Assembly (NCBI GenBank): GCA_024398875.1
Contig: JAKSIJ010000001.1
Coordinates: 248,001-312,000 of the forward strand
Source: Fibrobacter sp.
GTDB lineage: Bacteria > Fibrobacterota > Fibrobacteria > Fibrobacterales > Fibrobacteraceae
Direction: 5' to 3'
DNA length: 64,000 bases
Shown here: positions 1-64,000 of the stretch, one piece after another
Layout: the number at the start of each line of letters is the position of its first letter
Numbering within the stretch: the first letter of the stretch is position 1
Made by a program: the position numbers and the translations under genes
Notes under the pieces: generated by a model
Databases searched by the model: none
Seen by the model: only the letters and a program-made list of their open reading frames with translations
What the model was told of the DNA's origin: nothing

Positions 1-5
1 CTCCT

Positions 6-47
6 GACGCCTTTAGGTTACCTCCTTTACCTGAAGGCGTCTTTTTT
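6..47 (+). terminator. Rho-independent terminator of an upstream + strand gene
   Basis: A 13-bp stem (6-18 pairing with 29-41, one G-U pair) with a 10-base loop is followed by six T on the + strand. It would end a + strand transcript entering from the left edge. The T run overlaps the stop codon of the convergent radical-SAM gene. No A run precedes the stem, so it is not an obvious terminator for the minus strand. Confidence 0.85.
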
Positions 48-1122
48 ATTGCCCAATCAGAGTGTTCGCCGCCTCGTCGCAAATTTCACACAGCATTCTT
101 TCGTGAGTGCAAACCTCCGGCGACACGCCTTCAATAGAACCTGTTGTATAAAATGATATGCAGGAACATTCATGGGCAACGCAACGATATCGAAGCGCGC
201 AGCCCTCACATTCCGCCTTATCCGTTTGCAGATAAGTTCTCATTTCCTGCGTTTTCAATTCATCCATTCCCGCAAAGACATTACCCATTCGATATGGGGC
301 ATCTGGCTTAGAGGAAATAAACCTAGAACAAGGGAAAATAGCGCCATCCGTAGCCACATAAATTCCACTTGCGCAAGCACTACAGGAATACTGGCGATAT
401 CTGGTTTTCTCTGTAACCAATTTTACTTTATCTTCAATAGTTCCCAAATAAAACGATTCTTTCGCTTTTTTTCGTTCCACCCAAAAACGAGCCATTTCCT
501 GATATTCCAATTTCAAGGAATCAAAATCCGCTTCCGTCCACTTTCCGTCAAAATCAACAGCCGTAACTACTCGTTTAAATCCCTGTTCATGAAACCATTT
601 CACAGAATCCGCCAGACCAAATAAATTGTCATGGGTCACTACCGAAAGGACCATAGCATCCATAGCGACAAATTTTGGAAGATTCGGTTCAATTGCACTG
701 AAACTCCCCTGTCCATTAACAAGGTGGCGGCAACTGTCATGCCTTTCTCTAGAACCATCCAGAGAAAGCAATATTTTAATATCTTCTTTTTTCAAGAAAT
801 CAAAAATTTCATCCGTCAATAACGTTCCATTCGTATTGATGGAATAACCCACACGAACTTTTTTATCAACCTTGTCCGAAAGGGATTTTGCAATCGATAC
901 GGCTTGCCGAATAGCTTCAAACCGAAGTAGCGGCTCGCCCCCAAAAAAGGTAATATGCAAATCATTCTGATTTGCTTGCAAAGCGCGCTGAAACGCATAT
1001 TTAATGGATGCTTCCAGCACTTCATCGCTCATTATTTTTGAGCGAAGCCCATGTGTTTCTCGATAATAGCAGTACCTACAACGGAGATTACAACCTTCCG
1101 TCAGGCTTAAAACCAGATTCAT
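46..1122 (-). CDS. Radical SAM/SPASM peptide-modifying enzyme
   Basis: A 358-residue radical SAM protein. The 4Fe-4S/SAM motif CNLRCRYC lies at Cys11, Cys15 and Cys18, followed by a GGEPLL motif (about residue 62) typical of SAM binding. The C-terminal ~110 residues are rich in Cys (pairs such as CSAC, CEGC, CEIC) and form a SPASM/twitch-type domain that binds extra Fe-S clusters. Enzymes of this layout (anaerobic sulfatase maturases, sactipeptide and cyclophane synthases) modify proteins or ribosomal peptides. The ATG overlaps the stop codon of the upstream small lipoprotein gene (TAATG), so the two are translationally coupled and the lipoprotein is the obvious substrate candidate. No sulfatase gene is nearby. 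The family is firm; the substrate is inferred. Confidence 0.88.
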   Translation of the reverse strand: MNLVLSLTEGCNLRCRYCYYRETHGLRSKIMSDEVLEASIKYAFQRALQANQNDLHITFFGGEPLLRFEAIRQAVSIAKSLSDKVDKKVRVGYSINTNGTLLTDEIFDFLKKEDIKILLSLDGSRERHDSCRHLVNGQGSFSAIEPNLPKFVAMDAMVLSVVTHDNLFGLADSVKWFHEQGFKRVVTAVDFDGKWTEADFDSLKLEYQEMARFWVERKKAKESFYLGTIEDKVKLVTEKTRYRQYSCSACASGIYVATDGAIFPCSRFISSKPDAPYRMGNVFAGMDELKTQEMRTYLQTDKAECEGCALRYRCVAHECSCISFYTTGSIEGVSPEVCTHERMLCEICDEAANTLIGQ

Positions 1123-1577
1123 TACGCAATCAAAGGAATTTGAATGTGTCCCACAGACGTAGCCATACTAACTACAGGTATCGTATATTCCTCAGGATCT
1201 ATAATAAGACGTTCTTCCTGCGAATCAGCAGGAGGTTCGTAATAAAGACATTCTGCCTCCGGAGCCCAAGGAATACAGTGCAATTCGTGAGATGAACTAC
1301 TCTTCCCCACAGAAGAACTGCTAGAGGATGAACTTGTCGGTGTTGACGAAGAGCTGCTCAATTCCTTCTCAAGCAGCGAGGAACTGCTTTCCATATCTTC
1401 CGCAACAGAGGAGGACAATTCAGGATTTTCAAGTTCGGTTTCTGTTACAGAGGCACTATTTTCCCCTGAGCAACTAACCAGGGCCGCAGATGAAAGTCCA
1501 ACTGTTGCCGCAACAGCCAGCCGCTTTGCCAACGGCCATTCTGCAGAACCCAGAACTTTCTTCTTCTCGATTTTCAT
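1122..1577 (-). CDS. Small Ser-rich lipoprotein, candidate rSAM substrate
   Basis: A 151-residue protein with no family I can name. It has a charged N-terminus, a hydrophobic segment (about 19-35) and a lipobox LVSC with Cys36, so it is probably a lipoprotein. Residues 55-96 are an acidic, Ser-rich linker with runs of four to eight Ser. The last ~55 residues form a separate segment with Cys101, Cys110, a YYEPP motif and a hydrophobic IPLIA end. That tail would be the target of the coupled radical SAM enzyme downstream. A strong AAGGAGGT ribosome site precedes the ATG. It may be a surface-displayed modified peptide, or a lipoprotein whose tail is crosslinked. rSAM/lipoprotein pairs have been noted in other gut bacteria; I cannot confirm that this belongs to the same group. 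Confidence 0.75.
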   Translation of the reverse strand: MKIEKKKVLGSAEWPLAKRLAVAATVGLSSAALVSCSGENSASVTETELENPELSSSVAEDMESSSSLLEKELSSSSSTPTSSSSSSSSVGKSSSSHELHCIPWAPEAECLYYEPPADSQEERLIIDPEEYTIPVVSMATSVGHIQIPLIA

Positions 1578-1604
1578 CTGGAACCTCCTTCACCCAACTT
1601 TGTT

Positions 1605-1635
1605 AATATATAATTTTTTTCTCAAACTGGCGCAA
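1605..1635 (-). promoter_or_regulatory. Candidate sigma70 promoter for the lipoprotein-rSAM pair
   Basis: A -35-like TTGCGC (1630-1635) lies 17 bp from a TATATA/TATATT -10 box (1605-1612) on the minus strand, about 30 bases before the lipoprotein ATG and with a good Shine-Dalgarno in between. Confidence 0.45.
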
Positions 1636-1661
1636 AGTTTTATCTTAACACGAGATATTCC

Positions 1662-1667
1662 TATATT
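1662..1667 (+). promoter_or_regulatory. -10 box, likely leaderless start
   Basis: TATATT ends six bases before the ATG at 1674. There is no Shine-Dalgarno sequence, and transcription starting 6-7 bases after the box would begin at or next to the start codon. The -35 region is weak. Confidence 0.5.
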
Positions 1668-1673
1668 TAAGTC

Positions 1674-2066
1674 ATGATGATTGCGGCTATCATTGGGGCA
1701 GTGACGTTCCTCCCCTCCATCGCGCTGAACATCGCCCTCGCTTCTGGGGCGCCCCTTGGCATGTACGCCATGAACGGCCGGCATAAGGTAGTGCCCGAAG
1801 AAGTGCGCAAAGCGTTCATCGTGCCCATCATTATGCAATTTGTGGCCCTCTTCGTGCTTTTAAGCGCCGGGCAGATTCTGCCGGAAATCATCCCCGCCAT
1901 GATTACCCGAATCCTCGCGTTTTTCTTTTCCCTCTACTTGACGTTTTATACCGCCACGGTGCTGTTCAGCACCAGTTATAAAGAGCGGAGAGTGATGGGA
2001 ACCTTTGCGGTCATCACCGCCATCTGCTTCTGGATTACGGCCTTCGGCACTCTTTCCTGGGAATAG
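1674..2066 (+). CDS. Small integral membrane protein, unknown function
   Basis: A 130-residue protein I do not recognise. It has four hydrophobic segments (about residues 3-27, 46-66, 72-95 and 105-126) joined by short charged loops, so it should span the inner membrane four times. Two ATGs stand in tandem at the start, close behind a TATATT -10 box and without a ribosome site, so the message may be leaderless. The stop lies four bases before the queH start, so both are probably one transcript. There is no signal peptide and no conserved catalytic motif that I can see. Confidence 0.7.
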   Translation: MMIAAIIGAVTFLPSIALNIALASGAPLGMYAMNGRHKVVPEEVRKAFIVPIIMQFVALFVLLSAGQILPEIIPAMITRILAFFFSLYLTFYTATVLFSTSYKERRVMGTFAVITAICFWITAFGTLSWE

Positions 2067-2070
2067 CGCC

Positions 2071-2709
2071 ATGGATTCAAGCCCAAAACACAACTACCAA
2101 GTGGATTTGGACCGCATCATCCGGCGGTTGGAAAAGACGGGCGAAGTGCCCCATTTGCTACTTCACGCCTGTTGCGCCCCTTGCAGCAGCTACACCATCG
2201 AATACCTGTCCCAATATTTTCGCATCACCCTTTTCTATTACAACCCCAACATCGCGCCTGCAGAAGAATACCAGCACCGCGTAGATGAAATCAAACGCTT
2301 TGTGGCAGAATTCAAGACCAAACACCCCGTCACCCTCGTTGAAGGAAAATACGACCCCAAAGAATTTTACGATACGGTGCGTGGGTTGGAAAAGGAACCG
2401 GAAGGTGGCAAACGGTGCCGTAAGTGTTTTGAGTTGAGGTTGGCGGAATCGGCAAAGCTGGCCCAGGAACTCAATGCGGATTATTTCACCACTACCCTCA
2501 CCATCAGCCCCATGAAAAATGCTCAAGTGCTAAATGATGTGGTGCAGGAACAGTGCGACATCTATGGAATCAAGCGGCTTCCCAGCGACTTCAAAAAGAA
2601 GGGCGGATACAAGCGCTCCATCCAACTTTCCAAGGATTACAATCTCTATCGGCAGAACTACTGCGGATGCGTGTATTCCAAAACGGCTTCCACAGAATCC
2701 GCCACCTGA
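2071..2709 (+). CDS. queH: Epoxyqueuosine reductase QueH
   Basis: QueH (formerly DUF208) carries out the last step of queuosine synthesis, reducing epoxyqueuosine to queuosine in the anticodon of GUN tRNAs; it is the non-cobalamin alternative to QueG. The 212-residue protein shows the family HACCAPC motif (Cys34, Cys35, Cys38), a later CRKCFELR motif and the C-terminal YCGC motif, giving the Cys set for the metal and 4Fe-4S sites. The start at 2071 is chosen because the family begins shortly before HACCAPC; a longer frame from 2005 would overlap the upstream gene. The 3' end overlaps the convergent dinG gene by about 50 bases. Confidence 0.93.
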   Translation: MDSSPKHNYQVDLDRIIRRLEKTGEVPHLLLHACCAPCSSYTIEYLSQYFRITLFYYNPNIAPAEEYQHRVDEIKRFVAEFKTKHPVTLVEGKYDPKEFYDTVRGLEKEPEGGKRCRKCFELRLAESAKLAQELNADYFTTTLTISPMKNAQVLNDVVQEQCDIYGIKRLPSDFKKKGGYKRSIQLSKDYNLYRQNYCGCVYSKTASTESAT

Positions 2710-5387
2710 TGCTTTCCATTCCAGATGCGGGCGAAAGTCTTTCCGTAGGCTTCGTTCACGACACGGTTGTCCAGAATCAAAACCTTGCCGCTATCTTCCT
2801 CAGAACGAAGCAGGCGACCGAGGCCCTGGCGAAGTTCCATGTAGGCTTCAGGAACAAAGTAATTCTTGAAGGAATTCTCTCCGCGGGCCTTCATGTCGTT
2901 GGAAATTCCAGCCACCAGAGGGTCCACCGGATTGGGGAACGGAAGTTTCGTCACCACCAAAAGCTTCAAAGCATCACCGGGGAAATCAACGCCCTCCCAC
3001 AGAGTTTGGCAGCCTAGCAGGCAAGCACCGCGGGACTTGCGGAAAATAGCCGCGAGGCCATCCAATACGCCATCCACATTCTGGCAAAGGAGCAGTTTTC
3101 CCTTCGCTGCAAAAGCAGGCGCCAATGCCGCCTGAGCCTTCAGCATCATGGCGACACTTGTGAAAAGCACCAAAGTATTTTCTTCCACTTCCGGCAATAC
3201 CTTCACCAGCGTCTCATTCAAAGCATCGCCAAACTCTGGCGCAGAAGGCTTAGGCAAATAGCGGGCCACCATGACGGAACGGCGATTTGACGCACCATCA
3301 GTCTCCCGATAAACCTTCAAGAAGGGGTGCTTGAAACTCTTTTCGCCAGGCATAGCCATCTTTTGAACAAAGTAAGTCAAATCGCCTTGAACCGCAAGCG
3401 TCGCAGAGGTAAATGTGGCAGATTTAATCCAGGGGTAGAACTTCTCTTTCCAGGTATCGCCAGCCCGCAGCGGGAAGGCATGCATTTTGAGAGTGTGAGG
3501 ATTGAAAGGCTCTTCCAGATAGAAGGTCCAGCCCTTACGACCTGCGCGAACCAGGAATTCAAAATCAGAAGCAAAGCGAGACAGTTCTTCCATTCGGCCC
3601 GCCACATCCTTCGCGAGGCCCGTTACAGCCGGAAACGCCGAAAGCGCCGGCAAAATTTTATCCGCAAAACTCTTGGCATTGGCAAACTGGTCCAGAACAG
3701 GTTTCGGGTCTGCATCATAATCCGCCAGCACTCCGTTCTCATAAATCAAACTGTTCTTATCCAACTTTTGCTTGGAAAGTTTCTTCCCGATTTTCATGAA
3801 GAAGCGATGGAGCAATTTTTCCGTCTCATTCAATTCGTTAACGAGGCCTTCGCACTGATCTCTAAGCGCTGCCGCTTCATCGGGCAAACGATTCTCTATC
3901 TCCACCAAAAGTCCGTCCCGAGCGGTCTTTGAGGGCACCAAGGTCTTCGCCACATTGCGATAGCTGAAGAAGGAAACAGTACGGCCAAGTGTCTGGCTGC
4001 TAATTTCGGGCAAGCGGTGCGCTTCATCAAAAACGATGTGCTCGTATGTAGGCAGGAGCGCAAAATCCAGCGCCAAGTCCGCCATAAAGAGGGAATGGTT
4101 CACCAACAGCATGTTGGAAGCCGCAGCCTTCCGCTTGGCACAGAGGGCGGGACACTGCTTGTAGTAAGGGCACTTTTCCCCCTGGCAAGAGGCCGCACTG
4201 CTAGAAAGTTTCGACCACAGTACGCGATTTCTGTTGTGATTGAAGGAGGAGCACTCATTGATATCGCCGGTCTGGGTCGCCACCGCCCACGGAAGGAGAG
4301 CCATGAAGGAATCCTTCTCTTCCGCCGAAAGCAACTTGGAGGGCGTTGCTAAAACTTCGGCAAATTTCCGGAAGCAGATGTAATTGTCGCGACCCTTGAG
4401 AATCGCCACCTTCAAATCATCTTTATACAGCGGAGCAATTTGCGGAATGTCATGATTTTTCAATTGTTCCTGCAGTGCACGAGTTGCGGTACTGATGACT
4501 ACACGCTCTCCCGTAACCGCCTTATTTGCCGCCGCCACCAGATAAGCCAGCGTTTTTCCAGAGCCTGTAGGCGCTTCCAGAACGCAGAGACCACCTTTAT
4601 GTATATTCCGCTCCACTACGTTTGCAAAATCGCTCTGATCTGCCCGAGCTTTGAAATCTGGGATTCGAGAAGAAAGGAGTCCTCCCTCCTTAAAAAATTC
4701 ACTGACCCGAGGCGCTTGAGACTTAGGAAGTGCAACGGCAGCGGACGTCATTTCGGGCATGGCAAACTTTACAGTCTTCGCCGCATTTTCAGCAACAGTT
4801 CCAAACAAACTTTCCCAATTGGAATCCGCAGCCACCTGCGTTAACGCATTCATAAGCCACGGGTCCATCTGCGCAATCTTCTCATACGCTAGTACAAACA
4901 GCTTTCCACATGCATCCGCATCAGGGAGTGCACGATGGGCGCGGCTCCGCTCAATCTGTAAAATCTGCGTCAATGTATCCAGCTTATGATTGGGCACGTC
5001 CTGATAGGCAATGCGAGAAAGGGTCAGGGAATCCCAAAAGATGTGGCTGGAAAAATCAATACCCACCTTGAGCATCGTCTGCTTCAAAAAGCGGGAATCA
5101 AAAGCTGCATTGTGGGCAACCAGAGGCATATCACCAATGAAAGCACAAATCTTCCCCGCCACTTCAGAGAATTCCTCAGCGCCGTCCACTTCCGCCTGAG
5201 TAATTCCCGTCAGACTTTCAATGAAGGGACGCATCTTTGCCTTCAAGGGTTTTACCAAGTAATCCACAGATTCCGCAGGCACACCATTTTCAAAGCGCAC
5301 CAATGCCACTTCAATAATTTCCTCTGTTTCAAAATCGAGACCCGTTGTCTCCAAATCCAAAGCCACAAATGCAGGAATCTTATTCAT
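2658..5387 (-). CDS. dinG: DinG-type helicase with N-terminal 3'-5' exonuclease
   Basis: A 909-residue two-part DNA repair enzyme. Residues 1-~180 are a DnaQ-like DEDD exonuclease with LDLETTG at the start (Asp11, Glu13) and a late HRALPDA segment. From about residue 235 follows an XPD/DinG superfamily 2 helicase with Walker A APTGSGKT (272-279), a Cys-rich Fe-S cluster segment (CQGEKCPYYKQC...C), a DEAH box and a C-terminal GRLLR motif. The exonuclease-helicase fusion is typical of Firmicutes-style DinG. The start is the ATG at 5387, because the GAGGTGGAAG ribosome site sits just upstream and would lie inside the gene if the TTG at 5399 were used. It follows the Ig-like lipoprotein gene within a few bases. 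Confidence 0.93.
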   Translation of the reverse strand: MNKIPAFVALDLETTGLDFETEEIIEVALVRFENGVPAESVDYLVKPLKAKMRPFIESLTGITQAEVDGAEEFSEVAGKICAFIGDMPLVAHNAAFDSRFLKQTMLKVGIDFSSHIFWDSLTLSRIAYQDVPNHKLDTLTQILQIERSRAHRALPDADACGKLFVLAYEKIAQMDPWLMNALTQVAADSNWESLFGTVAENAAKTVKFAMPEMTSAAVALPKSQAPRVSEFFKEGGLLSSRIPDFKARADQSDFANVVERNIHKGGLCVLEAPTGSGKTLAYLVAAANKAVTGERVVISTATRALQEQLKNHDIPQIAPLYKDDLKVAILKGRDNYICFRKFAEVLATPSKLLSAEEKDSFMALLPWAVATQTGDINECSSFNHNRNRVLWSKLSSSAASCQGEKCPYYKQCPALCAKRKAAASNMLLVNHSLFMADLALDFALLPTYEHIVFDEAHRLPEISSQTLGRTVSFFSYRNVAKTLVPSKTARDGLLVEIENRLPDEAAALRDQCEGLVNELNETEKLLHRFFMKIGKKLSKQKLDKNSLIYENGVLADYDADPKPVLDQFANAKSFADKILPALSAFPAVTGLAKDVAGRMEELSRFASDFEFLVRAGRKGWTFYLEEPFNPHTLKMHAFPLRAGDTWKEKFYPWIKSATFTSATLAVQGDLTYFVQKMAMPGEKSFKHPFLKVYRETDGASNRRSVMVARYLPKPSAPEFGDALNETLVKVLPEVEENTLVLFTSVAMMLKAQAALAPAFAAKGKLLLCQNVDGVLDGLAAIFRKSRGACLLGCQTLWEGVDFPGDALKLLVVTKLPFPNPVDPLVAGISNDMKARGENSFKNYFVPEAYMELRQGLGRLLRSEEDSGKVLILDNRVVNEAYGKTFARIWNGKHQVADSVEAVLEYTHPQ

Positions 5388-5395
5388 CTTCCACC

Positions 5396-7189
5396 TCAAT
5401 TATCCGAAAGCGCTGGCAAATCAGGAGCAAGCGTCTTCAAATCATTTTCACCATTGGTGAGTTTCAAAGTATCGTTAAATGCGCGCCAAGGGCGGCCCGT
5501 ACGGAAAGGCATTACACTACCCGCATCGGGCATATTCTTCCCCGGTTCTGCATAATAATAATCCAAAAAGTAGTTGCCTTCTTCCAAATCCTTAAACTCA
5601 AAAGAACCATCTACCCCACATTCCGTCAAGTTGGTTTGTTTAGATTCAATACCCTTCAAGCGAACAAAAGCCTTTTCTTTGGCACCAGGAATTTTTCCCT
5701 TCAAACTAGCCAGCTTCAATTTGGAAACTGTCTCAATGCGAAGCAACTTTTTGTATTTGGTTTCAATCACTGTATCGCGAACACCATTGCTATCTGCCCG
5801 AGCAAGAGTAGTATCTTGGTAGCCCTGTAAAAAATCAATAGAAGCATCTGTAGGCCATTCCTTATCCGTTTTCACCCAATAGCGAATAGGGTCCTTTTGC
5901 ACAATTTCTACTGGTGTGGTATCCTTGTTCATCGCCAAGAAATAAGTTTCCACAATGGAATCCAGAACGGGCTTGTTATATGCAATTTCAAGGGTGTCAT
6001 GGGGGAAGGCGTTTTTCGTTTTGGAAAGCATCTGCGTTTTCCTTACCGAAGGCGGAAGCGTATCTGCCGCCATTTCCTGCCACTCCCATTCCACCTCATT
6101 TCTCAAAGTATCTAGCGTGCGGAAGAGAGAATCCTTGCCCGACTTGCAAGCAAACTTGTACAACACTTCTTTTTTCGGAGCTGGTTTGAAATAGAATTGA
6201 GGATTGGCAGAACCCGCGCCTAAATAAACGTATGAGGGGTAGAGGATTTTTCCATCGGGAGCCTTCAGGGAACAGTTTTGCAAATCAGCAAATGCGGAAT
6301 CAAAATAAACATGGCGAGTAAAATTCGCCTCCAGTACATCGGCATATGGCTGCGTCACAGAAGACAATTCCAAATGGTTGGTATCCTGGTCTGCAATGGG
6401 AACCCATAATGTATCCTTTGATTCCGCCGTAAGAATCAAATCATGGGTCCAAACACCCGTCATTTCTACTGTGGGCTCAATTTTCTGATTTCCGTTGGCA
6501 TCCACAAAAGCCAGCACACGATAGCGGCCAGGCTTGAGTCCCGTCAGCACAAAATTTCCAACGCTGTCTGCGCGAGTCAGAAACAGCGGAGGTTCCTTGG
6601 TCAATAGAGGCAAGGTATCCAGCGCATGAGTTGCCGTATCGCGATACTTATCCAAGTAGCGACGAGTCTGACGTTCCTCACCCATCAAAAAAAGTCCAAT
6701 GCTGGGGAAAGATCCTTTGCGAATGAGAGAATCTTCCACCAGTACGCGACCTGTAAGCGTCAAGGAATCAATGACTGCACCTGTGGAAAACACCACCTGA
6801 AAAGGCTTCGCCAAGGCATTCCCATGTAAATCCTTGATGCCGCCCGCAAAGGTCACTGTATAGGTTGTCCCCGTATCCAAAATTGCACGAGAAGTGAGTT
6901 CCAGAGTTCTCCCACTCACTTCAAAGCGCATCTTCTTTTCAATGGGTGGAGAAATAGAAACGGCGCTCCTGGGAATAGAAGCGTTAATCCACTCGTCAAA
7001 TTCCAACTTCACATAAAGTTCATTGGGATGATTTGTGGTATTGGGAGCAGGATAAACGCCCGCCACACGGGGAGGCAATTTATCTTCGGGACCACCACCA
7101 GGCGCCACCTGCGTCGCACAGGCAGCCAAAAAGACCGCCGTCAGGATTGCCGCCAGCAAGGCGTATGTCCAGCGAGCCCTCAACATCAT
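5396..7189 (-). CDS. Lipoprotein with bacterial Ig-like (SbsA-type) domain
   Basis: A 597-residue lipoprotein. The signal segment ends in a lipobox LAAC followed by ATQVAPGGGPEDKLPP, a start very common in Bacteroidota/Fibrobacterota envelope lipoproteins that carry a Big_5 (SbsA Ig-like) domain. Residues ~40-140 match that domain: opposing PPRV, a strand pattern and the GGIKDLHGNALA segment. A prealbumin-like domain (GNFVLTGLKPGRYRVLAF) follows, and another such element (GSFEFKDLEEGNYFLDYYY) lies near the end. The ATG overlaps the stop of the signal peptidase gene, so the two are coupled. It probably faces the periplasm or the cell surface. The exact function is unknown. Confidence 0.8.
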   Translation of the reverse strand: MMLRARWTYALLAAILTAVFLAACATQVAPGGGPEDKLPPRVAGVYPAPNTTNHPNELYVKLEFDEWINASIPRSAVSISPPIEKKMRFEVSGRTLELTSRAILDTGTTYTVTFAGGIKDLHGNALAKPFQVVFSTGAVIDSLTLTGRVLVEDSLIRKGSFPSIGLFLMGEERQTRRYLDKYRDTATHALDTLPLLTKEPPLFLTRADSVGNFVLTGLKPGRYRVLAFVDANGNQKIEPTVEMTGVWTHDLILTAESKDTLWVPIADQDTNHLELSSVTQPYADVLEANFTRHVYFDSAFADLQNCSLKAPDGKILYPSYVYLGAGSANPQFYFKPAPKKEVLYKFACKSGKDSLFRTLDTLRNEVEWEWQEMAADTLPPSVRKTQMLSKTKNAFPHDTLEIAYNKPVLDSIVETYFLAMNKDTTPVEIVQKDPIRYWVKTDKEWPTDASIDFLQGYQDTTLARADSNGVRDTVIETKYKKLLRIETVSKLKLASLKGKIPGAKEKAFVRLKGIESKQTNLTECGVDGSFEFKDLEEGNYFLDYYYAEPGKNMPDAGSVMPFRTGRPWRAFNDTLKLTNGENDLKTLAPDLPALSDN

Positions 7190-8571
7190 TCAATCATGTG
7201 GATAATCTTCCCGATTCGCGTCCAACGAATGGAGAAAGGAATGCGCCACCAAGTGAAGGGATTTCCCAATGCAAATTTTCCGTCGCTATTCTCGAAGGAG
7301 AAATACACCACAAAGGCCTTAGCCTTAATATTGCGGAGAGAGACAAAGCCCCAATAACGGCTGTCCGCGGAATTATCCCGATTGTCGCCCATCATAAAGA
7401 ACTGAGGGGTTTTGATGACATATTGACTGATAGGTTCTCCATTGACGAGCAAGTGCCGGCGAATTTCAAAGTGTTTTGTCACCACAGGTTCCGCAGCAAC
7501 CATATCTTCAGGTGCAGCTGCGACGGAATCAACAACAGCCGAGTCGGGCGCAGCCGCGACGGAATCCGTCGCATTCAACCGTTTCACATTGCCTTCCAAA
7601 TCCTTGAGGATGGAACCATCAAAATTGATATAGCTGACCTGGCGCGTAAATCCGCCTTTCTGATGCGGGTCCAACATCGGCAAAAATCCAATGCGGGAGA
7701 GTTCCTTGAAGTAGGCAAAACTCATGGCGCCGCTAATGGTATCGCCCTGCACCAAACGCTGCTGCAGCACAATCTGATTGCGGGAAAGGAGCGCATTGAT
7801 GGCAAGGCTTCTGTCATTCTCCACCGGGATGTAGAAATTTTCAAACTCATAGTTGTTTACTTCTACACCATCCTGCCAAAGGGAAATGTCCAGTTCCACA
7901 TGGTCATTGGGATTTTCCTGCAAGACGATGGAACGAAGCCACCAGAGTTTTTCCAGCGGAAGAGATTCCACATCAAAAGTATCTCCGACAGAAGGAATGA
8001 CGAAGGTTTCCCGCTCATCCCGCGGAGACTTCGTGCGGTATGGAGATGTCCACTTTCCTTTCCCAGGAAGTACATCCTGACGTGTGCCGTTGATGTAGAG
8101 CTTGCCTTCATGAACCGCAAGCGTATCACCGCTAACGCCAACACACCGCTTGATGTAATCCTTCGGACCATCCGCATAATGAATCAAGTGCGGTTGTCCA
8201 TCCTCCGGCTCGTGATCCCAGTAGAAATTCCCGAACATGAGGGCGTTGAACATGTGTGTGTAGCGGGACGGATTATTGTCCGGATATTCAGGCTCACCCG
8301 GATAGCGGAAGATGATTACATCGCCAGCCTTGGGAAGTGTATATCCCGGAAACTTCTGATTCGTAAAAGGAATGGGCGAACCATACGTAAACTTTAGTCC
8401 CAGCAAAAAGTCTCCCGTCAAGAGAGAATCCTCCATGGAGCCGCTAGGAATCTGGAAGGCCTGTATTACATACTGTATGACAATCAACGCGAGTACAATC
8501 GGGACGACAATTTCCCGCGCAAAGGACTTCAGAAATTTTTTGATGGAAAACTTGCTAGGGGTCTGTTCCAT
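7186..8571 (-). CDS. lepB: Signal peptidase I (LepB), enlarged
   Basis: Type I signal peptidase, which releases secreted proteins from their signal peptides at the periplasmic face of the inner membrane. One N-terminal membrane helix (about 19-40) is followed by the catalytic Ser45 in IPSGSM and Lys142 in YIKRCVGVSGD; the later GDNRDNSADSR box is near residue 395. At 461 residues it is longer than the E. coli enzyme (324). The extra length lies between the Lys box and the GDNRDNS box and includes an Ala/Asp/Ser/Val-rich, low-complexity stretch (coded at about 7495-7575). It is preceded by a LytTR regulator and followed by a coupled lipoprotein gene. Confidence 0.93.
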   Translation of the reverse strand: MEQTPSKFSIKKFLKSFAREIVVPIVLALIVIQYVIQAFQIPSGSMEDSLLTGDFLLGLKFTYGSPIPFTNQKFPGYTLPKAGDVIIFRYPGEPEYPDNNPSRYTHMFNALMFGNFYWDHEPEDGQPHLIHYADGPKDYIKRCVGVSGDTLAVHEGKLYINGTRQDVLPGKGKWTSPYRTKSPRDERETFVIPSVGDTFDVESLPLEKLWWLRSIVLQENPNDHVELDISLWQDGVEVNNYEFENFYIPVENDRSLAINALLSRNQIVLQQRLVQGDTISGAMSFAYFKELSRIGFLPMLDPHQKGGFTRQVSYINFDGSILKDLEGNVKRLNATDSVAAAPDSAVVDSVAAAPEDMVAAEPVVTKHFEIRRHLLVNGEPISQYVIKTPQFFMMGDNRDNSADSRYWGFVSLRNIKAKAFVVYFSFENSDGKFALGNPFTWWRIPFSIRWTRIGKIIHMIE

Positions 8572-8581
8572 AAAAATCCAA

Positions 8582-9352
8582 TTAGAGGTTTCGCACCTTC
8601 TTTACAAAATTACGACTCACCAACAGGGAGGTTCTGTTCTTATCCTTCAGCACCACATTCAAACGGCCCACATCGGTCTTTCGGATTTCGGAGATGTAGT
8701 CTATGGCCACCAAGTGAGCCCGGTGAATCCGCACAAACTGCCGCGGGTCCAGCTTCTTCTCCAACTCCACCAAGGGCGTTTCAATCACATACTGGTTTGT
8801 AGGCGTATAGATGGTGGTATATTTCTCCTCACTCTGGAAGCGGATGATTTCATCCACTCCTATCAAGAGGATTCGATTTCCAATCTTCACCTGAATGCGC
8901 TGCAAGAAAAATCCATTGGGGTCCACCATGGAGCGGAATTTGTCCCAGGAGAAATCGGCTGGCATCTGCTGTTCCGATTCTAGCGTGGGGAAACGCTTCC
9001 GTAGTTTTTCGATAGTCGTCGCTAAGCGCTCTGGATCCACAGGCTTCAAAAGATAATCAACAGTATTTTCTTCAAAGGCACGAAGGGCAAAGTTATCGTA
9101 CGCCGTGGTAAACACCACCAAAGGCATATCGTCATCACCTAATTCATGAAGCACCTCGAAGGCATCCATGTCCGGCATCTGGATATCCAAGAAAATCACA
9201 TCCGGGTCCAGTTCCTGGATTTTTTCAACAGCTTGTGCTCCCGAACCAGCCTCTCCAACCACCTCCAATTCCGAGGCGTAGGGCTCCAGCAAAGAGCGGA
9301 TTCTCATACGAGCCAAAGGCTCATCATCTACAATCAATGTCTTACAGAGCAT
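8582..9352 (-). CDS. LytR/AlgR-family response regulator
   Basis: A 256-residue two-domain regulator. The receiver domain (1-~120) has the acidic pair Asp9/Asp10, the phosphoacceptor Asp56 in FLDIQMP, and Thr and Lys at the usual later sites (FTTAYD, LLKPVD). The C-terminal ~105 residues are a LytTR DNA-binding domain with the FVRIHRAHLV and GRLNVVLKD elements. The gene overlaps the end of the NlpE-like lipoprotein gene by 11 bases and precedes lepB by 10 bases. No histidine kinase is in the window, so its partner is elsewhere or the regulator is an orphan. Envelope stress control is a reasonable guess from context only. Confidence 0.93.
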   Translation of the reverse strand: MLCKTLIVDDEPLARMRIRSLLEPYASELEVVGEAGSGAQAVEKIQELDPDVIFLDIQMPDMDAFEVLHELGDDDMPLVVFTTAYDNFALRAFEENTVDYLLKPVDPERLATTIEKLRKRFPTLESEQQMPADFSWDKFRSMVDPNGFFLQRIQVKIGNRILLIGVDEIIRFQSEEKYTTIYTPTNQYVIETPLVELEKKLDPRQFVRIHRAHLVAIDYISEIRKTDVGRLNVVLKDKNRTSLLVSRNFVKKVRNL

Positions 9353-9818
9353 TGGCCGTATCCTTCTCCACGTTGGAGGAATCCTTCTTCACAATGGGCT
9401 TTGCATAAATGCGAACCAAGTCCGCCTTCATGCCATCCTGATCTTCATAAACCGTACCTGCACTGGTGAGGTATTCTAGATTGCCGAAAGAACCTCGGTT
9501 AAAAGACCACTTGGCATTGTTCTTGGAAAGATCCACCACCACTTTATTCGAGTCTGCAGAAAATGTTCCCGTCAAAGTATCCGTATGCATCACCGTATCG
9601 GCAAGAACAACGGTTTCGTACACCACAGCAGAGCTATCTTCGCCAAGACTCATCTTCACCATGCGCACTTTGCAGTTGTCGCAAGGCAAACGACCTGAAT
9701 AGAGCCCAACCAAACCTTCGGGGAATTCAATCTTCTTCAAAGGCGGCAGAGGCTTTTCCTCTTGCTTGGAGCACCCCACCAACACCAAAATAGCCAGTAG
9801 CACAAAAATCTTCTTCAT
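9342..9818 (-). CDS. NlpE-like lipoprotein
   Basis: A 158-residue lipoprotein (lipobox LVGC, Cys16). The segment GLYSGRLPCDNC (Cys46, Cys49) is the mark of the NlpE N-terminal domain, which in E. coli senses copper and surface contact and feeds the Cpx envelope stress response. The rest is beta-rich and fits the same small domain. Only one NlpE domain is present. The ATG lies seven bases after a TAAATT -10-like box (9826-9831) with no ribosome site, so it may start a new leaderless transcript that also carries the LytTR regulator. That pairing of a surface-sensor lipoprotein with a regulator is suggestive. Confidence 0.75.
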   Translation of the reverse strand: MKKIFVLLAILVLVGCSKQEEKPLPPLKKIEFPEGLVGLYSGRLPCDNCKVRMVKMSLGEDSSAVVYETVVLADTVMHTDTLTGTFSADSNKVVVDLSKNNAKWSFNRGSFGNLEYLTSAGTVYEDQDGMKADLVRIYAKPIVKKDSSNVEKDTANAL

Positions 9819-9841
9819 GTGCTACAATTTACAAAAATTCG

Positions 9842-10807
9842 CTAGAAGCCTTCGGAAAGCACCACCCGGAATCCCAGCATATGAGTCTTGTTCAAGGGGG
9901 GGGTCTTGGCTCTTTCCCCGGAAGAAAGTGCAGGAGCCTTATCACTCCAACCACCACCACGAACCACTCGCAAGCTTCCCGATTCCACACCCGTATAATT
10001 CTCTACGGATTTGGTAGGATAAGTACCATACCAGTCATTCACCCATTCCGCCACATTGCCTGCAACATCAAAAAGTCCCAAGGCATTGGGTATGTGCTGC
10101 GCCACCTTTACCGGTCCTTTACTTTGTGCGTAATATGCATATTTTTTCGCTTCGTCCGTATCCCAATAGTAAGTGGTACTGGTTCCGGCGCGAGCCGCAA
10201 TTTCCCATTCTATTTCCGTAGGCAAGCGGATTGATTTTGTGGAATAATCGATAGTCAAATCCTTCAAATAATTTTCCGCGCCCACAGAAGCGTACACATA
10301 GGCCGTATCCAAATTCAAGAGTTTTGAAGCCGCATTGCAGAACAGCACTGCATCGTACCAGGACACATTCTCCACAGGATAAGCCTCACCAGAATTGCTC
10401 TGTTGCGGAAGGTCTCCCATAACCGCTTTATACACGGCTTGAGTCACTTCTGTTTTAGAAATGGTGAAGTCATTCACCTTAAAAGTAATGGAGCCCCAAA
10501 CCATTTCGCCAGCGCCAACGCTCACCCAAGCAGTATCCTTGAACAGATTCCATACCGTCACCGTATCAAGTGCCACACTGCCAGAAAGGAATCCATCATC
10601 CAAAGAGGAATCATCGCCAGAAATACCAGAATCGCTGCTAGAAGAATTTTCACTTTCAGACGAGGAAACGTCCCCTGTAGAACTGGAGTTTTTTTCGGAG
10701 GGGGTTGGCACGATGGGGTTCATCTCGGCCTTGTCGCCATTGGCTGTGCAGGCAACAAAAGGCAGAGCCAGCGCCATCAACAGAGCTGCATTCAAAAGCT
10801 TTTTCAT
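9842..10807 (-). CDS. FGE/sulfatase-modifying-factor-like lipoprotein
   Basis: A 321-residue lipoprotein. After a signal peptide ending at Cys20 and an acidic poly-Ser linker (about 35-75), the protein is a formylglycine-generating-enzyme-like (SUMF1, PF03781) domain: KTEVTQAVYKAVMG, YPVENVSWYDAVLFCN, RLPTEIEWEIAARAG, GNVAEWVNDWYG and RVVRGGGWSD follow in the expected order. True FGE oxidises a Cys in sulfatases. Most secreted homologues of this fold have lost that activity and serve as binding or structural modules, and I do not see the paired active-site Cys here. The ATG at 10807 has an AGGAGATGAGCGT ribosome site; the frame upstream of it is not needed. Confidence 0.82.
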   Translation of the reverse strand: MKKLLNAALLMALALPFVACTANGDKAEMNPIVPTPSEKNSSSTGDVSSSESENSSSSDSGISGDDSSLDDGFLSGSVALDTVTVWNLFKDTAWVSVGAGEMVWGSITFKVNDFTISKTEVTQAVYKAVMGDLPQQSNSGEAYPVENVSWYDAVLFCNAASKLLNLDTAYVYASVGAENYLKDLTIDYSTKSIRLPTEIEWEIAARAGTSTTYYWDTDEAKKYAYYAQSKGPVKVAQHIPNALGLFDVAGNVAEWVNDWYGTYPTKSVENYTGVESGSLRVVRGGGWSDKAPALSSGERAKTPPLNKTHMLGFRVVLSEGF

Positions 10808-10839
10808 ACGCTCATCTCCTTCGTTTTCACACAAGCGTC

Positions 10840-13800
10840 CTAACGCACAACGCCGATGCGGTAAAGTTTCTGCTTGGTCTTTCCCGATTTAAACTTCACT
10901 TTCAAACGGGCGGTATAGACATCACTTCCCAGTTTTCGCAAATCCATTTTTATGGTTTCATTGCGACCCGCATGAGCCCACGACATGTGCGTGCTATAAA
11001 CGCAAAGGCCCGTAATATCGTAGATTTCAAACTCAGCCCATTCCGCCTCTGCGCCAAGTTCAAATCGAGTCTGGGCATAGCCTTCCCGAATAGGATTGGG
11101 GTACACAAAGAATTCCTTGATTTCATCCTTTGCCACTTCCTTCTTGACTTCTCCAAGAAGGCTTGCATCAAAGTATCCCGTGCGTTCATTACCTGCTGCA
11201 GGGAGGGTCCAGGCCTGCACTGCTTTCTCGGCGCCATTGGCAGCCTTGTTCAGGCGGAATCCCGCTACATTATTCCGATGGAAGGCATAAAGCTCCGGAC
11301 CTTTAGATTTTTTGTCCGGAAGGGCATCCACCACGTAGATGCTCATAGGGTCAAATATTTCGCCATACTCAAAACTCCCGGCAGCAATGGGGAAACCGGT
11401 CGTCAATTGCTTACCTTTGCCCGTGTAGGCGTAGACGAGGCCGTCGCTAGAGGGCACCAGAATTTCTGGAACATCATCGCCCGTTACATCCACCAAAAGC
11501 GGGTCGCTTCCAAAGCCAACCACAGGCGTGCCACGACTGAGCGTCACAGGGAAGTTGGGCAGCGGTAAGTGGTAGCGATCCAGAGCGTAGAGCAGGTTAT
11601 CGCCCAAGAAAACAATTTCCGGATAACCATCCCCGTTGATATCGCCAATAGCCATTCCCGAAGTTTCATCCATGAGGCCGCTTTTTCCTGAAGCACCCCG
11701 CTTATATGCTCTTTCCATGAGCAAACCCGGAGCAAACGCTTCCGGATTGATAGGCTGTTTCACCAAAGTGCCGCGACTTCCAAGGAACAGGGCGTCCTCA
11801 TAGCCATCTCTTTCCAAATCCGTGCAAGACACGCGGAATTTTTCACTCTCTGCACTACCGCGGAAATGAATTCCCACAAAGTTAAAATGCGTTGCAACTT
11901 CCATTGGTGCTCGATATTCCATCACGGAGATTGCTTCAGAAGAATTTCCTTCCTTACGAAGGCATGTCATTGGCATTGATGGAGGAATTTCCCTTCCCAG
12001 CACCTCAAGGTATTTCCCTATGAGGGCATTTCCCTTCTCTCCAGCGATGACCACAAACCGCTTATCCTGATTTTGGCAGAAGGCCATATCCTCTGGAACA
12101 AAGGATTCCATATAATCTTTTAAGGAAACGCGGGAAACCACTGTCGGCAGCAAAACATCTCCCGCCGTTATGGAAAGAAGAGAATCCTCCGTGGCAACCC
12201 AAACCCGATTGAGCGCTACAACGGGGCCCACCTTCGGATTCTTTATCTTAAAAATGCTACTGACAGGGTACATTCCACTTTCAAAGTGACTGCGGACAAG
12301 GGCATCCTCATGCAAGCTATAGATATACTTTCCGTCACTTGCCATGCCCAGCAATTTTCCAAAGTTCCCGATGCGGTACAACGGAACTTCTACAGAATCC
12401 TGGACCTTTGAGACCGCAGGAACTAAAACTGAGGTATCTGCAGGGAACAGGGTGTCACCGAGAGCGTCAAAAGCCTGCAAAGTTCCATCCTCGGAGCCTA
12501 CCACCATGATTTTTTCGCCGTTATTGTCCGGGCTATCAATGAACACCGCGCCACGAACCGCATTTTTCACGCCAATATTCCGCGGGAACTTGGAATTTTC
12601 AATACTGCCATCATCAATGCCAATGGTTACTGAAATCACAGGCGCCACAAAGTTCACAACGCTATCGCCCATGAAGGCGTTTGCCGTCTTTTCCTTACGC
12701 GCATCCTTCGGGACATTGACGGTAATCTTGATTCCCGTGTAGCCCCCTTGGGTAGTCGCAGTATTCGCATAACCCGTAGGCTTGATAACCTTTACCGTAT
12801 CCATCTTGCTGGAGGAACTTCCGCCATAGCGCAAGTGGGGCAGTAAATCCGTTCCGCTACCGTAATCATAAGTATCTTCGCCTAAGGCGTTCTTGAAAGT
12901 TTTTCCGATGGAGAGAACGCCGTCTGCTTCCGTGAGGCTAATGCCAAACTGGTGATCTCGCAGTGTATCGCCACCCCAGAAGTTCGCTACGCCATACTGC
13001 AGAGTTTCACGCAAGTACCAATCATTCACCTTCCAAACTGCAATGCCGCTAGCCGGGAGCCCCGCATCAAAAGAACCTGGCTTGAGAATAAATCCGCTCA
13101 ACTGTTTTCCATTGGGTTTGCACTTTCCATTTTTGCAGGTGCTGTCTTCAAACAAAAGGGAAATACTATCCACCGGGACCTTGGTGGTTTTCACGTCGCC
13201 ATCGTCGCTGGTTTCCTTGGTGTAGGCAACTTCAACCGTTCCATCCTTATTCCAAGACCGCTGGCGGTTTTCAATCAACAGATATTCGCTACCATTAAGA
13301 GGCACTTTTACAATTTCAGTGCCAAGGCCGCTACCTGCCGCCGCAATATCCACCGTCACAGGGTGACCCGCCGTGGGGCGCACTTCTTTAACCTTGCTCC
13401 AGCCCATATAGGCGCGATTCCAGGCTGCAGGGAGTGAAGGCAAAAAGCCGTTGCCTGCATTGTAGCCCGCAAAATCCATCATGTCAAAATATCCCAAGCG
13501 GGAAATTCCCTTCACCACATCATAAGTATCAGGTAATCCCAACTCGCGGGCAATCTGATTCACGATAATGCCGTTGATGCCCCAATTGAGGCCATCCTGA
13601 GACGCAGTCTCACTCACCACCATGATGTTTTCAAGCGTATCTATCGCGGCTCCCTTCAAAATCAGGCCCACAGAAACCGTATCGCCATTTTCATTCAATC
13701 CCATAGCAGGCTTCACCCGCTCATCTTTTGCGGAATCAGGCAGCAGGTACTCCCAAGCGCTACGATTGACAAAAATATCCATGAAATCTGCCGGAGTATC

Positions 13801-14358
13801 CGCATTGCGGGTTCCCATGCTGCCGCCATCCACCAAGCGGCTGGCCCCTGCATGAACAATCATGTAGACGCGCTTTGTATTGGGATCTTTACTTTTTGCG
13901 ATATTGAAAGGCGATGCGCTGGACTTATGGGCTTTTGCCACGGCATCGTAAATAAAAGTCATGTAATCGCGGCTGCGGGATTCATCATACTCCGCAGTCT
14001 TTTCGCCTTTCTTTTTGCTGGTGCGGTTATAGTCAATGATTTGCTTGTCCAGTGTATAGACGGATGTCTCCGGGAAAATGCGGGCCTTTACCGCCAATTT
14101 TCCACCACTTGCCGCCTGAAAATAAGCATTGGCAAAATCAAAATGGCGCTTCCAATAGCCCGCATTGGCGCGAACGCCAGAGGGGTCCAGCTTATAGGTT
14201 TTCTTAGTGTCGGAATTAAACTTTCCCGTTCCCGTTGTTAAGGAGTTGTCCGGTTTTTCTTCCTGAAAATCCACCAACAAGACAAAGACTTCCAAGGAAT
14301 CCACCGCAAAAGCGGACCCGAAAAACGCAAACAACAATGCCAGAACAAAGCGTCTCAT
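10840..14358 (-). CDS. Secreted M6-type protease homologue without zinc site
   Basis: A 1172-residue secreted protein (signal peptide 1-18, ending SAFA). The N-terminal ~450 residues follow the immune-inhibitor-A (M6) metalloprotease fold: early VLLVDF, a middle FMDIFVNRSAWEY segment, then GLPDTYD and YFDMMD. The place of the zinc motif HExxH reads NQIAR (Asn267, Gln268, Arg271), so all three key residues are replaced and it is probably a pseudo-protease. The middle holds PQQ/FG-GAP-like repeats (IGDINGDGYPEIV, VDVTGDDVPEIL). The C-terminal ~90 residues start with FVYPNPI and look like a type 9 secretion-type sorting/Ig domain. The ATG at 14358 is preferred over the GTG at 14385 because the signal peptide starts there. 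Confidence 0.8.
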   Translation of the reverse strand: MRRFVLALLFAFFGSAFAVDSLEVFVLLVDFQEEKPDNSLTTGTGKFNSDTKKTYKLDPSGVRANAGYWKRHFDFANAYFQAASGGKLAVKARIFPETSVYTLDKQIIDYNRTSKKKGEKTAEYDESRSRDYMTFIYDAVAKAHKSSASPFNIAKSKDPNTKRVYMIVHAGASRLVDGGSMGTRNADTPADFMDIFVNRSAWEYLLPDSAKDERVKPAMGLNENGDTVSVGLILKGAAIDTLENIMVVSETASQDGLNWGINGIIVNQIARELGLPDTYDVVKGISRLGYFDMMDFAGYNAGNGFLPSLPAAWNRAYMGWSKVKEVRPTAGHPVTVDIAAAGSGLGTEIVKVPLNGSEYLLIENRQRSWNKDGTVEVAYTKETSDDGDVKTTKVPVDSISLLFEDSTCKNGKCKPNGKQLSGFILKPGSFDAGLPASGIAVWKVNDWYLRETLQYGVANFWGGDTLRDHQFGISLTEADGVLSIGKTFKNALGEDTYDYGSGTDLLPHLRYGGSSSSKMDTVKVIKPTGYANTATTQGGYTGIKITVNVPKDARKEKTANAFMGDSVVNFVAPVISVTIGIDDGSIENSKFPRNIGVKNAVRGAVFIDSPDNNGEKIMVVGSEDGTLQAFDALGDTLFPADTSVLVPAVSKVQDSVEVPLYRIGNFGKLLGMASDGKYIYSLHEDALVRSHFESGMYPVSSIFKIKNPKVGPVVALNRVWVATEDSLLSITAGDVLLPTVVSRVSLKDYMESFVPEDMAFCQNQDKRFVVIAGEKGNALIGKYLEVLGREIPPSMPMTCLRKEGNSSEAISVMEYRAPMEVATHFNFVGIHFRGSAESEKFRVSCTDLERDGYEDALFLGSRGTLVKQPINPEAFAPGLLMERAYKRGASGKSGLMDETSGMAIGDINGDGYPEIVFLGDNLLYALDRYHLPLPNFPVTLSRGTPVVGFGSDPLLVDVTGDDVPEILVPSSDGLVYAYTGKGKQLTTGFPIAAGSFEYGEIFDPMSIYVVDALPDKKSKGPELYAFHRNNVAGFRLNKAANGAEKAVQAWTLPAAGNERTGYFDASLLGEVKKEVAKDEIKEFFVYPNPIREGYAQTRFELGAEAEWAEFEIYDITGLCVYSTHMSWAHAGRNETIKMDLRKLGSDVYTARLKVKFKSGKTKQKLYRIGVVR

Positions 14359-14377
14359 ACCATTCCAATTTACAAAA

Positions 14378-15127
14378 TCAACCACCCACAGGCTTATAGG
14401 TATTTGGAATATTCAAACGCCAAGTACCGCCGCTAAAGGGTTTTCCATGGGTGATTTTCTTGATGCGGATGTCCAAAAATTCCTTGCCGCCCTGCTCAAA
14501 GGTGATGTGGCTTGGCATATTCACATTTTCGAAGCTCTTGTACTCCGCAAATTTCAGGACCTCCTCCCCTTTATCGCGACCAGGACGAGCAAGCCAAGCG
14601 ATGGTGCCCTCTTTTTCGCCATAGGTAAAGAACCGCCCGGAATGTTCCTTCCCGCGAATAACCTTATAGCCTGCGGAATCCTGAGTCGCAGTCACCTCAA
14701 ATTTTTCCGGCAACAACTTTCCCTCAAACAAGGCCGCCACCTGATGGATGTGAACCAGCGGGAGGGTGTTATCCATCAAAAGCCCCACCATATAGCCGTT
14801 TCCTTTCAGGAACAATTTCTCTGTCGGGAAAACCATCTGCCAGCCCGATTCCTGCCACAGGAGGGAAGCCACACCGATACCCAAAGGGCCCGTCAATTCC
14901 AGACGATAACGCTTTCCAGGGACAGAGAAAAGGACCGCATCCAGTTCCTGCGTTTTTCCCTCTTCCACAGTCAGGGTCAGCTGGAATTTTGCGCGCAAAC
15001 TATCCTGGGGAACGGCACCAGCAACTTCTGCAGCACAATCGGGAGAAGAAGGGTCGCACACAGTCTTCTTACTGCCTGCACAGCCCACCAAAAGCAGCAC
15101 CGCAAAAAGGATTAGCAGCCGCTTCAT
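14378..15127 (-). CDS. LolB/DUF4292-like outer-membrane lipoprotein
   Basis: A 249-residue lipoprotein with lipobox LVGC (Cys16). The body resembles the LolB/DUF4292 fold, an open beta-barrel that carries lipids or lipoproteins: RAKFQLTLTVEEG, the RYRLELTGPLGIGVASLLW strand pair, and FLKGNGYMVGLLM. LolB itself accepts lipoproteins from LolA and inserts them into the outer membrane. Direct LolB assignment is not safe from sequence reading alone. It lies between a TPR lipoprotein (stop 6 bases upstream) and the pseudo-protease gene, whose frame it overlaps, in a run of envelope genes. Confidence 0.62.
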   Translation of the reverse strand: MKRLLILFAVLLLVGCAGSKKTVCDPSSPDCAAEVAGAVPQDSLRAKFQLTLTVEEGKTQELDAVLFSVPGKRYRLELTGPLGIGVASLLWQESGWQMVFPTEKLFLKGNGYMVGLLMDNTLPLVHIHQVAALFEGKLLPEKFEVTATQDSAGYKVIRGKEHSGRFFTYGEKEGTIAWLARPGRDKGEEVLKFAEYKSFENVNMPSHITFEQGGKEFLDIRIKKITHGKPFSGGTWRLNIPNTYKPVGG

Positions 15128-15133
15128 TCACAC

Positions 15134-17056
15134 CTACTTCTTCTTCAGGAATTCAAGAGCAGCCGGATGGTCCGGACGCAACTTCAGCACTTCTTTATAG
15201 GACTTGGTCGCCTCATCATTCATGCCCAATGCAGCCTGAATGGCAGCCAAGTGCTCCCAGTACACATAATCTTCCTTGAACTGGTCGCCCTTGATTTCTT
15301 GCATTACCGCAAGAGCTTCCACAAACTTACCCTGACGATAAAGTCCCCAGGCTTTGGAATCCAGATATGCCTCAGTAGGAATGGGAGATTTTTCAAGGCC
15401 GAGAGCCTCCATCACCAAGCGGAATCCTTTTTCCACATCCTCTGCGCTGCGGTTCAAATCAATCAGCGAATAGCCGTAGTAGTTCAGCATTTCCGGGCGG
15501 TCAATTCCCTCCGGCTTTTCAATCTTCAACAATTCTTCAAAAATGGCGAAGGATTCGTCATAGCGCGCCAGACGCTCCAAATTCATGGCCATGGTGAGTC
15601 GCAACAGCAAATCGCTGGAATCTGCCGCATACAAATTCTCCCAGAAAAGTTCCGCCTTGCCACGGCACTCCTTTGCATAAGCCATCTTTGCCGAATCCGA
15701 CTTTTTGTCCGATTCAATTTTACGAGCTTCCGTCACTAAAATTTTGGCGTATGAACTTTGCACATTGCGATAGTTCCGCTCCGCCTTCTGCTTGATGAGT
15801 TTGAGCGAAGCAGAGTCAGCTACGCCCGACATTGGCGTCCAATTCGCCCATACCCCAAGCAAAGAATCCAAAATGTGATAGGCCTTGTCGTACATTTTCG
15901 CGTACCCATAACTCATGGCCAAAAATTCCTTGTCAGCGCCATGGAGAATGGAATCGGCGCGTTCCGCATACTGTACGCCTAAATCATTTTTATCCTGCGA
16001 AAAGGCAATGCCAGCCAAGGCACGGCAAGATTGGGCGCTATAACTCATGTTGTCTCCCAACTTAGGGTACACCTTCTCGAAATGCACCTTTGCGCTATCA
16101 ATATCACCTACGGCATATTCATAATTCGCAAGGAAATATTCCAACACAGGAGAGACGAGTCCATCTTCATGAATCTTTTTCTGTAAGAACTTGATAGGTT
16201 CCCGCTTGTCCTGCTCGGATAAAGTCAGAAGCACCAGATTGATGATTTTTTCATCTTCCGGAGTCACCGATGTGAGCGTGTCCGCGATAGCCTTCGCTTC
16301 CGCAAATCGTTTTTGCATGGTAAGGCCCTGCACCATCTGAAGGAGCAATTTCTTATCGCCCGTTGCTTCATGGCCCTTGCCGAAAAGTTCCACTACAGCG
16401 GAGTCGCGGCCAAGATCCAAAAGTAAATTCAATTGCCGCTGAAAGAGAGACTGGATGTAATTCACCTGCGGGAGGAGCAAGTCATACACGCGAACAAGTT
16501 CCTTGGCATCCTTCACGGCCTCCAAGAAAAGGCTGTAATCGTAAAGAATGGACATGTCTTGATAATGGCAGGTATCCAAGGCCATCACAAAATATCGGCG
16601 AGCGGAATCTGCAATGCCAGCCTTCACATAAAGATTGGCGAGCAAACTAAACTGAGACGAAGTTCCACGGCCAGGCAGCTCTTCCGCCTTTTGCGCAAGC
16701 ACAAGAGCCGCAGAATCCTCCCCGTGGGCCGCCAAGCGCTCCGCCACAGAAAACGCCAGATAGCGATTACCTGGGTCCGCATCGTATGCCCGTTGCCAGA
16801 ATACTTCGGCCAAAGCCTTCTCACCGCGAAGTTCCAACTCCATCGCGCGAATAAAGGACTCGTGAGACACATCCAGATTTTGTTCGTATTTTGGCTTCTG
16901 CTGCTTTTCTACAGCCGCCTGAATAACAGCGCTATCTGCTGCGGTTAATGTAGCGGGTTGCGACACCGGTTGCTTTTGCACAGGTGCAGAACTGCACCCC
17001 ACCAGTGCAATTAACGCTGTTAAAGAAAAGAACAGAATGGAAAGCAATCGACTCAT
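15134..17056 (-). CDS. TPR-repeat lipoprotein
   Basis: A 640-residue lipoprotein (lipobox ALVGC, Cys21). The rest is almost wholly helical with tetratricopeptide-like repeats: an early one around AEVFWQRAYDADPGNRYLAF, several in the middle with SARRYFVMALD and DSAKVHFEKVYPKLG, and a clear final one ending in YKEVLKLRPDHPAALEF. TPR arrays bind other proteins, so this is a likely scaffold at the outer membrane. It comes 6 bases after the PASTA gene and directly before the LolB-like lipoprotein, which suggests all three belong to one envelope-assembly operon. No enzyme motif is visible. Confidence 0.82.
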   Translation of the reverse strand: MSRLLSILFFSLTALIALVGCSSAPVQKQPVSQPATLTAADSAVIQAAVEKQQKPKYEQNLDVSHESFIRAMELELRGEKALAEVFWQRAYDADPGNRYLAFSVAERLAAHGEDSAALVLAQKAEELPGRGTSSQFSLLANLYVKAGIADSARRYFVMALDTCHYQDMSILYDYSLFLEAVKDAKELVRVYDLLLPQVNYIQSLFQRQLNLLLDLGRDSAVVELFGKGHEATGDKKLLLQMVQGLTMQKRFAEAKAIADTLTSVTPEDEKIINLVLLTLSEQDKREPIKFLQKKIHEDGLVSPVLEYFLANYEYAVGDIDSAKVHFEKVYPKLGDNMSYSAQSCRALAGIAFSQDKNDLGVQYAERADSILHGADKEFLAMSYGYAKMYDKAYHILDSLLGVWANWTPMSGVADSASLKLIKQKAERNYRNVQSSYAKILVTEARKIESDKKSDSAKMAYAKECRGKAELFWENLYAADSSDLLLRLTMAMNLERLARYDESFAIFEELLKIEKPEGIDRPEMLNYYGYSLIDLNRSAEDVEKGFRLVMEALGLEKSPIPTEAYLDSKAWGLYRQGKFVEALAVMQEIKGDQFKEDYVYWEHLAAIQAALGMNDEATKSYKEVLKLRPDHPAALEFLKKK

Positions 17057-17062
17057 AGATTT

Positions 17063-17824
17063 TTAATCCACAATGATGAAGTCGATTCGCGTATCCGGCG
17101 GGAGGTAATCTCCTTCCTTGGGAGAGGTTTCCAGAACCGTGCCTGGAGCTTCCCCGTTTTCGCCTGGAACACGCTTTACATTCCCAACCTTGAAGCCCAA
17201 TTTTTCAACCTTGGCAAAGACGTCATCCAACATCTCGCCCGCAAAACTTGGAAGAAGCGTCTTGCCCGAAGTCACGCCTGCAGAAATAATGACATTGATT
17301 GTATCGCCCACACGCGCCTTAATGCCCGCCATAGGGTCGGTACGAATCACGACGCCACGCGGAATGCTCTGGTGGGCGCCCTTCACAATTTCACCCTGAA
17401 CAAGGCCCGCACGAGTGAGGGAGATGAGAGCCTGCTTCTGACTCTTACCGCGTAAATCCGGAATCTCCACTTCGCGAAGTCCTAAACTTTTGGTGAGGCG
17501 AACGGTGCGGCCAAGTTTTGCGACACGGCCTGCAGCAGGCATCTGAACCAAAACCATTCCCGCAGGAATCTGAGAATTGTAACGGCCCTGCTCCAGCCAT
17601 TCAAACTTAAAGCCGGCTTCCGTCAATGCAGCCTCAGCCGCCTCGGCAGACATTCCTTCCAACTGGGGAACCGTTCCCGTGCGGTCCAACTTACCCGAAA
17701 AAATGGGCATCACTACTTTGTCTACAACAACAGCTAAAACAAAAAGTACAACAACCCAAACCATAATCGCTTTGAGTACAGGATTCTTTCGTATCCAGTT
17801 CAAAGCTCTTTTTATTTTGTTCAT
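17063..17824 (-). CDS. Membrane-anchored PASTA-domain protein
   Basis: A 253-residue protein with one N-terminal membrane helix (about 16-36) and three PASTA domains in the periplasm: the first begins at GTVPQLEGMSAEAAEAAL, the second at VEIPDLRGKSQKQALISL, and the third at TLLPSFAGEMLDDVFAKVEKLG. PASTA domains bind peptidoglycan stem peptides or muropeptides. Unlike PrkC/PknB or PBP2x there is no kinase or transpeptidase part, so it may anchor or sense the wall. It follows the Crp-type regulator gene by 19 bases. Confidence 0.88.
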   Translation of the reverse strand: MNKIKRALNWIRKNPVLKAIMVWVVVLFVLAVVVDKVVMPIFSGKLDRTGTVPQLEGMSAEAAEAALTEAGFKFEWLEQGRYNSQIPAGMVLVQMPAAGRVAKLGRTVRLTKSLGLREVEIPDLRGKSQKQALISLTRAGLVQGEIVKGAHQSIPRGVVIRTDPMAGIKARVGDTINVIISAGVTSGKTLLPSFAGEMLDDVFAKVEKLGFKVGNVKRVPGENGEAPGTVLETSPKEGDYLPPDTRIDFIIVD

Positions 17825-17843
17825 AGAAAACCTTTAGAGGAGC

Positions 17844-18554
17844 CTAACCCTTGGAGGCTCTTTCCTGCAAAGCGTCTTCATCAAAGATGACGATATCCTT
17901 TCCGGTCATGGCAATGGCACCAGCCCGCACCAAGAGGGAGCTGATACGGCTCACAGTTTCACGCGTGGTACCGGACATGTCGGCCAGTTGCTGCTGGGTC
18001 GGGCGGTTGTGAATCACCGTCACCATCTTGCCATTATCCGTATGGATGCGGACGCCCCGTTCCTGCATGAGGTTCAGGAGAGTTCCCGCCACGCGACCGC
18101 TAACGCTCATGGTAGAGAGGGAGCCAATCTGGCGGTTAGCCTTGCGGAGGCGCTTACTCATCTCGCTCAACAGACCCATGGCAATTTCCGGAGTCTGGCG
18201 AATGAGCTGGAGGAAGGACTCACGATGGATGATGAGCATCTGAGCATCCGTCACCGTACGGACGGAAGCAGAACGAGGCTCGCCATCGATGAGGGACATT
18301 TCACCGAAAAAGTCGCCACGTTCTAGGAAGCTGAGAATCGTCTCTCGACCATCAACGCCGGTCATGTAGACCTGCACGGAACCAGAGGCAATCAGGTACA
18401 GAGCCTGCACCGAATCGTCGCCTTCCAGCACCACTGTTTCGTCCCGGTTGAAATTCTGTGAAACCACTAGACTGGCTAGCATCCCCAGCTGTTCTTCGTT
18501 CAGCTCGGAAAAGAGTTCCACACCCTTCAACAATCCAACAATGGAAGCATCCAT
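17844..18554 (-). CDS. Crp/Fnr-family transcription regulator
   Basis: A 236-residue regulator. Residues ~10-125 are a cyclic-nucleotide-binding fold with the GDFFGEMSLIDGEPRSASV phosphate-binding cassette (the family pattern G-E-x-S...R-x-A/S), so it could bind cAMP or a related nucleotide. The C-terminal part is a Crp-type winged helix with recognition-helix sequence DMSGTTRETVSR. There are no N-terminal Cys residues for an Fe-S cluster, so it is not Fnr. The ATG at 18554 sits five bases after an AGGAGG ribosome site; the in-frame GTG two codons earlier overlaps that site. It follows purA by about 20 bases, and its targets are unknown. Confidence 0.92.
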   Translation of the reverse strand: MDASIVGLLKGVELFSELNEEQLGMLASLVVSQNFNRDETVVLEGDDSVQALYLIASGSVQVYMTGVDGRETILSFLERGDFFGEMSLIDGEPRSASVRTVTDAQMLIIHRESFLQLIRQTPEIAMGLLSEMSKRLRKANRQIGSLSTMSVSGRVAGTLLNLMQERGVRIHTDNGKMVTVIHNRPTQQQLADMSGTTRETVSRISSLLVRAGAIAMTGKDIVIFDEDALQERASKG

Positions 18555-18577
18555 AGTCACCTCCTATCCCTATTCGT

Positions 18578-19882
18578 TTAGAGCTTGAGCCCCTTGGCGA
18601 GGCCAGCATCAATGACGATACTCTGGTCACGCTTTGCGCCAATAGAAATCATACCAATCTTCACGTCCACCAGTTCTGCCATGCGCTGCAGGTACTTTTT
18701 TGCATTTTCCGGCAGTTCATCGTAACTACGGCACTTGGTGGTGTCCTGTTTCCAGCCCGGCAATTCTTCGTATACCGGTGTGCAGCGACCCACCTTGGAA
18801 AGCTGGTTAGGAATGAACTCCAGCTTTTCGCCATCGCATTCGTAGTGAGTGCAAATCTTGACGGTATCAAAGGTGTCCAGCACATCCAGTTTGGTGATGG
18901 CCAAGTGAGTAAGGCCGTTCACAACCGTTGCCTTGCGGACTACGGGAGCATCAAACCAGCCGCAACGACGGTTACGACCCGTAGTGGCACCATATTCGTT
19001 ACCAATCTTTCTGAGGGTATCGCCGGTTTCGTCCAAAAGTTCCGTGGGGAACGGACCATTACCAACGCGGGTAGTGTAAGCCTTCACCACACCCCAGACT
19101 TCATCCAAAGCCGTAGGACCGAGGCCAGCACCACAGCTAGCGTAACCCGCCACCGTATTGCTGGAGGTGACGAACGGGTAAGTTCCCTGGTCCACGTCCA
19201 AAATCGTACCCTGGGCACCTTCAAACACCAAGCGCTTTCCAGCCTTCACAGCCTTGTAGAGGTATTCGCTCACATCAATCACAAAGGGCTTGATTTTCTG
19301 ACCCAGTTCAAGGTAATCCTTGATGACCACTTCCGGGTCAATAGCCGGAACATCGTACATCACCGTAAATTCTTCGTTGTGCACCTTGGCCATAGCTTCG
19401 ACGCGAGGACGCAGTTCACGTTCATCCATCAAATCGCCAACGCGAACACCAATGCGGTTCACCTTGTCGCTATAGCAGGGACCGATGCCACGACCCGTGG
19501 TACCGATGGCAGCCTTACCCGCCTTCTTTTCCTTAGCCTTGTCCAAAGTGGAGTGGTAAGGAAGCACCACATGGGCATTATTCGCAATAAAGAGACGACC
19601 TTCCGGGTTAATGCCCTTCGTATGAAGATCCGCAATTTCAGCTAACGTCTGGATAGGGTCCAGCACCACGCCATTACCAATGACACAAACCTTATCGGCA
19701 TGCATAATGCCCGAGGGAATCAGGTGGAACACAAACTTCTGATCACCCACTTCAACAGTGTGGCCTGCATTAGCGCCACCCTGGAAACGCACAATAATAT
19801 CAGCATCCAGCGTCAAGAAATCAACAACTTTGGCCTTTCCTTCATCGCCCCACTGGGAGCCAATCACAACACGATTTGCCAT
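18578..19882 (-). CDS. purA: Adenylosuccinate synthetase
   Basis: PurA joins IMP and aspartate with GTP to give adenylosuccinate, the first committed step from IMP to AMP. The 434-residue protein shows the N-terminal GSQWGDEGKAK P-loop, NAGHTVEVG, GTTGRGIGP and GAQGTILDVDQGTYPFVTSS motifs in the correct order. The start at 19882 matches the family N-terminus and has an AAGGAT ribosome site; the longer frame has no homology. It heads the minus-strand run that continues into the Crp regulator gene. purE is at the other end of the window. Confidence 0.97.
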   Translation of the reverse strand: MANRVVIGSQWGDEGKAKVVDFLTLDADIIVRFQGGANAGHTVEVGDQKFVFHLIPSGIMHADKVCVIGNGVVLDPIQTLAEIADLHTKGINPEGRLFIANNAHVVLPYHSTLDKAKEKKAGKAAIGTTGRGIGPCYSDKVNRIGVRVGDLMDERELRPRVEAMAKVHNEEFTVMYDVPAIDPEVVIKDYLELGQKIKPFVIDVSEYLYKAVKAGKRLVFEGAQGTILDVDQGTYPFVTSSNTVAGYASCGAGLGPTALDEVWGVVKAYTTRVGNGPFPTELLDETGDTLRKIGNEYGATTGRNRRCGWFDAPVVRKATVVNGLTHLAITKLDVLDTFDTVKICTHYECDGEKLEFIPNQLSKVGRCTPVYEELPGWKQDTTKCRSYDELPENAKKYLQRMAELVDVKIGMISIGAKRDQSIVIDAGLAKGLKL

Positions 19883-19980
19883 ATATCCTTCGTTAAATAA
19901 TCGAACAATCGAAACAGGCAGTCCAAGGTATTTCCCAGGGCCCCTTTTTCGCCTTAAAGATAGCATATATCCCTTTTTGA

Positions 19981-20105
19981 AAGGGGGACGCCCCCCTCGT
20001 TTCAGCCGTTTTAGGCGCTCATAGCGCCTATCGGCAATTTTACTCCCAAAAGACGGCTTCTTTCAGTCGCCGAAAATTGCCTAAACGTCTTTCACTCCCC
20101 CCCCC
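19981..20105. repeat. Hairpin-rich intergenic repeat element
   Basis: In the 395-base gap between purA and the GroES-like gene I see a compact folded block. There is a small G/C hairpin (19983-19996), a perfect stem TAGGCGCT-cat-AGCGCCTA (20012-20030), an inverted repeat GGCAATTTT (20033-20041) with AAAATTGCC (20073-20081), and an outer pairing of CGTTTTAGGC (20007-20016) with GCCTAAACG (20079-20087). A C9-type run follows at about 20097-20105. No coding frame explains it. It could be a REP-like repeat or a structured RNA. Confidence 0.6.
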
Positions 20106-20107
20106 AG

Positions 20108-20142
20108 TTAATGATGAATTATGAATGCTGAATGATGAATTG
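20108..20142. repeat. AT-rich short tandem-like repeat
   Basis: The heptamer-like unit ATGAATT/ATGATGAAT recurs (AATGATGAATTATGAATGC, then TGAATGATGAATTGG). A similar low-complexity AT run with ATTCAAAATT units lies at about 55310. Such runs are common intergenic filler in several phyla. Confidence 0.5.
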
Positions 20143-20153
20143 GTTTCAGAAAC

Positions 20154-20184
20154 GTCATTGCGAGCACGCAGTGCGTGGCAATCT
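20154..20184. repeat. Intergenic inverted repeat of the CATTGCGAGC type
   Basis: The sequence folds into a stem with ATTGC (20157-20161) pairing with GCAAT (20078+100, that is 20178-20182) and CACGC (20165-20169) pairing with GCGTG (20173-20177). The GTCATTGCGAGC...GTGGCAATCT form resembles dispersed intergenic repeats that I have seen in many unrelated genomes. There is one copy in this window. Confidence 0.6.
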
Positions 20185-20277
20185 ATGAATGCAGAATTGC
20201 ATTTGACGAAGTATCGCGCAGTATTTGTCAGCGATATAATTTTGAATTGTGAATTATAAATTGAAAAACTACTTTAT

Positions 20278-20673
20278 CTACAATTCGTTCAAGTCCGGCA
20301 TATCCATATCCGGCAATTCATTTCGCATTACTAACAAAATAGAATTTTGGGCAATGATAACGTAACGCTCTCCGTTCACTTCCAGCTCGTGGGCATTGGC
20401 GTGGAGGTACAACGCCTCATCGCCCTCACGCACTTGGAGCGGCACATAGTTCACCTGCTCCGCGGCTTCGCTCCGGAAAATGGAATCCGAATCCTGATTG
20501 GCGGGAATTGGGAACCCAGGCCCAACCTTCACGACGATTCCCGTATGAACAGCATCGTGTTCCTGTACGCTTGGAGGAAGGTATAGCCCGCCACCTGTCC
20601 GGTTGGACTGTTCCAGAGGCTTGATGAGGACTCGATCCCCAATGACGACGATGTTTTTCAGAGAATCTTTCAT
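20278..20673 (-). CDS. GroES-like (Cpn10) protein, stand-alone
   Basis: A 131-residue Cpn10-fold protein. VVIGDRVLIKPLEQSNRTGGGLYLPP matches the GroES beginning, where the mobile loop contacts GroEL, and TGIVVKVGPGFP the second conserved part. It is about 35 residues longer than GroES (~95) and carries an insert, FPIPANQDSDSIFRSE, before the GDEALY segment, and there is no groEL beside it. It may be a specialised co-chaperonin or a GroES-derived protein of another role. The ATG at 20673 faces the ATG of the next gene only 29 bases away. Confidence 0.78.
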   Translation of the reverse strand: MKDSLKNIVVIGDRVLIKPLEQSNRTGGGLYLPPSVQEHDAVHTGIVVKVGPGFPIPANQDSDSIFRSEAAEQVNYVPLQVREGDEALYLHANAHELEVNGERYVIIAQNSILLVMRNELPDMDMPDLNEL

Positions 20674-20680
20674 GACCTGC

Positions 20681-20698
20681 AAAATAGAAACTTATATT
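20681..20698. promoter_or_regulatory. Paired divergent -10 boxes between two facing start codons
   Basis: On the + strand TATATT (20693-20698) ends six bases before the ATG at 20705. On the minus strand TATTTT (20681-20686) ends seven bases before the ATG at 20673. The whole gap is close to a mirror image: both boxes are followed by GCAGG and then the start codon. Neither gene has a further ribosome site, so both could be leaderless. Confidence 0.5.
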
Positions 20699-20704
20699 GC
20701 AGGC

Positions 20705-21667
20705 ATGGCCATCAAAGCGCTTCTCATCCTGCATATTTCCATCGTGATTTTTTTCACGATTTTTCTCTGCAGGAGTCCAAAAGTCAGAGCCTGGAGCAAA
20801 GCCATCTGGAAAAGTCCAAAAGTGCGAAGACGCGGGGCCATCGGTCTCGGTTTCATTCTTGCCATCATTATCGCGTTCCTCGCCTATCCATCAAGCGACA
20901 CACCTCAAACCGATAGCGAGCAAATTTTTCAAGCCTACAGTAGTGCAAAAGTCAGCGGACTTGCCGCTCAAGGCGCCATTGTATTAGATAGTTCCTTCCA
21001 AGATGGCAGTATCAAGCCAGAACTTGCATATGTACTCCCCACCATTCTAAAAGTCTACAATGACATCGTGGAAAAGCCCACAACGCCAAGGCTCCTGCAA
21101 TTAAACGACACCTTAAAGCTCTCCTTTGACGGCTACAAACAATTCAAAAACCGCGGCATCCGCATTCTCAAAAAATTGCAACAAGATTTAGGCAAGCGCT
21201 ACACCGCCGATATTCAATCTCGGGGCAGTTCCCACATTCTTTATGTTGTCTACAATGGCGCCCCTTGGGACAACGAACAACTCGTCAGTTTGCCTGCCAC
21301 AGAAGCCTCCCTTCAAAATCAGGTAGACCCCGCCATTCTCATGTCCCTTATCTGCCACACCTCAGATTTTGACTTCAACTACGAGGGAGAAAAAAATCTC
21401 TCCGGACTTTTGGCTCTTGATTCGGGCAATGGCCTAGAGCAAGTCTTCATCGGAGCGCAGCACCTACGTGCAGCGCTGGCCGCAAACGCCACAGAAGAAG
21501 ATGCCATTGCTAGCCTCTACCCCATTCACGACATCCAGCGCGATAGACTCCCCTGGAAAAAAGACCCCCTTAAAGCCACATGGGTTAAGGAGGTCCTTAA
21601 TGACGCGCAATTTTACCGCAATAACGGAATTACACCTTCTCGAGAGCCTGTTCCAAGTCAGCGATAA
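20705..21667 (+). CDS. Membrane-anchored protein with a degenerate transglycosylase-like region
   Basis: A 320-residue protein with two N-terminal hydrophobic segments (about 4-21 and 39-57) and a mostly soluble rest. The stretch DPAILMSLICHTSDFDF followed by LSGLLALDSGNGLEQVF has the spacing of the SLT lytic transglycosylase fold (PALLLAVIRQESxF... GLMQ), but the catalytic Glu position is Thr or Ser, so if related it is inactive. This is a weak similarity. The start at 20705 is chosen for the membrane segment and the promoter; the frame extends 100 bases further upstream into the GroES-like gene. The 3' end overlaps metY by 38 bases, tail to tail. Confidence 0.6.
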   Translation: MAIKALLILHISIVIFFTIFLCRSPKVRAWSKAIWKSPKVRRRGAIGLGFILAIIIAFLAYPSSDTPQTDSEQIFQAYSSAKVSGLAAQGAIVLDSSFQDGSIKPELAYVLPTILKVYNDIVEKPTTPRLLQLNDTLKLSFDGYKQFKNRGIRILKKLQQDLGKRYTADIQSRGSSHILYVVYNGAPWDNEQLVSLPATEASLQNQVDPAILMSLICHTSDFDFNYEGEKNLSGLLALDSGNGLEQVFIGAQHLRAALAANATEEDAIASLYPIHDIQRDRLPWKKDPLKATWVKEVLNDAQFYRNNGITPSREPVPSQR

Positions 21668-22907
21668 TGTCTTCCACATTCTCGATACCGACACTGAAAC
21701 GGATCAGGTCAGGTGCGACACCCGCTTCGATAAGCTGTTCATCGCTCAATTGACGGTGCGTATGGCTTGCCGGATGCAGCACGCAACTGCGGGCATCAGC
21801 CACATGAGTCACGATGCAAATCATCTTGAGGCTGTCCATGAACTGAATGCTCTTTTCGCGACCACCCTTGATGCCGAACGTAAGCACGCCGCACGGGAGA
21901 CCACCCTTGAACTGCTTCTGGGCGAGTTCGTAGAATTCGTCGCCTTCAAGGCCGGCATAATGTACCCATGCGACCTTTGGATGGTTCTTGAGCCACTTGG
22001 CGCAAGCAAGAGCGTTTTCGCAATGGCGCGGTACGCGAAGGTGGAGCGTTTCGAGGCCGAGGTTCAAAAGGAACGCGTTTTGCGGGCCCTGGATGCTTCC
22101 GAGGTCGCGCATCAACTGCACGGTAGCCTTCGTGATGTAGCATTTCTTGCCGAAGGATTGCGTATAAGTTAATCCGTGATAACTCGGGTCCGGTTCCGTA
22201 AGGCCCGGGAACTTGTCGTGATGGGCTTCCCAATCGAAGTTGCCGCTATCCACAATGCATCCGCCGGTAGAAACGGCATGACCGTCCATGTACTTGGTGG
22301 TAGAATGAGTCACGATATCCACACCGAAATCAATGGGCTTACAGAGAATCGGAGTCGGGAACGTATTGTCCACGATCATCGGCACACCGTGCTTGTGGGC
22401 GATGTTTGCAAAACGCTTCAGGTCTAGAATCTTGCCGGCAGGGTTTGCCACCGTTTCGCCGAAGAGGCACTTCGTATTCGGGCGGAAAGCCTTCTCGATT
22501 TCTTCGTCACTTGCATCCTGGTCAATGAAGGTGCATTCGATGCCAAGCTTCTTCATGGTCACGCTGAAGAGGTTGCTGGTACCGCCATAGATGGCGCTGG
22601 TGCTCACAAAGTGGTCGCCCGCTTCGCAGATATTAAACACAGCATAGAAGTTCGCAGCCTGACCAGAACTCGTCAGCATACCGGCCACACCACCTTCCAA
22701 AGCAGCAATCTTTGCAGCCACAGCGTCATTCGTCGGGTTCTGCAAACGGGTGTAGAAGTATCCTTCGGCCTTCAGGTCGAAAAGATCCGCCATGGCGGCG
22801 CTGGTTTCATACTTGAAAGTGGTGCTCTGGTAAATGGGAAGCACGCGGGGTTCACCGTTCTTCGGAGTCCAGCCGGCCTGCACGCATAAAGTTTCTTGTT
22901 TAGCCAT
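21630..22907 (-). CDS. metY: O-acetylhomoserine sulfhydrylase (Cys/Met PLP family)
   Basis: A 425-residue enzyme of the Cys/Met metabolism PLP family. It uses O-acetylhomoserine with sulfide (or methanethiol) to make homocysteine (or methionine). It shows the YTRLQNPTND substrate segment, the ALEGG and SSGQAANF phosphate/PLP motifs, VDNTFPTP, and the Schiff-base Lys in THSTTKYMDGH. The length and the insertion near residue 250 fit the MetY group rather than MetB/MetC. The start at 22907 has an AGAGG ribosome site. Confidence 0.92.
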   Translation of the reverse strand: MAKQETLCVQAGWTPKNGEPRVLPIYQSTTFKYETSAAMADLFDLKAEGYFYTRLQNPTNDAVAAKIAALEGGVAGMLTSSGQAANFYAVFNICEAGDHFVSTSAIYGGTSNLFSVTMKKLGIECTFIDQDASDEEIEKAFRPNTKCLFGETVANPAGKILDLKRFANIAHKHGVPMIVDNTFPTPILCKPIDFGVDIVTHSTTKYMDGHAVSTGGCIVDSGNFDWEAHHDKFPGLTEPDPSYHGLTYTQSFGKKCYITKATVQLMRDLGSIQGPQNAFLLNLGLETLHLRVPRHCENALACAKWLKNHPKVAWVHYAGLEGDEFYELAQKQFKGGLPCGVLTFGIKGGREKSIQFMDSLKMICIVTHVADARSCVLHPASHTHRQLSDEQLIEAGVAPDLIRFSVGIENVEDIIADLEQALEKV

Positions 22908-22935
22908 CTTAAGCCTCTTGTTAAATTCCTTGGAT

Positions 22936-22941
22936 AATATA
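22936..22941 (-). promoter_or_regulatory. -10 box upstream of metY
   Basis: TATATT on the minus strand, about 28 bases before the metY ATG and just after the rpsI terminator. No good -35 is visible. Confidence 0.4.
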
Positions 22942-22948
22942 GGAAAAC

Positions 22949-22985
22949 CAAAAACAAAAAGCACCTTCGCATTTCGCGAAGGCGC
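22949..22985 (-). terminator. Rho-independent terminator of rplM-rpsI
   Basis: A 10-bp stem (22976-22985 with 22961-22970, one G-U pair, 5-base loop) is followed on the minus strand by TTTTTGTTTT. It lies 24 bases after the rpsI stop. Confidence 0.9.
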
Positions 22986-23008
22986 CCTTTGAAAGTATAA
23001 CCAAACGA

Positions 23009-23413
23009 TTAGCGCTTGGAGAACTGGAAGTGCTTACGAGCCTTCTTGCGGCCGAACTTCTTACGTTCAACAGCACGAGAGTCGCGAGTCATGAGGCCTT
23101 CCTTCTTGAGGGCGGGCTTCACTTCTGCGTCGTTAGCAACCAGTGCGCGGGAAATGCCCAGACGGACAGCGCCCATCTGACCAGCAATTCCACCGCCACG
23201 AGCGGTAACTTCCACATCCCATTCTTCGGCGTTGCCAAGGATGGCAAACGGAAGGTTGGCAATCATGTTCTGCACTTCAGAATGGAAGTAATCTTTGAAA
23301 TCACGACCATTGATTGTGCGCTTGCCGGAACCCGGCTTCAGGATCACAGCGGCGATAGCGTTCTTACGGCGGCCAGTGCCACGGTAGATCTTCTTATTCT
23401 TTGCGGTAGCGAT
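23009..23413 (-). CDS. rpsI: Ribosomal protein S9, apparent ATC start
   Basis: S9 of the small subunit, whose basic C-terminal tail reaches the P site. The 134-residue frame has RRKNAIAAVILKPGSG, the GAVRLGISRAL segment and the C-terminal FGRKKARKHFQFSKR. The usual ~130-residue length requires a start upstream of the first GTG (residue 22 or so). No ATG, GTG or TTG exists in frame between there and the in-frame TGA. An ATC codon at 23413-23411, eight bases after a perfect GGAGG, is the only sensible start (protein beginning ATAKNKKIYRGTGRRK after Met). It follows rplM by about 24 bases. Confidence 0.85.
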   Translation of the reverse strand: MATAKNKKIYRGTGRRKNAIAAVILKPGSGKRTINGRDFKDYFHSEVQNMIANLPFAILGNAEEWDVEVTARGGGIAGQMGAVRLGISRALVANDAEVKPALKKEGLMTRDSRAVERKKFGRKKARKHFQFSKR

Positions 23414-23436
23414 AGATTTATCCTCCGTTCTAAAGA

Positions 23437-23865
23437 TTAGAAGTCAACGACTTCGGGATTCTGTGCGGCGTGAGGATGTTCAGCACCGGCATAGATTTTA
23501 AGTTTCTTAACCATCTTGTGGCCAAGAGCGCTGTGAGGGAGCATGCCCCAGATAGCTGCAGTGAGAGGAGCTGTAGGATCCTTAGCCATAAGGTCCATAG
23601 CGTTGATCCAACGTTCACCAGCAATGTGGCCAGTGTGGTGGAAGTATTCCTTCTTCAAGAGCTTGTTGCCAGTGAGGGCAACCTTTTCAGCGTTAATGAC
23701 AACCACGAAATCTCCGGTGTCAACGTTCGGAGAATAGATGGCCTTATGTTTTCCCATGAGGAGACGGGCAACTTCACTTGCGACGCGTCCCATAGGTTTG
23801 TCGGTAGCATCCACAAGCTTCCACTTGCGGGTGACAGACTTCGGGTTTACCGTAATAGTTCTCAT
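23437..23865 (-). CDS. rplM: Ribosomal protein L13
   Basis: L13 is an early-assembly protein of the large subunit. The 142-residue frame has the conserved WKLVDATDKPMGRVAS start, HHTGHIAGER, GMLPHSALGHKMVKKLKIYAG and the final HPHAAQNPE motif. The ATG has a GAGGATTTAC ribosome site. It is the first gene of the rplM-rpsI operon, with a good promoter at 23923-23951. Confidence 0.97.
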   Translation of the reverse strand: MRTITVNPKSVTRKWKLVDATDKPMGRVASEVARLLMGKHKAIYSPNVDTGDFVVVINAEKVALTGNKLLKKEYFHHTGHIAGERWINAMDLMAKDPTAPLTAAIWGMLPHSALGHKMVKKLKIYAGAEHPHAAQNPEVVDF

Positions 23866-23890
23866 GTAAATCCTCTAGTGAGTGACATTC

Positions 23891-23908
23891 CGGGGCAGGG
23901 GCGCCCCG
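23891..23908 (-). promoter_or_regulatory. GC-rich hairpin in the rplM leader
   Basis: CGGGGC (minus strand) pairs with GCCCCG, with a six-base loop, in the roughly 50-base 5' leader of rplM. L13 leaders that bind the protein and shut off the operon are known in other phyla. Whether this hairpin has that role is a guess. Confidence 0.35.
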
Positions 23909-23922
23909 AAAAAAGCAAGTGA

Positions 23923-23951
23923 AATTTAGAAGATAAAAACGGGCTTTGCAA
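23923..23951 (-). promoter_or_regulatory. Sigma70-type promoter of rplM-rpsI
   Basis: -35 TTGCAA (23946-23951), 17-bp spacer, -10 TAAATT (23923-23928) on the minus strand. The predicted start lies about 50 bases before the rplM ATG. Confidence 0.7.
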
Positions 23952-24004
23952 GGGTCAAAAAGAACTATTTTAACGAAATTTCCCTTACTTTAGGCATTTT
24001 TAGT

Positions 24005-24046
24005 TCTATCAATTATATCAATCAATACAATTGATAGATTTTTTTT
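24005..24046 (+). repeat. AT-rich hairpin with T8 tail on the + strand
   Basis: TCTATCAATT (24005-24014) pairs perfectly with AATTGATAGA (24029-24038) around a 14-base loop, and eight T follow on the + strand. It lies between the cellulase stop and the rplM promoter. No + strand gene ends here, and on the minus strand the stem is not followed by a T run. Confidence 0.6.
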
Positions 24047-24075
24047 GAAATTTTGCGCTGTTTGGGCAAGGATTC

Positions 24076-26709
24076 CTAACGAACCTGAATCCGTGCCGTC
24101 TTCGAATAGCCACCCTGGGAAATACGCACCAAGTAACCACCCCGCGGCAGATTGTTCAAAGACATCTCTACCATTCCTGAATTGGCAACACCCGCACGAT
24201 TCATTACGGCATTTCCTACAAGGTCAAAAACCTGCAAGTCGATACGACCACCTGCAGGAGCACGAACCGTGAGGATATTGCGAGAGATGCCAACAGAAAT
24301 CCCTGCAAGCGGAGTTTCGCGAATACCTTCCCACAGGTTGCTGCTGGAAGAATATATCCATGTCGACGAGGACTCAACATATGCATCGCTGCTGGAAGAC
24401 GCCTCTTCCGCAGAGGAAGACAGGGCCTCAACGGAAGATGATGAAGCCGCCGCAGAGGAAGACTGGGCCTCAACAGAAGAAGACGAGACCGCCGCAGAAG
24501 ATTCCGCGTAGGCAGAACTGCTTGAGAATGAATCTTCACTTGAAGAAGATACCTCAGCAGCGCTGCTCACAGCCTCGTCCGAAGAAGAGACAACTTCTGC
24601 AGAGCTACTGGAAACGATTTCACCAGCAGAAGACTCAACAGACGCAGAACTTTCCACATCAGAAGAACTGGAGGAGGGTTCCTCAATGATTTCGCCCAAG
24701 CCAGCGCCCTTCTCTTGCACAAACTTCGAAAGAAGATGAATGAAATTCGTTTGATAGCCAAGGCTGGGCTCAGTCAATTCATAACCATCAAGCGGCCAAC
24801 CGCGGGTCACGTTATCGTACATCTTGGAAGGAGGCTGATTCTGAGGTCTTGAAGACGAAAAACACAACTGATGATTATTATAGCTGCCGCAGCCATTGTC
24901 CCCCTGGTCGCAACAGGAATTCCAAACATAACGGGTGTTCGGACCACCGGTGAGGTAGCCTGGAGCAGGGCCTACGGAACCTTCCTTAGCAAAAGCCCAC
25001 TTGTCGCTGGAAACATGGAACCATTCGTGATAAATACCCGGCACAGACTTTGACGCACCATAACTCGCCATATTAGACAAGTAGACGTAACCGAAGGGAT
25101 TCACGCCATGAATGTAATGGACATAATCTTCAGCATAGTTGTAGTAATAGTCCTTATCTATACCAGGAATATTCGCTTCCGATAGCAATTCAAAAAGTAC
25201 ACCATTGGAAGACTTGGCGCTGTTAGAGCCCCAATTGTAATCGCGAATATAGGAGCGATAGCCGTCCTTATTAGGGCCACCAGTGAAATTGTTAAGAGAC
25301 AAAAGGCCTAGAAAGCCCTCCTGAATAGCAGTAATCACAGCAGCAGAATCCGTTTCGCCAAGAGCCGCTTTTGTGCCCTTCAAGGAAAGATAGAAGAGGA
25401 ACATCCTATGATGGGCATGACGATACTGGTCACCTCTCCAACCTGTATTCATGAGCGGAAAAACCTGATAGTTTTTCTTTTCGTTATTATACCTATTTGT
25501 TTCTACAAACAACTTCAAATAATCCGGATCACCCGTCAAATCATACATGCGAAGCGCCGCAGTAAGGCGGTAACCCAGGCGCACGCTCGTCGTTGTTTTA
25601 TCCGAGTCAGTAATATTTTCCTCTTGCTGGCCAGCAGCCAAGCCAGAAGTCCCGTGAGAAGCGTCGTTATTGAAGAAGAGCGAATCCGGATGAGCCTCTG
25701 CCCAGTTAAACGCCTTAATAGCCGCATTCGTCAACTTTGATGTATATTCTTCACCCCAGAAATATTTGGAAACCTTCGCTCCAATAGCGAATGCCTTTGC
25801 TGCAGAATAAGCGGAGAGCGCATTGGCATCGCCATAATATGTACGTCCCACTGCAGTAGAAGGCGGTGTAGCGGCGCCACCCGAAGCATTGTCGTGAGAT
25901 TCGCCCACTACAGAAAGCACGGAGCCATCTTCATTCTGCATACGGAGCAAATGATCCAAGCCCCACTTTGCTTCATCTACAATATCCGGGATCCCATTTC
26001 CCGATTCAGGAATGTTGTAATCGTCCGTAAATGCCTTGGGCCGTTCCCAATAAGCCTGCAACAGCGTTTCAATGTAATTGCCATTCCATACGGTGTACTT
26101 GTTGTAATCACCCGCATCAAACCAGCCACCGCTCACATCCCGCTCGGCGCTCACATTTGTGGAATCAACAAAACGTCTGGCATTCTTATCCTGCGGGTGA
26201 TTGATTTCGTCAGCCCATTCTGCTCCTGCGAACTGGGCTTCCTTCGCCGTAGTCACGCGCTGGTAGTAAAGCATACGAACCGCAGCCTTCAGCACATCGT
26301 TGTAGACGTCTTCCTTAATCTGGAAGGTGAAGGATTTCTTCGACGCATCGGAACCATCTTGAATGTAGTAGGTCCCCGGCGTAGTTACTTTACTAAAATC
26401 AAACCACCAAATTTTATCGCCAGATGTCGTGTCCACCGCACCACCATCGTGCGCCACGGCAACACTGGAATAAACTACCTTGTTAGTAGAAGCATCCACC
26501 ACATTGATGGCGGTCCCCGGAGTGTAAGAAAGGCTTGCATCAAATCCCGTTTGCGGATCGCGAAGTACGGCTACCTTTTCATCGCTAGGACGATACCCAA
26601 ACTGGTCAACCGTGATAAAAACATCCTGACCAAGGTCCTGCGCAAAAACTGCCGTAGCGAGGAACAATGCCACACTAAAAAAATGCGATACTGAGAAATA
26701 GCGTTTCAT
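24076..26709 (-). CDS. Secreted GH9 cellulase with Ser-rich linker and C-terminal sorting domain
   Basis: A family 9 endoglucanase (877 residues), which hydrolyses beta-1,4 bonds of cellulose with inversion. Signal peptide about 1-23 (ATAVFA). Residues ~28-130 are the CelD N-terminal Ig-like domain (VDQFGYRPSDEKVAVL). The catalytic part follows, with the base Asp198/Asp201 in GGWFDAGDY and the acid Glu647 in YELTEPSLGYQTNF. Residues ~679-790 are a Ser/Ala/Glu/Val linker with many Ser runs. The last ~75 residues (IDLQVFDLVGNAV...LPRGGYLVRI) are a sorting-type domain as in type 9 secreted proteins. The start at 26709 has an AGGTGG ribosome site. Fibrobacter uses such enzymes on plant fibre. Confidence 0.95.
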   Translation of the reverse strand: MKRYFSVSHFFSVALFLATAVFAQDLGQDVFITVDQFGYRPSDEKVAVLRDPQTGFDASLSYTPGTAINVVDASTNKVVYSSVAVAHDGGAVDTTSGDKIWWFDFSKVTTPGTYYIQDGSDASKKSFTFQIKEDVYNDVLKAAVRMLYYQRVTTAKEAQFAGAEWADEINHPQDKNARRFVDSTNVSAERDVSGGWFDAGDYNKYTVWNGNYIETLLQAYWERPKAFTDDYNIPESGNGIPDIVDEAKWGLDHLLRMQNEDGSVLSVVGESHDNASGGAATPPSTAVGRTYYGDANALSAYSAAKAFAIGAKVSKYFWGEEYTSKLTNAAIKAFNWAEAHPDSLFFNNDASHGTSGLAAGQQEENITDSDKTTTSVRLGYRLTAALRMYDLTGDPDYLKLFVETNRYNNEKKNYQVFPLMNTGWRGDQYRHAHHRMFLFYLSLKGTKAALGETDSAAVITAIQEGFLGLLSLNNFTGGPNKDGYRSYIRDYNWGSNSAKSSNGVLFELLSEANIPGIDKDYYYNYAEDYVHYIHGVNPFGYVYLSNMASYGASKSVPGIYHEWFHVSSDKWAFAKEGSVGPAPGYLTGGPNTRYVWNSCCDQGDNGCGSYNNHQLCFSSSRPQNQPPSKMYDNVTRGWPLDGYELTEPSLGYQTNFIHLLSKFVQEKGAGLGEIIEEPSSSSSDVESSASVESSAGEIVSSSSAEVVSSSDEAVSSAAEVSSSSEDSFSSSSAYAESSAAVSSSSVEAQSSSAAASSSSVEALSSSAEEASSSSDAYVESSSTWIYSSSSNLWEGIRETPLAGISVGISRNILTVRAPAGGRIDLQVFDLVGNAVMNRAGVANSGMVEMSLNNLPRGGYLVRISQGGYSKTARIQVR

Positions 26710-26731
26710 ACCCATCCACCTTTTTATTGAC

Positions 26732-26737
26732 AATATA
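26732..26737 (-). promoter_or_regulatory. -10 box of the cellulase gene
   Basis: TATATT on the minus strand, 22 bases before the ATG at 26709, right after the stop of the CorC-type gene. The -35 region is poor, so activation may be needed. Confidence 0.4.
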
Positions 26738-26738
26738 A

Positions 26739-27794
26739 TTAGATTCGCTTTTGTTTCCGCATGCTGGCCAAAGCCTTCGACTTTTTCCGCGCGGTTTCCT
26801 GCAAATCTACGGCCTCATCGAACTCATCCACGATTTCGCGGCCCAGAATCTCTTCCAAAACATCTTCCAAACTTACAATGCCTGCAATAGACCCCCATTC
26901 ATCCACCACGCCTACCATATGGCCACGCTGCTTTAGAAAGCGGAGCAGCAGTTTATCAAGAGTGAGGCTATCCGGCACCAGCTGGAGCGGGCGCATCAAC
27001 TGCCGGAGCTTGACATCCCGATGATTTTCCGCCAGTTTGTTGTAGGCATCGCGCCGTAAAATGATTCCAATCCAATCATCCTTCTTGTTGCCGTAAAGTG
27101 GAATGCGGGAGAAAGGCCAGTTGCCTCGTTCATCCAAACTCTGCCCGATGGAACTATCTGCCGGAAGAGAGAACACCACCTGTCTAGGCGTCATGACTTT
27201 CCGCACCGTTACTGATTTAAGTGCGAGAATATTCTTGATGACAGAAGCCTGCTGGCGATCAATGACATCTTCCCGAAGGCCCAAAGTCACTAGACTATTG
27301 ATATCCTCGACACTCACATTTTTTTCCTCTTCATCGCCACGAGTCCAATGCTTTGTCACTGTGAGGCAAAGCCAGATGAGTCCCGTCCAGGAAAGCACGA
27401 TGGTGATGTAGTAGAAGGGAACCGCCACCAAGGGCGCCATAACCTTCGCCTGCTTCACTCCTAAAGTTTTCGGCGTAATCTCGCCAAAAAGAAGGATGAG
27501 AATGGTAAGCAGAATGGGAAGCATGAACTGTCCCGTTGCCGGAAGACGCGCCACCGCAAGCGCCGTAGCAATGGAAGCGCCTGCCGTATTGGCGATAGTA
27601 TTCACGATAAGCACAGAAGCAATGTAGCGGTCAATGTTGTTTTTTACATGAGTCAGATATTTGGCCGTAAATTTTTTGTTCTTCTGGAGGCTTTCCACCG
27701 TAGATGGCGGTACGCTATAAAAAGAGGCCTCCGTAATGGAACAGAAAGCAGAAATAGCCAAGCAACCAAAAACAGCCAGCGCAATTTCAAACAT
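26739..27794 (-). CDS. CNNM/CorC-family membrane protein
   Basis: A 351-residue protein of the HlyC/CorC/CNNM group. A DUF21 domain with four membrane segments spans about 1-165 (ISAFCSITEASFYSVP at the start, ILLFGEITPKTLG later). A CBS pair follows from about 190 (MTPRQVVFSLPAD... GIILRRDAYN, GVVDEWGSIAGIVSLEDVLEEILG). Relatives export Mg2+ or Co2+ or affect their balance. The C-terminal CorC_HlyC domain is missing; the protein stops shortly after the CBS pair with a basic tail. The ATG overlaps the sppA stop (TAATG), which suggests coupling. Confidence 0.88.
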   Translation of the reverse strand: MFEIALAVFGCLAISAFCSITEASFYSVPPSTVESLQKNKKFTAKYLTHVKNNIDRYIASVLIVNTIANTAGASIATALAVARLPATGQFMLPILLTILILLFGEITPKTLGVKQAKVMAPLVAVPFYYITIVLSWTGLIWLCLTVTKHWTRGDEEEKNVSVEDINSLVTLGLREDVIDRQQASVIKNILALKSVTVRKVMTPRQVVFSLPADSSIGQSLDERGNWPFSRIPLYGNKKDDWIGIILRRDAYNKLAENHRDVKLRQLMRPLQLVPDSLTLDKLLLRFLKQRGHMVGVVDEWGSIAGIVSLEDVLEEILGREIVDEFDEAVDLQETARKKSKALASMRKQKRI

Positions 27795-30103
27795 TATTCC
27801 AAGCCCCACAAAGCAGGTTCAATGGCCCAAAATTTTGTCTGCTCCAGTTCTGTCAAATTATCCATCAACGCTTTGATGGAAGGTGTCGTAACGTTGAAGG
27901 ATTTTTCCGTATTGAGGGAATAGAGTTCCACGTGAGTGCCCTCCCCAATGCCAGCCAACCTTTTGGCCTCCGCAATGGCCACATCCAAACCGCCAACGCC
28001 ATACACCAAGCCCGCTTCTTTCGCACGCCAACCAATAATCACGCGCCCACCGCCATAACTGGAATCCACAACAGCCTGAGGAATACCCGTAGCTTCAGAA
28101 ACTATTCCCGTAAAGCGGTTATAGAATTCATCCATATATTCCTGGAGAGCAGCCTTCTCCTCATCCGTCCAAGGCCGCGTAAAGCTTTCCGCATCGGCAT
28201 AAGGATGCGTTTTTACCACTTCACTTTTCAGGCCCACTTTACTCATGAGGCCAGACACATCTATCTTTCCGCCATAAATGCCGATACTTCCTACGATGGA
28301 GAAGGGTTCTGCAATAATTTCATCGGCACCGCAAGCAATGTAGAAACCGCCTGAGGCTCCCATGCTTCCGATACTTGCCACCACGGGAATTCCCTGCTTG
28401 CGCACATTCATCAATGCCGCCCAGATTTTATCGGAAGCCAGAGCGCTACCGCCCGGTGATGAAATTCGCACCACCAACGCTTCCGCATCGGAATGAATCA
28501 ATTCCTGCAGTTCCGCAGAAACCTCCCGCTCCATGCGAGAATCGATAGTGCCATCGATATTCAAAATGGCCACTTTTGCCCGATGCGCCCAGCTTTCATC
28601 AAACACCTTGGTATTGGTCGGTTTCCAAACCCGGAAAGTAGCATATGGAGCCTCAATTCCGTAGAAAGTTTCTATGGCGTAGGAGGGAACCTGATCAATA
28701 TAGAGGAGGGTGTCGGCAAGGCCCGCTTTCACCGCTGCCGTTGCCGTAACCGTAGGCTTTGCAGAAAGGGAATCCATCTGCTGAACCAGCTGCGTAAAAT
28801 CTGCATCCGACTTCACTTTACCAAGAGCAATACTCGATTCCAGAACATCCCATAAATCCTTGTACAAGGCTTCCATATTGGAACGAGCCTCCACTGACAT
28901 GGAATCGGCAGTATAAGGTTCCACCGCAGACTTGTAAGCTCCATGCCGCAGGAATTCCACCTTCACGCCCAACTTATCAAAAAGCCCCTTATAGAAGGTA
29001 ATATCACCGCCTAAACCGCGGAAAGAGAAGTGCGCAGATGGCTCCACCACAACGCGGTCACAATTTGCAGCCGCCAAAAGTACCGCCGGGCGTACATCAT
29101 CCATGTAAGCGATAACCTTACTGCCACGAGCCTTCAACTTCATTACAGAGCGGTTGATTTCTCCAGCAATTCCAAGGCCGCCCTTATAGCCCGAAAAATC
29201 CAGAACCACAAGTCCAGCCGCCGGATCACGCATCAAGTGTTCAAACAAGTTGCGCACCTTCAAGATTCCAATCGTGCGAGGCATAAAGAAGGAATATTCA
29301 TCCTCCACCTCAACCACCGGCATATTCAACGGCACACGAATAATCTGGGCGGAACGGGAAGCTCTCGGATTACGGGCGGAATGGTAACCCCAGGCTCCAC
29401 CTTTGGGCAGATAATCATCATAAACCGTAACAGCCACATCATTGTAGCCGCCAATAGCCATGGAAATCGTCAAGGTGTATTCGTCATCGTCGCCGTAAAT
29501 GGGCATCTTGAGCCCAAACCGCACACCATAAAGTTCCATCTCCAAAAGCAGGCGATGTTCCTCCCAATCCTCCAAATCATAACTCACGCCCAGATTCGGA
29601 CCCAGCCGGAGCGTGGCTCCCACATTCTGAATGCGGTCCATGGATTCCGGGCCCACATACAGCAAATTATCGCAGGAATAGCCCAAGGACAAGAACCGGA
29701 AAGGCCGCAACATAAAGCCTTGCGTGTACGTCCATTCCGTCCCGCGGAAATCCGCACTGCGGAAGGCGGTGATTCGGGAACCCCAGAAAAAATAGCGATG
29801 CAAAAAGTCGGAGGAATGAGCAATACTCCAGCGGGATTCATCCAAGCCCTCCCCATTTTCCCGATATTCAAAAGCAGCACCCCAATGGTCCAGATTTCCT
29901 CCTATTCGAAAATCCGAAATTCCATCGTCATACTGGTATTCCACCAAGGCGCCCTTGGAATCCAAAGCCGAAAGGCCTGCAGGGTTTCCAAACAGCCCGT
30001 GGTCCCCTTCTAAGGAGACAAAAGCGGACATGCCCGGCAAATAAGCAAATGCCGAAACCGCAGCTACCAAAAATATCCACGTAATTTTTCGCATCAAAAA
30101 CAT
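27794..30103 (-). CDS. sppA: Signal peptide peptidase SppA fused to an outer-membrane-barrel-like domain
   Basis: A 769-residue protein. After a signal peptide (about 1-20), residues 25-~250 look like a PorV/UPF0164-type outer-membrane barrel: a [12 protein letters not shown] start, then alternating strands rich in aromatic residues. Residues ~270-769 are the 67K-type SppA with tandem ClpP-like halves: the general base Lys391 ([10 protein letters not shown]) in the first half and the nucleophile Ser584 ([12 protein letters not shown]) in the second. SppA cuts leftover signal peptides in the inner membrane of E. coli. The barrel-like head would instead place this enzyme at the outer membrane or periplasm. 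An alternative start is the ATG three codons later. It lies between an outer-membrane protein gene and the CorC gene. Confidence 0.85.
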
Positions 30104-30117
30104 ATTAGCAAATTATG

Positions 30118-30942
30118 TTACGGGAACTCAGCCTTAACAAAGAATTCCACCTTGTGGCCCGTTTCAAAACCGAACAAAGTGCCCCGATTCATTTCGTAGG
30201 CGCCACCCACACCTAGGGAAAACTTCTCGAATCCATAATAGCGAGCAATTGCGCCACGCATTCTAAAGCCGCGATATTCGTCATCCATCTTTTGATAGGC
30301 TTTGGCTAAATTGTGATTCTCGCTTTCCTGAATACGCCAGCGGAACAAGTAGGCGTATGAAACTCGCCAACCAGACCGTTCATGACGGGTCCAACCAATA
30401 TTCCAGACAAAAGAGGCTTTTGCTCCCAACTCATCGCCAGGCTGGTAATTCTTGTCTTCCAGGAAGGTGTAGTACTGGCCTGAAATCCCCAACAGCATAT
30501 TCCGGGAAAAATGCCACAAGCCCGTAGGCTCGATTCCTAGCCGAGGGAATCTTTCGATTTGGCTCCCTTCGCCGGGTTGGAATCGCCAAGAGGCATTTAT
30601 ACCAAAAAAGGGAAATGGAAAGAATTTCATCCCTACAAAAGATTCGTTGAGGCCGTTGACTTGCAAATTCACATATTCGTGAAGCTGGTCATGGAGCGTC
30701 AACTCATACTGGTATGAAACAAAACGGTAGGACATGTCTGTATACACGCTAAAACAATTGCATGGAGCCAGTTCCGCAGACCACTTCAAATCGGCACTGT
30801 ACACATCGTCCCGGAGTTCAGCAACCCCCGCCATATACAAGGTGTTTTCCGGAGGCAAAAGCGGTTTTAATGGTTCCGTACAAAGTGCCGCACTCCATAG
30901 TGCAAACATTGCAACCGCCATTATTTTCAAAAACCGCGCCAT
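30118..30942 (-). CDS. Predicted outer-membrane beta-barrel protein
   Basis: A 274-residue protein with a signal peptide (about 1-21, LWSAALC) and a body of alternating polar/aromatic strands (FVSYQYELTLHDQ, GLWHFSRNMLLGISGQYYTF, GWRVSYAYLFRWRI) typical of outer-membrane barrels, ending in VEFFVKAEFP. No family is recognised. The ATG lies six bases after a TATATT box without a ribosome site. It is followed after 14 bases by the barrel-SppA gene, and the two probably work together. Confidence 0.7.
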   Translation of the reverse strand: MARFLKIMAVAMFALWSAALCTEPLKPLLPPENTLYMAGVAELRDDVYSADLKWSAELAPCNCFSVYTDMSYRFVSYQYELTLHDQLHEYVNLQVNGLNESFVGMKFFPFPFFGINASWRFQPGEGSQIERFPRLGIEPTGLWHFSRNMLLGISGQYYTFLEDKNYQPGDELGAKASFVWNIGWTRHERSGWRVSYAYLFRWRIQESENHNLAKAYQKMDDEYRGFRMRGAIARYYGFEKFSLGVGGAYEMNRGTLFGFETGHKVEFFVKAEFP

Positions 30943-30948
30943 GCTGCA

Positions 30949-30954
30949 AATATA
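30949..30954 (-). promoter_or_regulatory. -10 box, likely leaderless start
   Basis: TATATT (minus strand) ends six bases before the ATG at 30942, with TGCAGC in between and no Shine-Dalgarno. Confidence 0.5.
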
Positions 30955-30961
30955 GAATTAA

Positions 30962-31546
30962 TTATTTCTGCACTTCCCAGGAAACACTGAGGTAGCAGTC
31001 ATCTTCTTTTCGGGTAAGATTTTTCCAGTAGCGGCCTTCAATCTCCACCGCATCGCCTGTTTCAAAAGGCATCGTATTCAGTTTTTCAATGGGGAGTTTG
31101 AATCCAAGGCCACACGCCTTCATCACGCTTTCTTTTCGAGTCCACAGAATATGGAACCGTTCCATAGAATCGCCGGCACGCATCCATTGCAGTTCTTCTC
31201 CGCAAAAGACGCGCTCCGCTATATTCAAGTTTTCCGGACGAACGACTTCTATATCCACGCCCACGGGGGAATCGTTCACTGCTATAGCGGCATAATTTCC
31301 GCTGTGGGAGATATTGAATTCCGAGCCGCCCACCTTATGGAGCTTCCCGAATTCATCTTCAGCGATTTCGGATTCTTGCCTGACATTCAAATGCCGGAGC
31401 ATCAAAAGGCTCGCCCCGAGAGAGCGGAGCTGATCTTCCCGAAAAGCAAAGCGCATGGCTTTCGCAAAACGGAGCGGCAACGACGCCGCAACAAGAGCCT
31501 CGTCCTCTTTCGAAATTTTTCGAATGTCTTGAAGGTCTATTAACAT
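30962..31546 (-). CDS. 4'-Phosphopantetheinyl transferase, Sfp type
   Basis: A 194-residue enzyme of the Sfp/AcpT group, which loads the phosphopantetheine arm of CoA onto carrier proteins. The FNISHSGNYAAIAV and GVDIEVV motifs hold the metal-binding Asp and Glu, and WTRKESVMKACG completes the active site. No NRPS or PKS is near, so fatty-acid or another acyl carrier protein is the likely substrate. The ATG at 31546 is used; a GTG two codons earlier is an alternative. It follows a Tyr-rich lipoprotein gene by 11 bases. Confidence 0.9.
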   Translation of the reverse strand: MLIDLQDIRKISKEDEALVAASLPLRFAKAMRFAFREDQLRSLGASLLMLRHLNVRQESEIAEDEFGKLHKVGGSEFNISHSGNYAAIAVNDSPVGVDIEVVRPENLNIAERVFCGEELQWMRAGDSMERFHILWTRKESVMKACGLGFKLPIEKLNTMPFETGDAVEIEGRYWKNLTRKEDDCYLSVSWEVQK

Positions 31547-31557
31547 GAGCACAGACG

Positions 31558-32028
31558 CTAATACAAATCCCGGTAGTAATAGTAGGCTTCGCCCACACGC
31601 TCATCCACGTAAATGGCTTCATAGCCATCTTCGTAAAGGGTCATGCTTCCATCGGATTCATAAAACTGGTAATAGTAATCTCCATACTCCACATCGAAAT
31701 CGTGGGCATAATCCCGTGCGTTGTAATAAAAGCGCTCCCCATCCAGATTCAATGTGGCATAGCCATCATACTCGATGCGAAGGGCAATGTTCATGGGCGA
31801 CGAAAGGGTTCCAACGCCACTACAATCGTATGGGCCAAAACTATCGTAACGACAAACATCCATGTAATAGTAGTGGAACCTGCGACTAAAGATATCCCCA
31901 TGGGCGTCATTGCCAGCGTCCCAGTCACCGCAACCCAAAGTCAGCATACAAAGAATGCTCACCAATGCAAGAAACGGCGCCCGAAAGAGCACCGTTTTCC
32001 CACCTTTTCTTTCAAAAAGAATTCTCAT
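31558..32028 (-). CDS. Tyr-rich small lipoprotein
   Basis: A 156-residue protein with no recognised family. It has a hydrophobic segment (about 14-32) ending in TLGC, a good lipobox (Cys33). The mature part is unusually rich in Tyr and Asp (HYYYMDV, YGDYYYQFYESDG, AYYYYRDLY at the end), without repeats of fixed length. It lies between two lipoprotein/metabolic genes 10-11 bases away, so it is in an operon. Its role may be on the cell surface. Confidence 0.7.
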   Translation of the reverse strand: MRILFERKGGKTVLFRAPFLALVSILCMLTLGCGDWDAGNDAHGDIFSRRFHYYYMDVCRYDSFGPYDCSGVGTLSSPMNIALRIEYDGYATLNLDGERFYYNARDYAHDFDVEYGDYYYQFYESDGSMTLYEDGYEAIYVDERVGEAYYYYRDLY

Positions 32029-32038
32029 CTAGACCGAA

Positions 32039-32647
32039 TTAATCCCCGTAGTCTTCGTGGATTTCTTCTTCAGCAGCCTGAGTATTTTCGTCCTGGAACT
32101 GTTCAGGAGCCTGGAGGTCACGAGTGCTGCCGTACTTACGCTTTTCTTCGTCCGTCAGCTTGTTGGAGAACACTTCCACTTCCTGTTCCTTATTCTTTGC
32201 TTCTTCCTCTTCCTGCATCACCTTCTGGCCTTCTTCCAGGCGGCGGCGAATGTGGTCTTCTTCCATCTGCTGCATGTGTTCCTTCGTTCCAATCTTAGAC
32301 TGTTCCTCGGAAACCACATAGCGCTTATTGGCTTCATCCATCACATCCTTGATGCCCACCAAACGGCCATCGCCGTCTACAGCCAAGTCGGCTTGCTTGA
32401 GGGTGGAAAGAGGCAAGCGGCGAGCAGCCTGCTGGTACTCTTCCTTGAATTCATAGCCATCTTCGCTAATTTCGTTTGCTTCGTCTTCGGTCACATAGTT
32501 CAAGGCTTCCTGCCAGCGGGAACCCTGCACGCAAGAAGTGAAAGCCACCAAGGCATCGTTCACCTTCTCAGGATCCTTGCTCTGAGAACCAGCACAACCA
32601 GACAGAACCAATGCGGCAACTGCCAAACCCAATAGAATCTTTTTCAT
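32039..32647 (-). CDS. Lipoprotein with acidic coiled-coil tail
   Basis: A 202-residue lipoprotein (lipobox VLSGC, Cys18) of unknown family. The first half (about 25-130) is a small mixed domain; the second half is highly charged helix (MQQMEEDHIRRRLEEGQK, EEEEAKNKEQEVEVF) and probably coiled coil, with an acidic end. The ATG at 32647 sits eight bases after GGAGG. A TATATT -10 box lies 36 bases upstream (32683-32688). It starts the run that goes on to the Tyr-rich lipoprotein and the phosphopantetheinyl transferase. Confidence 0.75.
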   Translation of the reverse strand: MKKILLGLAVAALVLSGCAGSQSKDPEKVNDALVAFTSCVQGSRWQEALNYVTEDEANEISEDGYEFKEEYQQAARRLPLSTLKQADLAVDGDGRLVGIKDVMDEANKRYVVSEEQSKIGTKEHMQQMEEDHIRRRLEEGQKVMQEEEEAKNKEQEVEVFSNKLTDEEKRKYGSTRDLQAPEQFQDENTQAAEEEIHEDYGD

Positions 32648-32682
32648 AGGATAAGCCTCCGAAAAATAAACCAACCCCCACA

Positions 32683-32688
32683 AATATA
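32683..32688 (-). promoter_or_regulatory. -10 box of the lipoprotein operon
   Basis: TATATTTG on the minus strand, about 36 bases before the ATG at 32647. Confidence 0.45.
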
Positions 32689-32760
32689 CTCATTTTTATT
32701 GTAAAAACGAAGAGTGGCATCAAGATTTTACCTTCATCCTTTTCTATCTTGCCCGTTGTT

Positions 32761-33933
32761 ATGAGCGAAAATGCAGATATTTACCGGATTTCTACCCCAG
32801 ACAATCGCGAAATCGTGCTGGTGGGCACGGCCCACATTTCTAAGGTGTCAAAAGACCTGGTGAAAGAGACGATTGAGACAGAAAATCCGGATACAGTCTG
32901 CGTAGAATTGGACGAAGGGCGAATGAAGTCCCTGAAGGAGCCCGACCGCTGGAAAAACACGGACCTGAAGGCCGTCATCAAAAACAAGCAGTTGGCCACC
33001 CTTATCGCAAACCTGGTTCTCGGGTCTTATCAAAAGCGCATGGGGGCCCAAACGGGCGTAAAACCCGGTTCGGAGCTCAAGGAAGCGGTGGATGTGGCGG
33101 AAGGGAAAAACGTCCCCATCGTCCTCGCCGATCGCGACATCAAGATTACCCTGAAGCGCACCTGGGCCTGCACCCCCTGGTATCGGAAAATCAGCCTGCT
33201 GGGCGGCCTATTTGGAAGCATTTTTGACAAGACCGAGATTAGCGAAGAGGATTTGGCCAAGATTAAGGAGCAGGATGCCCTCAGCAGCATGATGCAGGAA
33301 TTCGGGAAGACCTTCCCAGAAGTAAAGCAAGTACTGATTGACGAACGCGACCAGTTTTTGGCCAGCAAAATCAAGAATGCTCCCGGCAATAAGGTTGTGG
33401 CTGTCGTCGGCGCAGGCCATATGCGCGGCATCGCAAGCATCATCGAGGAAAATAAGGAACTTCCCAGCGAGGAATCCATCAGTGTCATTCCCAAGGGCGC
33501 TCCCATCTGGAAGATTATCGGCTGGGCGATTCCCATCGCCATTGTGGCAAGCATCATCGCCATCGGTTGCCAGGCAGGCATCGAGAAAGCAGGGCAACTC
33601 AGCTTGCAGTGGGCCATGCTTACCGGCGGTGGCGCCATGCTCGGGACCATTATCGCGGGCGGTCACCCTCTCACTGTTTTGGTGGCATTAGTGGCGGCTC
33701 CCTTCACAGGTCTTACTCCGCTTATCGGTGTCGGGTTCCTTACCGCCCTCACTCAGGTCTACATGCGTCCACCGCGGGTGCAAGAGATGGAAACCCTAAG
33801 CGATGACATCTGGCAGGTAAAGCGCTGGTGGAAGAACCGCGTCACCCGCGTCATTCTCTGCTTCCTCTGCCCGGGAATTCCCGCCATCATCGGGAAGATT
33901 CTCGCCATCTTCAATATCTATCAGGCGTTCTAA
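32761..33933 (+). CDS. TraB/PrgY-family protein
   Basis: A 390-residue membrane protein of the TraB/PrgY (Tiki-like) family. The signature VGTAHIS (about 21-27) and a later GAGHMRGI with the second conserved His/Gly are present; Glu in VCVELDEGR belongs to the same site. PrgY reduces the peptide pheromone activity in Enterococcus, and the fold is related to Tiki metalloproteases. The C-terminal third has three or four membrane helices. The start is at 32761; the frame begins four codons earlier with TTG. No Shine-Dalgarno is visible; a TATCTT box lies ten bases upstream. It is one of the few + strand genes. Confidence 0.9.
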   Translation: MSENADIYRISTPDNREIVLVGTAHISKVSKDLVKETIETENPDTVCVELDEGRMKSLKEPDRWKNTDLKAVIKNKQLATLIANLVLGSYQKRMGAQTGVKPGSELKEAVDVAEGKNVPIVLADRDIKITLKRTWACTPWYRKISLLGGLFGSIFDKTEISEEDLAKIKEQDALSSMMQEFGKTFPEVKQVLIDERDQFLASKIKNAPGNKVVAVVGAGHMRGIASIIEENKELPSEESISVIPKGAPIWKIIGWAIPIAIVASIIAIGCQAGIEKAGQLSLQWAMLTGGGAMLGTIIAGGHPLTVLVALVAAPFTGLTPLIGVGFLTALTQVYMRPPRVQEMETLSDDIWQVKRWWKNRVTRVILCFLCPGIPAIIGKILAIFNIYQAF

Positions 33934-33949
33934 ACCGTCCACCTCAACT

Positions 33950-34100
33950 TGACATCTATAAAGCGTAGATAGCCGAGCAAGACCAGGAACGAAGGGGCGT
34001 AGCGTATAAATTCATACGTGAGCCCCTGAGTGGCGCCGCAATGCGACGGCCACAGACAAACTCGCCTCATAAGCGAGGCTTGCACGAAAAAGTGTGGCCT
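33950..34100. repeat. Hairpin-rich intergenic element
   Basis: The gap between convergent traB-type and glgE genes holds four hairpins in a row. ATCTA-taaagcg-TAGAT is near 33954-33970. GGGGC...GCCCC, enclosing CGTAT-aaattc-ATACG, lies at about 33993-34026. GTGGC...GCCAC, with CGC-aat-GCG inside, is at about 34030-34053. GGCCACA (34048-34054) pairs with TGTGGCC (34093-34099) around CTCGC-ctcataa-GCGAG (34061-34077). The third and fourth compete for GGCCAC. There is no T run, so it is not a simple terminator. Confidence 0.6.
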
Positions 34101-34102
34101 GA

Positions 34103-35833
34103 CTAAATCTTCTTCAGAATGAATAAGTGGCCTGGAGCCTTGGATGGATCCAGCCGCACAAAGTTCTTGCTGCCACGCCAAACAAAGCTTTCGTCCGTCA
34201 CCACATCCTTCAAGAAGAAGAAGGCATCCTCTGCAAGGCCAAGCTTACTCATATTGAGTTCCACCAGGCCTTCCTGAGTATGGTGCATATCCATATTGCA
34301 CACGCAAAGAATCACATCATCCCCAGTCTTCTTGGAGTAGACCATGAGCTGATCATTCTCAGCATAATGGAAGTCCAGATTGTCGTATTCCTGCAAGGCG
34401 GCATGTTCCTGACGAGCCATATTCAAACGGCGCACGAAATCCTGGATACCGGGACCAGCCCAGTTGTGAACCTTGTACTGGTACTTCTCGCTATCCAGAA
34501 GTTCTTCCTTCACAGGGCTCGGAATGTTTTCGCAAAGTTCATAACCGTTGTACATGCCGGTGAGGCTGCTAAGAGTTGCCGCTAGGAAGTAGCGCTGCTT
34601 GAAAGCGTTTGCTCCCTGGTAAGCCAAATACTTGGGGAAGATATCCGGCGTGGTAGGGAAGAAAATGCCACGCATGTATTCTTTTGCGTCACTCTGGGTG
34701 AGTTCCTTCAGATACTGCTCGAATTCCCACTTGGCACTGCGCCAGGCAAAGTAGGTGTAGCTCATGTCAAAGCCGCTCTTCGCCAAACGATGCATCATCT
34801 TCGGGCGAGTGAATGCTTCCGCCAGGAATACAAGTTCCGGACGCTTTTCCTTCACGTCGGCGATGAGCCATTCCCAGAAGGGGAAAGGCTTCGTATGAGG
34901 ATTGTCAATGCGGAAAATTTCTACGCCCTTGTCTGCCCAGAACAGGATGATATTTTCAATCTCCTGCCACAAGGCTTTGTAATTCTTGTTGTAGTAATCG
35001 AAGGGATAGATGTCTTCGTACTTCTTGGGAGGATTTTCTGCAAACTTGATGCTGCCATCGGGCTCGTGATAGAACCACTCCGGATGGCTCTTCACATAGG
35101 GATGGTCCGGACTGCAGTTGAGGGCGATGTCCAGCGCCAGTCTCAAACCCTTACCGCGGGCCGTCTTGGCAAAATGTTCAAAGTCCTTCATGCTCCCAAG
35201 TTCCGGATCCACATCGTAATGGCCGCCGGCCTTGTTCCCTACGGCATAAGGGCAACCCGGTTCAACAGGTTTTCCCTTTTTATCCACCTTGGCATGGAGC
35301 GCATTGTTGGCGCCCTTGCGGTTCGTAACGCCAATGGGGTGAATCGGTACCAGATAAACGGTATCAAAGCCAAGGCCTGCAATGTAATCCAACTGCTTTT
35401 CGCAATCCTTCCAGGTGGCGCTCTTCTTCGGGTCCGTGCCCTGACTCTTGGGCCACATTTCATACCAGGTTCCCACACGGCTGTAGACAGGGTCCACGCG
35501 AAGCTTCATCACAGGGCTTTCCGTGGGCACATCTTTGGGTTCCTTAGTCCAGGCGCAAATCTTGTATTCGTAATAACCGATGTTATTGACGGTAAATGTT
35601 CCTTCCCAAAGGTCATTATCCACAAAATGCATGGGAGCCTGTTCCCATTTTTTCTTGGAAACATGGCGGTAGAAAATCGCCGCATCATACTTTTCGTGAC
35701 TGTGGCGGAAAATGTCTGCCGTAAGCGTGACGGAATCGCCAGGTTCGCGCTTCAGCATAAAGCGACCGCCCTCAATGTTTGGACGGATGTTTTCAATAAC
35801 CAGATTGTCTTTGAGAGTAGGAATCGTTGCCAT
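34103..35833 (-). CDS. glgE: GlgE-like maltosyltransferase (GH13_3)
   Basis: GlgE extends alpha-1,4-glucans with maltose-1-phosphate. The 576-residue protein begins with a beta-sandwich domain (1-~115) and then the GH13 barrel: EMWPKSQGTD, YLVPIHPIGVTNRKGANN and EIFRIDNPHTKPFPFWEW are GlgE hallmarks. The nucleophile is Asp310 (RIDNPH) and the acid/base Glu339 (FLAEAF). It is somewhat shorter than actinobacterial GlgE (~670), mostly in the N-terminal part. Maltokinase, trehalose synthase and GlgB are not in the window. The gene lies behind rodA with its own TATCTT-like box, and ends before a hairpin-rich gap. Confidence 0.9.
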   Translation of the reverse strand: MATIPTLKDNLVIENIRPNIEGGRFMLKREPGDSVTLTADIFRHSHEKYDAAIFYRHVSKKKWEQAPMHFVDNDLWEGTFTVNNIGYYEYKICAWTKEPKDVPTESPVMKLRVDPVYSRVGTWYEMWPKSQGTDPKKSATWKDCEKQLDYIAGLGFDTVYLVPIHPIGVTNRKGANNALHAKVDKKGKPVEPGCPYAVGNKAGGHYDVDPELGSMKDFEHFAKTARGKGLRLALDIALNCSPDHPYVKSHPEWFYHEPDGSIKFAENPPKKYEDIYPFDYYNKNYKALWQEIENIILFWADKGVEIFRIDNPHTKPFPFWEWLIADVKEKRPELVFLAEAFTRPKMMHRLAKSGFDMSYTYFAWRSAKWEFEQYLKELTQSDAKEYMRGIFFPTTPDIFPKYLAYQGANAFKQRYFLAATLSSLTGMYNGYELCENIPSPVKEELLDSEKYQYKVHNWAGPGIQDFVRRLNMARQEHAALQEYDNLDFHYAENDQLMVYSKKTGDDVILCVCNMDMHHTQEGLVELNMSKLGLAEDAFFFLKDVVTDESFVWRGSKNFVRLDPSKAPGHLFILKKI

Positions 35834-35851
35834 AATGCCTTAAAGATAGTT

Positions 35852-37105
35852 TTATTGTCTGCGACCTTGATACCGCATGCACATGATTATTCCCACCAGC
35901 ACCATGCATGTGAGCGCAAAAGAGCCTCCATAAGATAGGAATGGAAGTGGAAGCCCCGTCACAGGCATAAGCCCGATGGTCATGGCGATATTCACCAAGA
36001 TATGGAAAAGGAATATAGTGGAAGCGCCCATCACCATCAGAGTGATGAACGGATCCGAGAATAATTTACAGGTGGATGTAGCGCGCCACAGGAATAAAGC
36101 GTACAACGCCAAAATAAAAGCGCAACCGGCAAAGCCAAACTGTTCACCCAGCACACTGAAAATAAAGTCCGTGTGTTCTTCCGGAAGGAATGCCAAATTC
36201 GTCTGGGTACCGTTTCCAAAGCCCTTCCCGGTAAGACCACCAGAACCTATAGCTGTCAAAGACTGCAACACCTGATAGCCGTCCCCTAGCGGATCACTCA
36301 TGGGGTCAAGGAAGGTGTTCACGCGCTTTTGCTGATGCGGTTCCAGCATATTCCACGCCATAGAACTTGCATAACCCGCAAGAATGTTTGTTGCCAAGAA
36401 GAATATGGTCAAAGCCTTAGGCAATCGACGACGGAACAAGGCAAAAACCACAGCACAAATAAGTGCTCCCCAAAGAACCTGGAACAACATGGATTGAGAA
36501 TGACTAAATAGAACGGAAAGAACAGGACTCGCCAACAGGAACATGTCCGTCAAGGTGAGCCCGGCAAAAAAGAACCCTACGTAAGTCACCGCAATAAACA
36601 CAAGGGCTGTGCTCAAATCTGGTTGCCGCAAAACCAATGCAAAAGGAACAATGAACAGCACAAAAGGCATAAAGAAAGTTTTCAGCTTAAACAGACTTAC
36701 AGGGTGCCGCGAAAGCCAATAGGAAATAGTAAGCAGGTAGGCAATCTTTGCAAACTCCGAAGGCTGCAATTTAAAGATGCCAAGATCTATCCAGCGGCCA
36801 GCCCCTTTCACCACATCGCCCGCAAAGAACAACACTACGCACAATAAAATCAACGCAAGAATATAAAGGGGCGCAGCAAGCTGTTTCAGCCAATCCAATT
36901 TAAGGAACACAATCCCCGTAGCAAGTGCGCTACCGCAGACAAAATAGAGAATCTGACGGAACCAGAGGGATTCGTAAAATACAGAATCTTCGTTCACCGT
37001 AGCAGAATACACCAGCACAATGCCACAAGCCATCAATGCCAATGTCAGCACCAGGAAGAACCAGTCGAACTTTAAGGACTTATCTAAAAAACGGCCGGAA
37101 CTCAT
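35852..37105 (-). CDS. rodA: Rod-shape peptidoglycan polymerase RodA
   Basis: SEDS-family glycosyltransferase that polymerises lipid II during lateral wall growth with PBP2. The 417-residue protein has about ten membrane segments, the extracellular loop with WIDLGIFKLQPSEFAKIA (the family WI.lG.fqlQPSE motif) and the late GLPLPFLSYGGSFAL motif. The start overlaps the end of mrdA by four bases. It is the last gene of the mre operon. Confidence 0.96.
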   Translation of the reverse strand: MSSGRFLDKSLKFDWFFLVLTLALMACGIVLVYSATVNEDSVFYESLWFRQILYFVCGSALATGIVFLKLDWLKQLAAPLYILALILLCVVLFFAGDVVKGAGRWIDLGIFKLQPSEFAKIAYLLTISYWLSRHPVSLFKLKTFFMPFVLFIVPFALVLRQPDLSTALVFIAVTYVGFFFAGLTLTDMFLLASPVLSVLFSHSQSMLFQVLWGALICAVVFALFRRRLPKALTIFFLATNILAGYASSMAWNMLEPHQQKRVNTFLDPMSDPLGDGYQVLQSLTAIGSGGLTGKGFGNGTQTNLAFLPEEHTDFIFSVLGEQFGFAGCAFILALYALFLWRATSTCKLFSDPFITLMVMGASTIFLFHILVNIAMTIGLMPVTGLPLPFLSYGGSFALTCMVLVGIIMCMRYQGRRQ

Positions 37106-38946
37106 TTTTTGCGGTCCTCCAATCCAAAGTAAGCCATCAATACCTTACGGGCAATGGGGCCAGAAACTGCGCCACCACCGCCTGCAGCTTCCATAATCAC
37201 AGCCACTGCAATTTCAGGATTATCAATGGGAGCCACTACAGCATACCAAGCATGCGTCTTCTCGCCCTTCTTCCATTCGCCAGAACCCGTTTTGGCGCCC
37301 ACTCGAATTCCCGGAATTGCGCCTCGCTTACCGGTTCCACCAGGATGATTCGCCACAGAATCCATGGCGGCCATCAAGATGCGGTGCGTTTCAGGCTTCA
37401 TCTTTCCTTGTCGAATGATTTCAGGCTCAAAAGTCTTAACCACATTTCCTTCAGAATCCCGCAGTTCCTTCATAAAGTGCGGGCGATAAACACCTTTATT
37501 GGTGGCAAGAGAACCCACCAAAACCGCCTGCTGCAAAGGCGTCACTATCTGGCCCTGACCGATGGAAAGATTCAAAATCAAGCCGCGGGCCCAACGCCAG
37601 CCCAAGCGTTTATTTCTTTCATTAAACGAAGCCGAATCCGGAAGCCATCCTGCGCGTTCACCAGGAATATCAATTCCCAACGTTTTTTCGCCAAGACCAA
37701 AGCGGCGGCCAAACTCATTAATGCGCTCCATATCAATATCAAGGCCAGCCTGATAGAAAAACACATCGCAAGACAATCGAATTGCATTCACCACATTTAG
37801 GTTTCCATGGCTTCCCCAACACTTCTGATATCTCGCACCATACTGAAAGCCTCCCGTGCAAGGCTTAGGGTAAAACTTGCTTTCAGAAAGAACTCCATTT
37901 TCGAGACCTGCGCCTGCGGTCACTAGCTTGAAAACAGAAGCCGGAGGATAAGTTCCCGAAATGGCACGATTCGTCAATGGCCGCAAAGAATCCAGAGCCA
38001 CTTGAGCCCAGCCTCTATTGCGTTCCCGTTTCTTCAGAGAGAAAATATTCGGGTCCAACCGTGGAGAACTCACCATGGCAAGGATCTCTCCATTGCGCGG
38101 ATCAATCGCTACAAGTGCACCGCGTGCCGTATCGGGAATAGCAGCCTCCGCTACCTTCTGGAGTTTCAAATCAATGGTAGAGACCAAATGCAAGCCAGGA
38201 ACAGGAGCCTTGCTGTCCACGCCCTTCACCAAAGCAATTTCACGACCGGAAGCATTGACTTCCACAATCTTGAGCCCGTTGGTGCCGCGGAATTCTGCAT
38301 CATAATGCTGCTCCAAACCCTTCTGCCCAATGCGATCCCCTTGGCTGTAATTCGCATACTCCGGCAATTTCAGCTGCTCTTCCGAAATTTCACTGGTATA
38401 GCCAAGCACATGTGAAGCAAGCGTTCCGTATGGATAAGCGCGTCTAGACTCAATCAAGGTCACAACGCCCGGCAATTCCGAGGAATGTTCTTCCACTATG
38501 GAAACCTGCTCTGGCGATGCATCTTCCAAAATGCGGATTGGGCGATTCTTTATCCAACGAGAACGCAAGAACGCCGTGTCTAACGACAAAGAATCAAACA
38601 TCCGCTTTCCATCTTTATCCCGAATCTGCAGCAAGTTCGCAAATACAGAATCCCTTCCCGATTTTTTCTTTGGAAGGTTCAGAGACTGGATGGCAATCTG
38701 ATACGAGGGTCTATTGCGCACCAGGATTTCTCCATTGCGGTCATAGATGAATCCACGTTCCGCTACTAACTCCACACGACGCAAACGGTTGTTTTCCGAA
38801 CGCTGAAGGTTCTCGTCGTAATGAGTGTATTGCAAAGAAAACAAGCGCAACAAAAGGACTGTAAAGCAAAGGAGAACGGCCGCCATGAAAATCAGCACGT
38901 TCCAATTGCGAATTTGAACGCCTTCGTTGGAATTGCTCTTATACAT
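37102..38946 (-). CDS. mrdA: Penicillin-binding protein 2
   Basis: Class B PBP, the transpeptidase partner of RodA in the elongasome. The 614-residue protein has one N-terminal membrane helix (about 17-39), the dimerisation/pedestal domain, and the penicillin-binding domain with Ser337-x-x-Lys340 (PPASVFK), SCD (about 387) and KTGSGEW near residue 555. It overlaps mreD upstream by eight bases and rodA downstream by four, so the set is tightly coupled. Confidence 0.97.
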   Translation of the reverse strand: MYKSNSNEGVQIRNWNVLIFMAAVLLCFTVLLLRLFSLQYTHYDENLQRSENNRLRRVELVAERGFIYDRNGEILVRNRPSYQIAIQSLNLPKKKSGRDSVFANLLQIRDKDGKRMFDSLSLDTAFLRSRWIKNRPIRILEDASPEQVSIVEEHSSELPGVVTLIESRRAYPYGTLASHVLGYTSEISEEQLKLPEYANYSQGDRIGQKGLEQHYDAEFRGTNGLKIVEVNASGREIALVKGVDSKAPVPGLHLVSTIDLKLQKVAEAAIPDTARGALVAIDPRNGEILAMVSSPRLDPNIFSLKKRERNRGWAQVALDSLRPLTNRAISGTYPPASVFKLVTAGAGLENGVLSESKFYPKPCTGGFQYGARYQKCWGSHGNLNVVNAIRLSCDVFFYQAGLDIDMERINEFGRRFGLGEKTLGIDIPGERAGWLPDSASFNERNKRLGWRWARGLILNLSIGQGQIVTPLQQAVLVGSLATNKGVYRPHFMKELRDSEGNVVKTFEPEIIRQGKMKPETHRILMAAMDSVANHPGGTGKRGAIPGIRVGAKTGSGEWKKGEKTHAWYAVVAPIDNPEIAVAVIMEAAGGGGAVSGPIARKVLMAYFGLEDRKK

Positions 38947-39430
38947 GCTTCTTTTTCTTGGCCATAGACAGGTGGAACACTAAAGCACCTACAACCACCG
39001 TATAAATGCATTCAGGAATTGTCTTCGAGAAGAACAAATTCGTCACCACTTCTTTTTCAAGACCTGTCATAAAGAAGTAAATCATGTCGCAAATGAAAAA
39101 GCCTAATCCCAGCACACCCACTTTTGCAGGTTGATTCAATGTCAGGAATTTTTCTTCCAACTGCCCCACAATGAATCCTAAGATAGTCATGGAAACGGTA
39201 TGCGCTCCCAACCATTCCACAGGAGCATAGACGTCCTGTGTAAAGCCAGCGCAAAAGCCCCAGAAGCAGCCTGCAGCCGGGCCAAATTTAATGGCGATGG
39301 ACACAATCATAATGATGATAAAATCGGGACCAGCGCCAAATATTTGGAGCCATGACCCTACCGTCGTCTGCAAAATGAAGCAGCCAATGAAAACCAAAAG
39401 AACCTTAATCCATTTCCAGTTTTTATTCAT
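38939..39430 (-). CDS. mreD: Rod-shape protein MreD
   Basis: A 163-residue inner-membrane protein with five hydrophobic segments and the pattern of MreD (GPDFIIIMIVSIAIKFGPAAGCFWGFCAGFTQDVYAP, given here as the region around residues 33-70). MreD helps link MreC, PBP2 and RodA. It overlaps mreC by eight bases and mrdA by eight. Identity rests on the order of genes as much as on sequence. Confidence 0.9.
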   Translation of the reverse strand: MNKNWKWIKVLLVFIGCFILQTTVGSWLQIFGAGPDFIIIMIVSIAIKFGPAAGCFWGFCAGFTQDVYAPVEWLGAHTVSMTILGFIVGQLEEKFLTLNQPAKVGVLGLGFFICDMIYFFMTGLEKEVVTNLFFSKTIPECIYTVVVGALVFHLSMAKKKKHV

Positions 39431-40250
39431 CGAGAAGCTCCTGAATAATCCACTCGGGTTCTTTTTCCATCACAAAAACTTCTTCCAGTTTTGAAAACAC
39501 CTGGAACGGAGCCACATCCATCATGCGCATCACTTCCAAATCCGCAGAGCGAATTTCTTTTACGGTTCCCACAGGAATTCCCTTAGGGAAGATTCCTCCC
39601 AATCCAGAAGTAATCAGCGTATCTCCCACCTGAACGCCTGCATGAGTCGGAATCTGCGCCGAAAGCAAATGCCCATCTACGGATTCCAAAAATCCAACCA
39701 CACGAGTTCTCCGCTCCAGCACAGACAGCTTAAGATTCGGGTCCACCAAAAGTTGCACGCGGGAATGGGTCAGTGCAGCCTTCGTCACCTTCCCTACCAA
39801 ACCATCCATAGAAAACACGGGCATGTTTTCTTTTACACCATGACTCGTGCCACGGTTGATAATGATGGTCGTGAGGAATCTTCCTGGATTATGGCCCACT
39901 ACGCGAGCCGTCACAATCGGGTAATCCCACTTATCATCAAAGCGCACTAAAGTGTGAAGCCGCGCCAGTTCCTGCAGGCCCTCGCTTGCATAGTAGGTTT
40001 CCTGCCGGAGTTTAGCATTCTCCTCTTTCAATTGCTCATTTTCGGACACCACCGAACGGTAGGCATTCAAAGATGAAATCACCATCTGCGCCGGGTAGAA
40101 CACCGTTCCCAGCGCAGCAGACACAATGCTCTCGCGGGTCACCGTAGGTGCCCGATGCATCATCAGTCCAAGCAAGAGAAAGAAGACAAAGGCAACAATG
40201 CCATGTCTCTTGGAAAATAGATTCAGAATGAAGCGGATAGCTCTAAGCAT
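39423..40250 (-). CDS. mreC: Rod-shape protein MreC
   Basis: A 275-residue periplasmic elongasome protein with one N-terminal helix (about 15-32), a coiled coil (about 60-95: SENEQLKEENAKLRQE) and the two beta domains with VGHNPGRFLTTIIINRG and GLVGKVTKA. It activates the PBP2-RodA pair. It lies 21 bases after mreB. Confidence 0.95.
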   Translation of the reverse strand: MLRAIRFILNLFSKRHGIVAFVFFLLLGLMMHRAPTVTRESIVSAALGTVFYPAQMVISSLNAYRSVVSENEQLKEENAKLRQETYYASEGLQELARLHTLVRFDDKWDYPIVTARVVGHNPGRFLTTIIINRGTSHGVKENMPVFSMDGLVGKVTKAALTHSRVQLLVDPNLKLSVLERRTRVVGFLESVDGHLLSAQIPTHAGVQVGDTLITSGLGGIFPKGIPVGTVKEIRSADLEVMRMMDVAPFQVFSKLEEVFVMEKEPEWIIQELLDE

Positions 40251-40271
40251 CGAACCGCATTTCTGGAAAGG

Positions 40272-41294
40272 TTAGTTAGAAGATGCCACCAGCACCGGGC
40301 GATACTTATCCAAGTCTTCCAGAATACGAGCCGCACCCTTACAAACGCAAACCAAAGCCTCGTCAATCACATTGACAGAAAGTCCCGTTTCCTTGCGGAT
40401 GCGTTCATCAAAGCCGCGAAGTTGAGAACCACCACCAGTCATGATGATGCCCTTGTCATAGATATCCGCAGAAAGTTCCGCCGGAGTCATGCTCAAAGCC
40501 TGCTTCACCGCTTCAATGATGGCCGTCACCGGCTCATTCAAGGCTTCACGGATTTCCGTACTAGAAATAGTCATGGTGCGCGGCATACCTGCCATAAAGT
40601 CGTGACCCTTCACTTCCATGGAGAGTTCTTCTTCCAAGGGGCTTGCGGAACCAATCTGAATCTTGATTTGTTCTGCAGTGCTTTCGCCAACGCAAAGGTT
40701 GTACATGGTGCGGAGATAGCGGACAATTGCTTCGTCCATTTCATCACCACCCACACGCACAGACGCATTGCAAACGGTACCATTCAATGCAATCACAGCG
40801 ATATCGGAGGTTCCACCACCGATATCCACAATCATGTTACCCACAGGATCTTCTACAGGGATACCCATACCCACGGCGGCGGCCATGGGCTCGTGAACCA
40901 AGTGCACTTCCTTGGCCCCCGCCTGCTTTGCAGCATCAATCACAGCACGCTTTTCCACTTCGGTAATGCCACTGGGGACGCCAACCACCACGCGGGGTTT
41001 CACCATCCACAGCGGGTACTTCTGCACGCGCTTAATGAAGGTCTGGAGGAGCGTTTCCACCAATTCAAAATCGGCAATCACGCCATCGCGCATGGGGCGC
41101 ACCGCACGAGTCTCACCAGGAGTTCTTCCCAGCATCTTCTTTGCTTCAAAGCCAATAGCAGAAACCCTATTGTTCTTGCTATCCACCGCAATCACGGTAG
41201 GTTCGTTAATAACAATTCCCTGACCGGCCACATGCACCAGAGTGTTGGCTGTACCCAAGTCAATACCAATATCGCAAGAAAATAGTCCGAACAA
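40272..41294 (-). CDS. mreB: Rod-shape actin homologue MreB, TTG start
   Basis: MreB forms membrane-bound filaments that guide lateral wall synthesis. The 340-residue frame has the actin-fold phosphate loops DIGIDLGTANTLV and IVDIGGGTSDIAV, and the adenosine motif GGGSQLRGFDERI. The start codon is TTG at 41294 with an AGGA ribosome site seven bases upstream; there is no better ATG in frame. It heads the mreB-mreC-mreD-mrdA-rodA operon and has a clear promoter at 41317-41345. Confidence 0.97.
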   Translation of the reverse strand: MFGLFSCDIGIDLGTANTLVHVAGQGIVINEPTVIAVDSKNNRVSAIGFEAKKMLGRTPGETRAVRPMRDGVIADFELVETLLQTFIKRVQKYPLWMVKPRVVVGVPSGITEVEKRAVIDAAKQAGAKEVHLVHEPMAAAVGMGIPVEDPVGNMIVDIGGGTSDIAVIALNGTVCNASVRVGGDEMDEAIVRYLRTMYNLCVGESTAEQIKIQIGSASPLEEELSMEVKGHDFMAGMPRTMTISSTEIREALNEPVTAIIEAVKQALSMTPAELSADIYDKGIIMTGGGSQLRGFDERIRKETGLSVNVIDEALVCVCKGAARILEDLDKYRPVLVASSN

Positions 41295-41316
41295 AATGCT
41301 GTCCTTTTTTAGGGGT

Positions 41317-41345
41317 TATTTACAATAAAAATATAACATTATCAA
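41317..41345 (-). promoter_or_regulatory. Promoter of the mre operon
   Basis: -35 TTGATA (41340-41345), 17-bp spacer, -10 TAAATA (41317-41322) on the minus strand, with the TTG start about 22 bases further. Confidence 0.65.
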
Positions 41346-41361
41346 AGGTTTAAAGGCTGCT

Positions 41362-41724
41362 CTACGGCAGGGAATCCCTACCAAAATGAAGCTTCTTTAA
41401 ATACCTATCCCAATGGCGCCCCTGCACCTCGTAGCGGTACTTCCGCTGCTCATACATGGCAATGTCCTTGTATATGTAGAAGTAGACCTCTGCGTATGCC
41501 GCATAGATTTCCGCCTCGGCTCCGGAGAAAAGCCGAAAATCCTTAATGCGGTAATAGGGCTCATCCAAAAGAGCCGATCTATCTCCAGAAGCATGAATGG
41601 TTTCCGCCACCATGAACTTTAAATCTTCCTGAAGGTAGGGCAAAAGTTTTGCCTCGATGCGATCCGTCCGCTCAGAACATCCCAACATCAAAAGGCATGC
41701 AAGTGCTAGCAAAATTCGTTTCAT
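41362..41724 (-). CDS. Small lipoprotein, unknown
   Basis: A 120-residue lipoprotein (lipobox MLGC, Cys16). The mature part is mixed and rich in Tyr and Arg (AEVYFYIYKDIAMYEQRKYRY). No family is recognised. The ATG lies six bases after TATTTT in the T tail of the upstream terminator, and there is no ribosome site, so it may be leaderless. It is followed by mreB with its own promoter. Confidence 0.65.
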   Translation of the reverse strand: MKRILLALACLLMLGCSERTDRIEAKLLPYLQEDLKFMVAETIHASGDRSALLDEPYYRIKDFRLFSGAEAEIYAAYAEVYFYIYKDIAMYEQRKYRYEVQGRHWDRYLKKLHFGRDSLP

Positions 41725-41728
41725 ACTT

Positions 41729-41767
41729 GAAAAATAAAAAAGAAATGCCCTCCAAGAGGAGAGCATT
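41729..41767 (-). terminator. Terminator after the 41.8-43.1 kb outer-membrane gene
   Basis: A 10-bp stem (41758-41767 with 41744-41753, one G-U pair, 4-base loop) followed on the minus strand by TCTTTTTTATTTTT. The T tail merges with the -10-like box of the next gene. Confidence 0.88.
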
Positions 41768-41790
41768 CTGAAATCTTCTTAAGATAAAGA

Positions 41791-43086
41791 CTAGAAGGAA
41801 TAGGTTGCAGAGATTCTGGAGAACATTCTGCCTTCACCCTGGAACGGATTGCGGAACAGAAGGTCTTCTGCAACAGTCACATCAATCTTCAACTTTTCTT
41901 CGATATTGATGCCGAAGCCAAAGCCCACGTGGTCATCGGCAGTGCCATCAGCCAACGGGTTGGTGCTGAAGAAGGTACCGTCTTCCAAGCACATTCCAGT
42001 CTTGCCGCCATTGCGAACATTCTTCTCACATTCCGTATAGAGAATAGACTTCTGACCGCCAACGCGAATCACGAACCAATCCCACCAGATATTGCGTTCG
42101 ATACCAAAACTAATCATGCCTCCGATATCATCACGTTTGTCCCAGCGATGATCTTCCGATTCCTGAGAATCATAAAGTGTTTCGCCAGTTTCATAATCAA
42201 AGGTCCAACCGCTCATCTTTAATTTGTTCCAAATGAAGTCGGCGCCCAACCAGAAGAAACCGCGATCAAGGGCAACATTGATGCCAAGACCTGCCTGAGC
42301 ATGCTTGTCTTCAACACCAGGAGCCTTGATGAACTTTGCAGAGAATGCCGGCACCAATTCACCATCAAGGGCTTCTAGCGTAAAGAACGCACGAGAACTG
42401 CCCAAGAAAGAGAAATCGCCGTCATCAAAGAAGTTCAGGTGCTCTGGACCATACTGAATTCGGGCAATGCCGAAAGCAATCTCAAAATCGATGTTGCTAC
42501 CAAACTGGAGGTTAAAACCACCATCGGCCTGCACTGCAGAAGCAAAGGCACCACTAGAGACCTGATACTCTCCGCTGGCCGTCTTATCTCCGCCATCCTG
42601 ATGAGCGATATAGATGTGCAAGCCCCAAGCATCACCATTAGAAAGCGTGCCACCCAAGAAGCCGTCAAAGTTGGTCACCGTTTCGGGAACAACCGTAGTA
42701 TCGGCAACATTGTCATCAACAACGCGAGTAGGCATATACTTCAAAAGGTTGTTATTGATGCGTCCAAAGAGACCACCGATGCTCAAGCGAGGATCCGGAT
42801 TATTTTCATCTCCCAGAGAAACAGAGAAGATGCCACCAAAGTTGGGATACATGGGGTCCTTGTTTCCACCAGCCTGCAAATTGTTATCCGTATAGGGGCC
42901 AAACTCACCAATCAAATAGTTTGGATACAAGTTGATGTTGGCCGGATTATCAAAGATGCTCACATCATCCATGATGTAGGTCGTATTTTTGCCCATAGAT
43001 TCCACACGAGCAAAAGTTGCAAAGGCAGACCCGACACCGAGGATGCCGAAAGCCACACCGACAGCAGCAGCTGATCTTAAGTTCAT
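41791..43086 (-). CDS. Predicted outer-membrane beta-barrel protein
   Basis: A 431-residue exported protein (signal peptide about 1-23, GSAFA). The early segment VSIFDNPANINLYPNYLIGEFG is of the PorV/FadL-like start found in outer-membrane barrels of this phylum. Many amphipathic strands follow (FFTLEALDG, GGMISFGIERNIWWDWFVIRVGGQK), and it ends in a C-terminal Phe (RISATYSF), the signal for barrel insertion. It is transcribed alone, from a strong promoter between two terminators. It is probably an abundant outer-membrane protein. Confidence 0.78.
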   Translation of the reverse strand: MNLRSAAAVGVAFGILGVGSAFATFARVESMGKNTTYIMDDVSIFDNPANINLYPNYLIGEFGPYTDNNLQAGGNKDPMYPNFGGIFSVSLGDENNPDPRLSIGGLFGRINNNLLKYMPTRVVDDNVADTTVVPETVTNFDGFLGGTLSNGDAWGLHIYIAHQDGGDKTASGEYQVSSGAFASAVQADGGFNLQFGSNIDFEIAFGIARIQYGPEHLNFFDDGDFSFLGSSRAFFTLEALDGELVPAFSAKFIKAPGVEDKHAQAGLGINVALDRGFFWLGADFIWNKLKMSGWTFDYETGETLYDSQESEDHRWDKRDDIGGMISFGIERNIWWDWFVIRVGGQKSILYTECEKNVRNGGKTGMCLEDGTFFSTNPLADGTADDHVGFGFGINIEEKLKIDVTVAEDLLFRNPFQGEGRMFSRISATYSF

Positions 43087-43122
43087 TGGAAGACTCCTAT
43101 TTGAATTTCTCTATTAAAGTTA

Positions 43123-43151
43123 AATATAAATATTCCAAAACGCAACACCAA
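43123..43151 (-). promoter_or_regulatory. Sigma70-type promoter of the outer-membrane protein gene
   Basis: -35 TTGGTG (43146-43151), 17-bp spacer, -10 TATATT (43123-43128), minus strand. An AGGAGT ribosome site precedes the ATG. Confidence 0.65.
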
Positions 43152-43181
43152 AATAAAAAAGACCAGGCTTTTAAGGCCTGG
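43147..43181 (-). terminator. Second of two tandem terminators
   Basis: CCAGGC (43176-43181) pairs with GCCTGG (43163-43168) on the minus strand, followed by TCTTTTTTATTTT. Together with the hairpin just upstream it isolates the envelope cluster from the next gene. Confidence 0.8.
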
Positions 43182-43218
43182 AAAAAAGAAAGGGCCAAGC
43201 ATCTATGCTTGGCCCTTT
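43182..43218 (-). terminator. First of two tandem terminators, end of the envelope cluster
   Basis: A perfect 12-bp stem (43207-43218 with 43189-43200, 6-base loop) followed by CTTTTTT on the minus strand, 19 bases after the stop of the AgmX-like gene. Confidence 0.92.
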
Positions 43219-43236
43219 ACTTGAACAATCCAAGGA

Positions 43237-44169
43237 TTATTCAGAGAAGGTGAACGGAATCGTCACTGTGGTGTTACCGGACTTCACCTTGCTGAACTTC
43301 CAGCGGCTAACAGCGGTCTTGATTTCGCCATCAAATTCGCCGTAACCCGTGGTAGAAGAGGCAATGGAGATGCTGATAACTTCACCACCCGGAGCAATCG
43401 TGAACTTCAAGGTAACCTTACCCTGGAATCCCGGTTTCTTCTTCAGGTGCTTGTTATAGATGTGACGGAGACCCGGAGTACGCTGACGAACAACCTTCAT
43501 GATGTCTGCAGCGGAACGGGAACCACCACCGGCGCCCATATCGATATCGCGTTCAGACGGAGTCTTGATAGAGCCCTTAGCCTTAGTAGCGATACCACCG
43601 CCACCACCGCCAAGGAGGCCTGCCAAGCCGTCACCGATACCACCGGAACCGCCTTCAGCGTAACCTTCGTTGAATGCACCATCAGCCTTACCGCGACGAC
43701 CACCGAGAACAGTCTTACCCGTTGTCTGGAGGCCAGCCACGTCCTTCAACACCTTATCGATGTCTTTGGTGAACTTCTGGTTCTTCATCAAATCGTATGC
43801 ACCGGCACTAGCGTTCTTAGTCTGAGCAGTAAGGAGCTTCAACACACCACGAGTCTGCGGTGCCTTGGGGTTACCCTTACCACGCGGCTTACCACCACCA
43901 CCAGCTTTCTTACGAGGCTTCTTCGGCTCTTCTTTCTTCTTCTCCTCCTTCTTCTCTTCCTTCTTTTCTTCCACAACCATGGAAGCAGAAAGATCAGCAG
44001 CAGCAGATTCTTCGAAGATAACTTCATCAACCACGGCTTCATACATAGAAGCCCAGAGGCTGAGAGCCATAGCAATCACGAAAGAAATACCGACGATAGC
44101 GCCCATCTTCTTGTCGGATTCCGGCATGAGGGCCGCTACTAACGGATCTACAGGAGCTTTTTTCGCCAT
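43237..44169 (-). CDS. AgmX/PglI-type TonB-like protein
   Basis: A 310-residue protein with one N-terminal membrane helix (about 22-42), a Glu/Lys-rich stretch (about 68-95: EEKKEEKKEEKKK), a Gly-rich part with GGGGKPRGKG and GLLGGGGGG, and a C-terminal TonB-like domain of the AgmX/PglI type (VTLKFTIAPGGEVISISI, FDGEIKTAVSRWKF). TonB-like proteins carry force from an ExbB-ExbD motor across the periplasm. It ends the operon, one to two bases after exbD. The name comes from the gliding proteins of Myxococcus; it could also serve transport. Confidence 0.85.
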   Translation of the reverse strand: MAKKAPVDPLVAALMPESDKKMGAIVGISFVIAMALSLWASMYEAVVDEVIFEESAAADLSASMVVEEKKEEKKEEKKKEEPKKPRKKAGGGGKPRGKGNPKAPQTRGVLKLLTAQTKNASAGAYDLMKNQKFTKDIDKVLKDVAGLQTTGKTVLGGRRGKADGAFNEGYAEGGSGGIGDGLAGLLGGGGGGIATKAKGSIKTPSERDIDMGAGGGSRSAADIMKVVRQRTPGLRHIYNKHLKKKPGFQGKVTLKFTIAPGGEVISISIASSTTGYGEFDGEIKTAVSRWKFSKVKSGNTTVTIPFTFSE

Positions 44170-44170
44170 A

Positions 44171-44665
44171 TTATTCCTCCCCGCCGTTCTTTTCCATCAC
44201 CGCAAAAGCGATGTTGGTGTATCCGGCATAGCCACAAGTGGCCATTACCTTATACATAGCGTCGTATGGTATGTTCTTGTCAATCTGGACAATGATATGG
44301 CCAGCTTCATCGGCAGGGAGTCCCATCTTAAGGGCGTGTTCCTGTTCAATGGCACGGCGATCCTTCAGCACTTCGTTCACCTTTTCGACAAGGAGATCTT
44401 CCTGTGCAAGGACGTCGTCGGTAGCAACCACTTTTTCATTATCCACAATGATGTAGGCCTTATCGACCACGACTGTCAAAGACACTTCCGTCGGCTGGAT
44501 TTTAGAAGTCGAAATCGGAAGAATCAAGTTTTCAGCCTGAGTCAACAACTGACCTTCAGCGTCCAAGTTCTTGATCATGAACACCAGAATGATGGTCATC
44601 ATGTCCATCATGGAGGTCAAGGAGAACGGGACGTCTTCAGAATATTTACGAGTTCTTCTAGCCAT
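44171..44665 (-). CDS. ExbD/TolR-family protein
   Basis: A 164-residue ExbD/TolR-type protein. The single membrane helix contains the conserved acidic residue: SLTSMMDMMTIILVFMI with Asp21, which carries protons in ExbB-ExbD motors. The periplasmic domain follows (LILPIST, IIVQIDKNIPYDAMYKVMATCGYAGYTNIAFAVME, the last given as residues ~125-160). It sits between a divergent ExbD-like gene and the AgmX-like gene at distances of only one to two bases. Confidence 0.9.
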   Translation of the reverse strand: MARRTRKYSEDVPFSLTSMMDMMTIILVFMIKNLDAEGQLLTQAENLILPISTSKIQPTEVSLTVVVDKAYIIVDNEKVVATDDVLAQEDLLVEKVNEVLKDRRAIEQEHALKMGLPADEAGHIIVQIDKNIPYDAMYKVMATCGYAGYTNIAFAVMEKNGGEE

Positions 44666-44667
44666 GA

Positions 44668-45564
44668 TTAACCTCCCAACTTAGCAAGGTTGATCTTGGT
44701 GAACCCTGCATCCTTAGCACGGTCCATCATCTGAATAATCTTGTCAAATTGAGTATCATCATTTGCGACAATGATGATGTTGTCAACGTCTTCAAGGTCG
44801 ATAAACTGCGTATGGATAGCAATCAAGTCTTTTGCAATCAGATCGTAGGCAGAAAGCGGATAGATGATGTTCTTGTTAGCCACATCCGGTTTCAGAGTAC
44901 GAGCAGAGTTCGGGGTAAGAGTAGCAAGGGCTACACCCGGACCTGGCTTCTTGAGGGAAGGAGGAGGAGTGAGACCGTATGCGCCTTCACCAGGAAGTGC
45001 AATAAAGTTGTTGTTGCCATCTACGTAGGCACTATCAGCAATAGGCTCTTCAGCGCTACCACCGTTGGAATACAAGGCCCAAATGACCTTACCCGGGTCT
45101 TCTTCGGATTCCTTGTTGATTGCCCAAAGTTCGATAGATTCGATTTCATAGAGATACTTCTCTTTATCCATCTCACTACCATCCTTACACTTTGGTCCGT
45201 GTCCACTTTCAACAGCCTTTTTCACATCATCCGGAGAATGAGTGATGAGCTTAGCATCGGACTTGCAACGGAACGTCCACATTTCTTTGAAGTAAACGTT
45301 GGGTTGGAAACCACCGCGTGCACCAATCACGAGATAATCGCTGGTCACTGCGAGGGACAAGTTCAAAGCCTGTTCATCCGGTTCCGGAGGAGTTTCGTTA
45401 TCCATCTGCATCATGCTGCGTTCAGGCAGGTTGACTTCGACGATAGCGAGCTTTGAGAATGCGGTCATGGACAAAAGCATAGGAATCAAAATCGTAAACA
45501 AACCCATGGCCGGGAGTAGATCCGGTTCATCAGGCTTTGCTGGTTTTTTGACTTCTTTTGCCAT
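44668..45564 (-). CDS. Second, divergent ExbD/TolR-like protein
   Basis: A 298-residue protein with one N-terminal membrane helix (MGLFTILIPMLLSMTAF, about 20-36) followed by a large periplasmic part. The end (NIIIVANDDTQFDKIIQMMDRAKDAGFTKINLAKLGG; about 260-298) is a typical ExbD/TolR C-terminus. The membrane helix has no Asp or Glu, unlike every proton-carrying ExbD, and the periplasmic part has an insert of about 130 residues with Cys residues. It probably pairs with the normal ExbD as a regulatory or structural subunit. Confidence 0.8.
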   Translation of the reverse strand: MAKEVKKPAKPDEPDLLPAMGLFTILIPMLLSMTAFSKLAIVEVNLPERSMMQMDNETPPEPDEQALNLSLAVTSDYLVIGARGGFQPNVYFKEMWTFRCKSDAKLITHSPDDVKKAVESGHGPKCKDGSEMDKEKYLYEIESIELWAINKESEEDPGKVIWALYSNGGSAEEPIADSAYVDGNNNFIALPGEGAYGLTPPPSLKKPGPGVALATLTPNSARTLKPDVANKNIIYPLSAYDLIAKDLIAIHTQFIDLEDVDNIIIVANDDTQFDKIIQMMDRAKDAGFTKINLAKLGG

Positions 45565-45588
45565 ATTTATACCACTCCGAAAAGGTTA

Positions 45589-46218
45589 TTAGTCGTTAGC
45601 GAGAGTGTTAATAACCTTGAGGCCCTTTTCTTCCATTTCCTGAATCAAACGTTCAGAGTTCATGTTGAGGATACCAACGAGAACCAGAAGAGGCACAGCG
45701 GAGAGAAGTCCAAGAAGCGTAGTACCCATAGCGATAGCAATACCATCGGAAAGGGCCTTAGCACGTTCAGAAGCGGGTTTGTTAGCCACAGCATCGAATG
45801 TGAAGATCAGACCATAAATCGTACCCATCAGTCCGAGCAAGGTAGAGATAGAGGCCATCACAGAAATCATGCTAATGTAACGAGTCAGACGAGGAGCTTC
45901 AGTGAGGAACACGGCGTCGCATTCGTTCTGCATAGCTTCGCGACCACCAGCCTTAGAACCAACAATAGCAGCCATCACCTTAGCAATGGGGAGCTTGGTG
46001 TTGGAGGAAGCCAGAGAAAGAGCCTGGTCATACTGCTTGGCGCTGATGAGCTTACCGAAGTCAGCGAGGAACTTGGCGCGACCCTTGGAGCTCTTCACCA
46101 TGATGTAAACAATACGTTCGATGGTGAAGCCGAGACCGATAACGAACACGGCCAAGATGATCCACATGAACTGATAACCATCAGATTCTGGGCTGAAAGA
46201 TTCAAGCATTTTAGACAT
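45589..46218 (-). CDS. ExbB/TolQ-family motor protein
   Basis: A 209-residue MotA/TolQ/ExbB family protein with three membrane helices (about 15-37, 115-140, 160-185). The large cytoplasmic loop lies between the first two. The third pair shows the family signature LGLMGTIYGLIFTF and GIAIAMGTTLLGLLSAVPLL. It forms the proton channel with the ExbD-type proteins downstream. A terminator-like hairpin precedes it and it has an AAAGGAG ribosome site. Confidence 0.92.
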   Translation of the reverse strand: MSKMLESFSPESDGYQFMWIILAVFVIGLGFTIERIVYIMVKSSKGRAKFLADFGKLISAKQYDQALSLASSNTKLPIAKVMAAIVGSKAGGREAMQNECDAVFLTEAPRLTRYISMISVMASISTLLGLMGTIYGLIFTFDAVANKPASERAKALSDGIAIAMGTTLLGLLSAVPLLVLVGILNMNSERLIQEMEEKGLKVINTLAND

Positions 46219-46361
46219 TAGAGTACTCCTTTAGAGTGTGTTTGTTTGGTTTGTTTTTTGAAATTTTTCAAATTCTTTGTTCATATTTATTTTTTTTAAA
46301 GCAATTTAGGCGATTTTCGGCTGTAAAACTTTGTTTACCGCTAGAAATGTGCCCAAATTTC

Positions 46362-46398
46362 TTCAAAATAAAGGGGGAACCCATGAACGAGGTCCCCC
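46362..46398 (-). terminator. Terminator or attenuator between the TPR gene and exbB
   Basis: GGGGGACC pairs with GGTTCCCCC (46373-46398) on the minus strand and is followed by TTTATTTTG. It lies 18 bases after the stop of the large TPR gene, so the motor genes are a separate unit or get reduced read-through. Confidence 0.75.
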
Positions 46399-46416
46399 GT
46401 AAATTTGTTTTTACCG

Positions 46417-49400
46417 CTACTGAGCAGCTCCAGCGGCAGCACCTTCACCAGCAGCACCTTCGGCAGCTGGCTCCGGAGCCGGAGCGAGTTGCTTCTTCAA
46501 TTCAGCGAGTTCAGCCTTCAACTTTTCGTTTTCAGCCTTTGCTTCCTTGATAATGTCGCGGTAGGTGTTGATCTGTTCTTCCGGAGTCATGACTTCAGAC
46601 TTGGCAATCTGTTCGATACGAGCCTTCGTCTTGAAGTATGCAGGGTCAGCAAACAGAGTAGACGGGTCAAACTTTTCGATCTTGGTGTTCAAGGTCTCAT
46701 TGTTTTCATCCAAAGTCTTCAGCAACTCATAGAGTTTAGCAGTCCACTGGTTCTCGATACCGTAATGAGCGGCAGCCTTGATACCGGTTGCGCACTGCGG
46801 AATGGCGAGCTGCTTTGCTCCATCAGAACGTCCCTGAAGTTCTTCACGATAGGCTTCCAAATCTTCGTGGGCCATATCGACAGCGTCTTCTACGACTACG
46901 CCTTCGTATTCCACGTATTCAGTCACAATGGCGGCACTATCCGGCAGCGGAGAGTTAGCGAAGGCATCAGCCACTTCAACAAACACAGCGCATCCCTGGT
47001 AATACATTTCAATGTAACCTTCTTCAGCCTCGATCACATCTTGGTTGTAGAAGCCCTGGTCACGAGCAAGGTCAATGTTTTTCTGGAAGATAGGACGAGC
47101 CTGTTCGTAGTAGCTGGGCAACTGTTGTACAATGCCGATACGTTCTGCGAATCTTTCATCATCCTTCTTGCTGTTCAGTTCCTGTTCACGAATCTTGGCA
47201 GCCATGGTCACAAAGAGCATACCCATCTTGTTGGTGGCACGGAAGGTCCACTTTTCAGATGCATAGGTAGCAGACTTGGAGTAATGGCCCATAGCCTTCT
47301 GCAGGATTTCCACCAACTTCTTAACAGTAGCGGCCTTTTCCTTATCCTTACCCTGAATAGTGATGGGCTCCATCTTATTGTATTCATGTTCACCGAGGTA
47401 GAAGGCGGCTTCAGCAGGAACACCCGGATCGGCATTCTTAATCTGCAGACCGTACTTATCGTAGTTCTTCAAAGTCTGGTCATAATCAGCAACAGCTTTA
47501 TCCTCTTCCTTCAATTCCATATAGGCACGAGCAGCACCAATATAGGCAGCAATGAGCTTTTCCTTATCTTCGGAGTAGTTCTTGATGAAGAAGTGATATT
47601 CTTCAGCAGCAAGGTCCCACTTCTTAGCGTTGGCATAAGCTATAGGAATGCTATAAGCGGCATCCACAGCATACGTGCTCTTGGGATAGTCATGGACCAA
47701 GTCCTTAGAGCAGCGGATAGCTTCATCCGGCATCTGGGCTTCATCGTAGCTCAAGCATGCGCTATAGAGATAGCTCGGAGTTCTTTCGTCATCATGATAA
47801 CGCTTGTAAGCAATTTCAAAGGTAAGAGCGGCGTTCTTCTTATCCGGGATGGAATCATAGGTCTGGGCAGCAAAACCGATTGCCTGGAAGGCCATAGAAT
47901 CCTTCGGGAAGTTGTCCGTAATAAAGAGGAATGTCTGAGCAGCCTGTTGCGGCTTGTTATCCTTCTTGTAGTTGGAGGCTGCACGCAGGATACCTCTAAT
48001 GGTGAGAGGAGAGCTTGCATACTGGCGAGGCAACATCATGAAGGTTTCAGAAGCCTGACTATACATCTTTGCATTTTCGTAAGCCACAGCGGCTTCGAAC
48101 ACAGCCTTATCTGCAAAGGAGACCAACGGATAACGCTTCACAAGTTCCAAGTAAGCCTTGGCACCTTGTTCAAACTGGCCAGCCTTTACAGAAGATTCAG
48201 CCTTCTGGAAGAGCACGGCAGCGATAGCCTTTTCAATTTCCTTGGCCATGGAGTCATTCTTCGTGGCCTTCACATCGTGATACTGCTTATACAGCCATTC
48301 GAATTCCACAAGGGCCTCATCCAACTGGTTGGATTCCAGCAAGGACTGGGCAAGCATACGAACAATAAGGAGGATGTACTGGTGATCCGGGTACTTCTGG
48401 CGAAGATCGCGGAGCACGGTTACAGCCGTATTGTACTGCTTTGCTTCGTAATGGATGATTGCGGCATTGTAGGCAAGTTCTGCAGCTTCCTTGTTGTTGC
48501 CGAACTTAGCCATATACTTGTCAACCTGAGCAAAATAAGCCTTGGTTTCTTCACCCTTATAAGCCTTTACAGGATCATCGCCATACTTGTTCTTCTTTGC
48601 GGCTTCACGAGCCTGGTCCATCATGAGCACGGCGTTATAACCAGCTTCTTCCTTGAGAAGGAGCTTTTCGGAGCCCATGGGGCGGCGACCATACTTCGCG
48701 GTGTCAGAGTCCACAATCCAGTTGAACATCTTGGCGGCATTTGCATACTGAGCCATTTCCTGATAAACAAGGGCCAAATTGATATGGACCTTATACTCAT
48801 CCCAAGAAGGTTCCTTAGCATAACGCTTCAAGAAGGCTTCGTAGGCAGTGATTGCCTTTGCATATTGCTTCTTACCGGCTTCCAAGTCACCTTCCTTAGT
48901 GAGCTTAGCAGCACGAGCGTGGTGATACTGCGGAATATCAAGCATAGCACCACGGATAGCGAGTTCAGCATTCTTCACAGACTCAGGATACTTCTGGTTC
49001 TTCTTGTACCAAGAAGAATTGCGGTCATAGCGCTTCACCACTACATAGCGATGCTCCTGAGCATCATCAAACTTCTGCTGGATGATAAGGATTTCAATCA
49101 TGGCAATATCGGCAAGCGGAGCATCGATATAGTCAGGGTTGATTTCCATCAAGCGTTTGAAGGACTGGACCGCTTCTTCGTTACGGTCATGGTCCTTATT
49201 CTTCATACCGATACGGTAGTAAACGGAATCCTTGAAGGGCACCTTCTTGTCTTTCAAGAAAGCTTCAGCTTCCTGGACACCACCACCTTCCAAGTCAGAG
49301 AAGGAGGCCGCCATGAAGTCCATAGCTTCTGCGCGCAAGTCAGCAGGATATTTGCCTTTATCAGCACCAATGATATAGTCATAGTACTTGACTGCTGCGG

Positions 49401-50199
49401 TTTCATATTCGGCAATGTTATAGTAAGATTCTGCCAAGTGGTACATGGCAAGTGCGGCTTCCTTACCGGTAAGGGTTTCAAAGCCCGTCACCTTCTTATA
49501 AGCTTCCACGGCATCGCGGAACTTACGATTCATAAAGTGGTATTCAGCTATACGGAGCCAAGCCTTGGGCACAAGACCATTATCCGGGAAATTGCGAACC
49601 AAACGCTCACGAAGACGGAAGGCCTTTTCATCTTCGCCACTAGCTTCTTGCACAGCAGCAGCCTGATAAAGCACCATCGGAGTTTTGGCTTCCTTAGGAT
49701 ACTTATCAATGTATTCCAGGAAGTAACCGAGAGACTTCTGGTGATCGGCCTTCGGGAATTGGTCGATATTAGCACACTTAGCCGGCTTGTTATCGCGGTC
49801 TGCGCACCATGCTACATCTTCTTCATACTGGGCCTGTTTATCCAGGAAGTATTTCTCTTCCAACTGGAACTGGTAGTGACCCAACTGCTGAAGAGCACTT
49901 GCGCAGCGAGAGTTCTGCTTACCCTTACAGTTGTTAACCTGTTTTTCCCACTGGCGGATAGCATCTTGCATGCCCTTCTCGTCAAGGCCACCGGAACGGC
50001 AAGCCTGTGCAGCGGAGTTCTTGGCCACCTTATAGGAGTTAGCGCACTCCTTATACTTGGCAGAGCCCTTCTCCATCGCCTTACATTTTGCGAGGAGCTT
50101 CTTAGCGTCTTCTGTTTTATCCTTACAAGGATCGGATGCAGCGAAGGTCGTCCCCACAAGGGAGCAAATCATCGCGGCTACGAGCAAAAGCTTTTTCAT
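46417..50199 (-). CDS. Large secreted TPR-repeat protein
   Basis: A 1260-residue exported protein. Signal peptide about 1-21 (GTTFAA). A Cys-containing helical region (about 23-140) leads into many tetratricopeptide-like repeats from about 145 to 1100 (AWLRIAEYHFMNRKFRDAVEAYKKV; PDYIDAPLADIAMIE; NAAIIHYEAKQYNTAVTVL and others). A coiled coil near residue 1200 (EAKAENEKLKAELAELKKQL) precedes an Ala/Pro/Glu/Gly tail. The layout resembles the AglT-type TPR proteins of gliding clusters. It lies between a barrel-TPR gene and the exbB genes and is probably the periplasmic scaffold. Its codon use avoids TTA, CTA and TCA, which leaves the other strand open, a sign of strong expression. Confidence 0.88.
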   Translation of the reverse strand: MKKLLLVAAMICSLVGTTFAASDPCKDKTEDAKKLLAKCKAMEKGSAKYKECANSYKVAKNSAAQACRSGGLDEKGMQDAIRQWEKQVNNCKGKQNSRCASALQQLGHYQFQLEEKYFLDKQAQYEEDVAWCADRDNKPAKCANIDQFPKADHQKSLGYFLEYIDKYPKEAKTPMVLYQAAAVQEASGEDEKAFRLRERLVRNFPDNGLVPKAWLRIAEYHFMNRKFRDAVEAYKKVTGFETLTGKEAALAMYHLAESYYNIAEYETAAVKYYDYIIGADKGKYPADLRAEAMDFMAASFSDLEGGGVQEAEAFLKDKKVPFKDSVYYRIGMKNKDHDRNEEAVQSFKRLMEINPDYIDAPLADIAMIEILIIQQKFDDAQEHRYVVVKRYDRNSSWYKKNQKYPESVKNAELAIRGAMLDIPQYHHARAAKLTKEGDLEAGKKQYAKAITAYEAFLKRYAKEPSWDEYKVHINLALVYQEMAQYANAAKMFNWIVDSDTAKYGRRPMGSEKLLLKEEAGYNAVLMMDQAREAAKKNKYGDDPVKAYKGEETKAYFAQVDKYMAKFGNNKEAAELAYNAAIIHYEAKQYNTAVTVLRDLRQKYPDHQYILLIVRMLAQSLLESNQLDEALVEFEWLYKQYHDVKATKNDSMAKEIEKAIAAVLFQKAESSVKAGQFEQGAKAYLELVKRYPLVSFADKAVFEAAVAYENAKMYSQASETFMMLPRQYASSPLTIRGILRAASNYKKDNKPQQAAQTFLFITDNFPKDSMAFQAIGFAAQTYDSIPDKKNAALTFEIAYKRYHDDERTPSYLYSACLSYDEAQMPDEAIRCSKDLVHDYPKSTYAVDAAYSIPIAYANAKKWDLAAEEYHFFIKNYSEDKEKLIAAYIGAARAYMELKEEDKAVADYDQTLKNYDKYGLQIKNADPGVPAEAAFYLGEHEYNKMEPITIQGKDKEKAATVKKLVEILQKAMGHYSKSATYASEKWTFRATNKMGMLFVTMAAKIREQELNSKKDDERFAERIGIVQQLPSYYEQARPIFQKNIDLARDQGFYNQDVIEAEEGYIEMYYQGCAVFVEVADAFANSPLPDSAAIVTEYVEYEGVVVEDAVDMAHEDLEAYREELQGRSDGAKQLAIPQCATGIKAAAHYGIENQWTAKLYELLKTLDENNETLNTKIEKFDPSTLFADPAYFKTKARIEQIAKSEVMTPEEQINTYRDIIKEAKAENEKLKAELAELKKQLAPAPEPAAEGAAGEGAAAGAAQ

Positions 50200-50245
50200 T
50201 GTTCTCTATCCACCTATGAATTCATTAAAAAGGGGTAGACCCGGA

Positions 50246-52471
50246 TTATTCCAGGTCTTCCAATTCCTCAAGTTCCTGAGCAGCTTCAGAGCTTCCGCCG
50301 CCCTGGCTCATCTTGGTCTTCACAGTAGCCAAGGTAAAGCCGGCGTCATCCAAAATGCGCTTGCGGTTAGATTCGAAGCGATCGCTCTGAATGGACTTCT
50401 GCGTAAAGGCAGCATAGTCTTCCATGGACTTGTTAGCCTTATCAAAGGAAGGCTGCAAAGCTTCACGCTTGCTTTCCACACGAGGTGTGGGGAGCTGGCG
50501 AGAAAGATCCAAAGCCTTCACCTGCACAGAGTCAAATTCACTCTGCATAGCTTCGTAGGCCTGGCGAGCACTATCACGAGAAGCAACAGAGACAACCGGC
50601 TGTTCCGTACGCTTTTCGGCTTGTTCCAAAGCCTTCACAGAATTGTTGTAATCCTTCTTGATGAAGTAGCTATAACCAATCACCAAGTATGCTTCGGAAA
50701 CCAGGAAGGATTCCGGCATATTGGAAATAATCCACTGAGCAGGCTTCATGGCTTCATCAGGCTTGTTCACCTTCAAGAAGGACCATGCAATACCCAGCAT
50801 AGCTTCATCGTACACAGGAGACCCGGCTTCCACCTGACCATACATCTGGGCAGCAGCGGCGATATCCGGCTTTTCTCCAGAGAAGTAGATATGACCAAGT
50901 TTCACCTTAGCAGCATCCTGCAAGTCGCGTTCAGACTGGTTGGAAACAGGCTGTTCCGTAATATCACGGAAGCAGTTTTCAGCTTCTTCCCACTTGCCCA
51001 TACGGCTGTAGGCGATACCCATAGTATAGCGGGCATAGAAGTAGTTGGCGTTACCCGGAAGAATTGCGGCCAAGAGGTCCACAGATTCCTGATAGAGGCC
51101 TTGTTCAAACTTGATCTGGCCAGCGATATAGTCAGCATCTGCCTTCACGTCGCTTTCACCAAACTTCTGAGCAATGTTCTGGTACTTGGCCATAGCCTCT
51201 GTATACTTGCCTTCCTTATAGTCGATGTTCATCAACTGGAAGTGATACTTGGCGCGCTGGTCACTCTGAGGATAACGCTTGATGGCGTCTTCGTACACAG
51301 AGGTAGCAGCCTTGTGCATGCGGAGGTTTTCAAAGGACTTTGCCTTATAGAAAGCAGCCTGGTCCACCAAGTGGAATGCCGGGTACTTTGTCTGCACCTT
51401 ACCGAAAGCGTAAGCAGCCTTGAGGAACTCACGGTTCAAGTAGAGACGCATAGCAGCGCGGTAGTCATTTTCAGGCTCAATCTTCAAGCGACGATAACGT
51501 TCTTCACCGATTTTCTCTTCACGAGTGTCACCGAAGCGGGTAGTGAGTTTCACAGCCCAGATAAAGCCACGGTTCTTCTTAGCGTAGAGGTCGTCGTGAG
51601 ACATTTCCAAATCCACAGCCAAGTAACGGAAGAAACTGATGTCCTTCACGTTCACAGTTGCGCCAATCACAGGATAGCCTTCCTTGGTGAAGCGGGCACG
51701 AACGCCAAGGTGGGAAGAGAGATAGTAAGTCAAGGTGAAGCTCATTTCGAGATTCATGCCTTCACCACCTTCCTCGTCATCATGCATCACATCGATGATG
51801 GAGAATTCAGCCTTACCTTCCAAGGAACGGTTGAGACCGCGATAGAACAAAGAGATGTTCAAGTTGGAAGGAATCTTATAGGCTTCGTCTTCCGTCAAGA
51901 GAACGAATGTGGGAGCATCCTTTTCAGCAGTGCTGATTGCCGGCTGGAGAGCATTCTGCAATGCCACACCGACTAACAAGTAGCCATACTTAGAGGAGGC
52001 AAGCGGATTCCAGCTCACACCCACATCGGCACCCATAGTCAGATGAGTCACTTCATCGAACTGGTTGATATAGAGGAGGGAAACATCCACACCGAGAGAA
52101 AGGAACTGCATTAAGTTGTATGCATAACCGAAGAGGAATGCATATTCACCATAAGACTTACCGCCATCAATGGAAGCACCGTTTTCGAAAGCGGAGAATC
52201 CCAACGTGTGCTTGTAGTCCATGGGGAAAGTCAAGCTAATGTATTCCTGGCTGGCCTCGCCGCTGATGGAGCTGAAGAAGGCAGCGCTAAATTCCAACTG
52301 TTCCGTTTCAGAAATACCAGCGGGGTTCACATACATGGAAGTGTTACCACCAAATTCTGCAAACCAGTCGTTCTGCTGATACTTATGCGGAGTGTATGTT
52401 GCTTCTGCAAACAAGGAGCTTGCAGCAACGGAAAGTCCAAGGATTGATGTCTTGATGAAACTTGTACGCAT
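50246..52471 (-). CDS. PorV-like barrel fused to TPR repeats
   Basis: A 741-residue exported protein (signal peptide about 1-24). Residues ~25-330 look like a PorV/UPF0164-type outer-membrane barrel: GNTSMYVNPAGIS start, FPMDYKHTLGFSAFENG, LGVRARFTKEGYPVIGATV, and WAVKLTTRFG at the end. From about 345 to 640 there are TPR repeats (FYKAKSFENLRMHKAATSVYEDAIKRYPQS and others). The tail is helical and ends in Glu (AAQELEELEDLE). The start is the second ATG at 52471, nine bases after AAGGAG. It lies between the OmpA-type gene (8 bases) and the large TPR gene, in one operon. Confidence 0.85.
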   Translation of the reverse strand: MRTSFIKTSILGLSVAASSLFAEATYTPHKYQQNDWFAEFGGNTSMYVNPAGISETEQLEFSAAFFSSISGEASQEYISLTFPMDYKHTLGFSAFENGASIDGGKSYGEYAFLFGYAYNLMQFLSLGVDVSLLYINQFDEVTHLTMGADVGVSWNPLASSKYGYLLVGVALQNALQPAISTAEKDAPTFVLLTEDEAYKIPSNLNISLFYRGLNRSLEGKAEFSIIDVMHDDEEGGEGMNLEMSFTLTYYLSSHLGVRARFTKEGYPVIGATVNVKDISFFRYLAVDLEMSHDDLYAKKNRGFIWAVKLTTRFGDTREEKIGEERYRRLKIEPENDYRAAMRLYLNREFLKAAYAFGKVQTKYPAFHLVDQAAFYKAKSFENLRMHKAATSVYEDAIKRYPQSDQRAKYHFQLMNIDYKEGKYTEAMAKYQNIAQKFGESDVKADADYIAGQIKFEQGLYQESVDLLAAILPGNANYFYARYTMGIAYSRMGKWEEAENCFRDITEQPVSNQSERDLQDAAKVKLGHIYFSGEKPDIAAAAQMYGQVEAGSPVYDEAMLGIAWSFLKVNKPDEAMKPAQWIISNMPESFLVSEAYLVIGYSYFIKKDYNNSVKALEQAEKRTEQPVVSVASRDSARQAYEAMQSEFDSVQVKALDLSRQLPTPRVESKREALQPSFDKANKSMEDYAAFTQKSIQSDRFESNRKRILDDAGFTLATVKTKMSQGGGSSEAAQELEELEDLE

Positions 52472-52484
52472 CGTCATCTACTCC

Positions 52485-54002
52485 TTACTTGATATCCGTG
52501 CGATGGAATTCGATACGACGATTCTGCGCACGCCCTTCTGGGGTCTTGTTGGAGGCGACCGGCTGGGTATCACCCTTACCACTCGTCACTATACGGCTTT
52601 CAGCGATGCCTTTTTCCACAAGGAAGTTCTTCACGGATTCTGCACGGTCTGCAGACAACTTCATGTTCTTTTCCTTGCCACCCTGATTATCGGTATGACC
52701 GATGATTTCAAAAGTGGATTCTGTAAAGGCTTCAAGAATATCGACAACCTTCATGAGGGAGATGTAGGAATCCGGAGTAATCGTAGCCTTACCCGATTCG
52801 AAGTTCACACCTTCCAACACAAACACTTTCTTAGGCGGCTGCGGGATTTCATCCGGGCAACCATCTTCATCCTTATATCCGTTCTCAGTTTCCGGCTGTT
52901 CCGGGCAAAGGTCCACGGCCTTACAAACGTGGGCAAACGTAGCGAACATAGCCTTAGCCTCGACCCAAGGATCGCAAATACCATCGCGGTCATTGTCAGC
53001 ATCCGGGCAGCCATCGTCGTCCTGATAACCATCAAAGTCTTCAGCTTCTTCGGGGCAGTTATCAATACCCGTGCAAACAGAAGCATACTTCTCGGAAGCG
53101 CCTTCTTCGGAAACCCACGGATCGCAAAGACCATCAGCATCAGTATCGGGGTTACGGGTTTCTTCAACGGCTTCTTCTTCCTTTGCAACTTCAACATCGG
53201 TAAGGCCGATATCCAGTTTACCCTTACCGCGCTTCAGCATCGGGGAGGAGGACTGGCAGTAGAAGTTCGGCTTGGAAAGAGAAGCGTTCATGAACTTCGG
53301 GTCCAAGGAAACGTTGGTGCGGTTCACCTTGATGAACTGGTTGAAGGGGTAGTAGTTCTTGTAGATGTTGTTGTACTCCACCTTGGTCTGACCGGCAGCA
53401 GGATCAGCAAACACACCGTAGTAGTGGTTTTCCATGAAGATGTTGTTGCGGGCAATGACGTTGGTAGGGCCCTTCAAGGCAAGGCCAGAATAGCCATTGC
53501 GAAGGACAACGTTCTGTTCAATGGAGGCATCCAGAGATTTGGCGCCCCAAGCGAGGATGCCGGACCAGCGGTTGCCGTACACCACGTTATTGCGGAGGTG
53601 AGGGAGCGAAATGAAAGCTCCGATACCGGTAGCCTTATTGTCCATCACATAGCAGTGGTGAATGTAGGGAGCAGCGTTTTCACAGAGGATGCCTTCAATA
53701 CCGTTCCTCACTGTGAAGTGTGACATCTCGGCACCAGAGGTACCCATGACGGTAGGACCACGGCGACCACCATCAATGATGGTTGTCAGAGGGTCTTCAC
53801 CCTTTAGGACCACGCCCATGATGAGCGAGATGTTTTCGTTATAAGTTCCGCGTTTGACGAAGATGGTATCCCCGGCATCTGCATTACCGAGAGCATCCGC
53901 GATCTTAGAGTAATCGCCAGGCACGTTGATATTTCTTGCCATGGCGGTTCCAGAAAGAAGCATCGCCCCGGCCGTAATTAGGACCAGTTTCTTTAGGGTC
54001 AT
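52485..54002 (-). CDS. OmpA-family protein with right-handed beta-helix head
   Basis: A 505-residue exported protein (signal peptide about 1-22). Residues ~25-270 are a right-handed parallel beta-helix (NosD/pectate-lyase-like): IFVKRGTYNENI, HHCYVMDNKATGIGAF, NNVVYGNRWSGIL, NVVLRNGYSGLAL, ARNNIFMENHYYGVFAD. Then come three thrombospondin type 3 repeats with DTDADGLCDPW, DFDGYQDDDGCPDADND and DEDGCPDE (Ca2+ binding). An OmpA C-terminal domain follows (FEIIGHTDNQGG, LSADRAESVKNFL), which binds peptidoglycan. The ATG at 54002 fits the signal peptide and has GGAG upstream. It starts the cluster, with a textbook promoter at 54087-54115. Confidence 0.9.
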   Translation of the reverse strand: MTLKKLVLITAGAMLLSGTAMARNINVPGDYSKIADALGNADAGDTIFVKRGTYNENISLIMGVVLKGEDPLTTIIDGGRRGPTVMGTSGAEMSHFTVRNGIEGILCENAAPYIHHCYVMDNKATGIGAFISLPHLRNNVVYGNRWSGILAWGAKSLDASIEQNVVLRNGYSGLALKGPTNVIARNNIFMENHYYGVFADPAAGQTKVEYNNIYKNYYPFNQFIKVNRTNVSLDPKFMNASLSKPNFYCQSSSPMLKRGKGKLDIGLTDVEVAKEEEAVEETRNPDTDADGLCDPWVSEEGASEKYASVCTGIDNCPEEAEDFDGYQDDDGCPDADNDRDGICDPWVEAKAMFATFAHVCKAVDLCPEQPETENGYKDEDGCPDEIPQPPKKVFVLEGVNFESGKATITPDSYISLMKVVDILEAFTESTFEIIGHTDNQGGKEKNMKLSADRAESVKNFLVEKGIAESRIVTSGKGDTQPVASNKTPEGRAQNRRIEFHRTDIK

Positions 54003-54086
54003 ACTGCTACGTTTCTCCAATCATAGAACACATAAATTTTTTCATCTTTATAATTTGCCGAACCGACAACTATAAATCCGTGTGGG

Positions 54087-54115
54087 AATATACCTTCCTA
54101 AAAGGCTTTAGTCAA
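54087..54115 (-). promoter_or_regulatory. Sigma70-type promoter of the envelope cluster
   Basis: -35 TTGACT (54110-54115), 17-bp spacer, -10 TATATT (54087-54092), minus strand. The leader to the ATG at 54002 is about 75 bases. Confidence 0.8.
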
Positions 54116-54182
54116 ACGACTTTGAGGAAATTCGCCCAAAAACGGCGGATATTCAAAGTCTGCCCACGGCGGACCTAGGTCA

Positions 54183-54383
54183 TTAGTTCGAGGAAGGAAG
54201 GTTCGCCTTCTCCTCCTCTTTCTTTGCACCCTGGATCGCCACACGCAATTCCTGGCAGGTCTTCTTGATATCCTGCAGAATCTTGCGGGCACGCGTCCCG
54301 GCGGACTTGTTACCGCGGTTGAACTTGTCGTATTCACGCTTCAAGTTCAAAACTTCTTCGTCGAGATTTTCGATAAGGTTCAT
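54183..54383 (-). CDS. Hc1-like histone H1-type protein
   Basis: A 66-residue basic protein. The pattern EEVLNLKREYDKFNRGNK followed by AGTRARKILQDIKKTCQELR matches the Hc1 (histone H1-like, PF07432) family known from chlamydiae and many Bacteroidota, which binds DNA and helps pack the nucleoid. The start at 54383 is chosen because the family begins with M-N-L-x-E and a GGAG ribosome site lies nine bases upstream; the longer frame adds a hydrophobic segment with no homology. It lies between mqnD and the envelope cluster. Confidence 0.75.
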   Translation of the reverse strand: MNLIENLDEEVLNLKREYDKFNRGNKSAGTRARKILQDIKKTCQELRVAIQGAKKEEEKANLPSSN

Positions 54384-54506
54384 AATGCAAACTCCGAAAA
54401 AAGATGCTTTTTGGAAAATAAATAAAGTTTTTGGCAAAAATTCGCTATTTTGTAAAAACAAAGTTACATTAACGAATTATTACACAAAATTTAACGTATC
54501 AACAGG

Positions 54507-55301
54507 TTATACACCGCTAGATAACGTCCAAAGAGTGTCCAAAGCTCTTCTACCGGCCTCACCCACATTTTCTGAGAAGTCGTTCACGAACATGGCAATG
54601 TGCGCTTTCATCACATTTTCATCGTCAATTTGCGCTTTTTCGGCAATAAAAGATGAAACTGGATTTTGCCGAGCGCGGGCAATAGAGAGACTCTCTCGAA
54701 TGGCATTTTCGATAAATTCAACTTTTTCTCTAGAGAATTCTCGACGAGCAACCGAAATCCCAAGGGGAATGGGAGCCCCAGTCTTTTCTTCCCAATAAGC
54801 ACCCAAATCCTGAATCATGTGAAGTTCATCACGTTTCCACGTAAAGCGATGCTCATGGATAGTGACTCCCTGAAGGTACTCCCCAGAGCGAAGCCCCTCA
54901 TAGACTTTGTTGAAAAGAGCATAGTTCAACTTCGGTTGCGTTCCAAATTCATGGCTATACCAAAATTTGAATAAAAGGGCCGCCGTAGTGTTCTCTCCTG
55001 GAAGAACCGTTTCCGCCGTAGGGTCAAATACATCGTTTTTTGACGAAAGAAGTAAGGGCCCGCAACCGTAGCCAATGGCACCGCCGCAACTGAGGCAATG
55101 ATAATTCTCTCTAATTTGGGGATAGATTTGGGCACTGACCTTCGCTACATCCAATTCGCCACGAAGCACCATTTCATTCAAAGTCTGCACATCGGCAAAG
55201 GTGACATCCCATTCAAAAGGACAATCCTTAAGACCCGCAATCAAGGCCTCATAAATGAAGGTATCGTTAGGACAAGTGGATATGCCGAGAGAGAAAATCA
55301 T
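54507..55301 (-). CDS. mqnD: 1,4-Dihydroxy-6-naphthoate synthase (futalosine pathway)
   Basis: MqnD turns cyclic dehypoxanthine futalosine into 1,4-dihydroxy-6-naphthoate on the futalosine route to menaquinone. The 264-residue protein shows the periplasmic-binding-like fold with GISTCPNDTFIYEAL at the start, the KVSAQIYPQIRENY segment, the GGAIGYGCGPLLLS segment and IPLGISVARRE. The start is the ATG at 55301; no Shine-Dalgarno is seen because an AT-rich repeat runs up to it. mqnB lies just upstream. Menaquinone supports the fumarate reductase used for succinate production in Fibrobacter. Confidence 0.93.
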   Translation of the reverse strand: MIFSLGISTCPNDTFIYEALIAGLKDCPFEWDVTFADVQTLNEMVLRGELDVAKVSAQIYPQIRENYHCLSCGGAIGYGCGPLLLSSKNDVFDPTAETVLPGENTTAALLFKFWYSHEFGTQPKLNYALFNKVYEGLRSGEYLQGVTIHEHRFTWKRDELHMIQDLGAYWEEKTGAPIPLGISVARREFSREKVEFIENAIRESLSIARARQNPVSSFIAEKAQIDDENVMKAHIAMFVNDFSENVGEAGRRALDTLWTLSSGV

Positions 55302-55305
55302 AATC

Positions 55306-55391
55306 AATTCAAAATTTACAATTCAAAATTCAAAATTAGAAATGATAAATGGTGAATTAAAAATTCAAAATGCAAAATTAAAAATTAGACT
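55306..55391. repeat. AT-rich ATTCAAAATT repeat between mqnB and mqnD
   Basis: Imperfect direct repeats of ATTCAAAATT and ATTAAAAATT (for example near 55312, 55322, 55332, 55358 and 55378) fill the gap. The same kind of run is near 20108. Confidence 0.6.
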
Positions 55392-56048
55392 TCAGGAAAA
55401 GTATTCAGGGCAAAGAACTGCCGACTTCAATGCAGACAGAGCTTCAGGGATTTTCCATGCGGAAACATCTCTATCGGTAGCAATGTTACTTACGGCACGA
55501 AACTGAAAGGCGGGAACTCCAAAACGGCGACACACGGCAAAACAGGCGGCACCTTCCATAGATTCCACATCAGCATTGAACATTCCTGAACGGCGAAGAG
55601 AAAGATAACGGGTTCCCGTGCTGCAACTAACAGTAACACCAGCCACAGATTTGAGAGAGGCCAAACCTAGCGGCAGGTTCCAAGGAGATTCCCCTGCATA
55701 GGTAATAGACTCCCCACTCACCTCGCTCCAGGGAACAAAATGGCCATTCCTATCCTGAACGCCCATGTCTCCTAAAATTTCAGAATCTACACGGACCACA
55801 TCGCACAACTGAAGATCATGACCATAGTAGGCGCCACAAATTCCCAACTGAATAACGCGCTTATATTGTTTTTTTGAAAGGATAAAAGCCAGATTTGCTG
55901 AAAATTCCAGCACACCTACACCACAAATAAATACATCATAAAGGGATTCCACTGCAACAGGCGATTCCAGCGCAGACTCTGCCGGGACCTCAGGAAACAA
56001 GCCTTCAAATTCCTCTTTGGATGCAATAACAATGAGGGTTTCATTCAT
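55392..56048 (-). CDS. mqnB: Futalosine hydrolase
   Basis: MqnB removes hypoxanthine from futalosine to give dehypoxanthine futalosine. The 218-residue protein has the nucleoside phosphorylase-type fold: CGVGVLEFSANLAF near the start, QLGICGAYYG, VESMEGAACFAVC (the ribose-binding Glu/Met/Glu motif) and FQFRAVSNIATDRD with the catalytic Asp. The start at 56048 is used; two codons further up is a TTG. It follows the PfkB gene by 20 bases. Confidence 0.92.
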   Translation of the reverse strand: MNETLIVIASKEEFEGLFPEVPAESALESPVAVESLYDVFICGVGVLEFSANLAFILSKKQYKRVIQLGICGAYYGHDLQLCDVVRVDSEILGDMGVQDRNGHFVPWSEVSGESITYAGESPWNLPLGLASLKSVAGVTVSCSTGTRYLSLRRSGMFNADVESMEGAACFAVCRRFGVPAFQFRAVSNIATDRDVSAWKIPEALSALKSAVLCPEYFS

Positions 56049-56067
56049 GAGCAAATTACTCGAAAAT

Positions 56068-57024
56068 TTATTCCAATTTTTCTACAGTGGGAGCCAGTTC
56101 ACTTTCCAGCTCAGCAACACGCTCCAAGGAAATATTCCAAGGCTTTTCCACTTCACAGCGGCTTACTGCCACTGCAGTTGCTTTCACCAGGCAATCCTCA
56201 AAGCCCATGCCTTCCCCATCGGCATAAAGCCAACCGGCAAAGAAGGAATCTCCAGCACCCACATCATTCTGCACTTGGATAGTTGGAGGCTGCAACTGAA
56301 TTCCCTGGAATTTCTTTTCCACAAAACGGAATGCTCGCACCGGAGAATCTTCATCTGTCACCACCAAATTCTTGATGGGAAGCTTTTCGAGAACCGCAGT
56401 TGCAGACATCTTCCAGAATTGAGGGCTGGAGGTCACCAGAGGAATCCCAAGACGGGAAAGCAGTTTGCAATATTCCTGCATATTGATTTTCAGGAGTTCA
56501 ACACCCTTTTCAAGCCAGGCATCAATGTTTGTAATTGCATCAATAAAGATGCGTTTGCCCGTAAAATCAAGTGCATTGATTAAACTGACATCAAAAGATT
56601 CCGGAAAGGAACCACACAATGCAACACACTGGGTAGAGTTCCAGTATTCATTCAATGTTTGAATGAAATCCTCATTTTCACAATCCGAAAGAATCGGGGA
56701 CGGTTCTATGAGTTCCGTAGTGTCGCCACTACAGGCAATGGTAGTGCAAATGCGAGTGCCTTCCTTAATCCAGACCGGAGCCTGCTGAATGCCACACATG
56801 GAAAGTTCATCAAAAATGCGCTTCCCATTTTCTGCACCAAGAAAATGCATGAGGAGAGGGTTTCCGCCCAAGAGTTGCAGTACACGACCGCAGTTGATGC
56901 CCTTACCCGAAGCATACTCCTCCACCTTGGGAATACGGTGCACCTCTCCTGGAGTAAACTTTTCCAAGAAGAACATGCGCTGCAAAGCGGGATTGAGGCC
57001 GAGGATAAGGGTTTCTTGTGGCAT
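56068..57024 (-). CDS. PfkB-family sugar kinase, 1-phosphofructokinase-like
   Basis: A 318-residue ribokinase/PfkB family kinase of the LacC/FruK type, which phosphorylates fructose-1-phosphate or tagatose-6-phosphate. The N-terminus LILGLNPALQRMFFLEKFTPGEVHRI and the YASGKGINCGRVLQLLG segment are those of FruK/LacC. The anion hole and catalytic base are in QNDVGAGDSFFAG (about 255-268). No PTS is nearby, so the substrate is uncertain. It lies between tyrS and mqnB. Confidence 0.9.
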   Translation of the reverse strand: MPQETLILGLNPALQRMFFLEKFTPGEVHRIPKVEEYASGKGINCGRVLQLLGGNPLLMHFLGAENGKRIFDELSMCGIQQAPVWIKEGTRICTTIACSGDTTELIEPSPILSDCENEDFIQTLNEYWNSTQCVALCGSFPESFDVSLINALDFTGKRIFIDAITNIDAWLEKGVELLKINMQEYCKLLSRLGIPLVTSSPQFWKMSATAVLEKLPIKNLVVTDEDSPVRAFRFVEKKFQGIQLQPPTIQVQNDVGAGDSFFAGWLYADGEGMGFEDCLVKATAVAVSRCEVEKPWNISLERVAELESELAPTVEKLE

Positions 57025-57042
57025 AGGAATCCTTAGAAGAAC

Positions 57043-58260
57043 TTAGAAGTTGACCTTGAAGAACTTGCGTTTTCCAACCTGAACTACCAACTGGTCGCCG
57101 CCCTTAATCTCGAAAGAGGACTGAGGATCAGCAAGTTTTTCGCCGGCAATCTTCACGCCGCCGTTCTGGACCATGCGGCGGGCTTCGCCTTTGCTCGCAA
57201 AGGCCTTGATTTCAACAAGCAGGTCCAGGGCACCATAGGTGCCGGGCGCCACGGCGCACTCGGCGGCGTCACTAGGAATGGCATTCCCGCTATGAATTTC
57301 CTTTTCCTTGGTGGCTGCAGCTTCTGCGGCTTCCGCACCATGATACTGCGTTACAATGTCCATGGCAAGGATGTGCTTCGCTTCATTCGGATTCACTTTG
57401 CCTGCGGCAATATCCGCCATCATTTGCTTCACTTCGGAAAGCGGCTTTTCGGTAAGAAGTTCGAACCAGTTCTCAATGAGGTTATCCGCAAGGCTGTAAA
57501 TCTTGTGGTACATCACATCGGCAGGTTCGTTAAGGCCCACATAGTTACCGATGGACTTGCTCATCTTCACCTTGCCGTCGGTACCGAGAAGAATCGGCAT
57601 GAACATGCCAATCTGCGGTTCCATGCCTTCAAAAATCTGCAAGTCGCGACCGCGGAGCACGTTGAACTTCTGGTCGGTGCCGCCGAGTTCCACATCGCTC
57701 TGGATGGCCACAGAATCGTAGCCCTGCATCATGGGGTACATGAATTCATGAAGACTGATGGACTGGTTTGCCGTATAGCGGTTGTGGAAATCTTCGCGTT
57801 CCAGCATCTGGGCCACCGTAAACTGGCCCATGAGTTCCGTCACCTTGCCAAAGGGAAGTTTAGAGAACCATTCGCCGTTATAGTGGATTTCCACTTGTTC
57901 GCGACGTACCACCTTGAAAAACTGTTCCTGGTATTCCTTGGCATTTTCAAGAACCTGTTCGTGAGAGAGGCGCGGACGGGCCTTGTTGCGACCACTGGGG
58001 TCACCAATCTGGGCGGTGTAGTCGCCGACGATGAGGACAACCGTATGCCCCAAATCTTGGAACTGGCGCAATTTACGCATCACTACAGTATGGCCAAAAT
58101 GCACATCTGGAGCAGTCGGGTCAACACCGAGCTTAATGCGGAGCGGCTTACCCGTTTCGTAGGACTTCTGGAGTTTCTTTTCGAGTTCTTCCTGCGGGAC
58201 GATTTCGATAACGCCGCGCATCAAAATTTCAAGTTGTTCTTTAACAGGACGGAATTGCAT
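57043..58260 (-). CDS. tyrS: Tyrosyl-tRNA synthetase
   Basis: Class I synthetase that charges tRNA-Tyr. The 405-residue protein has the VHFGHT signature (HIGH), the KMSKSIGNYVGL signature (KMSKS), and a C-terminal S4 RNA-binding domain (GEARRMVQNGGVKIAG). The long TyrZ-type N-terminus starts at the ATG 58260; the frame above it is not needed. The gene order tyrS-PfkB-mqnB-mqnD is on one strand with short gaps. Confidence 0.96.
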   Translation of the reverse strand: MQFRPVKEQLEILMRGVIEIVPQEELEKKLQKSYETGKPLRIKLGVDPTAPDVHFGHTVVMRKLRQFQDLGHTVVLIVGDYTAQIGDPSGRNKARPRLSHEQVLENAKEYQEQFFKVVRREQVEIHYNGEWFSKLPFGKVTELMGQFTVAQMLEREDFHNRYTANQSISLHEFMYPMMQGYDSVAIQSDVELGGTDQKFNVLRGRDLQIFEGMEPQIGMFMPILLGTDGKVKMSKSIGNYVGLNEPADVMYHKIYSLADNLIENWFELLTEKPLSEVKQMMADIAAGKVNPNEAKHILAMDIVTQYHGAEAAEAAATKEKEIHSGNAIPSDAAECAVAPGTYGALDLLVEIKAFASKGEARRMVQNGGVKIAGEKLADPQSSFEIKGGDQLVVQVGKRKFFKVNF

Positions 58261-58351
58261 AATGTTCTCAGTGGTTGGTGTAAAGCCCATGGAAAAAGAG
58301 TGAATTTCTCATTTCAATGATAAAAATAACTTTTTCAAGGAGGGACGAAAT

Positions 58352-58819
58352 CTATTTAAGGGCTTCCTGCACGAGAGCGCTAACGCGTTTGCCATCGAAA
58401 CGGCCCTTGACCTTGGGCTGCAGTTCCTTCATGATTTTGCCCATATCCTTGGGAGAGGAGGCTCCGGTCGCAGCCTTGATTTCGGCAATCAAAGCCTTCA
58501 CTTCTTCTTCCGTCATCTCGGCAGGCATGTACTTGCGATAGAGAGCGATTGCGGCTTCTTCTGCAGCAATCTTATCCATAAAGCCACCCTTCTTGAGGAT
58601 TTCAATAGCTTCCTGCTTCTGCTTCACGCTCCGAGCCAACACGTCCACACACATTTCATCGGTGATGGAATCGGCAATCTGGGCGGGCGTGGCGCCAGCC
58701 TTCATGGCCTCGTTCTTGATATCGGAGTGGAGAGTACGGAGAGTACTCAAAGTTTCGGCATCATGGGCCTTCATGGCCGTTTTGACGTCGTCCAGGATTT
58801 TGGTAAGTAGTGCACTCAT
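58352..58819 (-). CDS. yqeY: YqeY/GatB-domain protein
   Basis: A 155-residue YqeY-family protein with the tRNA-binding GatB C-terminal-type domain. It shows TLRTLHSDIKNEAMKAG at the start, ARSVKQKQEAIE, and YMPAEMTEEEVKALIAE. It follows rpsU, an arrangement widely conserved in bacteria. Its cellular role is unclear. Confidence 0.93.
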   Translation of the reverse strand: MSALLTKILDDVKTAMKAHDAETLSTLRTLHSDIKNEAMKAGATPAQIADSITDEMCVDVLARSVKQKQEAIEILKKGGFMDKIAAEEAAIALYRKYMPAEMTEEEVKALIAEIKAATGASSPKDMGKIMKELQPKVKGRFDGKRVSALVQEALK

Positions 58820-58839
58820 GATTTTACCTCCAGAAACAA

Positions 58840-58876
58840 CGAATGAGCCCCCGACCGCTAAGCCGACGACTCATTC
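58840..58876 (-). promoter_or_regulatory. Hairpin between rpsU and yqeY
   Basis: AATGAG and CTCATT pair around a GC-rich inner part on the minus strand, just after the rpsU stop and before the yqeY ribosome site (GGAGG). There is no T run, so it may set the mRNA end or stability. Confidence 0.35.
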
Positions 58877-58895
58877 TTGAAAATTTAGAACCCGA

Positions 58896-59105
58896 TTAGT
58901 AGAGACGCTTGCGGTTCTGGTCAGCAATCTCTTTGAGACGCTTGCGACGAGCAGCCGTTTCAATGCGCTTCTTTTCTTCGGAAGGCTTTTCAAAACGCTG
59001 ACGCTTCTTCACATCGGAGATGATGCCGTTCTTTTCGCAAGACTTGGTGAAACGCTTGAGAGCGCGTTCGAAAGGTTCGTTGGACTTAACAATAACGCCG
59101 ATCAC
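58896..59105 (-). CDS. rpsU: Ribosomal protein S21, GTG start
   Basis: S21 helps start translation on the small subunit. The 69-residue protein has VIVKSNEPFERALKRFTKSCEKNGI and the basic tail with RRKRLKEIADQNRKRLY. The start is GTG at 59105, with an AAAGGAT ribosome site. A textbook promoter lies at 59140-59168. Confidence 0.93.
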   Translation of the reverse strand: MIGVIVKSNEPFERALKRFTKSCEKNGIISDVKKRQRFEKPSEEKKRIETAARRKRLKEIADQNRKRLY

Positions 59106-59139
59106 GATAATCCTTTGGTTAAATTCAGTTTGGAGCCCA

Positions 59140-59168
59140 AATATATTTATCTTGAGGGATTTCGTCAA
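59140..59168 (-). promoter_or_regulatory. Sigma70-type promoter of rpsU-yqeY
   Basis: -35 TTGACG (59163-59168), 17-bp spacer, -10 TATATT (59140-59145), followed by TGGG, minus strand. Confidence 0.85.
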
Positions 59169-59237
59169 GGGTCAGGGGAATTACCCTTCAAAAGGGTGAT
59201 TTACGCCATAAATCGGGCTTTTTTGGTCATATTTAAC

Positions 59238-59266
59238 TTGCGAAGCAACAAAGAGATATCTATATT
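59238..59266 (+). promoter_or_regulatory. Sigma70-type promoter of the SPOR lipoprotein gene
   Basis: -35 TTGCGA (59238-59243), 17-bp spacer, -10 TATATT (59261-59266), + strand. The leader to the ATG at 59327 is about 55 bases and holds a GGAG ribosome site. Confidence 0.75.
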
Positions 59267-59326
59267 TGGCCTATAAAACCCAAATGTTCGTATTTTTGGG
59301 TGAAAACGACAAAATTGGAGTTTAAA

Positions 59327-60127
59327 ATGAAGTCTTTTTCAGTTGCATCCTTGAGCGCCATCGCCCTTGCTTGCGCCCTGATGACGGCCTGCGAAACCAG
59401 CGAAGAAAACGCAGCACCGCAGCAAGTTGCTAAACCCGCACCTGCCAAGGTCGCCCCGAAGCCAGCTCCGGCCCCCGAAGAACCCAAACTGGTTCCTATC
59501 CAGTCCCTTTCCGCAAAAAAGGATTCTGCTAAAGTCGCTGCTGATACTGCCAAGGCTGCCGCACCTGCTGGAAGTCTCCAACCGCAGAGCGAAGGCTCTT
59601 ACGTAATTCAAGTGAGCATCCAGCAATCCAAGAAGAAGGCTGATGCCGTCGTTGCGAAGCTCGCAGAACAGAATATCAAGGCTTACGTAGCCGAAGTTGA
59701 AAATCCGGGCGAACTGGAAGGCACCTTCTACCGCGTCCGTATCGGCTACTTCCCCACCATTCCTAATGCGCAAGAATATGGCAAGCAGGTTCTGACAGGA
59801 CTTAACTATGCCTGGTGGGTTGACAATAGCAGTAACGATGATGTGGGCAATCCTAATGGTGAAGAAGAGGATTCTTCTAGCGAAGCTGCTAGCGAACCGG
59901 CTCCTGCCGCTGAGCCCGCACCTGCTGCTGAACCTGCTCCGGCTCCTGCCGCTGAGCCTGCACCCGCAGCTGAACCCGCTCCAGCTGCCGAACCCGCACC
60001 AGCTGCTGAACCCGCTCCAGCTCCTACTGCCGAACCGGCACCTGCCGCCCAGCCAGCTCCTGCCGCTGAAGCAGCCCCCGCACCCGCTGCACCGGCCGCT
60101 CCTGCCGCTAGCGATGATTGGGAATAG
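59327..60127 (+). CDS. SPOR-domain lipoprotein with Pro-Ala-rich tail
   Basis: A 266-residue lipoprotein (lipobox LMTAC, Cys22). After a Pro/Ala/Lys linker, residues ~90-165 are a SPOR domain (GSYVIQVSIQQSKKKADAVVAKLAEQNIKAYV, YRVRIGYFPTIPNAQ), which binds septal glycan lacking stem peptides. The last ~70 residues repeat APAAEP units. The start at 59327 is preferred because of GGAGTTTAAA and the signal peptide; a longer frame starts at 59300. It is transcribed alone, with its own promoter and terminator, and is probably a division or wall-associated protein. Confidence 0.9.
   Translation: MKSFSVASLSAIALACALMTACETSEENAAPQQVAKPAPAKVAPKPAPAPEEPKLVPIQSLSAKKDSAKVAADTAKAAAPAGSLQPQSEGSYVIQVSIQQSKKKADAVVAKLAEQNIKAYVAEVENPGELEGTFYRVRIGYFPTIPNAQEYGKQVLTGLNYAWWVDNSSNDDVGNPNGEEEDSSSEAASEPAPAAEPAPAAEPAPAPAAEPAPAAEPAPAAEPAPAAEPAPAPTAEPAPAAQPAPAAEAAPAPAAPAAPAASDDWE
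59893..60107 (+). repeat. In-frame Pro-Ala-Glu repeat
   Basis: About 15 near-copies of codons for AEPAPA (GCTGAGCCCGCACCTGCT-type units), partly 18 bases apart, at the end of the SPOR lipoprotein gene. Codon choice varies between units. Confidence 0.8.
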
Positions 60128-60147
60128 TCTACCAGATTTTGTCGTAT

Positions 60148-60176
60148 AAAGGGCTCTCTTTGAGAGCTCTTTTTTA
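60148..60176 (+). terminator. Terminator of the SPOR lipoprotein gene
   Basis: GGGCTCTC-ttt-GAGAGCTC (60151-60169, one G-U pair) followed by TTTTTT on the + strand. Confidence 0.92.
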
Positions 60177-60191
60177 TTAACCCTCCATTTC

Positions 60192-60197
60192 TATATT
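60192..60197 (+). promoter_or_regulatory. -10 box of rimO, likely leaderless
   Basis: TATATT ends six bases before the ATG at 60204; TGACGT lies between. The region upstream is the T tail of the previous terminator. Confidence 0.5.
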
Positions 60198-60203
60198 TGA
60201 CGT

Positions 60204-61514
60204 ATGCAGAAAAGAAAACCTAAAGTTTTTGTCGTTCATCTAGGTTGCGCCAAGAATCAAGTAGATGCTGAATGTCTGGTTGGAGAAATGCTCCATGCGG
60301 GATTCACCACCTGCGATACCGCATCAAAAGCCGACTACATTTTGGTGAACACCTGCGGATTCATCGAAGCCGCTAAAGAAGAATCCATTAACGCCATTCT
60401 TGCTCAAGCGAAAAAGAAAAAACCAAAACAAAAACTCATCGTTTCTGGATGTCTCAGCGGCCGTTACGGCGAGGAACTCATCAAGGAACTGCCTGAAGTA
60501 GACTACTGGGTGGGAACATACAAGCCTGGCGAACTTTTGAAGAAAATGGGGTTCATCGCTCCCGAAAACTGCGATGCTGAAAATTTAACCCGCCTAAATC
60601 TCGGCGGAATTCCGCACCATGCCTACCTAAAAATAGCGGAAGGCTGCAACAGGCGCTGCGCCTACTGCGCCATACCCCTCATTCGTGGTAAACAGGTTTC
60701 TCGCTCTATCGATGATATCGTAGCAGAAGCCAAAGAATTAGAAGCACAGGGCATTAAGGAGCTAACTCTCATCGCTCAGGACACGACTTACTTTGGTCAT
60801 GAAAAGGGAAAGAAGGGCGGAACGCTCACGCAGCTCTTAAAAGCAATTCTAGACAACACAAAAATTCCCTGGATACGCACCTTATACTGGTACCCTCAAT
60901 TTGTGGATGATGAGCTTCTAGATTTAATGGCTAAGGAAAAGCGGCTTTGCAAGTATGTGGACATGCCCATCCAGCACGCAAGCGACAAGATGCTAAAACT
61001 GATGAAACGGCATTACCGCAAGGCAGAACTAATAGAACTCCTGAAAAAAATTAGGAAACGCATTCCCAAGGTTACACTGCGGACGACGGTCCTCGTTGGA
61101 TTCCCCGGGGAGACTCACGAAGATTTTGAAGAACTCATGGAGTTGCTGCAAGACATTCGCTTCGACCACCTAGGCGGATTCGTTTTTAGTCCTGAGGAAG
61201 GGACACCTGTCATGGAGATGAATCTTCCTTCTGTAGATGAAAGTGAAGCCCGGGCCCGCCTAGATGCAATTACAGATTTTCAGGAAGAACTTGCTGCAGA
61301 ACGCGCAGAGAAAATGATTGGAAAGAAAATCACCATCATCTTAGACCAGGCGGCCGAGGAAAGCGAATACCACTTCTATGGACGCACGGAAGGCGATTCC
61401 CTCGACAACGACAATATTGTAAAAGTGCTGGAAGGAGATGGCGAGGTTGGGACATTCCGCAAAGCATTAGTGGTAGATGCAGAACCTCACGAATTAACCG
61501 TCAGACTTCTTTAG
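60204..61514 (+). CDS. rimO: Ribosomal protein S12 methylthiotransferase RimO
   Basis: RimO adds a methylthio group to Asp of S12, a radical SAM reaction. The 436-residue protein has the N-terminal UPF0004 domain (HLGCAKNQVDAE, VNTCGFIEAAKEES, SGCL), the radical SAM motif CNRRCAYCAIP and a C-terminal TRAM domain (ITIILDQAAEESEYHFYGRT). HLGCAKNQVD and CGFIEAAKEES point to RimO rather than MiaB. Confidence 0.95.
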   Translation: MQKRKPKVFVVHLGCAKNQVDAECLVGEMLHAGFTTCDTASKADYILVNTCGFIEAAKEESINAILAQAKKKKPKQKLIVSGCLSGRYGEELIKELPEVDYWVGTYKPGELLKKMGFIAPENCDAENLTRLNLGGIPHHAYLKIAEGCNRRCAYCAIPLIRGKQVSRSIDDIVAEAKELEAQGIKELTLIAQDTTYFGHEKGKKGGTLTQLLKAILDNTKIPWIRTLYWYPQFVDDELLDLMAKEKRLCKYVDMPIQHASDKMLKLMKRHYRKAELIELLKKIRKRIPKVTLRTTVLVGFPGETHEDFEELMELLQDIRFDHLGGFVFSPEEGTPVMEMNLPSVDESEARARLDAITDFQEELAAERAEKMIGKKITIILDQAAEESEYHFYGRTEGDSLDNDNIVKVLEGDGEVGTFRKALVVDAEPHELTVRLL

Positions 61515-61524
61515 TTCTATTTTC

Positions 61525-61530
61525 TATATT
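61525..61530 (+). promoter_or_regulatory. -10 box upstream of tRNA-Arg
   Basis: TATATT, 54 bases before the tRNA; the -35 region is not clear. Confidence 0.4.
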
Positions 61531-61583
61531 AGGGCAACCGAAATCGGATGTTCGCTAAGGTTTTTCCTCAGCAACATTGGCGA

Positions 61584-61655
61584 GCCCGTGTATCACAATG
61601 GATAGTGTCCGCCCCTCCGAAGGGCGTTATCCCGGTTCGATTCCGGGCATGGGTA
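61584..61655 (+). tRNA. tRNA-Arg (anticodon CCG)
   Basis: A 72-base cloverleaf. The acceptor stem GCCCGTG pairs with CATGGGT, with discriminator A. The short D arm has CAC/GUG. The anticodon stem CGCCC/GGGCG encloses the loop CTCCGAA, so the anticodon is CCG, reading CGG. The T arm is CCCGG-TTCGATT-CCGGG. CCA is not encoded. Confidence 0.93.
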
Positions 61656-61662
61656 TAAAGAG

Positions 61663-61692
61663 AGCGCACCTCACTACGAGGTGCGCTTTAAA
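61663..61692 (+). terminator. Hairpin terminator after tRNA-Arg, perhaps used from both sides
   Basis: AGCGCACCTC (61663-61672) pairs perfectly with GAGGTGCGCT (61678-61687). TTT-AAATTT follows on the + strand and CTCTCTTTAT on the minus strand, so it may also end the convergent outer-membrane gene. Confidence 0.75.
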
Positions 61693-61709
61693 TTTACGCG
61701 TAAAAACTA

Positions 61710-62675
61710 TTACTTGCGGCGGTCAGCGCGAGCGCGTTCTGCCTCACGTTCACGACGGCGCTTTTCAGTGTCATCCGGGAAGAATTCGGGGAAGGCAAAG
61801 CCAATGGTAATACCAAACACAATGCCAAACTTGCTCATGCCGTCTTCGTTAACCACGGCCGATACCCACTTCTTATTGGGCTTATCATAACGATAGCTGG
61901 GGTTATCTTCCGGATCATTAGCCAATTCTGGAGCATAGTACACACCAAAGGAGAATTGGAGGTAGTACCACTCATCAGAGAGGTACGTGACCAAGGCATC
62001 AAACTGGAAACCATTAACGATGATGATTGAGCGAAGACCATCATCCGGGGTCACGTCGTGGTCAAAATAAACGGTTCCATAGGAGGCAGAAAAACCAAGG
62101 TGAATAGGATTCTTGGGGAAGAGATAGTAGTTGATACCAAACTTATAACCAATACCACCTTCCAAATCAATATCGTCAAAGTCCGTATCTGTTCCCTTGG
62201 GCAGGAAACCGAAAGAACCAAAAGCGCCAACATGCCAACGAGTAATATATTCTGCGCCAGCACCAAAGCCCATACCCATACCAGTTTCACCCATAAACGG
62301 CATGCGAGAACCCATACCGATTTCAAGAATCAAACGGTCTTTTAGCCAGTCACGACGACGAAGGGAGTTTGCGTATTCATCAGCACGCTGATCTTCTTCA
62401 AACTTTTTACGTTCAGCAAGTTCTTCCTTTTGAGCCTTGCTCAAGCCGCCATCCATATCATCGAACTCGTCCTCAGAAGAAGAACCTTCAGATGCAACCT
62501 GTTCAGAACCACTGGCGGCGACAAAACCATCATCAGAAAATTCATCTTCCGCAGGTGCTGCAGCTTCAGGCGCAGCCTTGGGAGCAGCCTTAGATGTCTT
62601 GGGAGCCTTTTTTGCGAAGGCGGTGCCCGAGCACAAAGTGGCAACTAAAAGCATTAAACACAATTTCTTTAGCAT
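61710..62675 (-). CDS. Predicted outer-membrane protein with acidic head
   Basis: A 321-residue exported protein (signal peptide about 1-21, GTAFA). A Lys/Ala/Pro, then Glu/Asp/Ser-rich part (about 22-75) and a helix (AQKEELAERKKFEEDQ) precede a small barrel-like body of alternating strands (LILEIGMGSRMPFMG, GIGYKFGINYYLFP, YLQFSFGVYYAPEL). It ends in a highly basic, charged tail with REREAERARADRRK. No family is recognised. It has a strong promoter at 62708-62736. Confidence 0.7.
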   Translation of the reverse strand: MLKKLCLMLLVATLCSGTAFAKKAPKTSKAAPKAAPEAAAPAEDEFSDDGFVAASGSEQVASEGSSSEDEFDDMDGGLSKAQKEELAERKKFEEDQRADEYANSLRRRDWLKDRLILEIGMGSRMPFMGETGMGMGFGAGAEYITRWHVGAFGSFGFLPKGTDTDFDDIDLEGGIGYKFGINYYLFPKNPIHLGFSASYGTVYFDHDVTPDDGLRSIIIVNGFQFDALVTYLSDEWYYLQFSFGVYYAPELANDPEDNPSYRYDKPNKKWVSAVVNEDGMSKFGIVFGITIGFAFPEFFPDDTEKRRREREAERARADRRK

Positions 62676-62707
62676 TACAGCCTCTAATAAGTAAATTTCG
62701 CTTTTGG

Positions 62708-62736
62708 AATATAACTTTTTTATTGGTTTTTATCAA
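62708..62736 (-). promoter_or_regulatory. Sigma70-type promoter of the outer-membrane protein gene
   Basis: -35 TTGATA (62731-62736), 17-bp spacer, -10 TATATT (62708-62713), minus strand. Confidence 0.75.
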
Positions 62737-62781
62737 AAACAAACATGTAAAAGTTGGTTTATATTCGTCGATATGGCCATT

Positions 62782-63597
62782 TCACTCCATTTTCACCAAT
62801 TTTGCCTTGATGGAACCCAAAGCGATTTCACACTCCATCAATACGGGAATACGCCGAGCATCATCAGTGAACCAAATGAAAATCCGCCCCTTTGAGTTAA
62901 AAATGCCGTCCCCGTCAAGAACGGGCTCCACCTTCACAGTTTGGACAGTTCCAATAGCTGTTTTCAAAGTTTCCCGGCCATGGACTAGGACCTTAAGTTC
63001 GTAGCGCTTTTTGCCACTGACCGCTGAAAAATGGGTGGTGTCGCCAATGGTTAGCGGCATAGTCCGCACATAGTAGAAAGCGGAAATAATGCTGTGCTCG
63101 TCCCCGTGAATGGCGACCGCAGTATCTGCGGACCGTTTGACCTGACGTTTGACGGGGTCCGTAAAGACTGTATCCGAAAGCCAAGCCTTTTCTCCCTTGC
63201 GGTCAAAGCGAATGACGGACTTGTTGTGATAACTGCCTTCATGGAGAGTCTTGCGGAAGACCTCTGTCATGAGGCCCTTGTTACGAACCCGCGTATAGAT
63301 GGTATCGGCCACAGGATAGAGTTTCTTCAGGGTGCCGTTATCATGAGCCAGAGAGTAGAATTCCGTACGGCCATCCGCCAGCGGCTTTACAGCGAGAGTC
63401 GCCGTGCCCGCGGTAATAGGCCCCCAACCAAGACTGAAGGTTAGGCGTTCACCGGCAAGCCAGGGAGCCTTATCCAACGTCAATTCAGGAAGGTTCGGTT
63501 CACCCGCCCACAGAGAACACGGGAAAAAACTTGCGGCGAGCAATAATGCTGCGGCAATAACTCGTGAACAAATGAAGCGCGGCATTCGAAGGCCCAT
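62782..63597 (-). CDS. DUF3108-family periplasmic protein
   Basis: A 271-residue exported protein (signal peptide about 1-31). The body matches DUF3108: APWLAGERLTFSLGWGPITAGTATL at the start, then YHNKSVIRFDRKGEKA, FYYVRTMPLTIGDT and the end FIWFTDDARRIPVLMECEIALGSIKAKL. Members are thought to be periplasmic or outer-membrane-linked, with a fold related to lipoprotein or lipid carriers; the role is unknown. A second ATG four codons in is possible. purE lies upstream on the same strand. Confidence 0.85.
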   Translation of the reverse strand: MGLRMPRFICSRVIAAALLLAASFFPCSLWAGEPNLPELTLDKAPWLAGERLTFSLGWGPITAGTATLAVKPLADGRTEFYSLAHDNGTLKKLYPVADTIYTRVRNKGLMTEVFRKTLHEGSYHNKSVIRFDRKGEKAWLSDTVFTDPVKRQVKRSADTAVAIHGDEHSIISAFYYVRTMPLTIGDTTHFSAVSGKKRYELKVLVHGRETLKTAIGTVQTVKVEPVLDGDGIFNSKGRIFIWFTDDARRIPVLMECEIALGSIKAKLVKME

Positions 63598-63650
63598 GTG
63601 GCGTGACCTAATCGTTACGTTATACGGAATCGTCTAATGTGGCCCGTGAT

Positions 63651-64000
63651 TTAGGCATCGATATCGCCCAAACCCTTGCGGTAAGCGACGAGTTTTTCCT
63701 TGACGTTTGCATCGGAAAGAGCGACAATGTGGGCGGCGAGGTAGCCGGCGTTCTTGCCGTTACCGATACCGACGGTCGCCACAGGAATGCCACCCGGCAT
63801 TTGGACGATAGAGTGGAGGGCGTCCACGCCGTTGAGTGGGCCACCAGCGCACGGGAGACCGATGACCGGGAGAATCGTGTGGGCAGCGAGCACGCCCGGG
63901 AGGGCGGCGGCGAGGCCAGCGACACCGATGATGACCTGGAGACCGCGGTCGGCGGCTTCCTTCGCATACTTGGCGGTGGCGTTCGGAGTGCGGTGCGCGG
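63651..64000 (-). CDS. purE: N5-carboxyaminoimidazole ribonucleotide mutase, 5' end missing
   Basis: PurE shifts the carboxyl group of N5-CAIR to make CAIR in purine synthesis. The readable 116 residues run from about residue 45 to the end: [70 protein letters not shown]. The gene goes off the right edge, so the start is not in the window. The length and sequence are those of class I PurE. Confidence 0.95.

Follow-up and report, generated by a model that had tools for sequence, protein, structure and literature searches.

Organization of the gene pair

Fibrobacter is a major genus of fibre-degrading bacteria. In the window, by which we mean the whole 64,000-nucleotide stretch of Fibrobacter sp. 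DNA that was analysed, a radical SAM (rSAM) enzyme and a membrane-anchored lipoprotein are encoded in one operon with the following features.

1122..1577, minus strand: partner lipoprotein of 151 amino acids, composed of an N-terminal motif, a lipoprotein signal peptide, a Ser linker and a 55-amino-acid tail
1554..1577, minus strand: leader-like n-region MKIEKKKV, common to the lipoproteins of the family
1470..1472, minus strand: lipobox Cys36 (LVSC), predicted site of lipidation and of putative cleavage by signal peptidase II
1290..1418, minus strand: Ser-rich linker, approximately residues 54-96, with Ser at 24 of 43 positions
1125..1169, minus strand: conserved C-terminal motif SMATSVGHIQIPLIA, candidate modified region
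46..1122, minus strand: radical SAM/SPASM enzyme of 358 amino acids; PapB is its nearest NCBIfam model (below cut-off) and CteB its nearest fold in the PDB
1069..1092, minus strand: CNLRCRYC, the [4Fe-4S]/SAM-binding motif
79..384, minus strand: SPASM-type auxiliary-cluster Cys region, Cys247 to Cys348
6..41, no strand: strong hairpin immediately past the rSAM stop codon (-22.2 kcal/mol, z -6.84)

The stop codon of the lipoprotein gene and the start codon of the rSAM gene share one base as TAATG, in which TAA overlaps ATG, as the preliminary description of this locus had reported. Its account of the lipoprotein is also correct: the lipobox reads LVS-C36, the poly-Ser spacer covers residues 54-96, and the tail comprises exactly residues 97-151 (55 residues). 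Cys residues are located at positions 36, 101 and 110. The hairpin at 6-41 has a T-run on its plus-strand side and is possibly the end of the operon. Elsewhere in the window, a QueH epoxyqueuosine reductase (PF02677) is encoded at 2005-2709 on the plus strand, close to a divergent upstream gene, and a Ser-linked lipoprotein with an FGE-sulfatase domain (PF03781) at 9842-10834 on the minus strand.

When we compared the enzyme with Pfam, Radical_SAM gave 68 bits (cut-off 29.5) and SPASM (PF13186) gave 18.9 bits, slightly under its cut-off of 21.5. The CNLRCRYC motif and the SPASM-type Cys residues (C247, C265, C305, C308, C314, C319, C321 and C338 in the window's enzyme) are each kept in 99-100% of 114 homologues. 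With a CX3CX2C motif, the SPASM Cys set and a barrel fold, the enzyme belongs to the radical SAM/SPASM superfamily, to which it had been assigned at the outset. The top NCBIfam model is PapB (NF047865), at 234.8 bits against a cut-off of 340; we rejected PapB membership by this score, and CX3D/E is not conserved in the precursors. The AlphaFold2 model (pLDDT 90.7) opens directly with the barrel, indicating that the window's enzyme has no RRE at its N-terminus. Its top fold match is CteB (5wgg; TM 0.82), which is also the best PDB match by sequence, with the sequence match beginning only at CteB residue 99. Other matches among solved structures are an anaerobic sulfatase maturase (TM about 0.8) and ChlB (9gm3).

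Family distribution and partner types

Close homologues of the enzyme (47-58% identity) were found in 64 of 168 Fibrobacterota genomes and 4 of 41 genera, all from the single family Fibrobacteraceae, and none was found elsewhere in the phylum at E <= 1e-60. Other phyla were covered by one contig scan with the window protein alone, which detects close relatives only, and viral contigs contained only distant rSAM proteins, with best segments of 23-35% identity. Genomes carry up to four copies, and the window's own genome carries one. This genome encodes a further rSAM protein (G000:C4:76615-77655, locus L002), which scores 269 bits to TIGR04133, below the cut-off, and has no lipoprotein adjoining it within the stretch read.

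About 110 loci were taken for neighbourhood comparison, and a tree was built from 113 enzymes, comprising clade W (the window and three relatives), clade A (49), clade B (22), clade D (34) and an outgroup of four from other genera. A Ser-linked lipoprotein gene lies upstream of the enzyme gene in clades W, A and B and in the outgroup, usually overlapping or abutting it, and up to four lipoprotein genes stand in tandem. Among 50 clade A loci, a count that includes a broken, B-like locus (L172) omitted from the 93 clade A lipoproteins described below, 28 carry two or more tandem lipoproteins, and 44 show the stop codon of the lipoprotein gene overlapping the rSAM start codon in an identical register. 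Under a strict search, the lipoprotein adjoins the enzyme in 76 of 118 copies, to which four outgroup copies are added. This recurrence speaks against the refuting case named in the preliminary description, homologous rSAM genes next to sulfatases or unrelated genes with no conserved lipoprotein. One sister clade, however, has no lipoprotein.

In this sister clade, D, nothing of the lipoprotein type is found upstream. Instead, 34 of the 36 copies with enough sequence are followed by a same-strand ORF of at least 69 amino acids starting 11-40 nt past the rSAM stop, compared with 1 of 77 in the other clades. These ORFs are small and Lys/Ala-rich, and nearly all are without a signal-peptide-like stretch. 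When the partner labels were placed on the tree of 113 enzymes, three changes were needed, compared with a shuffled mean of 32.7; the outgroup rows, scored here as without an upstream lipoprotein, actually have one that the search pattern missed. Judged from these gene neighbourhoods, partner type tracks the enzyme tree.

Two clade D copies are adjoined by a second rSAM gene of 688-694 amino acids (L162:3079-5146, minus strand; L166:7782-9867, plus strand). The one in L162 sits among several small Lys-rich ORFs, for example MGKTKTNTSKKTATTQLNVKGSALSTGSRFEGLKAQDVEWYDFSDTPWELVANTN, and these are perhaps another precursor system.

The lipoprotein is the sole gene cluster that recurs beside the enzyme across most loci, and no conserved transporter or peptidase recurs among their large gene clusters. 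Representative partners had no meaningful matches in Pfam or NCBIfam. We considered whether enzyme and lipoprotein are neighbours by chance, against which the tree test, the MKIEKKK hits and the tail motif (see below) speak; the pairing is beyond chance because it recurs across the genus. Dozens of species retain it, with a common start and a conserved tail, and so it looks like a new family of modified peptides. Our literature search, which reached few subscription papers, found no account of this rSAM/lipoprotein family, which is apparently undescribed.

Conserved segments and candidate chemistry

All the lipoproteins found start with M[KDNE]IxK, inside the signal peptide and most commonly as MKIEKKKV. 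Because the search demanded such a start, it left no freedom at positions 3 and 5; in an earlier search by the lipobox only, nearly all partners had these starts as well. When the MKIEKKK pattern was searched at the DNA level in 80 genomes of the genus, 52 hits were obtained, compared with none for the reversed-pattern control, and all 52 lie within 3.93 kb of an rSAM gene of this family; in the genus the pattern was found only there. A lipobox is present in nearly all of the family lipoproteins, where signal peptides and lipoboxes were called by pattern and hydropathy only. A precursor gene coupled to a modifying enzyme and a conserved leader, the general marks of a RiPP system, are found together, although the role of MKIEKKKV could also be confined to export or to some other function.

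At the other end, all 93 distinct clade A lipoproteins end in SM..T, while SM at that place is expected in 4.1 by shuffling, and this ending has a nearly invariant Glu (90/93) and Asp (92/93). The five clade W lipoproteins all end in SMxxx[VI]GH[IV]xxP, and when their tails are compared in pairs, the scores (42-69) all exceed the shuffle maximum of 38. Hence the tail does not vary freely, which the preliminary description had named as a sign against its proposal. The invariant residues of the tail motif use several synonymous codons, indicating that the motif is held by purifying selection. An SM motif is absent from the C-terminus of clade B and outgroup lipoproteins, which requires either a modified site that varies from clade to clade or one located elsewhere. 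The middle of the lipoproteins is Ser-rich and variable. Clade A is an exception, with a motif around DIPLSHE in 70/93; [VI]DIP[LKQ]S[HY]Ex[LI]SSxxxEALSSA lies between Ser blocks in roughly three quarters of the clade A lipoproteins, as in L068:3700-4206 (plus strand).

The cross-linking of tail Cys and aromatic residues proposed earlier finds no support as a general chemistry, since neither the two Cys residues nor the aromatics are conserved in the window's clade, where SMxxx[VI]GH[IV]xxP is. It has also to be considered that the enzyme is PapB-like and makes ranthipeptides whose tails have thioethers between Cys and Glu/Asp, for instance in C110-L-Y-Y-E. PapB is its top NCBIfam match, CteB, a thioether-forming SCIFF maturase, is its best PDB match by both sequence and fold, and the window tail contains one CX3E. 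However, the PapB score stays below the cut-off, the window's enzyme lacks the RRE that PapB is expected to use (PMC9413430), and both Cys and CX3[DE] are patchy. The mature part contains Cys in 3/5 clade W, 93/93 clade A (all in the tail), 7/22 clade B and 0/4 outgroup lipoproteins; only 1 of the 22 in clade B has Cys within the last 62 amino acids, and 11 of 35 clade D partners have Cys, at most one each. CX3[DE] occurs in 2/5 of clade W and 40/93 of clade A, and in none of B (last 62 amino acids), D and N. This distribution indicates that a Cys thioether is hardly the common reaction, and we regard the PapB-like reading as improbable, with a Cys thioether in clade A being possible. From the residues conserved, a change in the Met/Gly/His/Ile/Pro region would fit better, with a C-C cross-link, an epimerisation or another non-thioether modification as candidates.

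The conserved tail could instead be a recognition or sorting element, and the modification would then fall in linker segments such as Gly-centred G[IVDME][PIV] motifs. One chemistry would thereby serve both the lipoprotein and the cytosolic partners, and P[LI]xG repeats are seen in B and N. The Gly-centred pattern exceeds expectation in B (43 against 7.6), D (28 against 10.8), N (9 against 2.7) and A (29 against 13.2) without enrichment in control proteins from the same loci, but it was picked after viewing the same sequences, which are related to each other. In clade W it occurs 4 times against 2.0 expected, which is not significant, and the window lipoprotein has VGHI only, so we find this reading unlikely too. 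Least of all do we expect that the lipoprotein is a non-substrate, merely co-transcribed with an enzyme that acts on something else, such as a sulfatase. The fold does resemble anaerobic sulfatase maturases and clade D has no lipoprotein, but the enzyme reaches only 106.7 bits to the sulfatase-maturase model (TIGR03942; cut-off 349.45), an identity that we rejected, and only the lipoprotein cluster recurs beside the enzyme. In addition, the fact that lipoproteins occur in tandem and that the partner changes with the clade speaks for partner specificity.

Proposed maturation and relation to known systems

We consider it likely that the pair belongs to a family of rSAM/SPASM maturases in the Fibrobacteraceae that act on dedicated lipoproteins, whose n-region serves as leader and whose tail is modified before export. 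In the cytosol, the enzyme would use the first eight or so signal-peptide residues as the leader to which it binds, with no RRE domain involved, and would modify the C-terminal motif (SMxxxxGHIxIP in the window) by radical chemistry. Sec export would follow, then lipidation at Cys36 by Lgt, and signal peptidase II (LspA) would strip the leader. The product would be a modified peptide held by a Ser stalk at the cell envelope, probably on its outside. Going by the sequences, then, the lipoprotein is probably altered chemically by the enzyme before export, and the modified peptides are probably surface-displayed. The coupling suggested at first, with the tail as the likely substrate, is strengthened by its recurrence and by the fixed tail, but it does not extend to clade D, whose partner differs and lies downstream. 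A lipoprotein partner is not universal, since clade D enzymes keep the invariant residues yet have cytosolic Lys-rich ORFs as partners. More tentatively, and with some doubt on our side, we propose that the enzyme family has switched between lipid-anchored and cytosolic substrates while keeping its active-site residues, that a signal-peptide n-region serves as leader for an RRE-less enzyme, that a so far unseen non-Cys modification is made, and that the products are lipid-tethered peptides on Ser stalks.

If the proposed maturation holds, it would add to a major fibre-degrading genus a class of membrane-tethered products modified by rSAM enzymes, in which the signal peptide doubles as leader and the ordinary lipoprotein pathway acts as exporter and protease. 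With a clear N-terminal motif, a fixed tail and a partner switch, leader recognition, site choice and chemistry are directly testable, and the enzyme set is big enough for comparison.

Among curated systems, TIGR04133/TIGR04134 (rSAM_w_lipo/lipo_with_rSAM) are similar in that the rSAM protein takes its name from being associated with a putative lipoprotein, and FibroRumin (TIGR04136) in being an rSAM peptide maturase named partly for Fibrobacter. Comparison with these models, advised in the preliminary description, identified the pair with none of them: the window's enzyme scores 38.4 bits to TIGR04133 (cut-off 425) and 73.8 bits to TIGR04136 (cut-off 400), and its lipoprotein has no match to TIGR04134 (cut-off 39.8 bits). 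The leader, Ser linker and tail belong to the Fibrobacter family alone. PapB, in which Arg372 is essential (PMC9413430), is the closest curated rSAM/SPASM model, whereas the window's enzyme falls below its cut-off without an RRE and the partners have no conserved CX3D/E. CteB and ChlB are RiPP maturases with the same barrel and SPASM fold at about 20-24% identity; CteB has about 98 extra N-terminal residues ahead of the matched part, and the ChlB crystals (9gm3) also contained the leader region of the ChlB precursor. A lipid-anchored RiPP precursor, at first thought unusual, has a precedent in the bufferins, MNIO-modified RiPPs whose precursors carry Sec signal peptides, with lipoprotein signals in ~16% of Buf2 bufferins and preliminary evidence mentioned for the signal peptide as part of recognition (PMC12452194). 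However, the MNIO and its partner protein are another enzyme class, and bufferin chemistry is Cys-based. Compared with these systems, what appears to be new here is the enzyme family, its lineage-specific partner switch, and a signal-peptide leader used with an RRE-less SPASM enzyme.

Follow-up and report, generated by a model that had tools for sequence, protein, structure and literature searches.

In the TonB-ExbB-ExbD and TolQRA systems of E. coli a single ExbD/TolR gene serves each motor, so that the two partners in the axle are identical and both bear the proton-carrying Asp. The window analysed here, a stretch of 64,000 nucleotides from a Fibrobacter sp. contig, holds a gene for an ExbD-like protein (ExbD1) in which this Asp is missing, next to a gene for an ExbD (ExbD2) in which it is present. 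The locus raises the question of whether ExbD1 is a damaged or misaligned ExbD or a lasting part of a motor built from one active and one inactive type of subunit, as the initial annotation had suggested.

ExbD1 and its membrane helix

The ExbD1 open reading frame begins with an ATG and is unbroken (Table 1). The limits of its membrane helix were taken from DSSP on an AlphaFold2 model of the protein. The helix reads LPAMGLFTILIPMLLSMTAFS and contains neither Asp nor Glu, in agreement with the initial annotation; D12, E13 and D15 lie just ahead of it. As a test of register, a profile of 17 family members was aligned to the solved ExbD chains 7ajq and 6tyi. The alignment runs from the helix to the subsequent LP, and the Asp of ExbD ('..VTPFIDVML..') falls on the G/N column of the Asp-less family, which in the window is Gly21 (codon 45502-45504) and in the family profile is G, N, S, A or C. 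No other register fits, and one that would place an Asp in the helix was ruled out by this alignment together with the PxM.L....IP anchor.

The Pfam model PF02472 matches the window protein at 29.8 bits (cut-off 25.4, E 7e-7) over C-terminal residues 252-294 only. Five relatives from within the phylum and beyond it (L038, L046, L168, L182 and L186) score 50-78 bits with the helix part included, and ExbD1 from a Vibrio plasmid scores 19.8 bits, below the cut-off. On alignment and profile evidence, ExbD1 of the window is an ExbD/TolR homologue that lacks the Asp of a working proton-carrying subunit.

Table 1. Motor genes, neighbouring genes of the cluster and parts of ExbD1, in window positions
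Feature	Position	Strand	Description
134-aa protein	41362..41766	-	lipoprotein-like start (by eye); cluster end
Outer-membrane-like protein	41791..43086	-	431 aa; PopA model 41 bits, below cut-off
TonB-like/AgmX-PglI domain protein	43237..44169	-	310 aa; presumed force-transmitting arm
ExbD2-type subunit	44171..44665	-	164 aa; Asp21 (codon 44603-44605)
ExbD1-type subunit	44668..45564	-	298 aa; without proton-carrying Asp; N-terminal helix and insert-bearing ExbD/TolR periplasmic fold
ExbD1, C-terminal ExbD domain part	44674..44850	-	residues 239-297 (limits inferred)
ExbD1, insert within ExbD periplasmic fold	44851..45267	-	about residues 100-238 (limits inferred); two Cys
ExbD1, predicted membrane helix	45454..45516	-	residues 17-37; Gly21 in place of ExbD/TolR Asp
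ExbB/TolQ/MotA-type channel subunit	45589..46218	-	209 aa; Ile162
YbgF-like TPR protein	46417..50199	-	1260 aa; same cluster
TPR protein	50246..52477	-	743 aa; PorV2-like N-terminus weak, 17.8 bits, far below cut-off
Beta-helix and OmpA-domain protein	52485..54020	-	511 aa; upstream, same strand

The periplasmic domain

The model, built on 29 alignment rows with a mean pLDDT of 77.6, has a single long helix near the N-terminus (17-37); prediction is poor over residues 37-60, and the periplasmic domain comes after these. VIA-align superposed it on TolR 5by4 with a Z of 13.1 (90 residues, 3.5 Å) and on ExbD 8vgc with a Z of 9.6 (74 residues, 2.2 Å), the aligned residues beginning at 54-66, ending at about 297 and skipping the insert. 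We read the modelled ExbD fold as assembled from residues of about 66-100 and 239-297, with the insert in between. Thus the ExbD domain that had been called intact does keep its fold, and the large periplasmic insert with Cys comes to about 140 residues with two Cys, a two-Cys type found in 58 of 101 Fibrobacterota relatives. Foldseek with the same model returned hits to MreB/Hsp70-like chains at E values of 1e-3 and above (TM about 0.2, VIA Z at most 8.8), which we take as a common structural arrangement. Fibrobacterota ExbD1 proteins are 233-322 aa long as against 152-218 aa in the other ExbD1 read, with L167 (284 aa) and the partial L196 as exceptions.

The gene cluster and its genome

The genes are transcribed in the order ExbB, ExbD1, ExbD2 and TonB-like, which makes the Asp-less protein the first ExbD of the operon and not the second, as it had been called. 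ExbD2 is an ordinary ExbD with the ExbD helix pattern and with the Asp21 already assigned to it. The TonB-like protein has an AgmX/PglI C-terminal domain (83 bits, above the cut-off of 40) and matches the GltG model with an E of 2e-17 at 63 bits, far below the equivalog cut-off of 650. ExbB retains the Thr of GTIYG and the Thr of GTT, which we take to be the proton-pathway residues of E. coli, and the proton path on the ExbB side therefore looks usable.

One ExbB column, that of Ile162 and presumably of E. coli Glu176, was compared among motors. Glu, which AglR-like ExbBs have here, occupies it in none of 55 motors with an Asp-less ExbD1, in four of six with an Asp-bearing ExbD1 and in both outgroup ExbBs. 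This association amounts to one independent pair on supported branches (four on all branches) and is not used as proof. The Tol-type ExbB of the same genome has Met in this column (by eye) and stands beside an Asp-bearing ExbD.

Three further ExbD proteins are encoded in the genome, each beside one or two ExbB-type genes, and all of them have the Asp, so a genome-wide loss of the ExbD Asp was rejected. The genome has a single TolB_N match, which lies on contig C5 within a Tol-like cluster of ExbB, Asp-bearing ExbD and TonB-like genes, and for this reason the operon of the window was rejected as the Tol-Pal system of the genome. Downstream of the motor cluster, which lies directly upstream of them on the same strand, are the genes at 37102-41294, presumably mreB, mreC, mreD and PBP2. 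Loci L031-L036 and L050, of class Fibrobacteria, likewise have an mreB-like gene after the cluster; none was found in other Fibrobacterota loci with room for it.

Conservation in Fibrobacterota

A protein search across 167 Fibrobacterota genomes gave a match in 151, though in some of these (e.g., G048, G079, G111, G116 and G120) the match is to paralogues or to a short piece only. Of 102 distinct ExbD1-family proteins, 101 were scored after the fragment L106, which has no helix, was left out; these are distinct sequences with many close relatives within one genus, and not 101 independent cases. None of the 101, all with a readable helix, has Asp or Glu at the Asp column, where the residue is Gly in 51, Asn in 29, Ser in 13, Ala in 4 and Cys in 4. 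Both subunits were looked for in the rest of the phylum, and 88 of the 101 are flanked by ExbB upstream and ExbD downstream. Of the remaining 13 several are at contig ends, and two (L080 and L082) lack an ExbB within 400 nt. Wherever an adjacent ExbD is present it bears the Asp (94/94; 92 by sequence pattern, 2 by eye). Distant genomes contributed 20 loci (L031-L050), and in every one of them the genes for the Asp-less ExbD, its Asp-bearing counterpart and the TonB-like protein are consecutive; ExbB is upstream in 19, the sequence of L041 starting too late. Many of these loci, though not all, also have recognisable TPR, outer-membrane and lipoprotein-like genes.

ExbD1 gave dN/dS values of 0.046, 0.049, 0.061 and 0.090 in four genus comparisons; a fifth, within the family, was saturated. 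The helix part takes a smaller share of the amino-acid changes than the whole protein, and its region has invariant M, L, L, F and P columns. That the gene is decaying, or is an artefact of annotation or sequencing, has a negligible probability: the 101 homologues share the Asp-less state, no inner stops occur among the matches listed and dN/dS is far below 1. Nothing in the window speaks for such an explanation, and among relatives there are one ExbD1 split into two frames (L149, genome G135) and a few cut at contig ends. Encoded together with one ExbB and kept under purifying selection through the phylum, the two genes are aptly described as one active and one presumably inactive subunit type, so that this part of the initial annotation holds for the gene set.

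Some ExbD1 helices carry a Glu further along, at +14 from the Asp column in 29 of the 101 (on the Chitinispirillia side of the phylum) and at +16 in four (L033-L036, of the window's class and another family). Both positions are at the periplasmic end of the helix, and no such Glu was found in the ExbD1 of the window's own family or in L031 and L032 of its order.

ExbD1 is also met away from the operon. Copies without adjacent ExbB or ExbD occur in Chitinispirillia, two with room for such neighbours (L062 and L095) and two at contig ends (L088 and L096), which suggests that ExbD1 may have other uses. The two with room are solitary Asp-less genes (L062:5041-5817 and L095:4528-5313), and the same genomes hold an operon-type locus as well (L043 and L076, respectively). 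A scan of genome contigs returned 33 loci, none titled other than Fibrobacterota-type, and five isolates with two ExbD1 loci each. Open reading frames of the Fibrobacter family also contain ExbD1 periplasmic parts without the helix; of eight that were read (L051-L054, L057, L058, L060 and L061), most have a secreted or lipoprotein-like start (by eye). In four the periplasmic part is fused to a TonB-like part (L051:3308-4708, L052:2518-4032, L053:2911-4884 and L060:2738-4135); three were checked for Pfam TonB_C, which is present in L051 and L052 and absent from L060. Fusion in one chain suggests contact of ExbD1 with the TonB-like protein.

Relationship to the AglRQS lineage

In a tree of 110 rows and 147 columns, made with a short search, one branch (SH-aLRT 95) sets off all 55 ExbD1 and another (SH-aLRT 90) all 51 ExbD2, with four canonical ExbDs apart. 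Judging from this topology, ExbD1 and ExbD2 are two old paralogues. An AglQ-like row falls within ExbD1 and an AglS-like row within ExbD2, the AglRQS-like references being L210 and L213. Locus L210, in genome G194, encodes an ExbB, a 162-aa ExbD and a 194-aa ExbD, the lengths tabulated for AglQ and AglS (162 and 194 aa; PMC3169522). The 162-aa protein scores 42 bits with the Fibrobacterota ExbD1 profile vs 10 with that of ExbD2 and has Asp29 in ..NLVPFIDLM..; the 194-aa protein scores 112 bits with the ExbD2 profile vs 17 with ExbD1, and both ExbD-type subunits of the locus have the Asp. Tree position and profile scores thus place ExbD1 of the window in the AglQ lineage, and by the same sequence evidence the Asp-less pair is a branch of the known AglRQS-like motors with one channel protein and two ExbDs.

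The site is a sensitive one in Myxococcus xanthus, where aglQ D28N abolished proton conductance and paralysed motility (PMC3858216). Most sampled motors of the ExbD1 lineage have a natural N, G or S there. The distribution of the Asp in ExbD1 needs four changes of state on the ExbB tree and three or four, by group, on the ExbD tree, with gain and loss indistinguishable.

Distribution in other phyla and on plasmids

Of the 391 genomes searched, 224 were outside Fibrobacterota. The first cross-phylum set has 38 loci chosen for their resemblance to the Asp-less family, a choice that biases it toward Asp-less proteins, and one locus from a Vibrio alginolyticus plasmid. In 32 of these 39, ExbB, ExbD1 and ExbD2 are consecutive on one strand, and a TonB-like gene was also recognised in 22 of the 32. 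The ExbD1 site is Asn in 31, Ser in 2 and Asp in 5 of the 38 that could be read, and the ExbD2 site is Asp in 34/34. Two of the five Asp-bearing ExbD1 (L183 and L184) have no adjoining partner.

For a fairer survey we used the profile of Fibrobacterota ExbD2 on the first 160 non-Fibrobacterota genomes (E at most 1e-6). Matches were obtained in 27 genomes (14 + 13), with 26 distinct places where an ExbD1 lies upstream within 300 nt; L232 was left out as the same place as L228, and L223, L227, L233, L241 and L246 were dropped as matching loci without an adjacent ExbD1. The adjacent ExbD1 lacks the Asp in 22 of the 26 (Asn 20, Gly 1, Ser 1, Asp 4), and all 26 ExbD2 have it. The 22 pairs with an Asp-less ExbD1 are spread over 21 genomes, each of a different family. 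The four Asp-bearing ExbD1 come from three genomes, including G194, which is 9.0 Mb in size and matches GltG above the equivalog cut-off. At L238:863-1385, an ExbD1 outside the phylum is spread over two overlapping open reading frames, perhaps by a frameshift or an assembly error.

Plasmid searches found two V. alginolyticus records only, and one further plasmid search was empty. The mobilizable V. alginolyticus plasmid pMBL287 (L107:7349-9868) encodes ExbB, ExbD1, an Asp-bearing ExbD and, in the TonB position, a proline-rich protein; its ExbD1 is an Asp-less protein of 149 aa with Ser at the site and is annotated as hypothetical. Viral contigs scanned with the ExbD1 and ExbD2 profiles gave no match. 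The Asp-less/Asp-bearing ExbD pair is widespread and has no restriction to Fibrobacter. The rarity implied in the initial annotation is not supported, given 21 other families and the V. alginolyticus plasmids. Among the open-access papers searched we found no report of such a pair.

A possible one-Asp motor and its alternatives

The reading we favour, with a probability of roughly 0.55, is a motor of 5:1:1 ExbB:ExbD1:ExbD2 composition whose axle has a single proton-carrying Asp; ExbD1 would be a passive partner in it and a platform for the TonB-like arm. The cluster would then encode a rotary motor driven by protons, which would belong to the ExbB/ExbD ('5:2') class and, within it, to the kind with one channel protein and two ExbDs known from AglRQS. 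We infer the heterodimer axle, the 5:1:1 stoichiometry, the stepping and the job of the arm. The two-chain axle would be an ExbD1:ExbD2 heterodimer in which only ExbD2 supplies an Asp, while the ExbD1 helix would still be packed inside the ExbB pentamer, and the periplasmic domain of ExbD1, enlarged by its insert, may hold or steer the TonB-like arm and perhaps peptidoglycan. With a single Asp per axle, each ExbB subunit would account for one proton, so that a turn would need about five protons, in 72-degree cycles, instead of ten in 36-degree steps. In most solved Ton/Tol motors the two ExbD/TolR Asp differ in state, with a pentamer Thr engaging one of them, and the proposed cycle has them alternate at 36 degrees per proton (PMC12905483). 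The AbTolQR structure, where both Asp are in the same state (PMC12905483), counts against this reading, and whether the ExbDs form hetero- or homodimers is stated to be open even for AglRQS (PMC9389320). Further points against it are the dead D28N mutant (PMC3858216), by which the ExbD1 Asp is not dispensable in AglRQS, the Glu at the helix end of some ExbD1, and the solitary ExbD1 copies of Chitinispirillia with their possible other uses.

It is possible, and in our view unlikely, that the motor is ExbB5 with an ExbD2 homodimer running an ordinary two-Asp cycle, and that ExbD1 is an accessory outside the pore, such as a holder of the TonB arm or of peptidoglycan. ExbD2 alone retains the Asp and the ExbD helix pattern, and the orphan ExbD1 copies and the helix-less ExbD1 periplasmic parts in other Fibrobacter proteins would suit such an accessory. 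A slowly changing helix with the ExbD pattern preserved as far as the LP is, however, hard to explain outside the pore, and the gene order gives one ExbD1 per ExbD2. Less probable still is a mixed population in which ExbD1:ExbD2 axles are live and ExbD1:ExbD1 axles dead, with ExbD1 as a brake or dosage control on the number of running motors; a pure inhibitor would not be expected at one kept operon position in 21 other families, although the site holds non-protonatable N or G, AglQ is inactivated by a change to N there (PMC3858216), and some genomes have further ExbD1 loci. That ExbD1 still carries protons through another group seems very improbable. One could imagine a water-filled gap at the Asn/Gly in that role, or the Glu that some members have at the helix end, and the Glu at +14 and +16 lend this some support, but the helix of the window has no acidic residue at all and the Glu, where present, are 14-16 residues from the site at the periplasmic end.

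Returning to the one-Asp heterodimer, such a motor, if true, would spend half the energy per turn and gain twice the rotation per proton. Being kept across the phylum and in many other bacteria, the pair looks like a built-in one-sided motor and not an accident. We suggest more tentatively, at somewhat less than even odds, that there is a widespread old class of 5:1:1 one-Asp rotary motors, with one live and one permanently dead axle helix, in which the freed helix and periplasmic domain would now serve as the arm that couples the motor to a TonB-like rod. Two identical Asp exchanging protonation at 36 degrees per proton are the basis of current 5:2 motor models (PMC12905483), and motors whose second ExbD is unable to protonate at the site are a natural experiment on stepping and on the heterodimer or homodimer question. 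If a one-Asp axle works, step and gear ratio would have to differ; if not, the work falls to ExbD2 homodimers and ExbD1 has some other role. Because the pair is kept through the phylum and in many other families, the answer would apply to a large, little-studied class of envelope machines.

Comparison with known systems

The window operon resembles E. coli TonB-ExbB-ExbD and TolQRA in its ExbB/TolQ family channel, its ExbD/TolR periplasmic fold and its TonB C-terminal domain. It differs from Tol-Pal in that no TolB is found beside the window ExbB/ExbD operon. In Fibrobacter succinogenes S85, FSU_2400-2403 are ExbB, ExbD, ExbD and TonB in order of gene number (PMC6851124) and, by gene order only, should be the operon of the window. 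All four proteins were more abundant in the envelope of cellulose-grown S85 cells, and the authors proposed a role in cellodextrin uptake; the available text of that report does not mention a missing Asp (PMC6851124). A Leptospira ExbB-ExbD-ExbD-TonB set likewise has two ExbD genes, one ExbB and a TonB (PMC7567364), a likeness of gene content alone.

Further parallels are with the gliding and sporulation motor AglRQS of Myxococcus xanthus, in which a channel gene of ExbB type is followed by two genes of ExbD type, first ExbD1 (AglQ) and then ExbD2 (AglS), and whose GltG/GltJ are matched in the window cluster by a TonB-like partner with an AgmX/PglI C-terminal domain. AglQ and AglS are both said to bear the Asp (PMC9389320), unlike the AglQ-type subunit of the window. 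One member of the Fibrobacteres had already been placed with the Agl/Glt core complex by Luciano et al. 2011 (PMC3169522), and MreB is needed by the Myxococcus Agl motors (PMC13104615). The relation to the Glt/Agl core (PMC3169522) and the mreB-like neighbour would fit a machine for surface movement or for organising the envelope.
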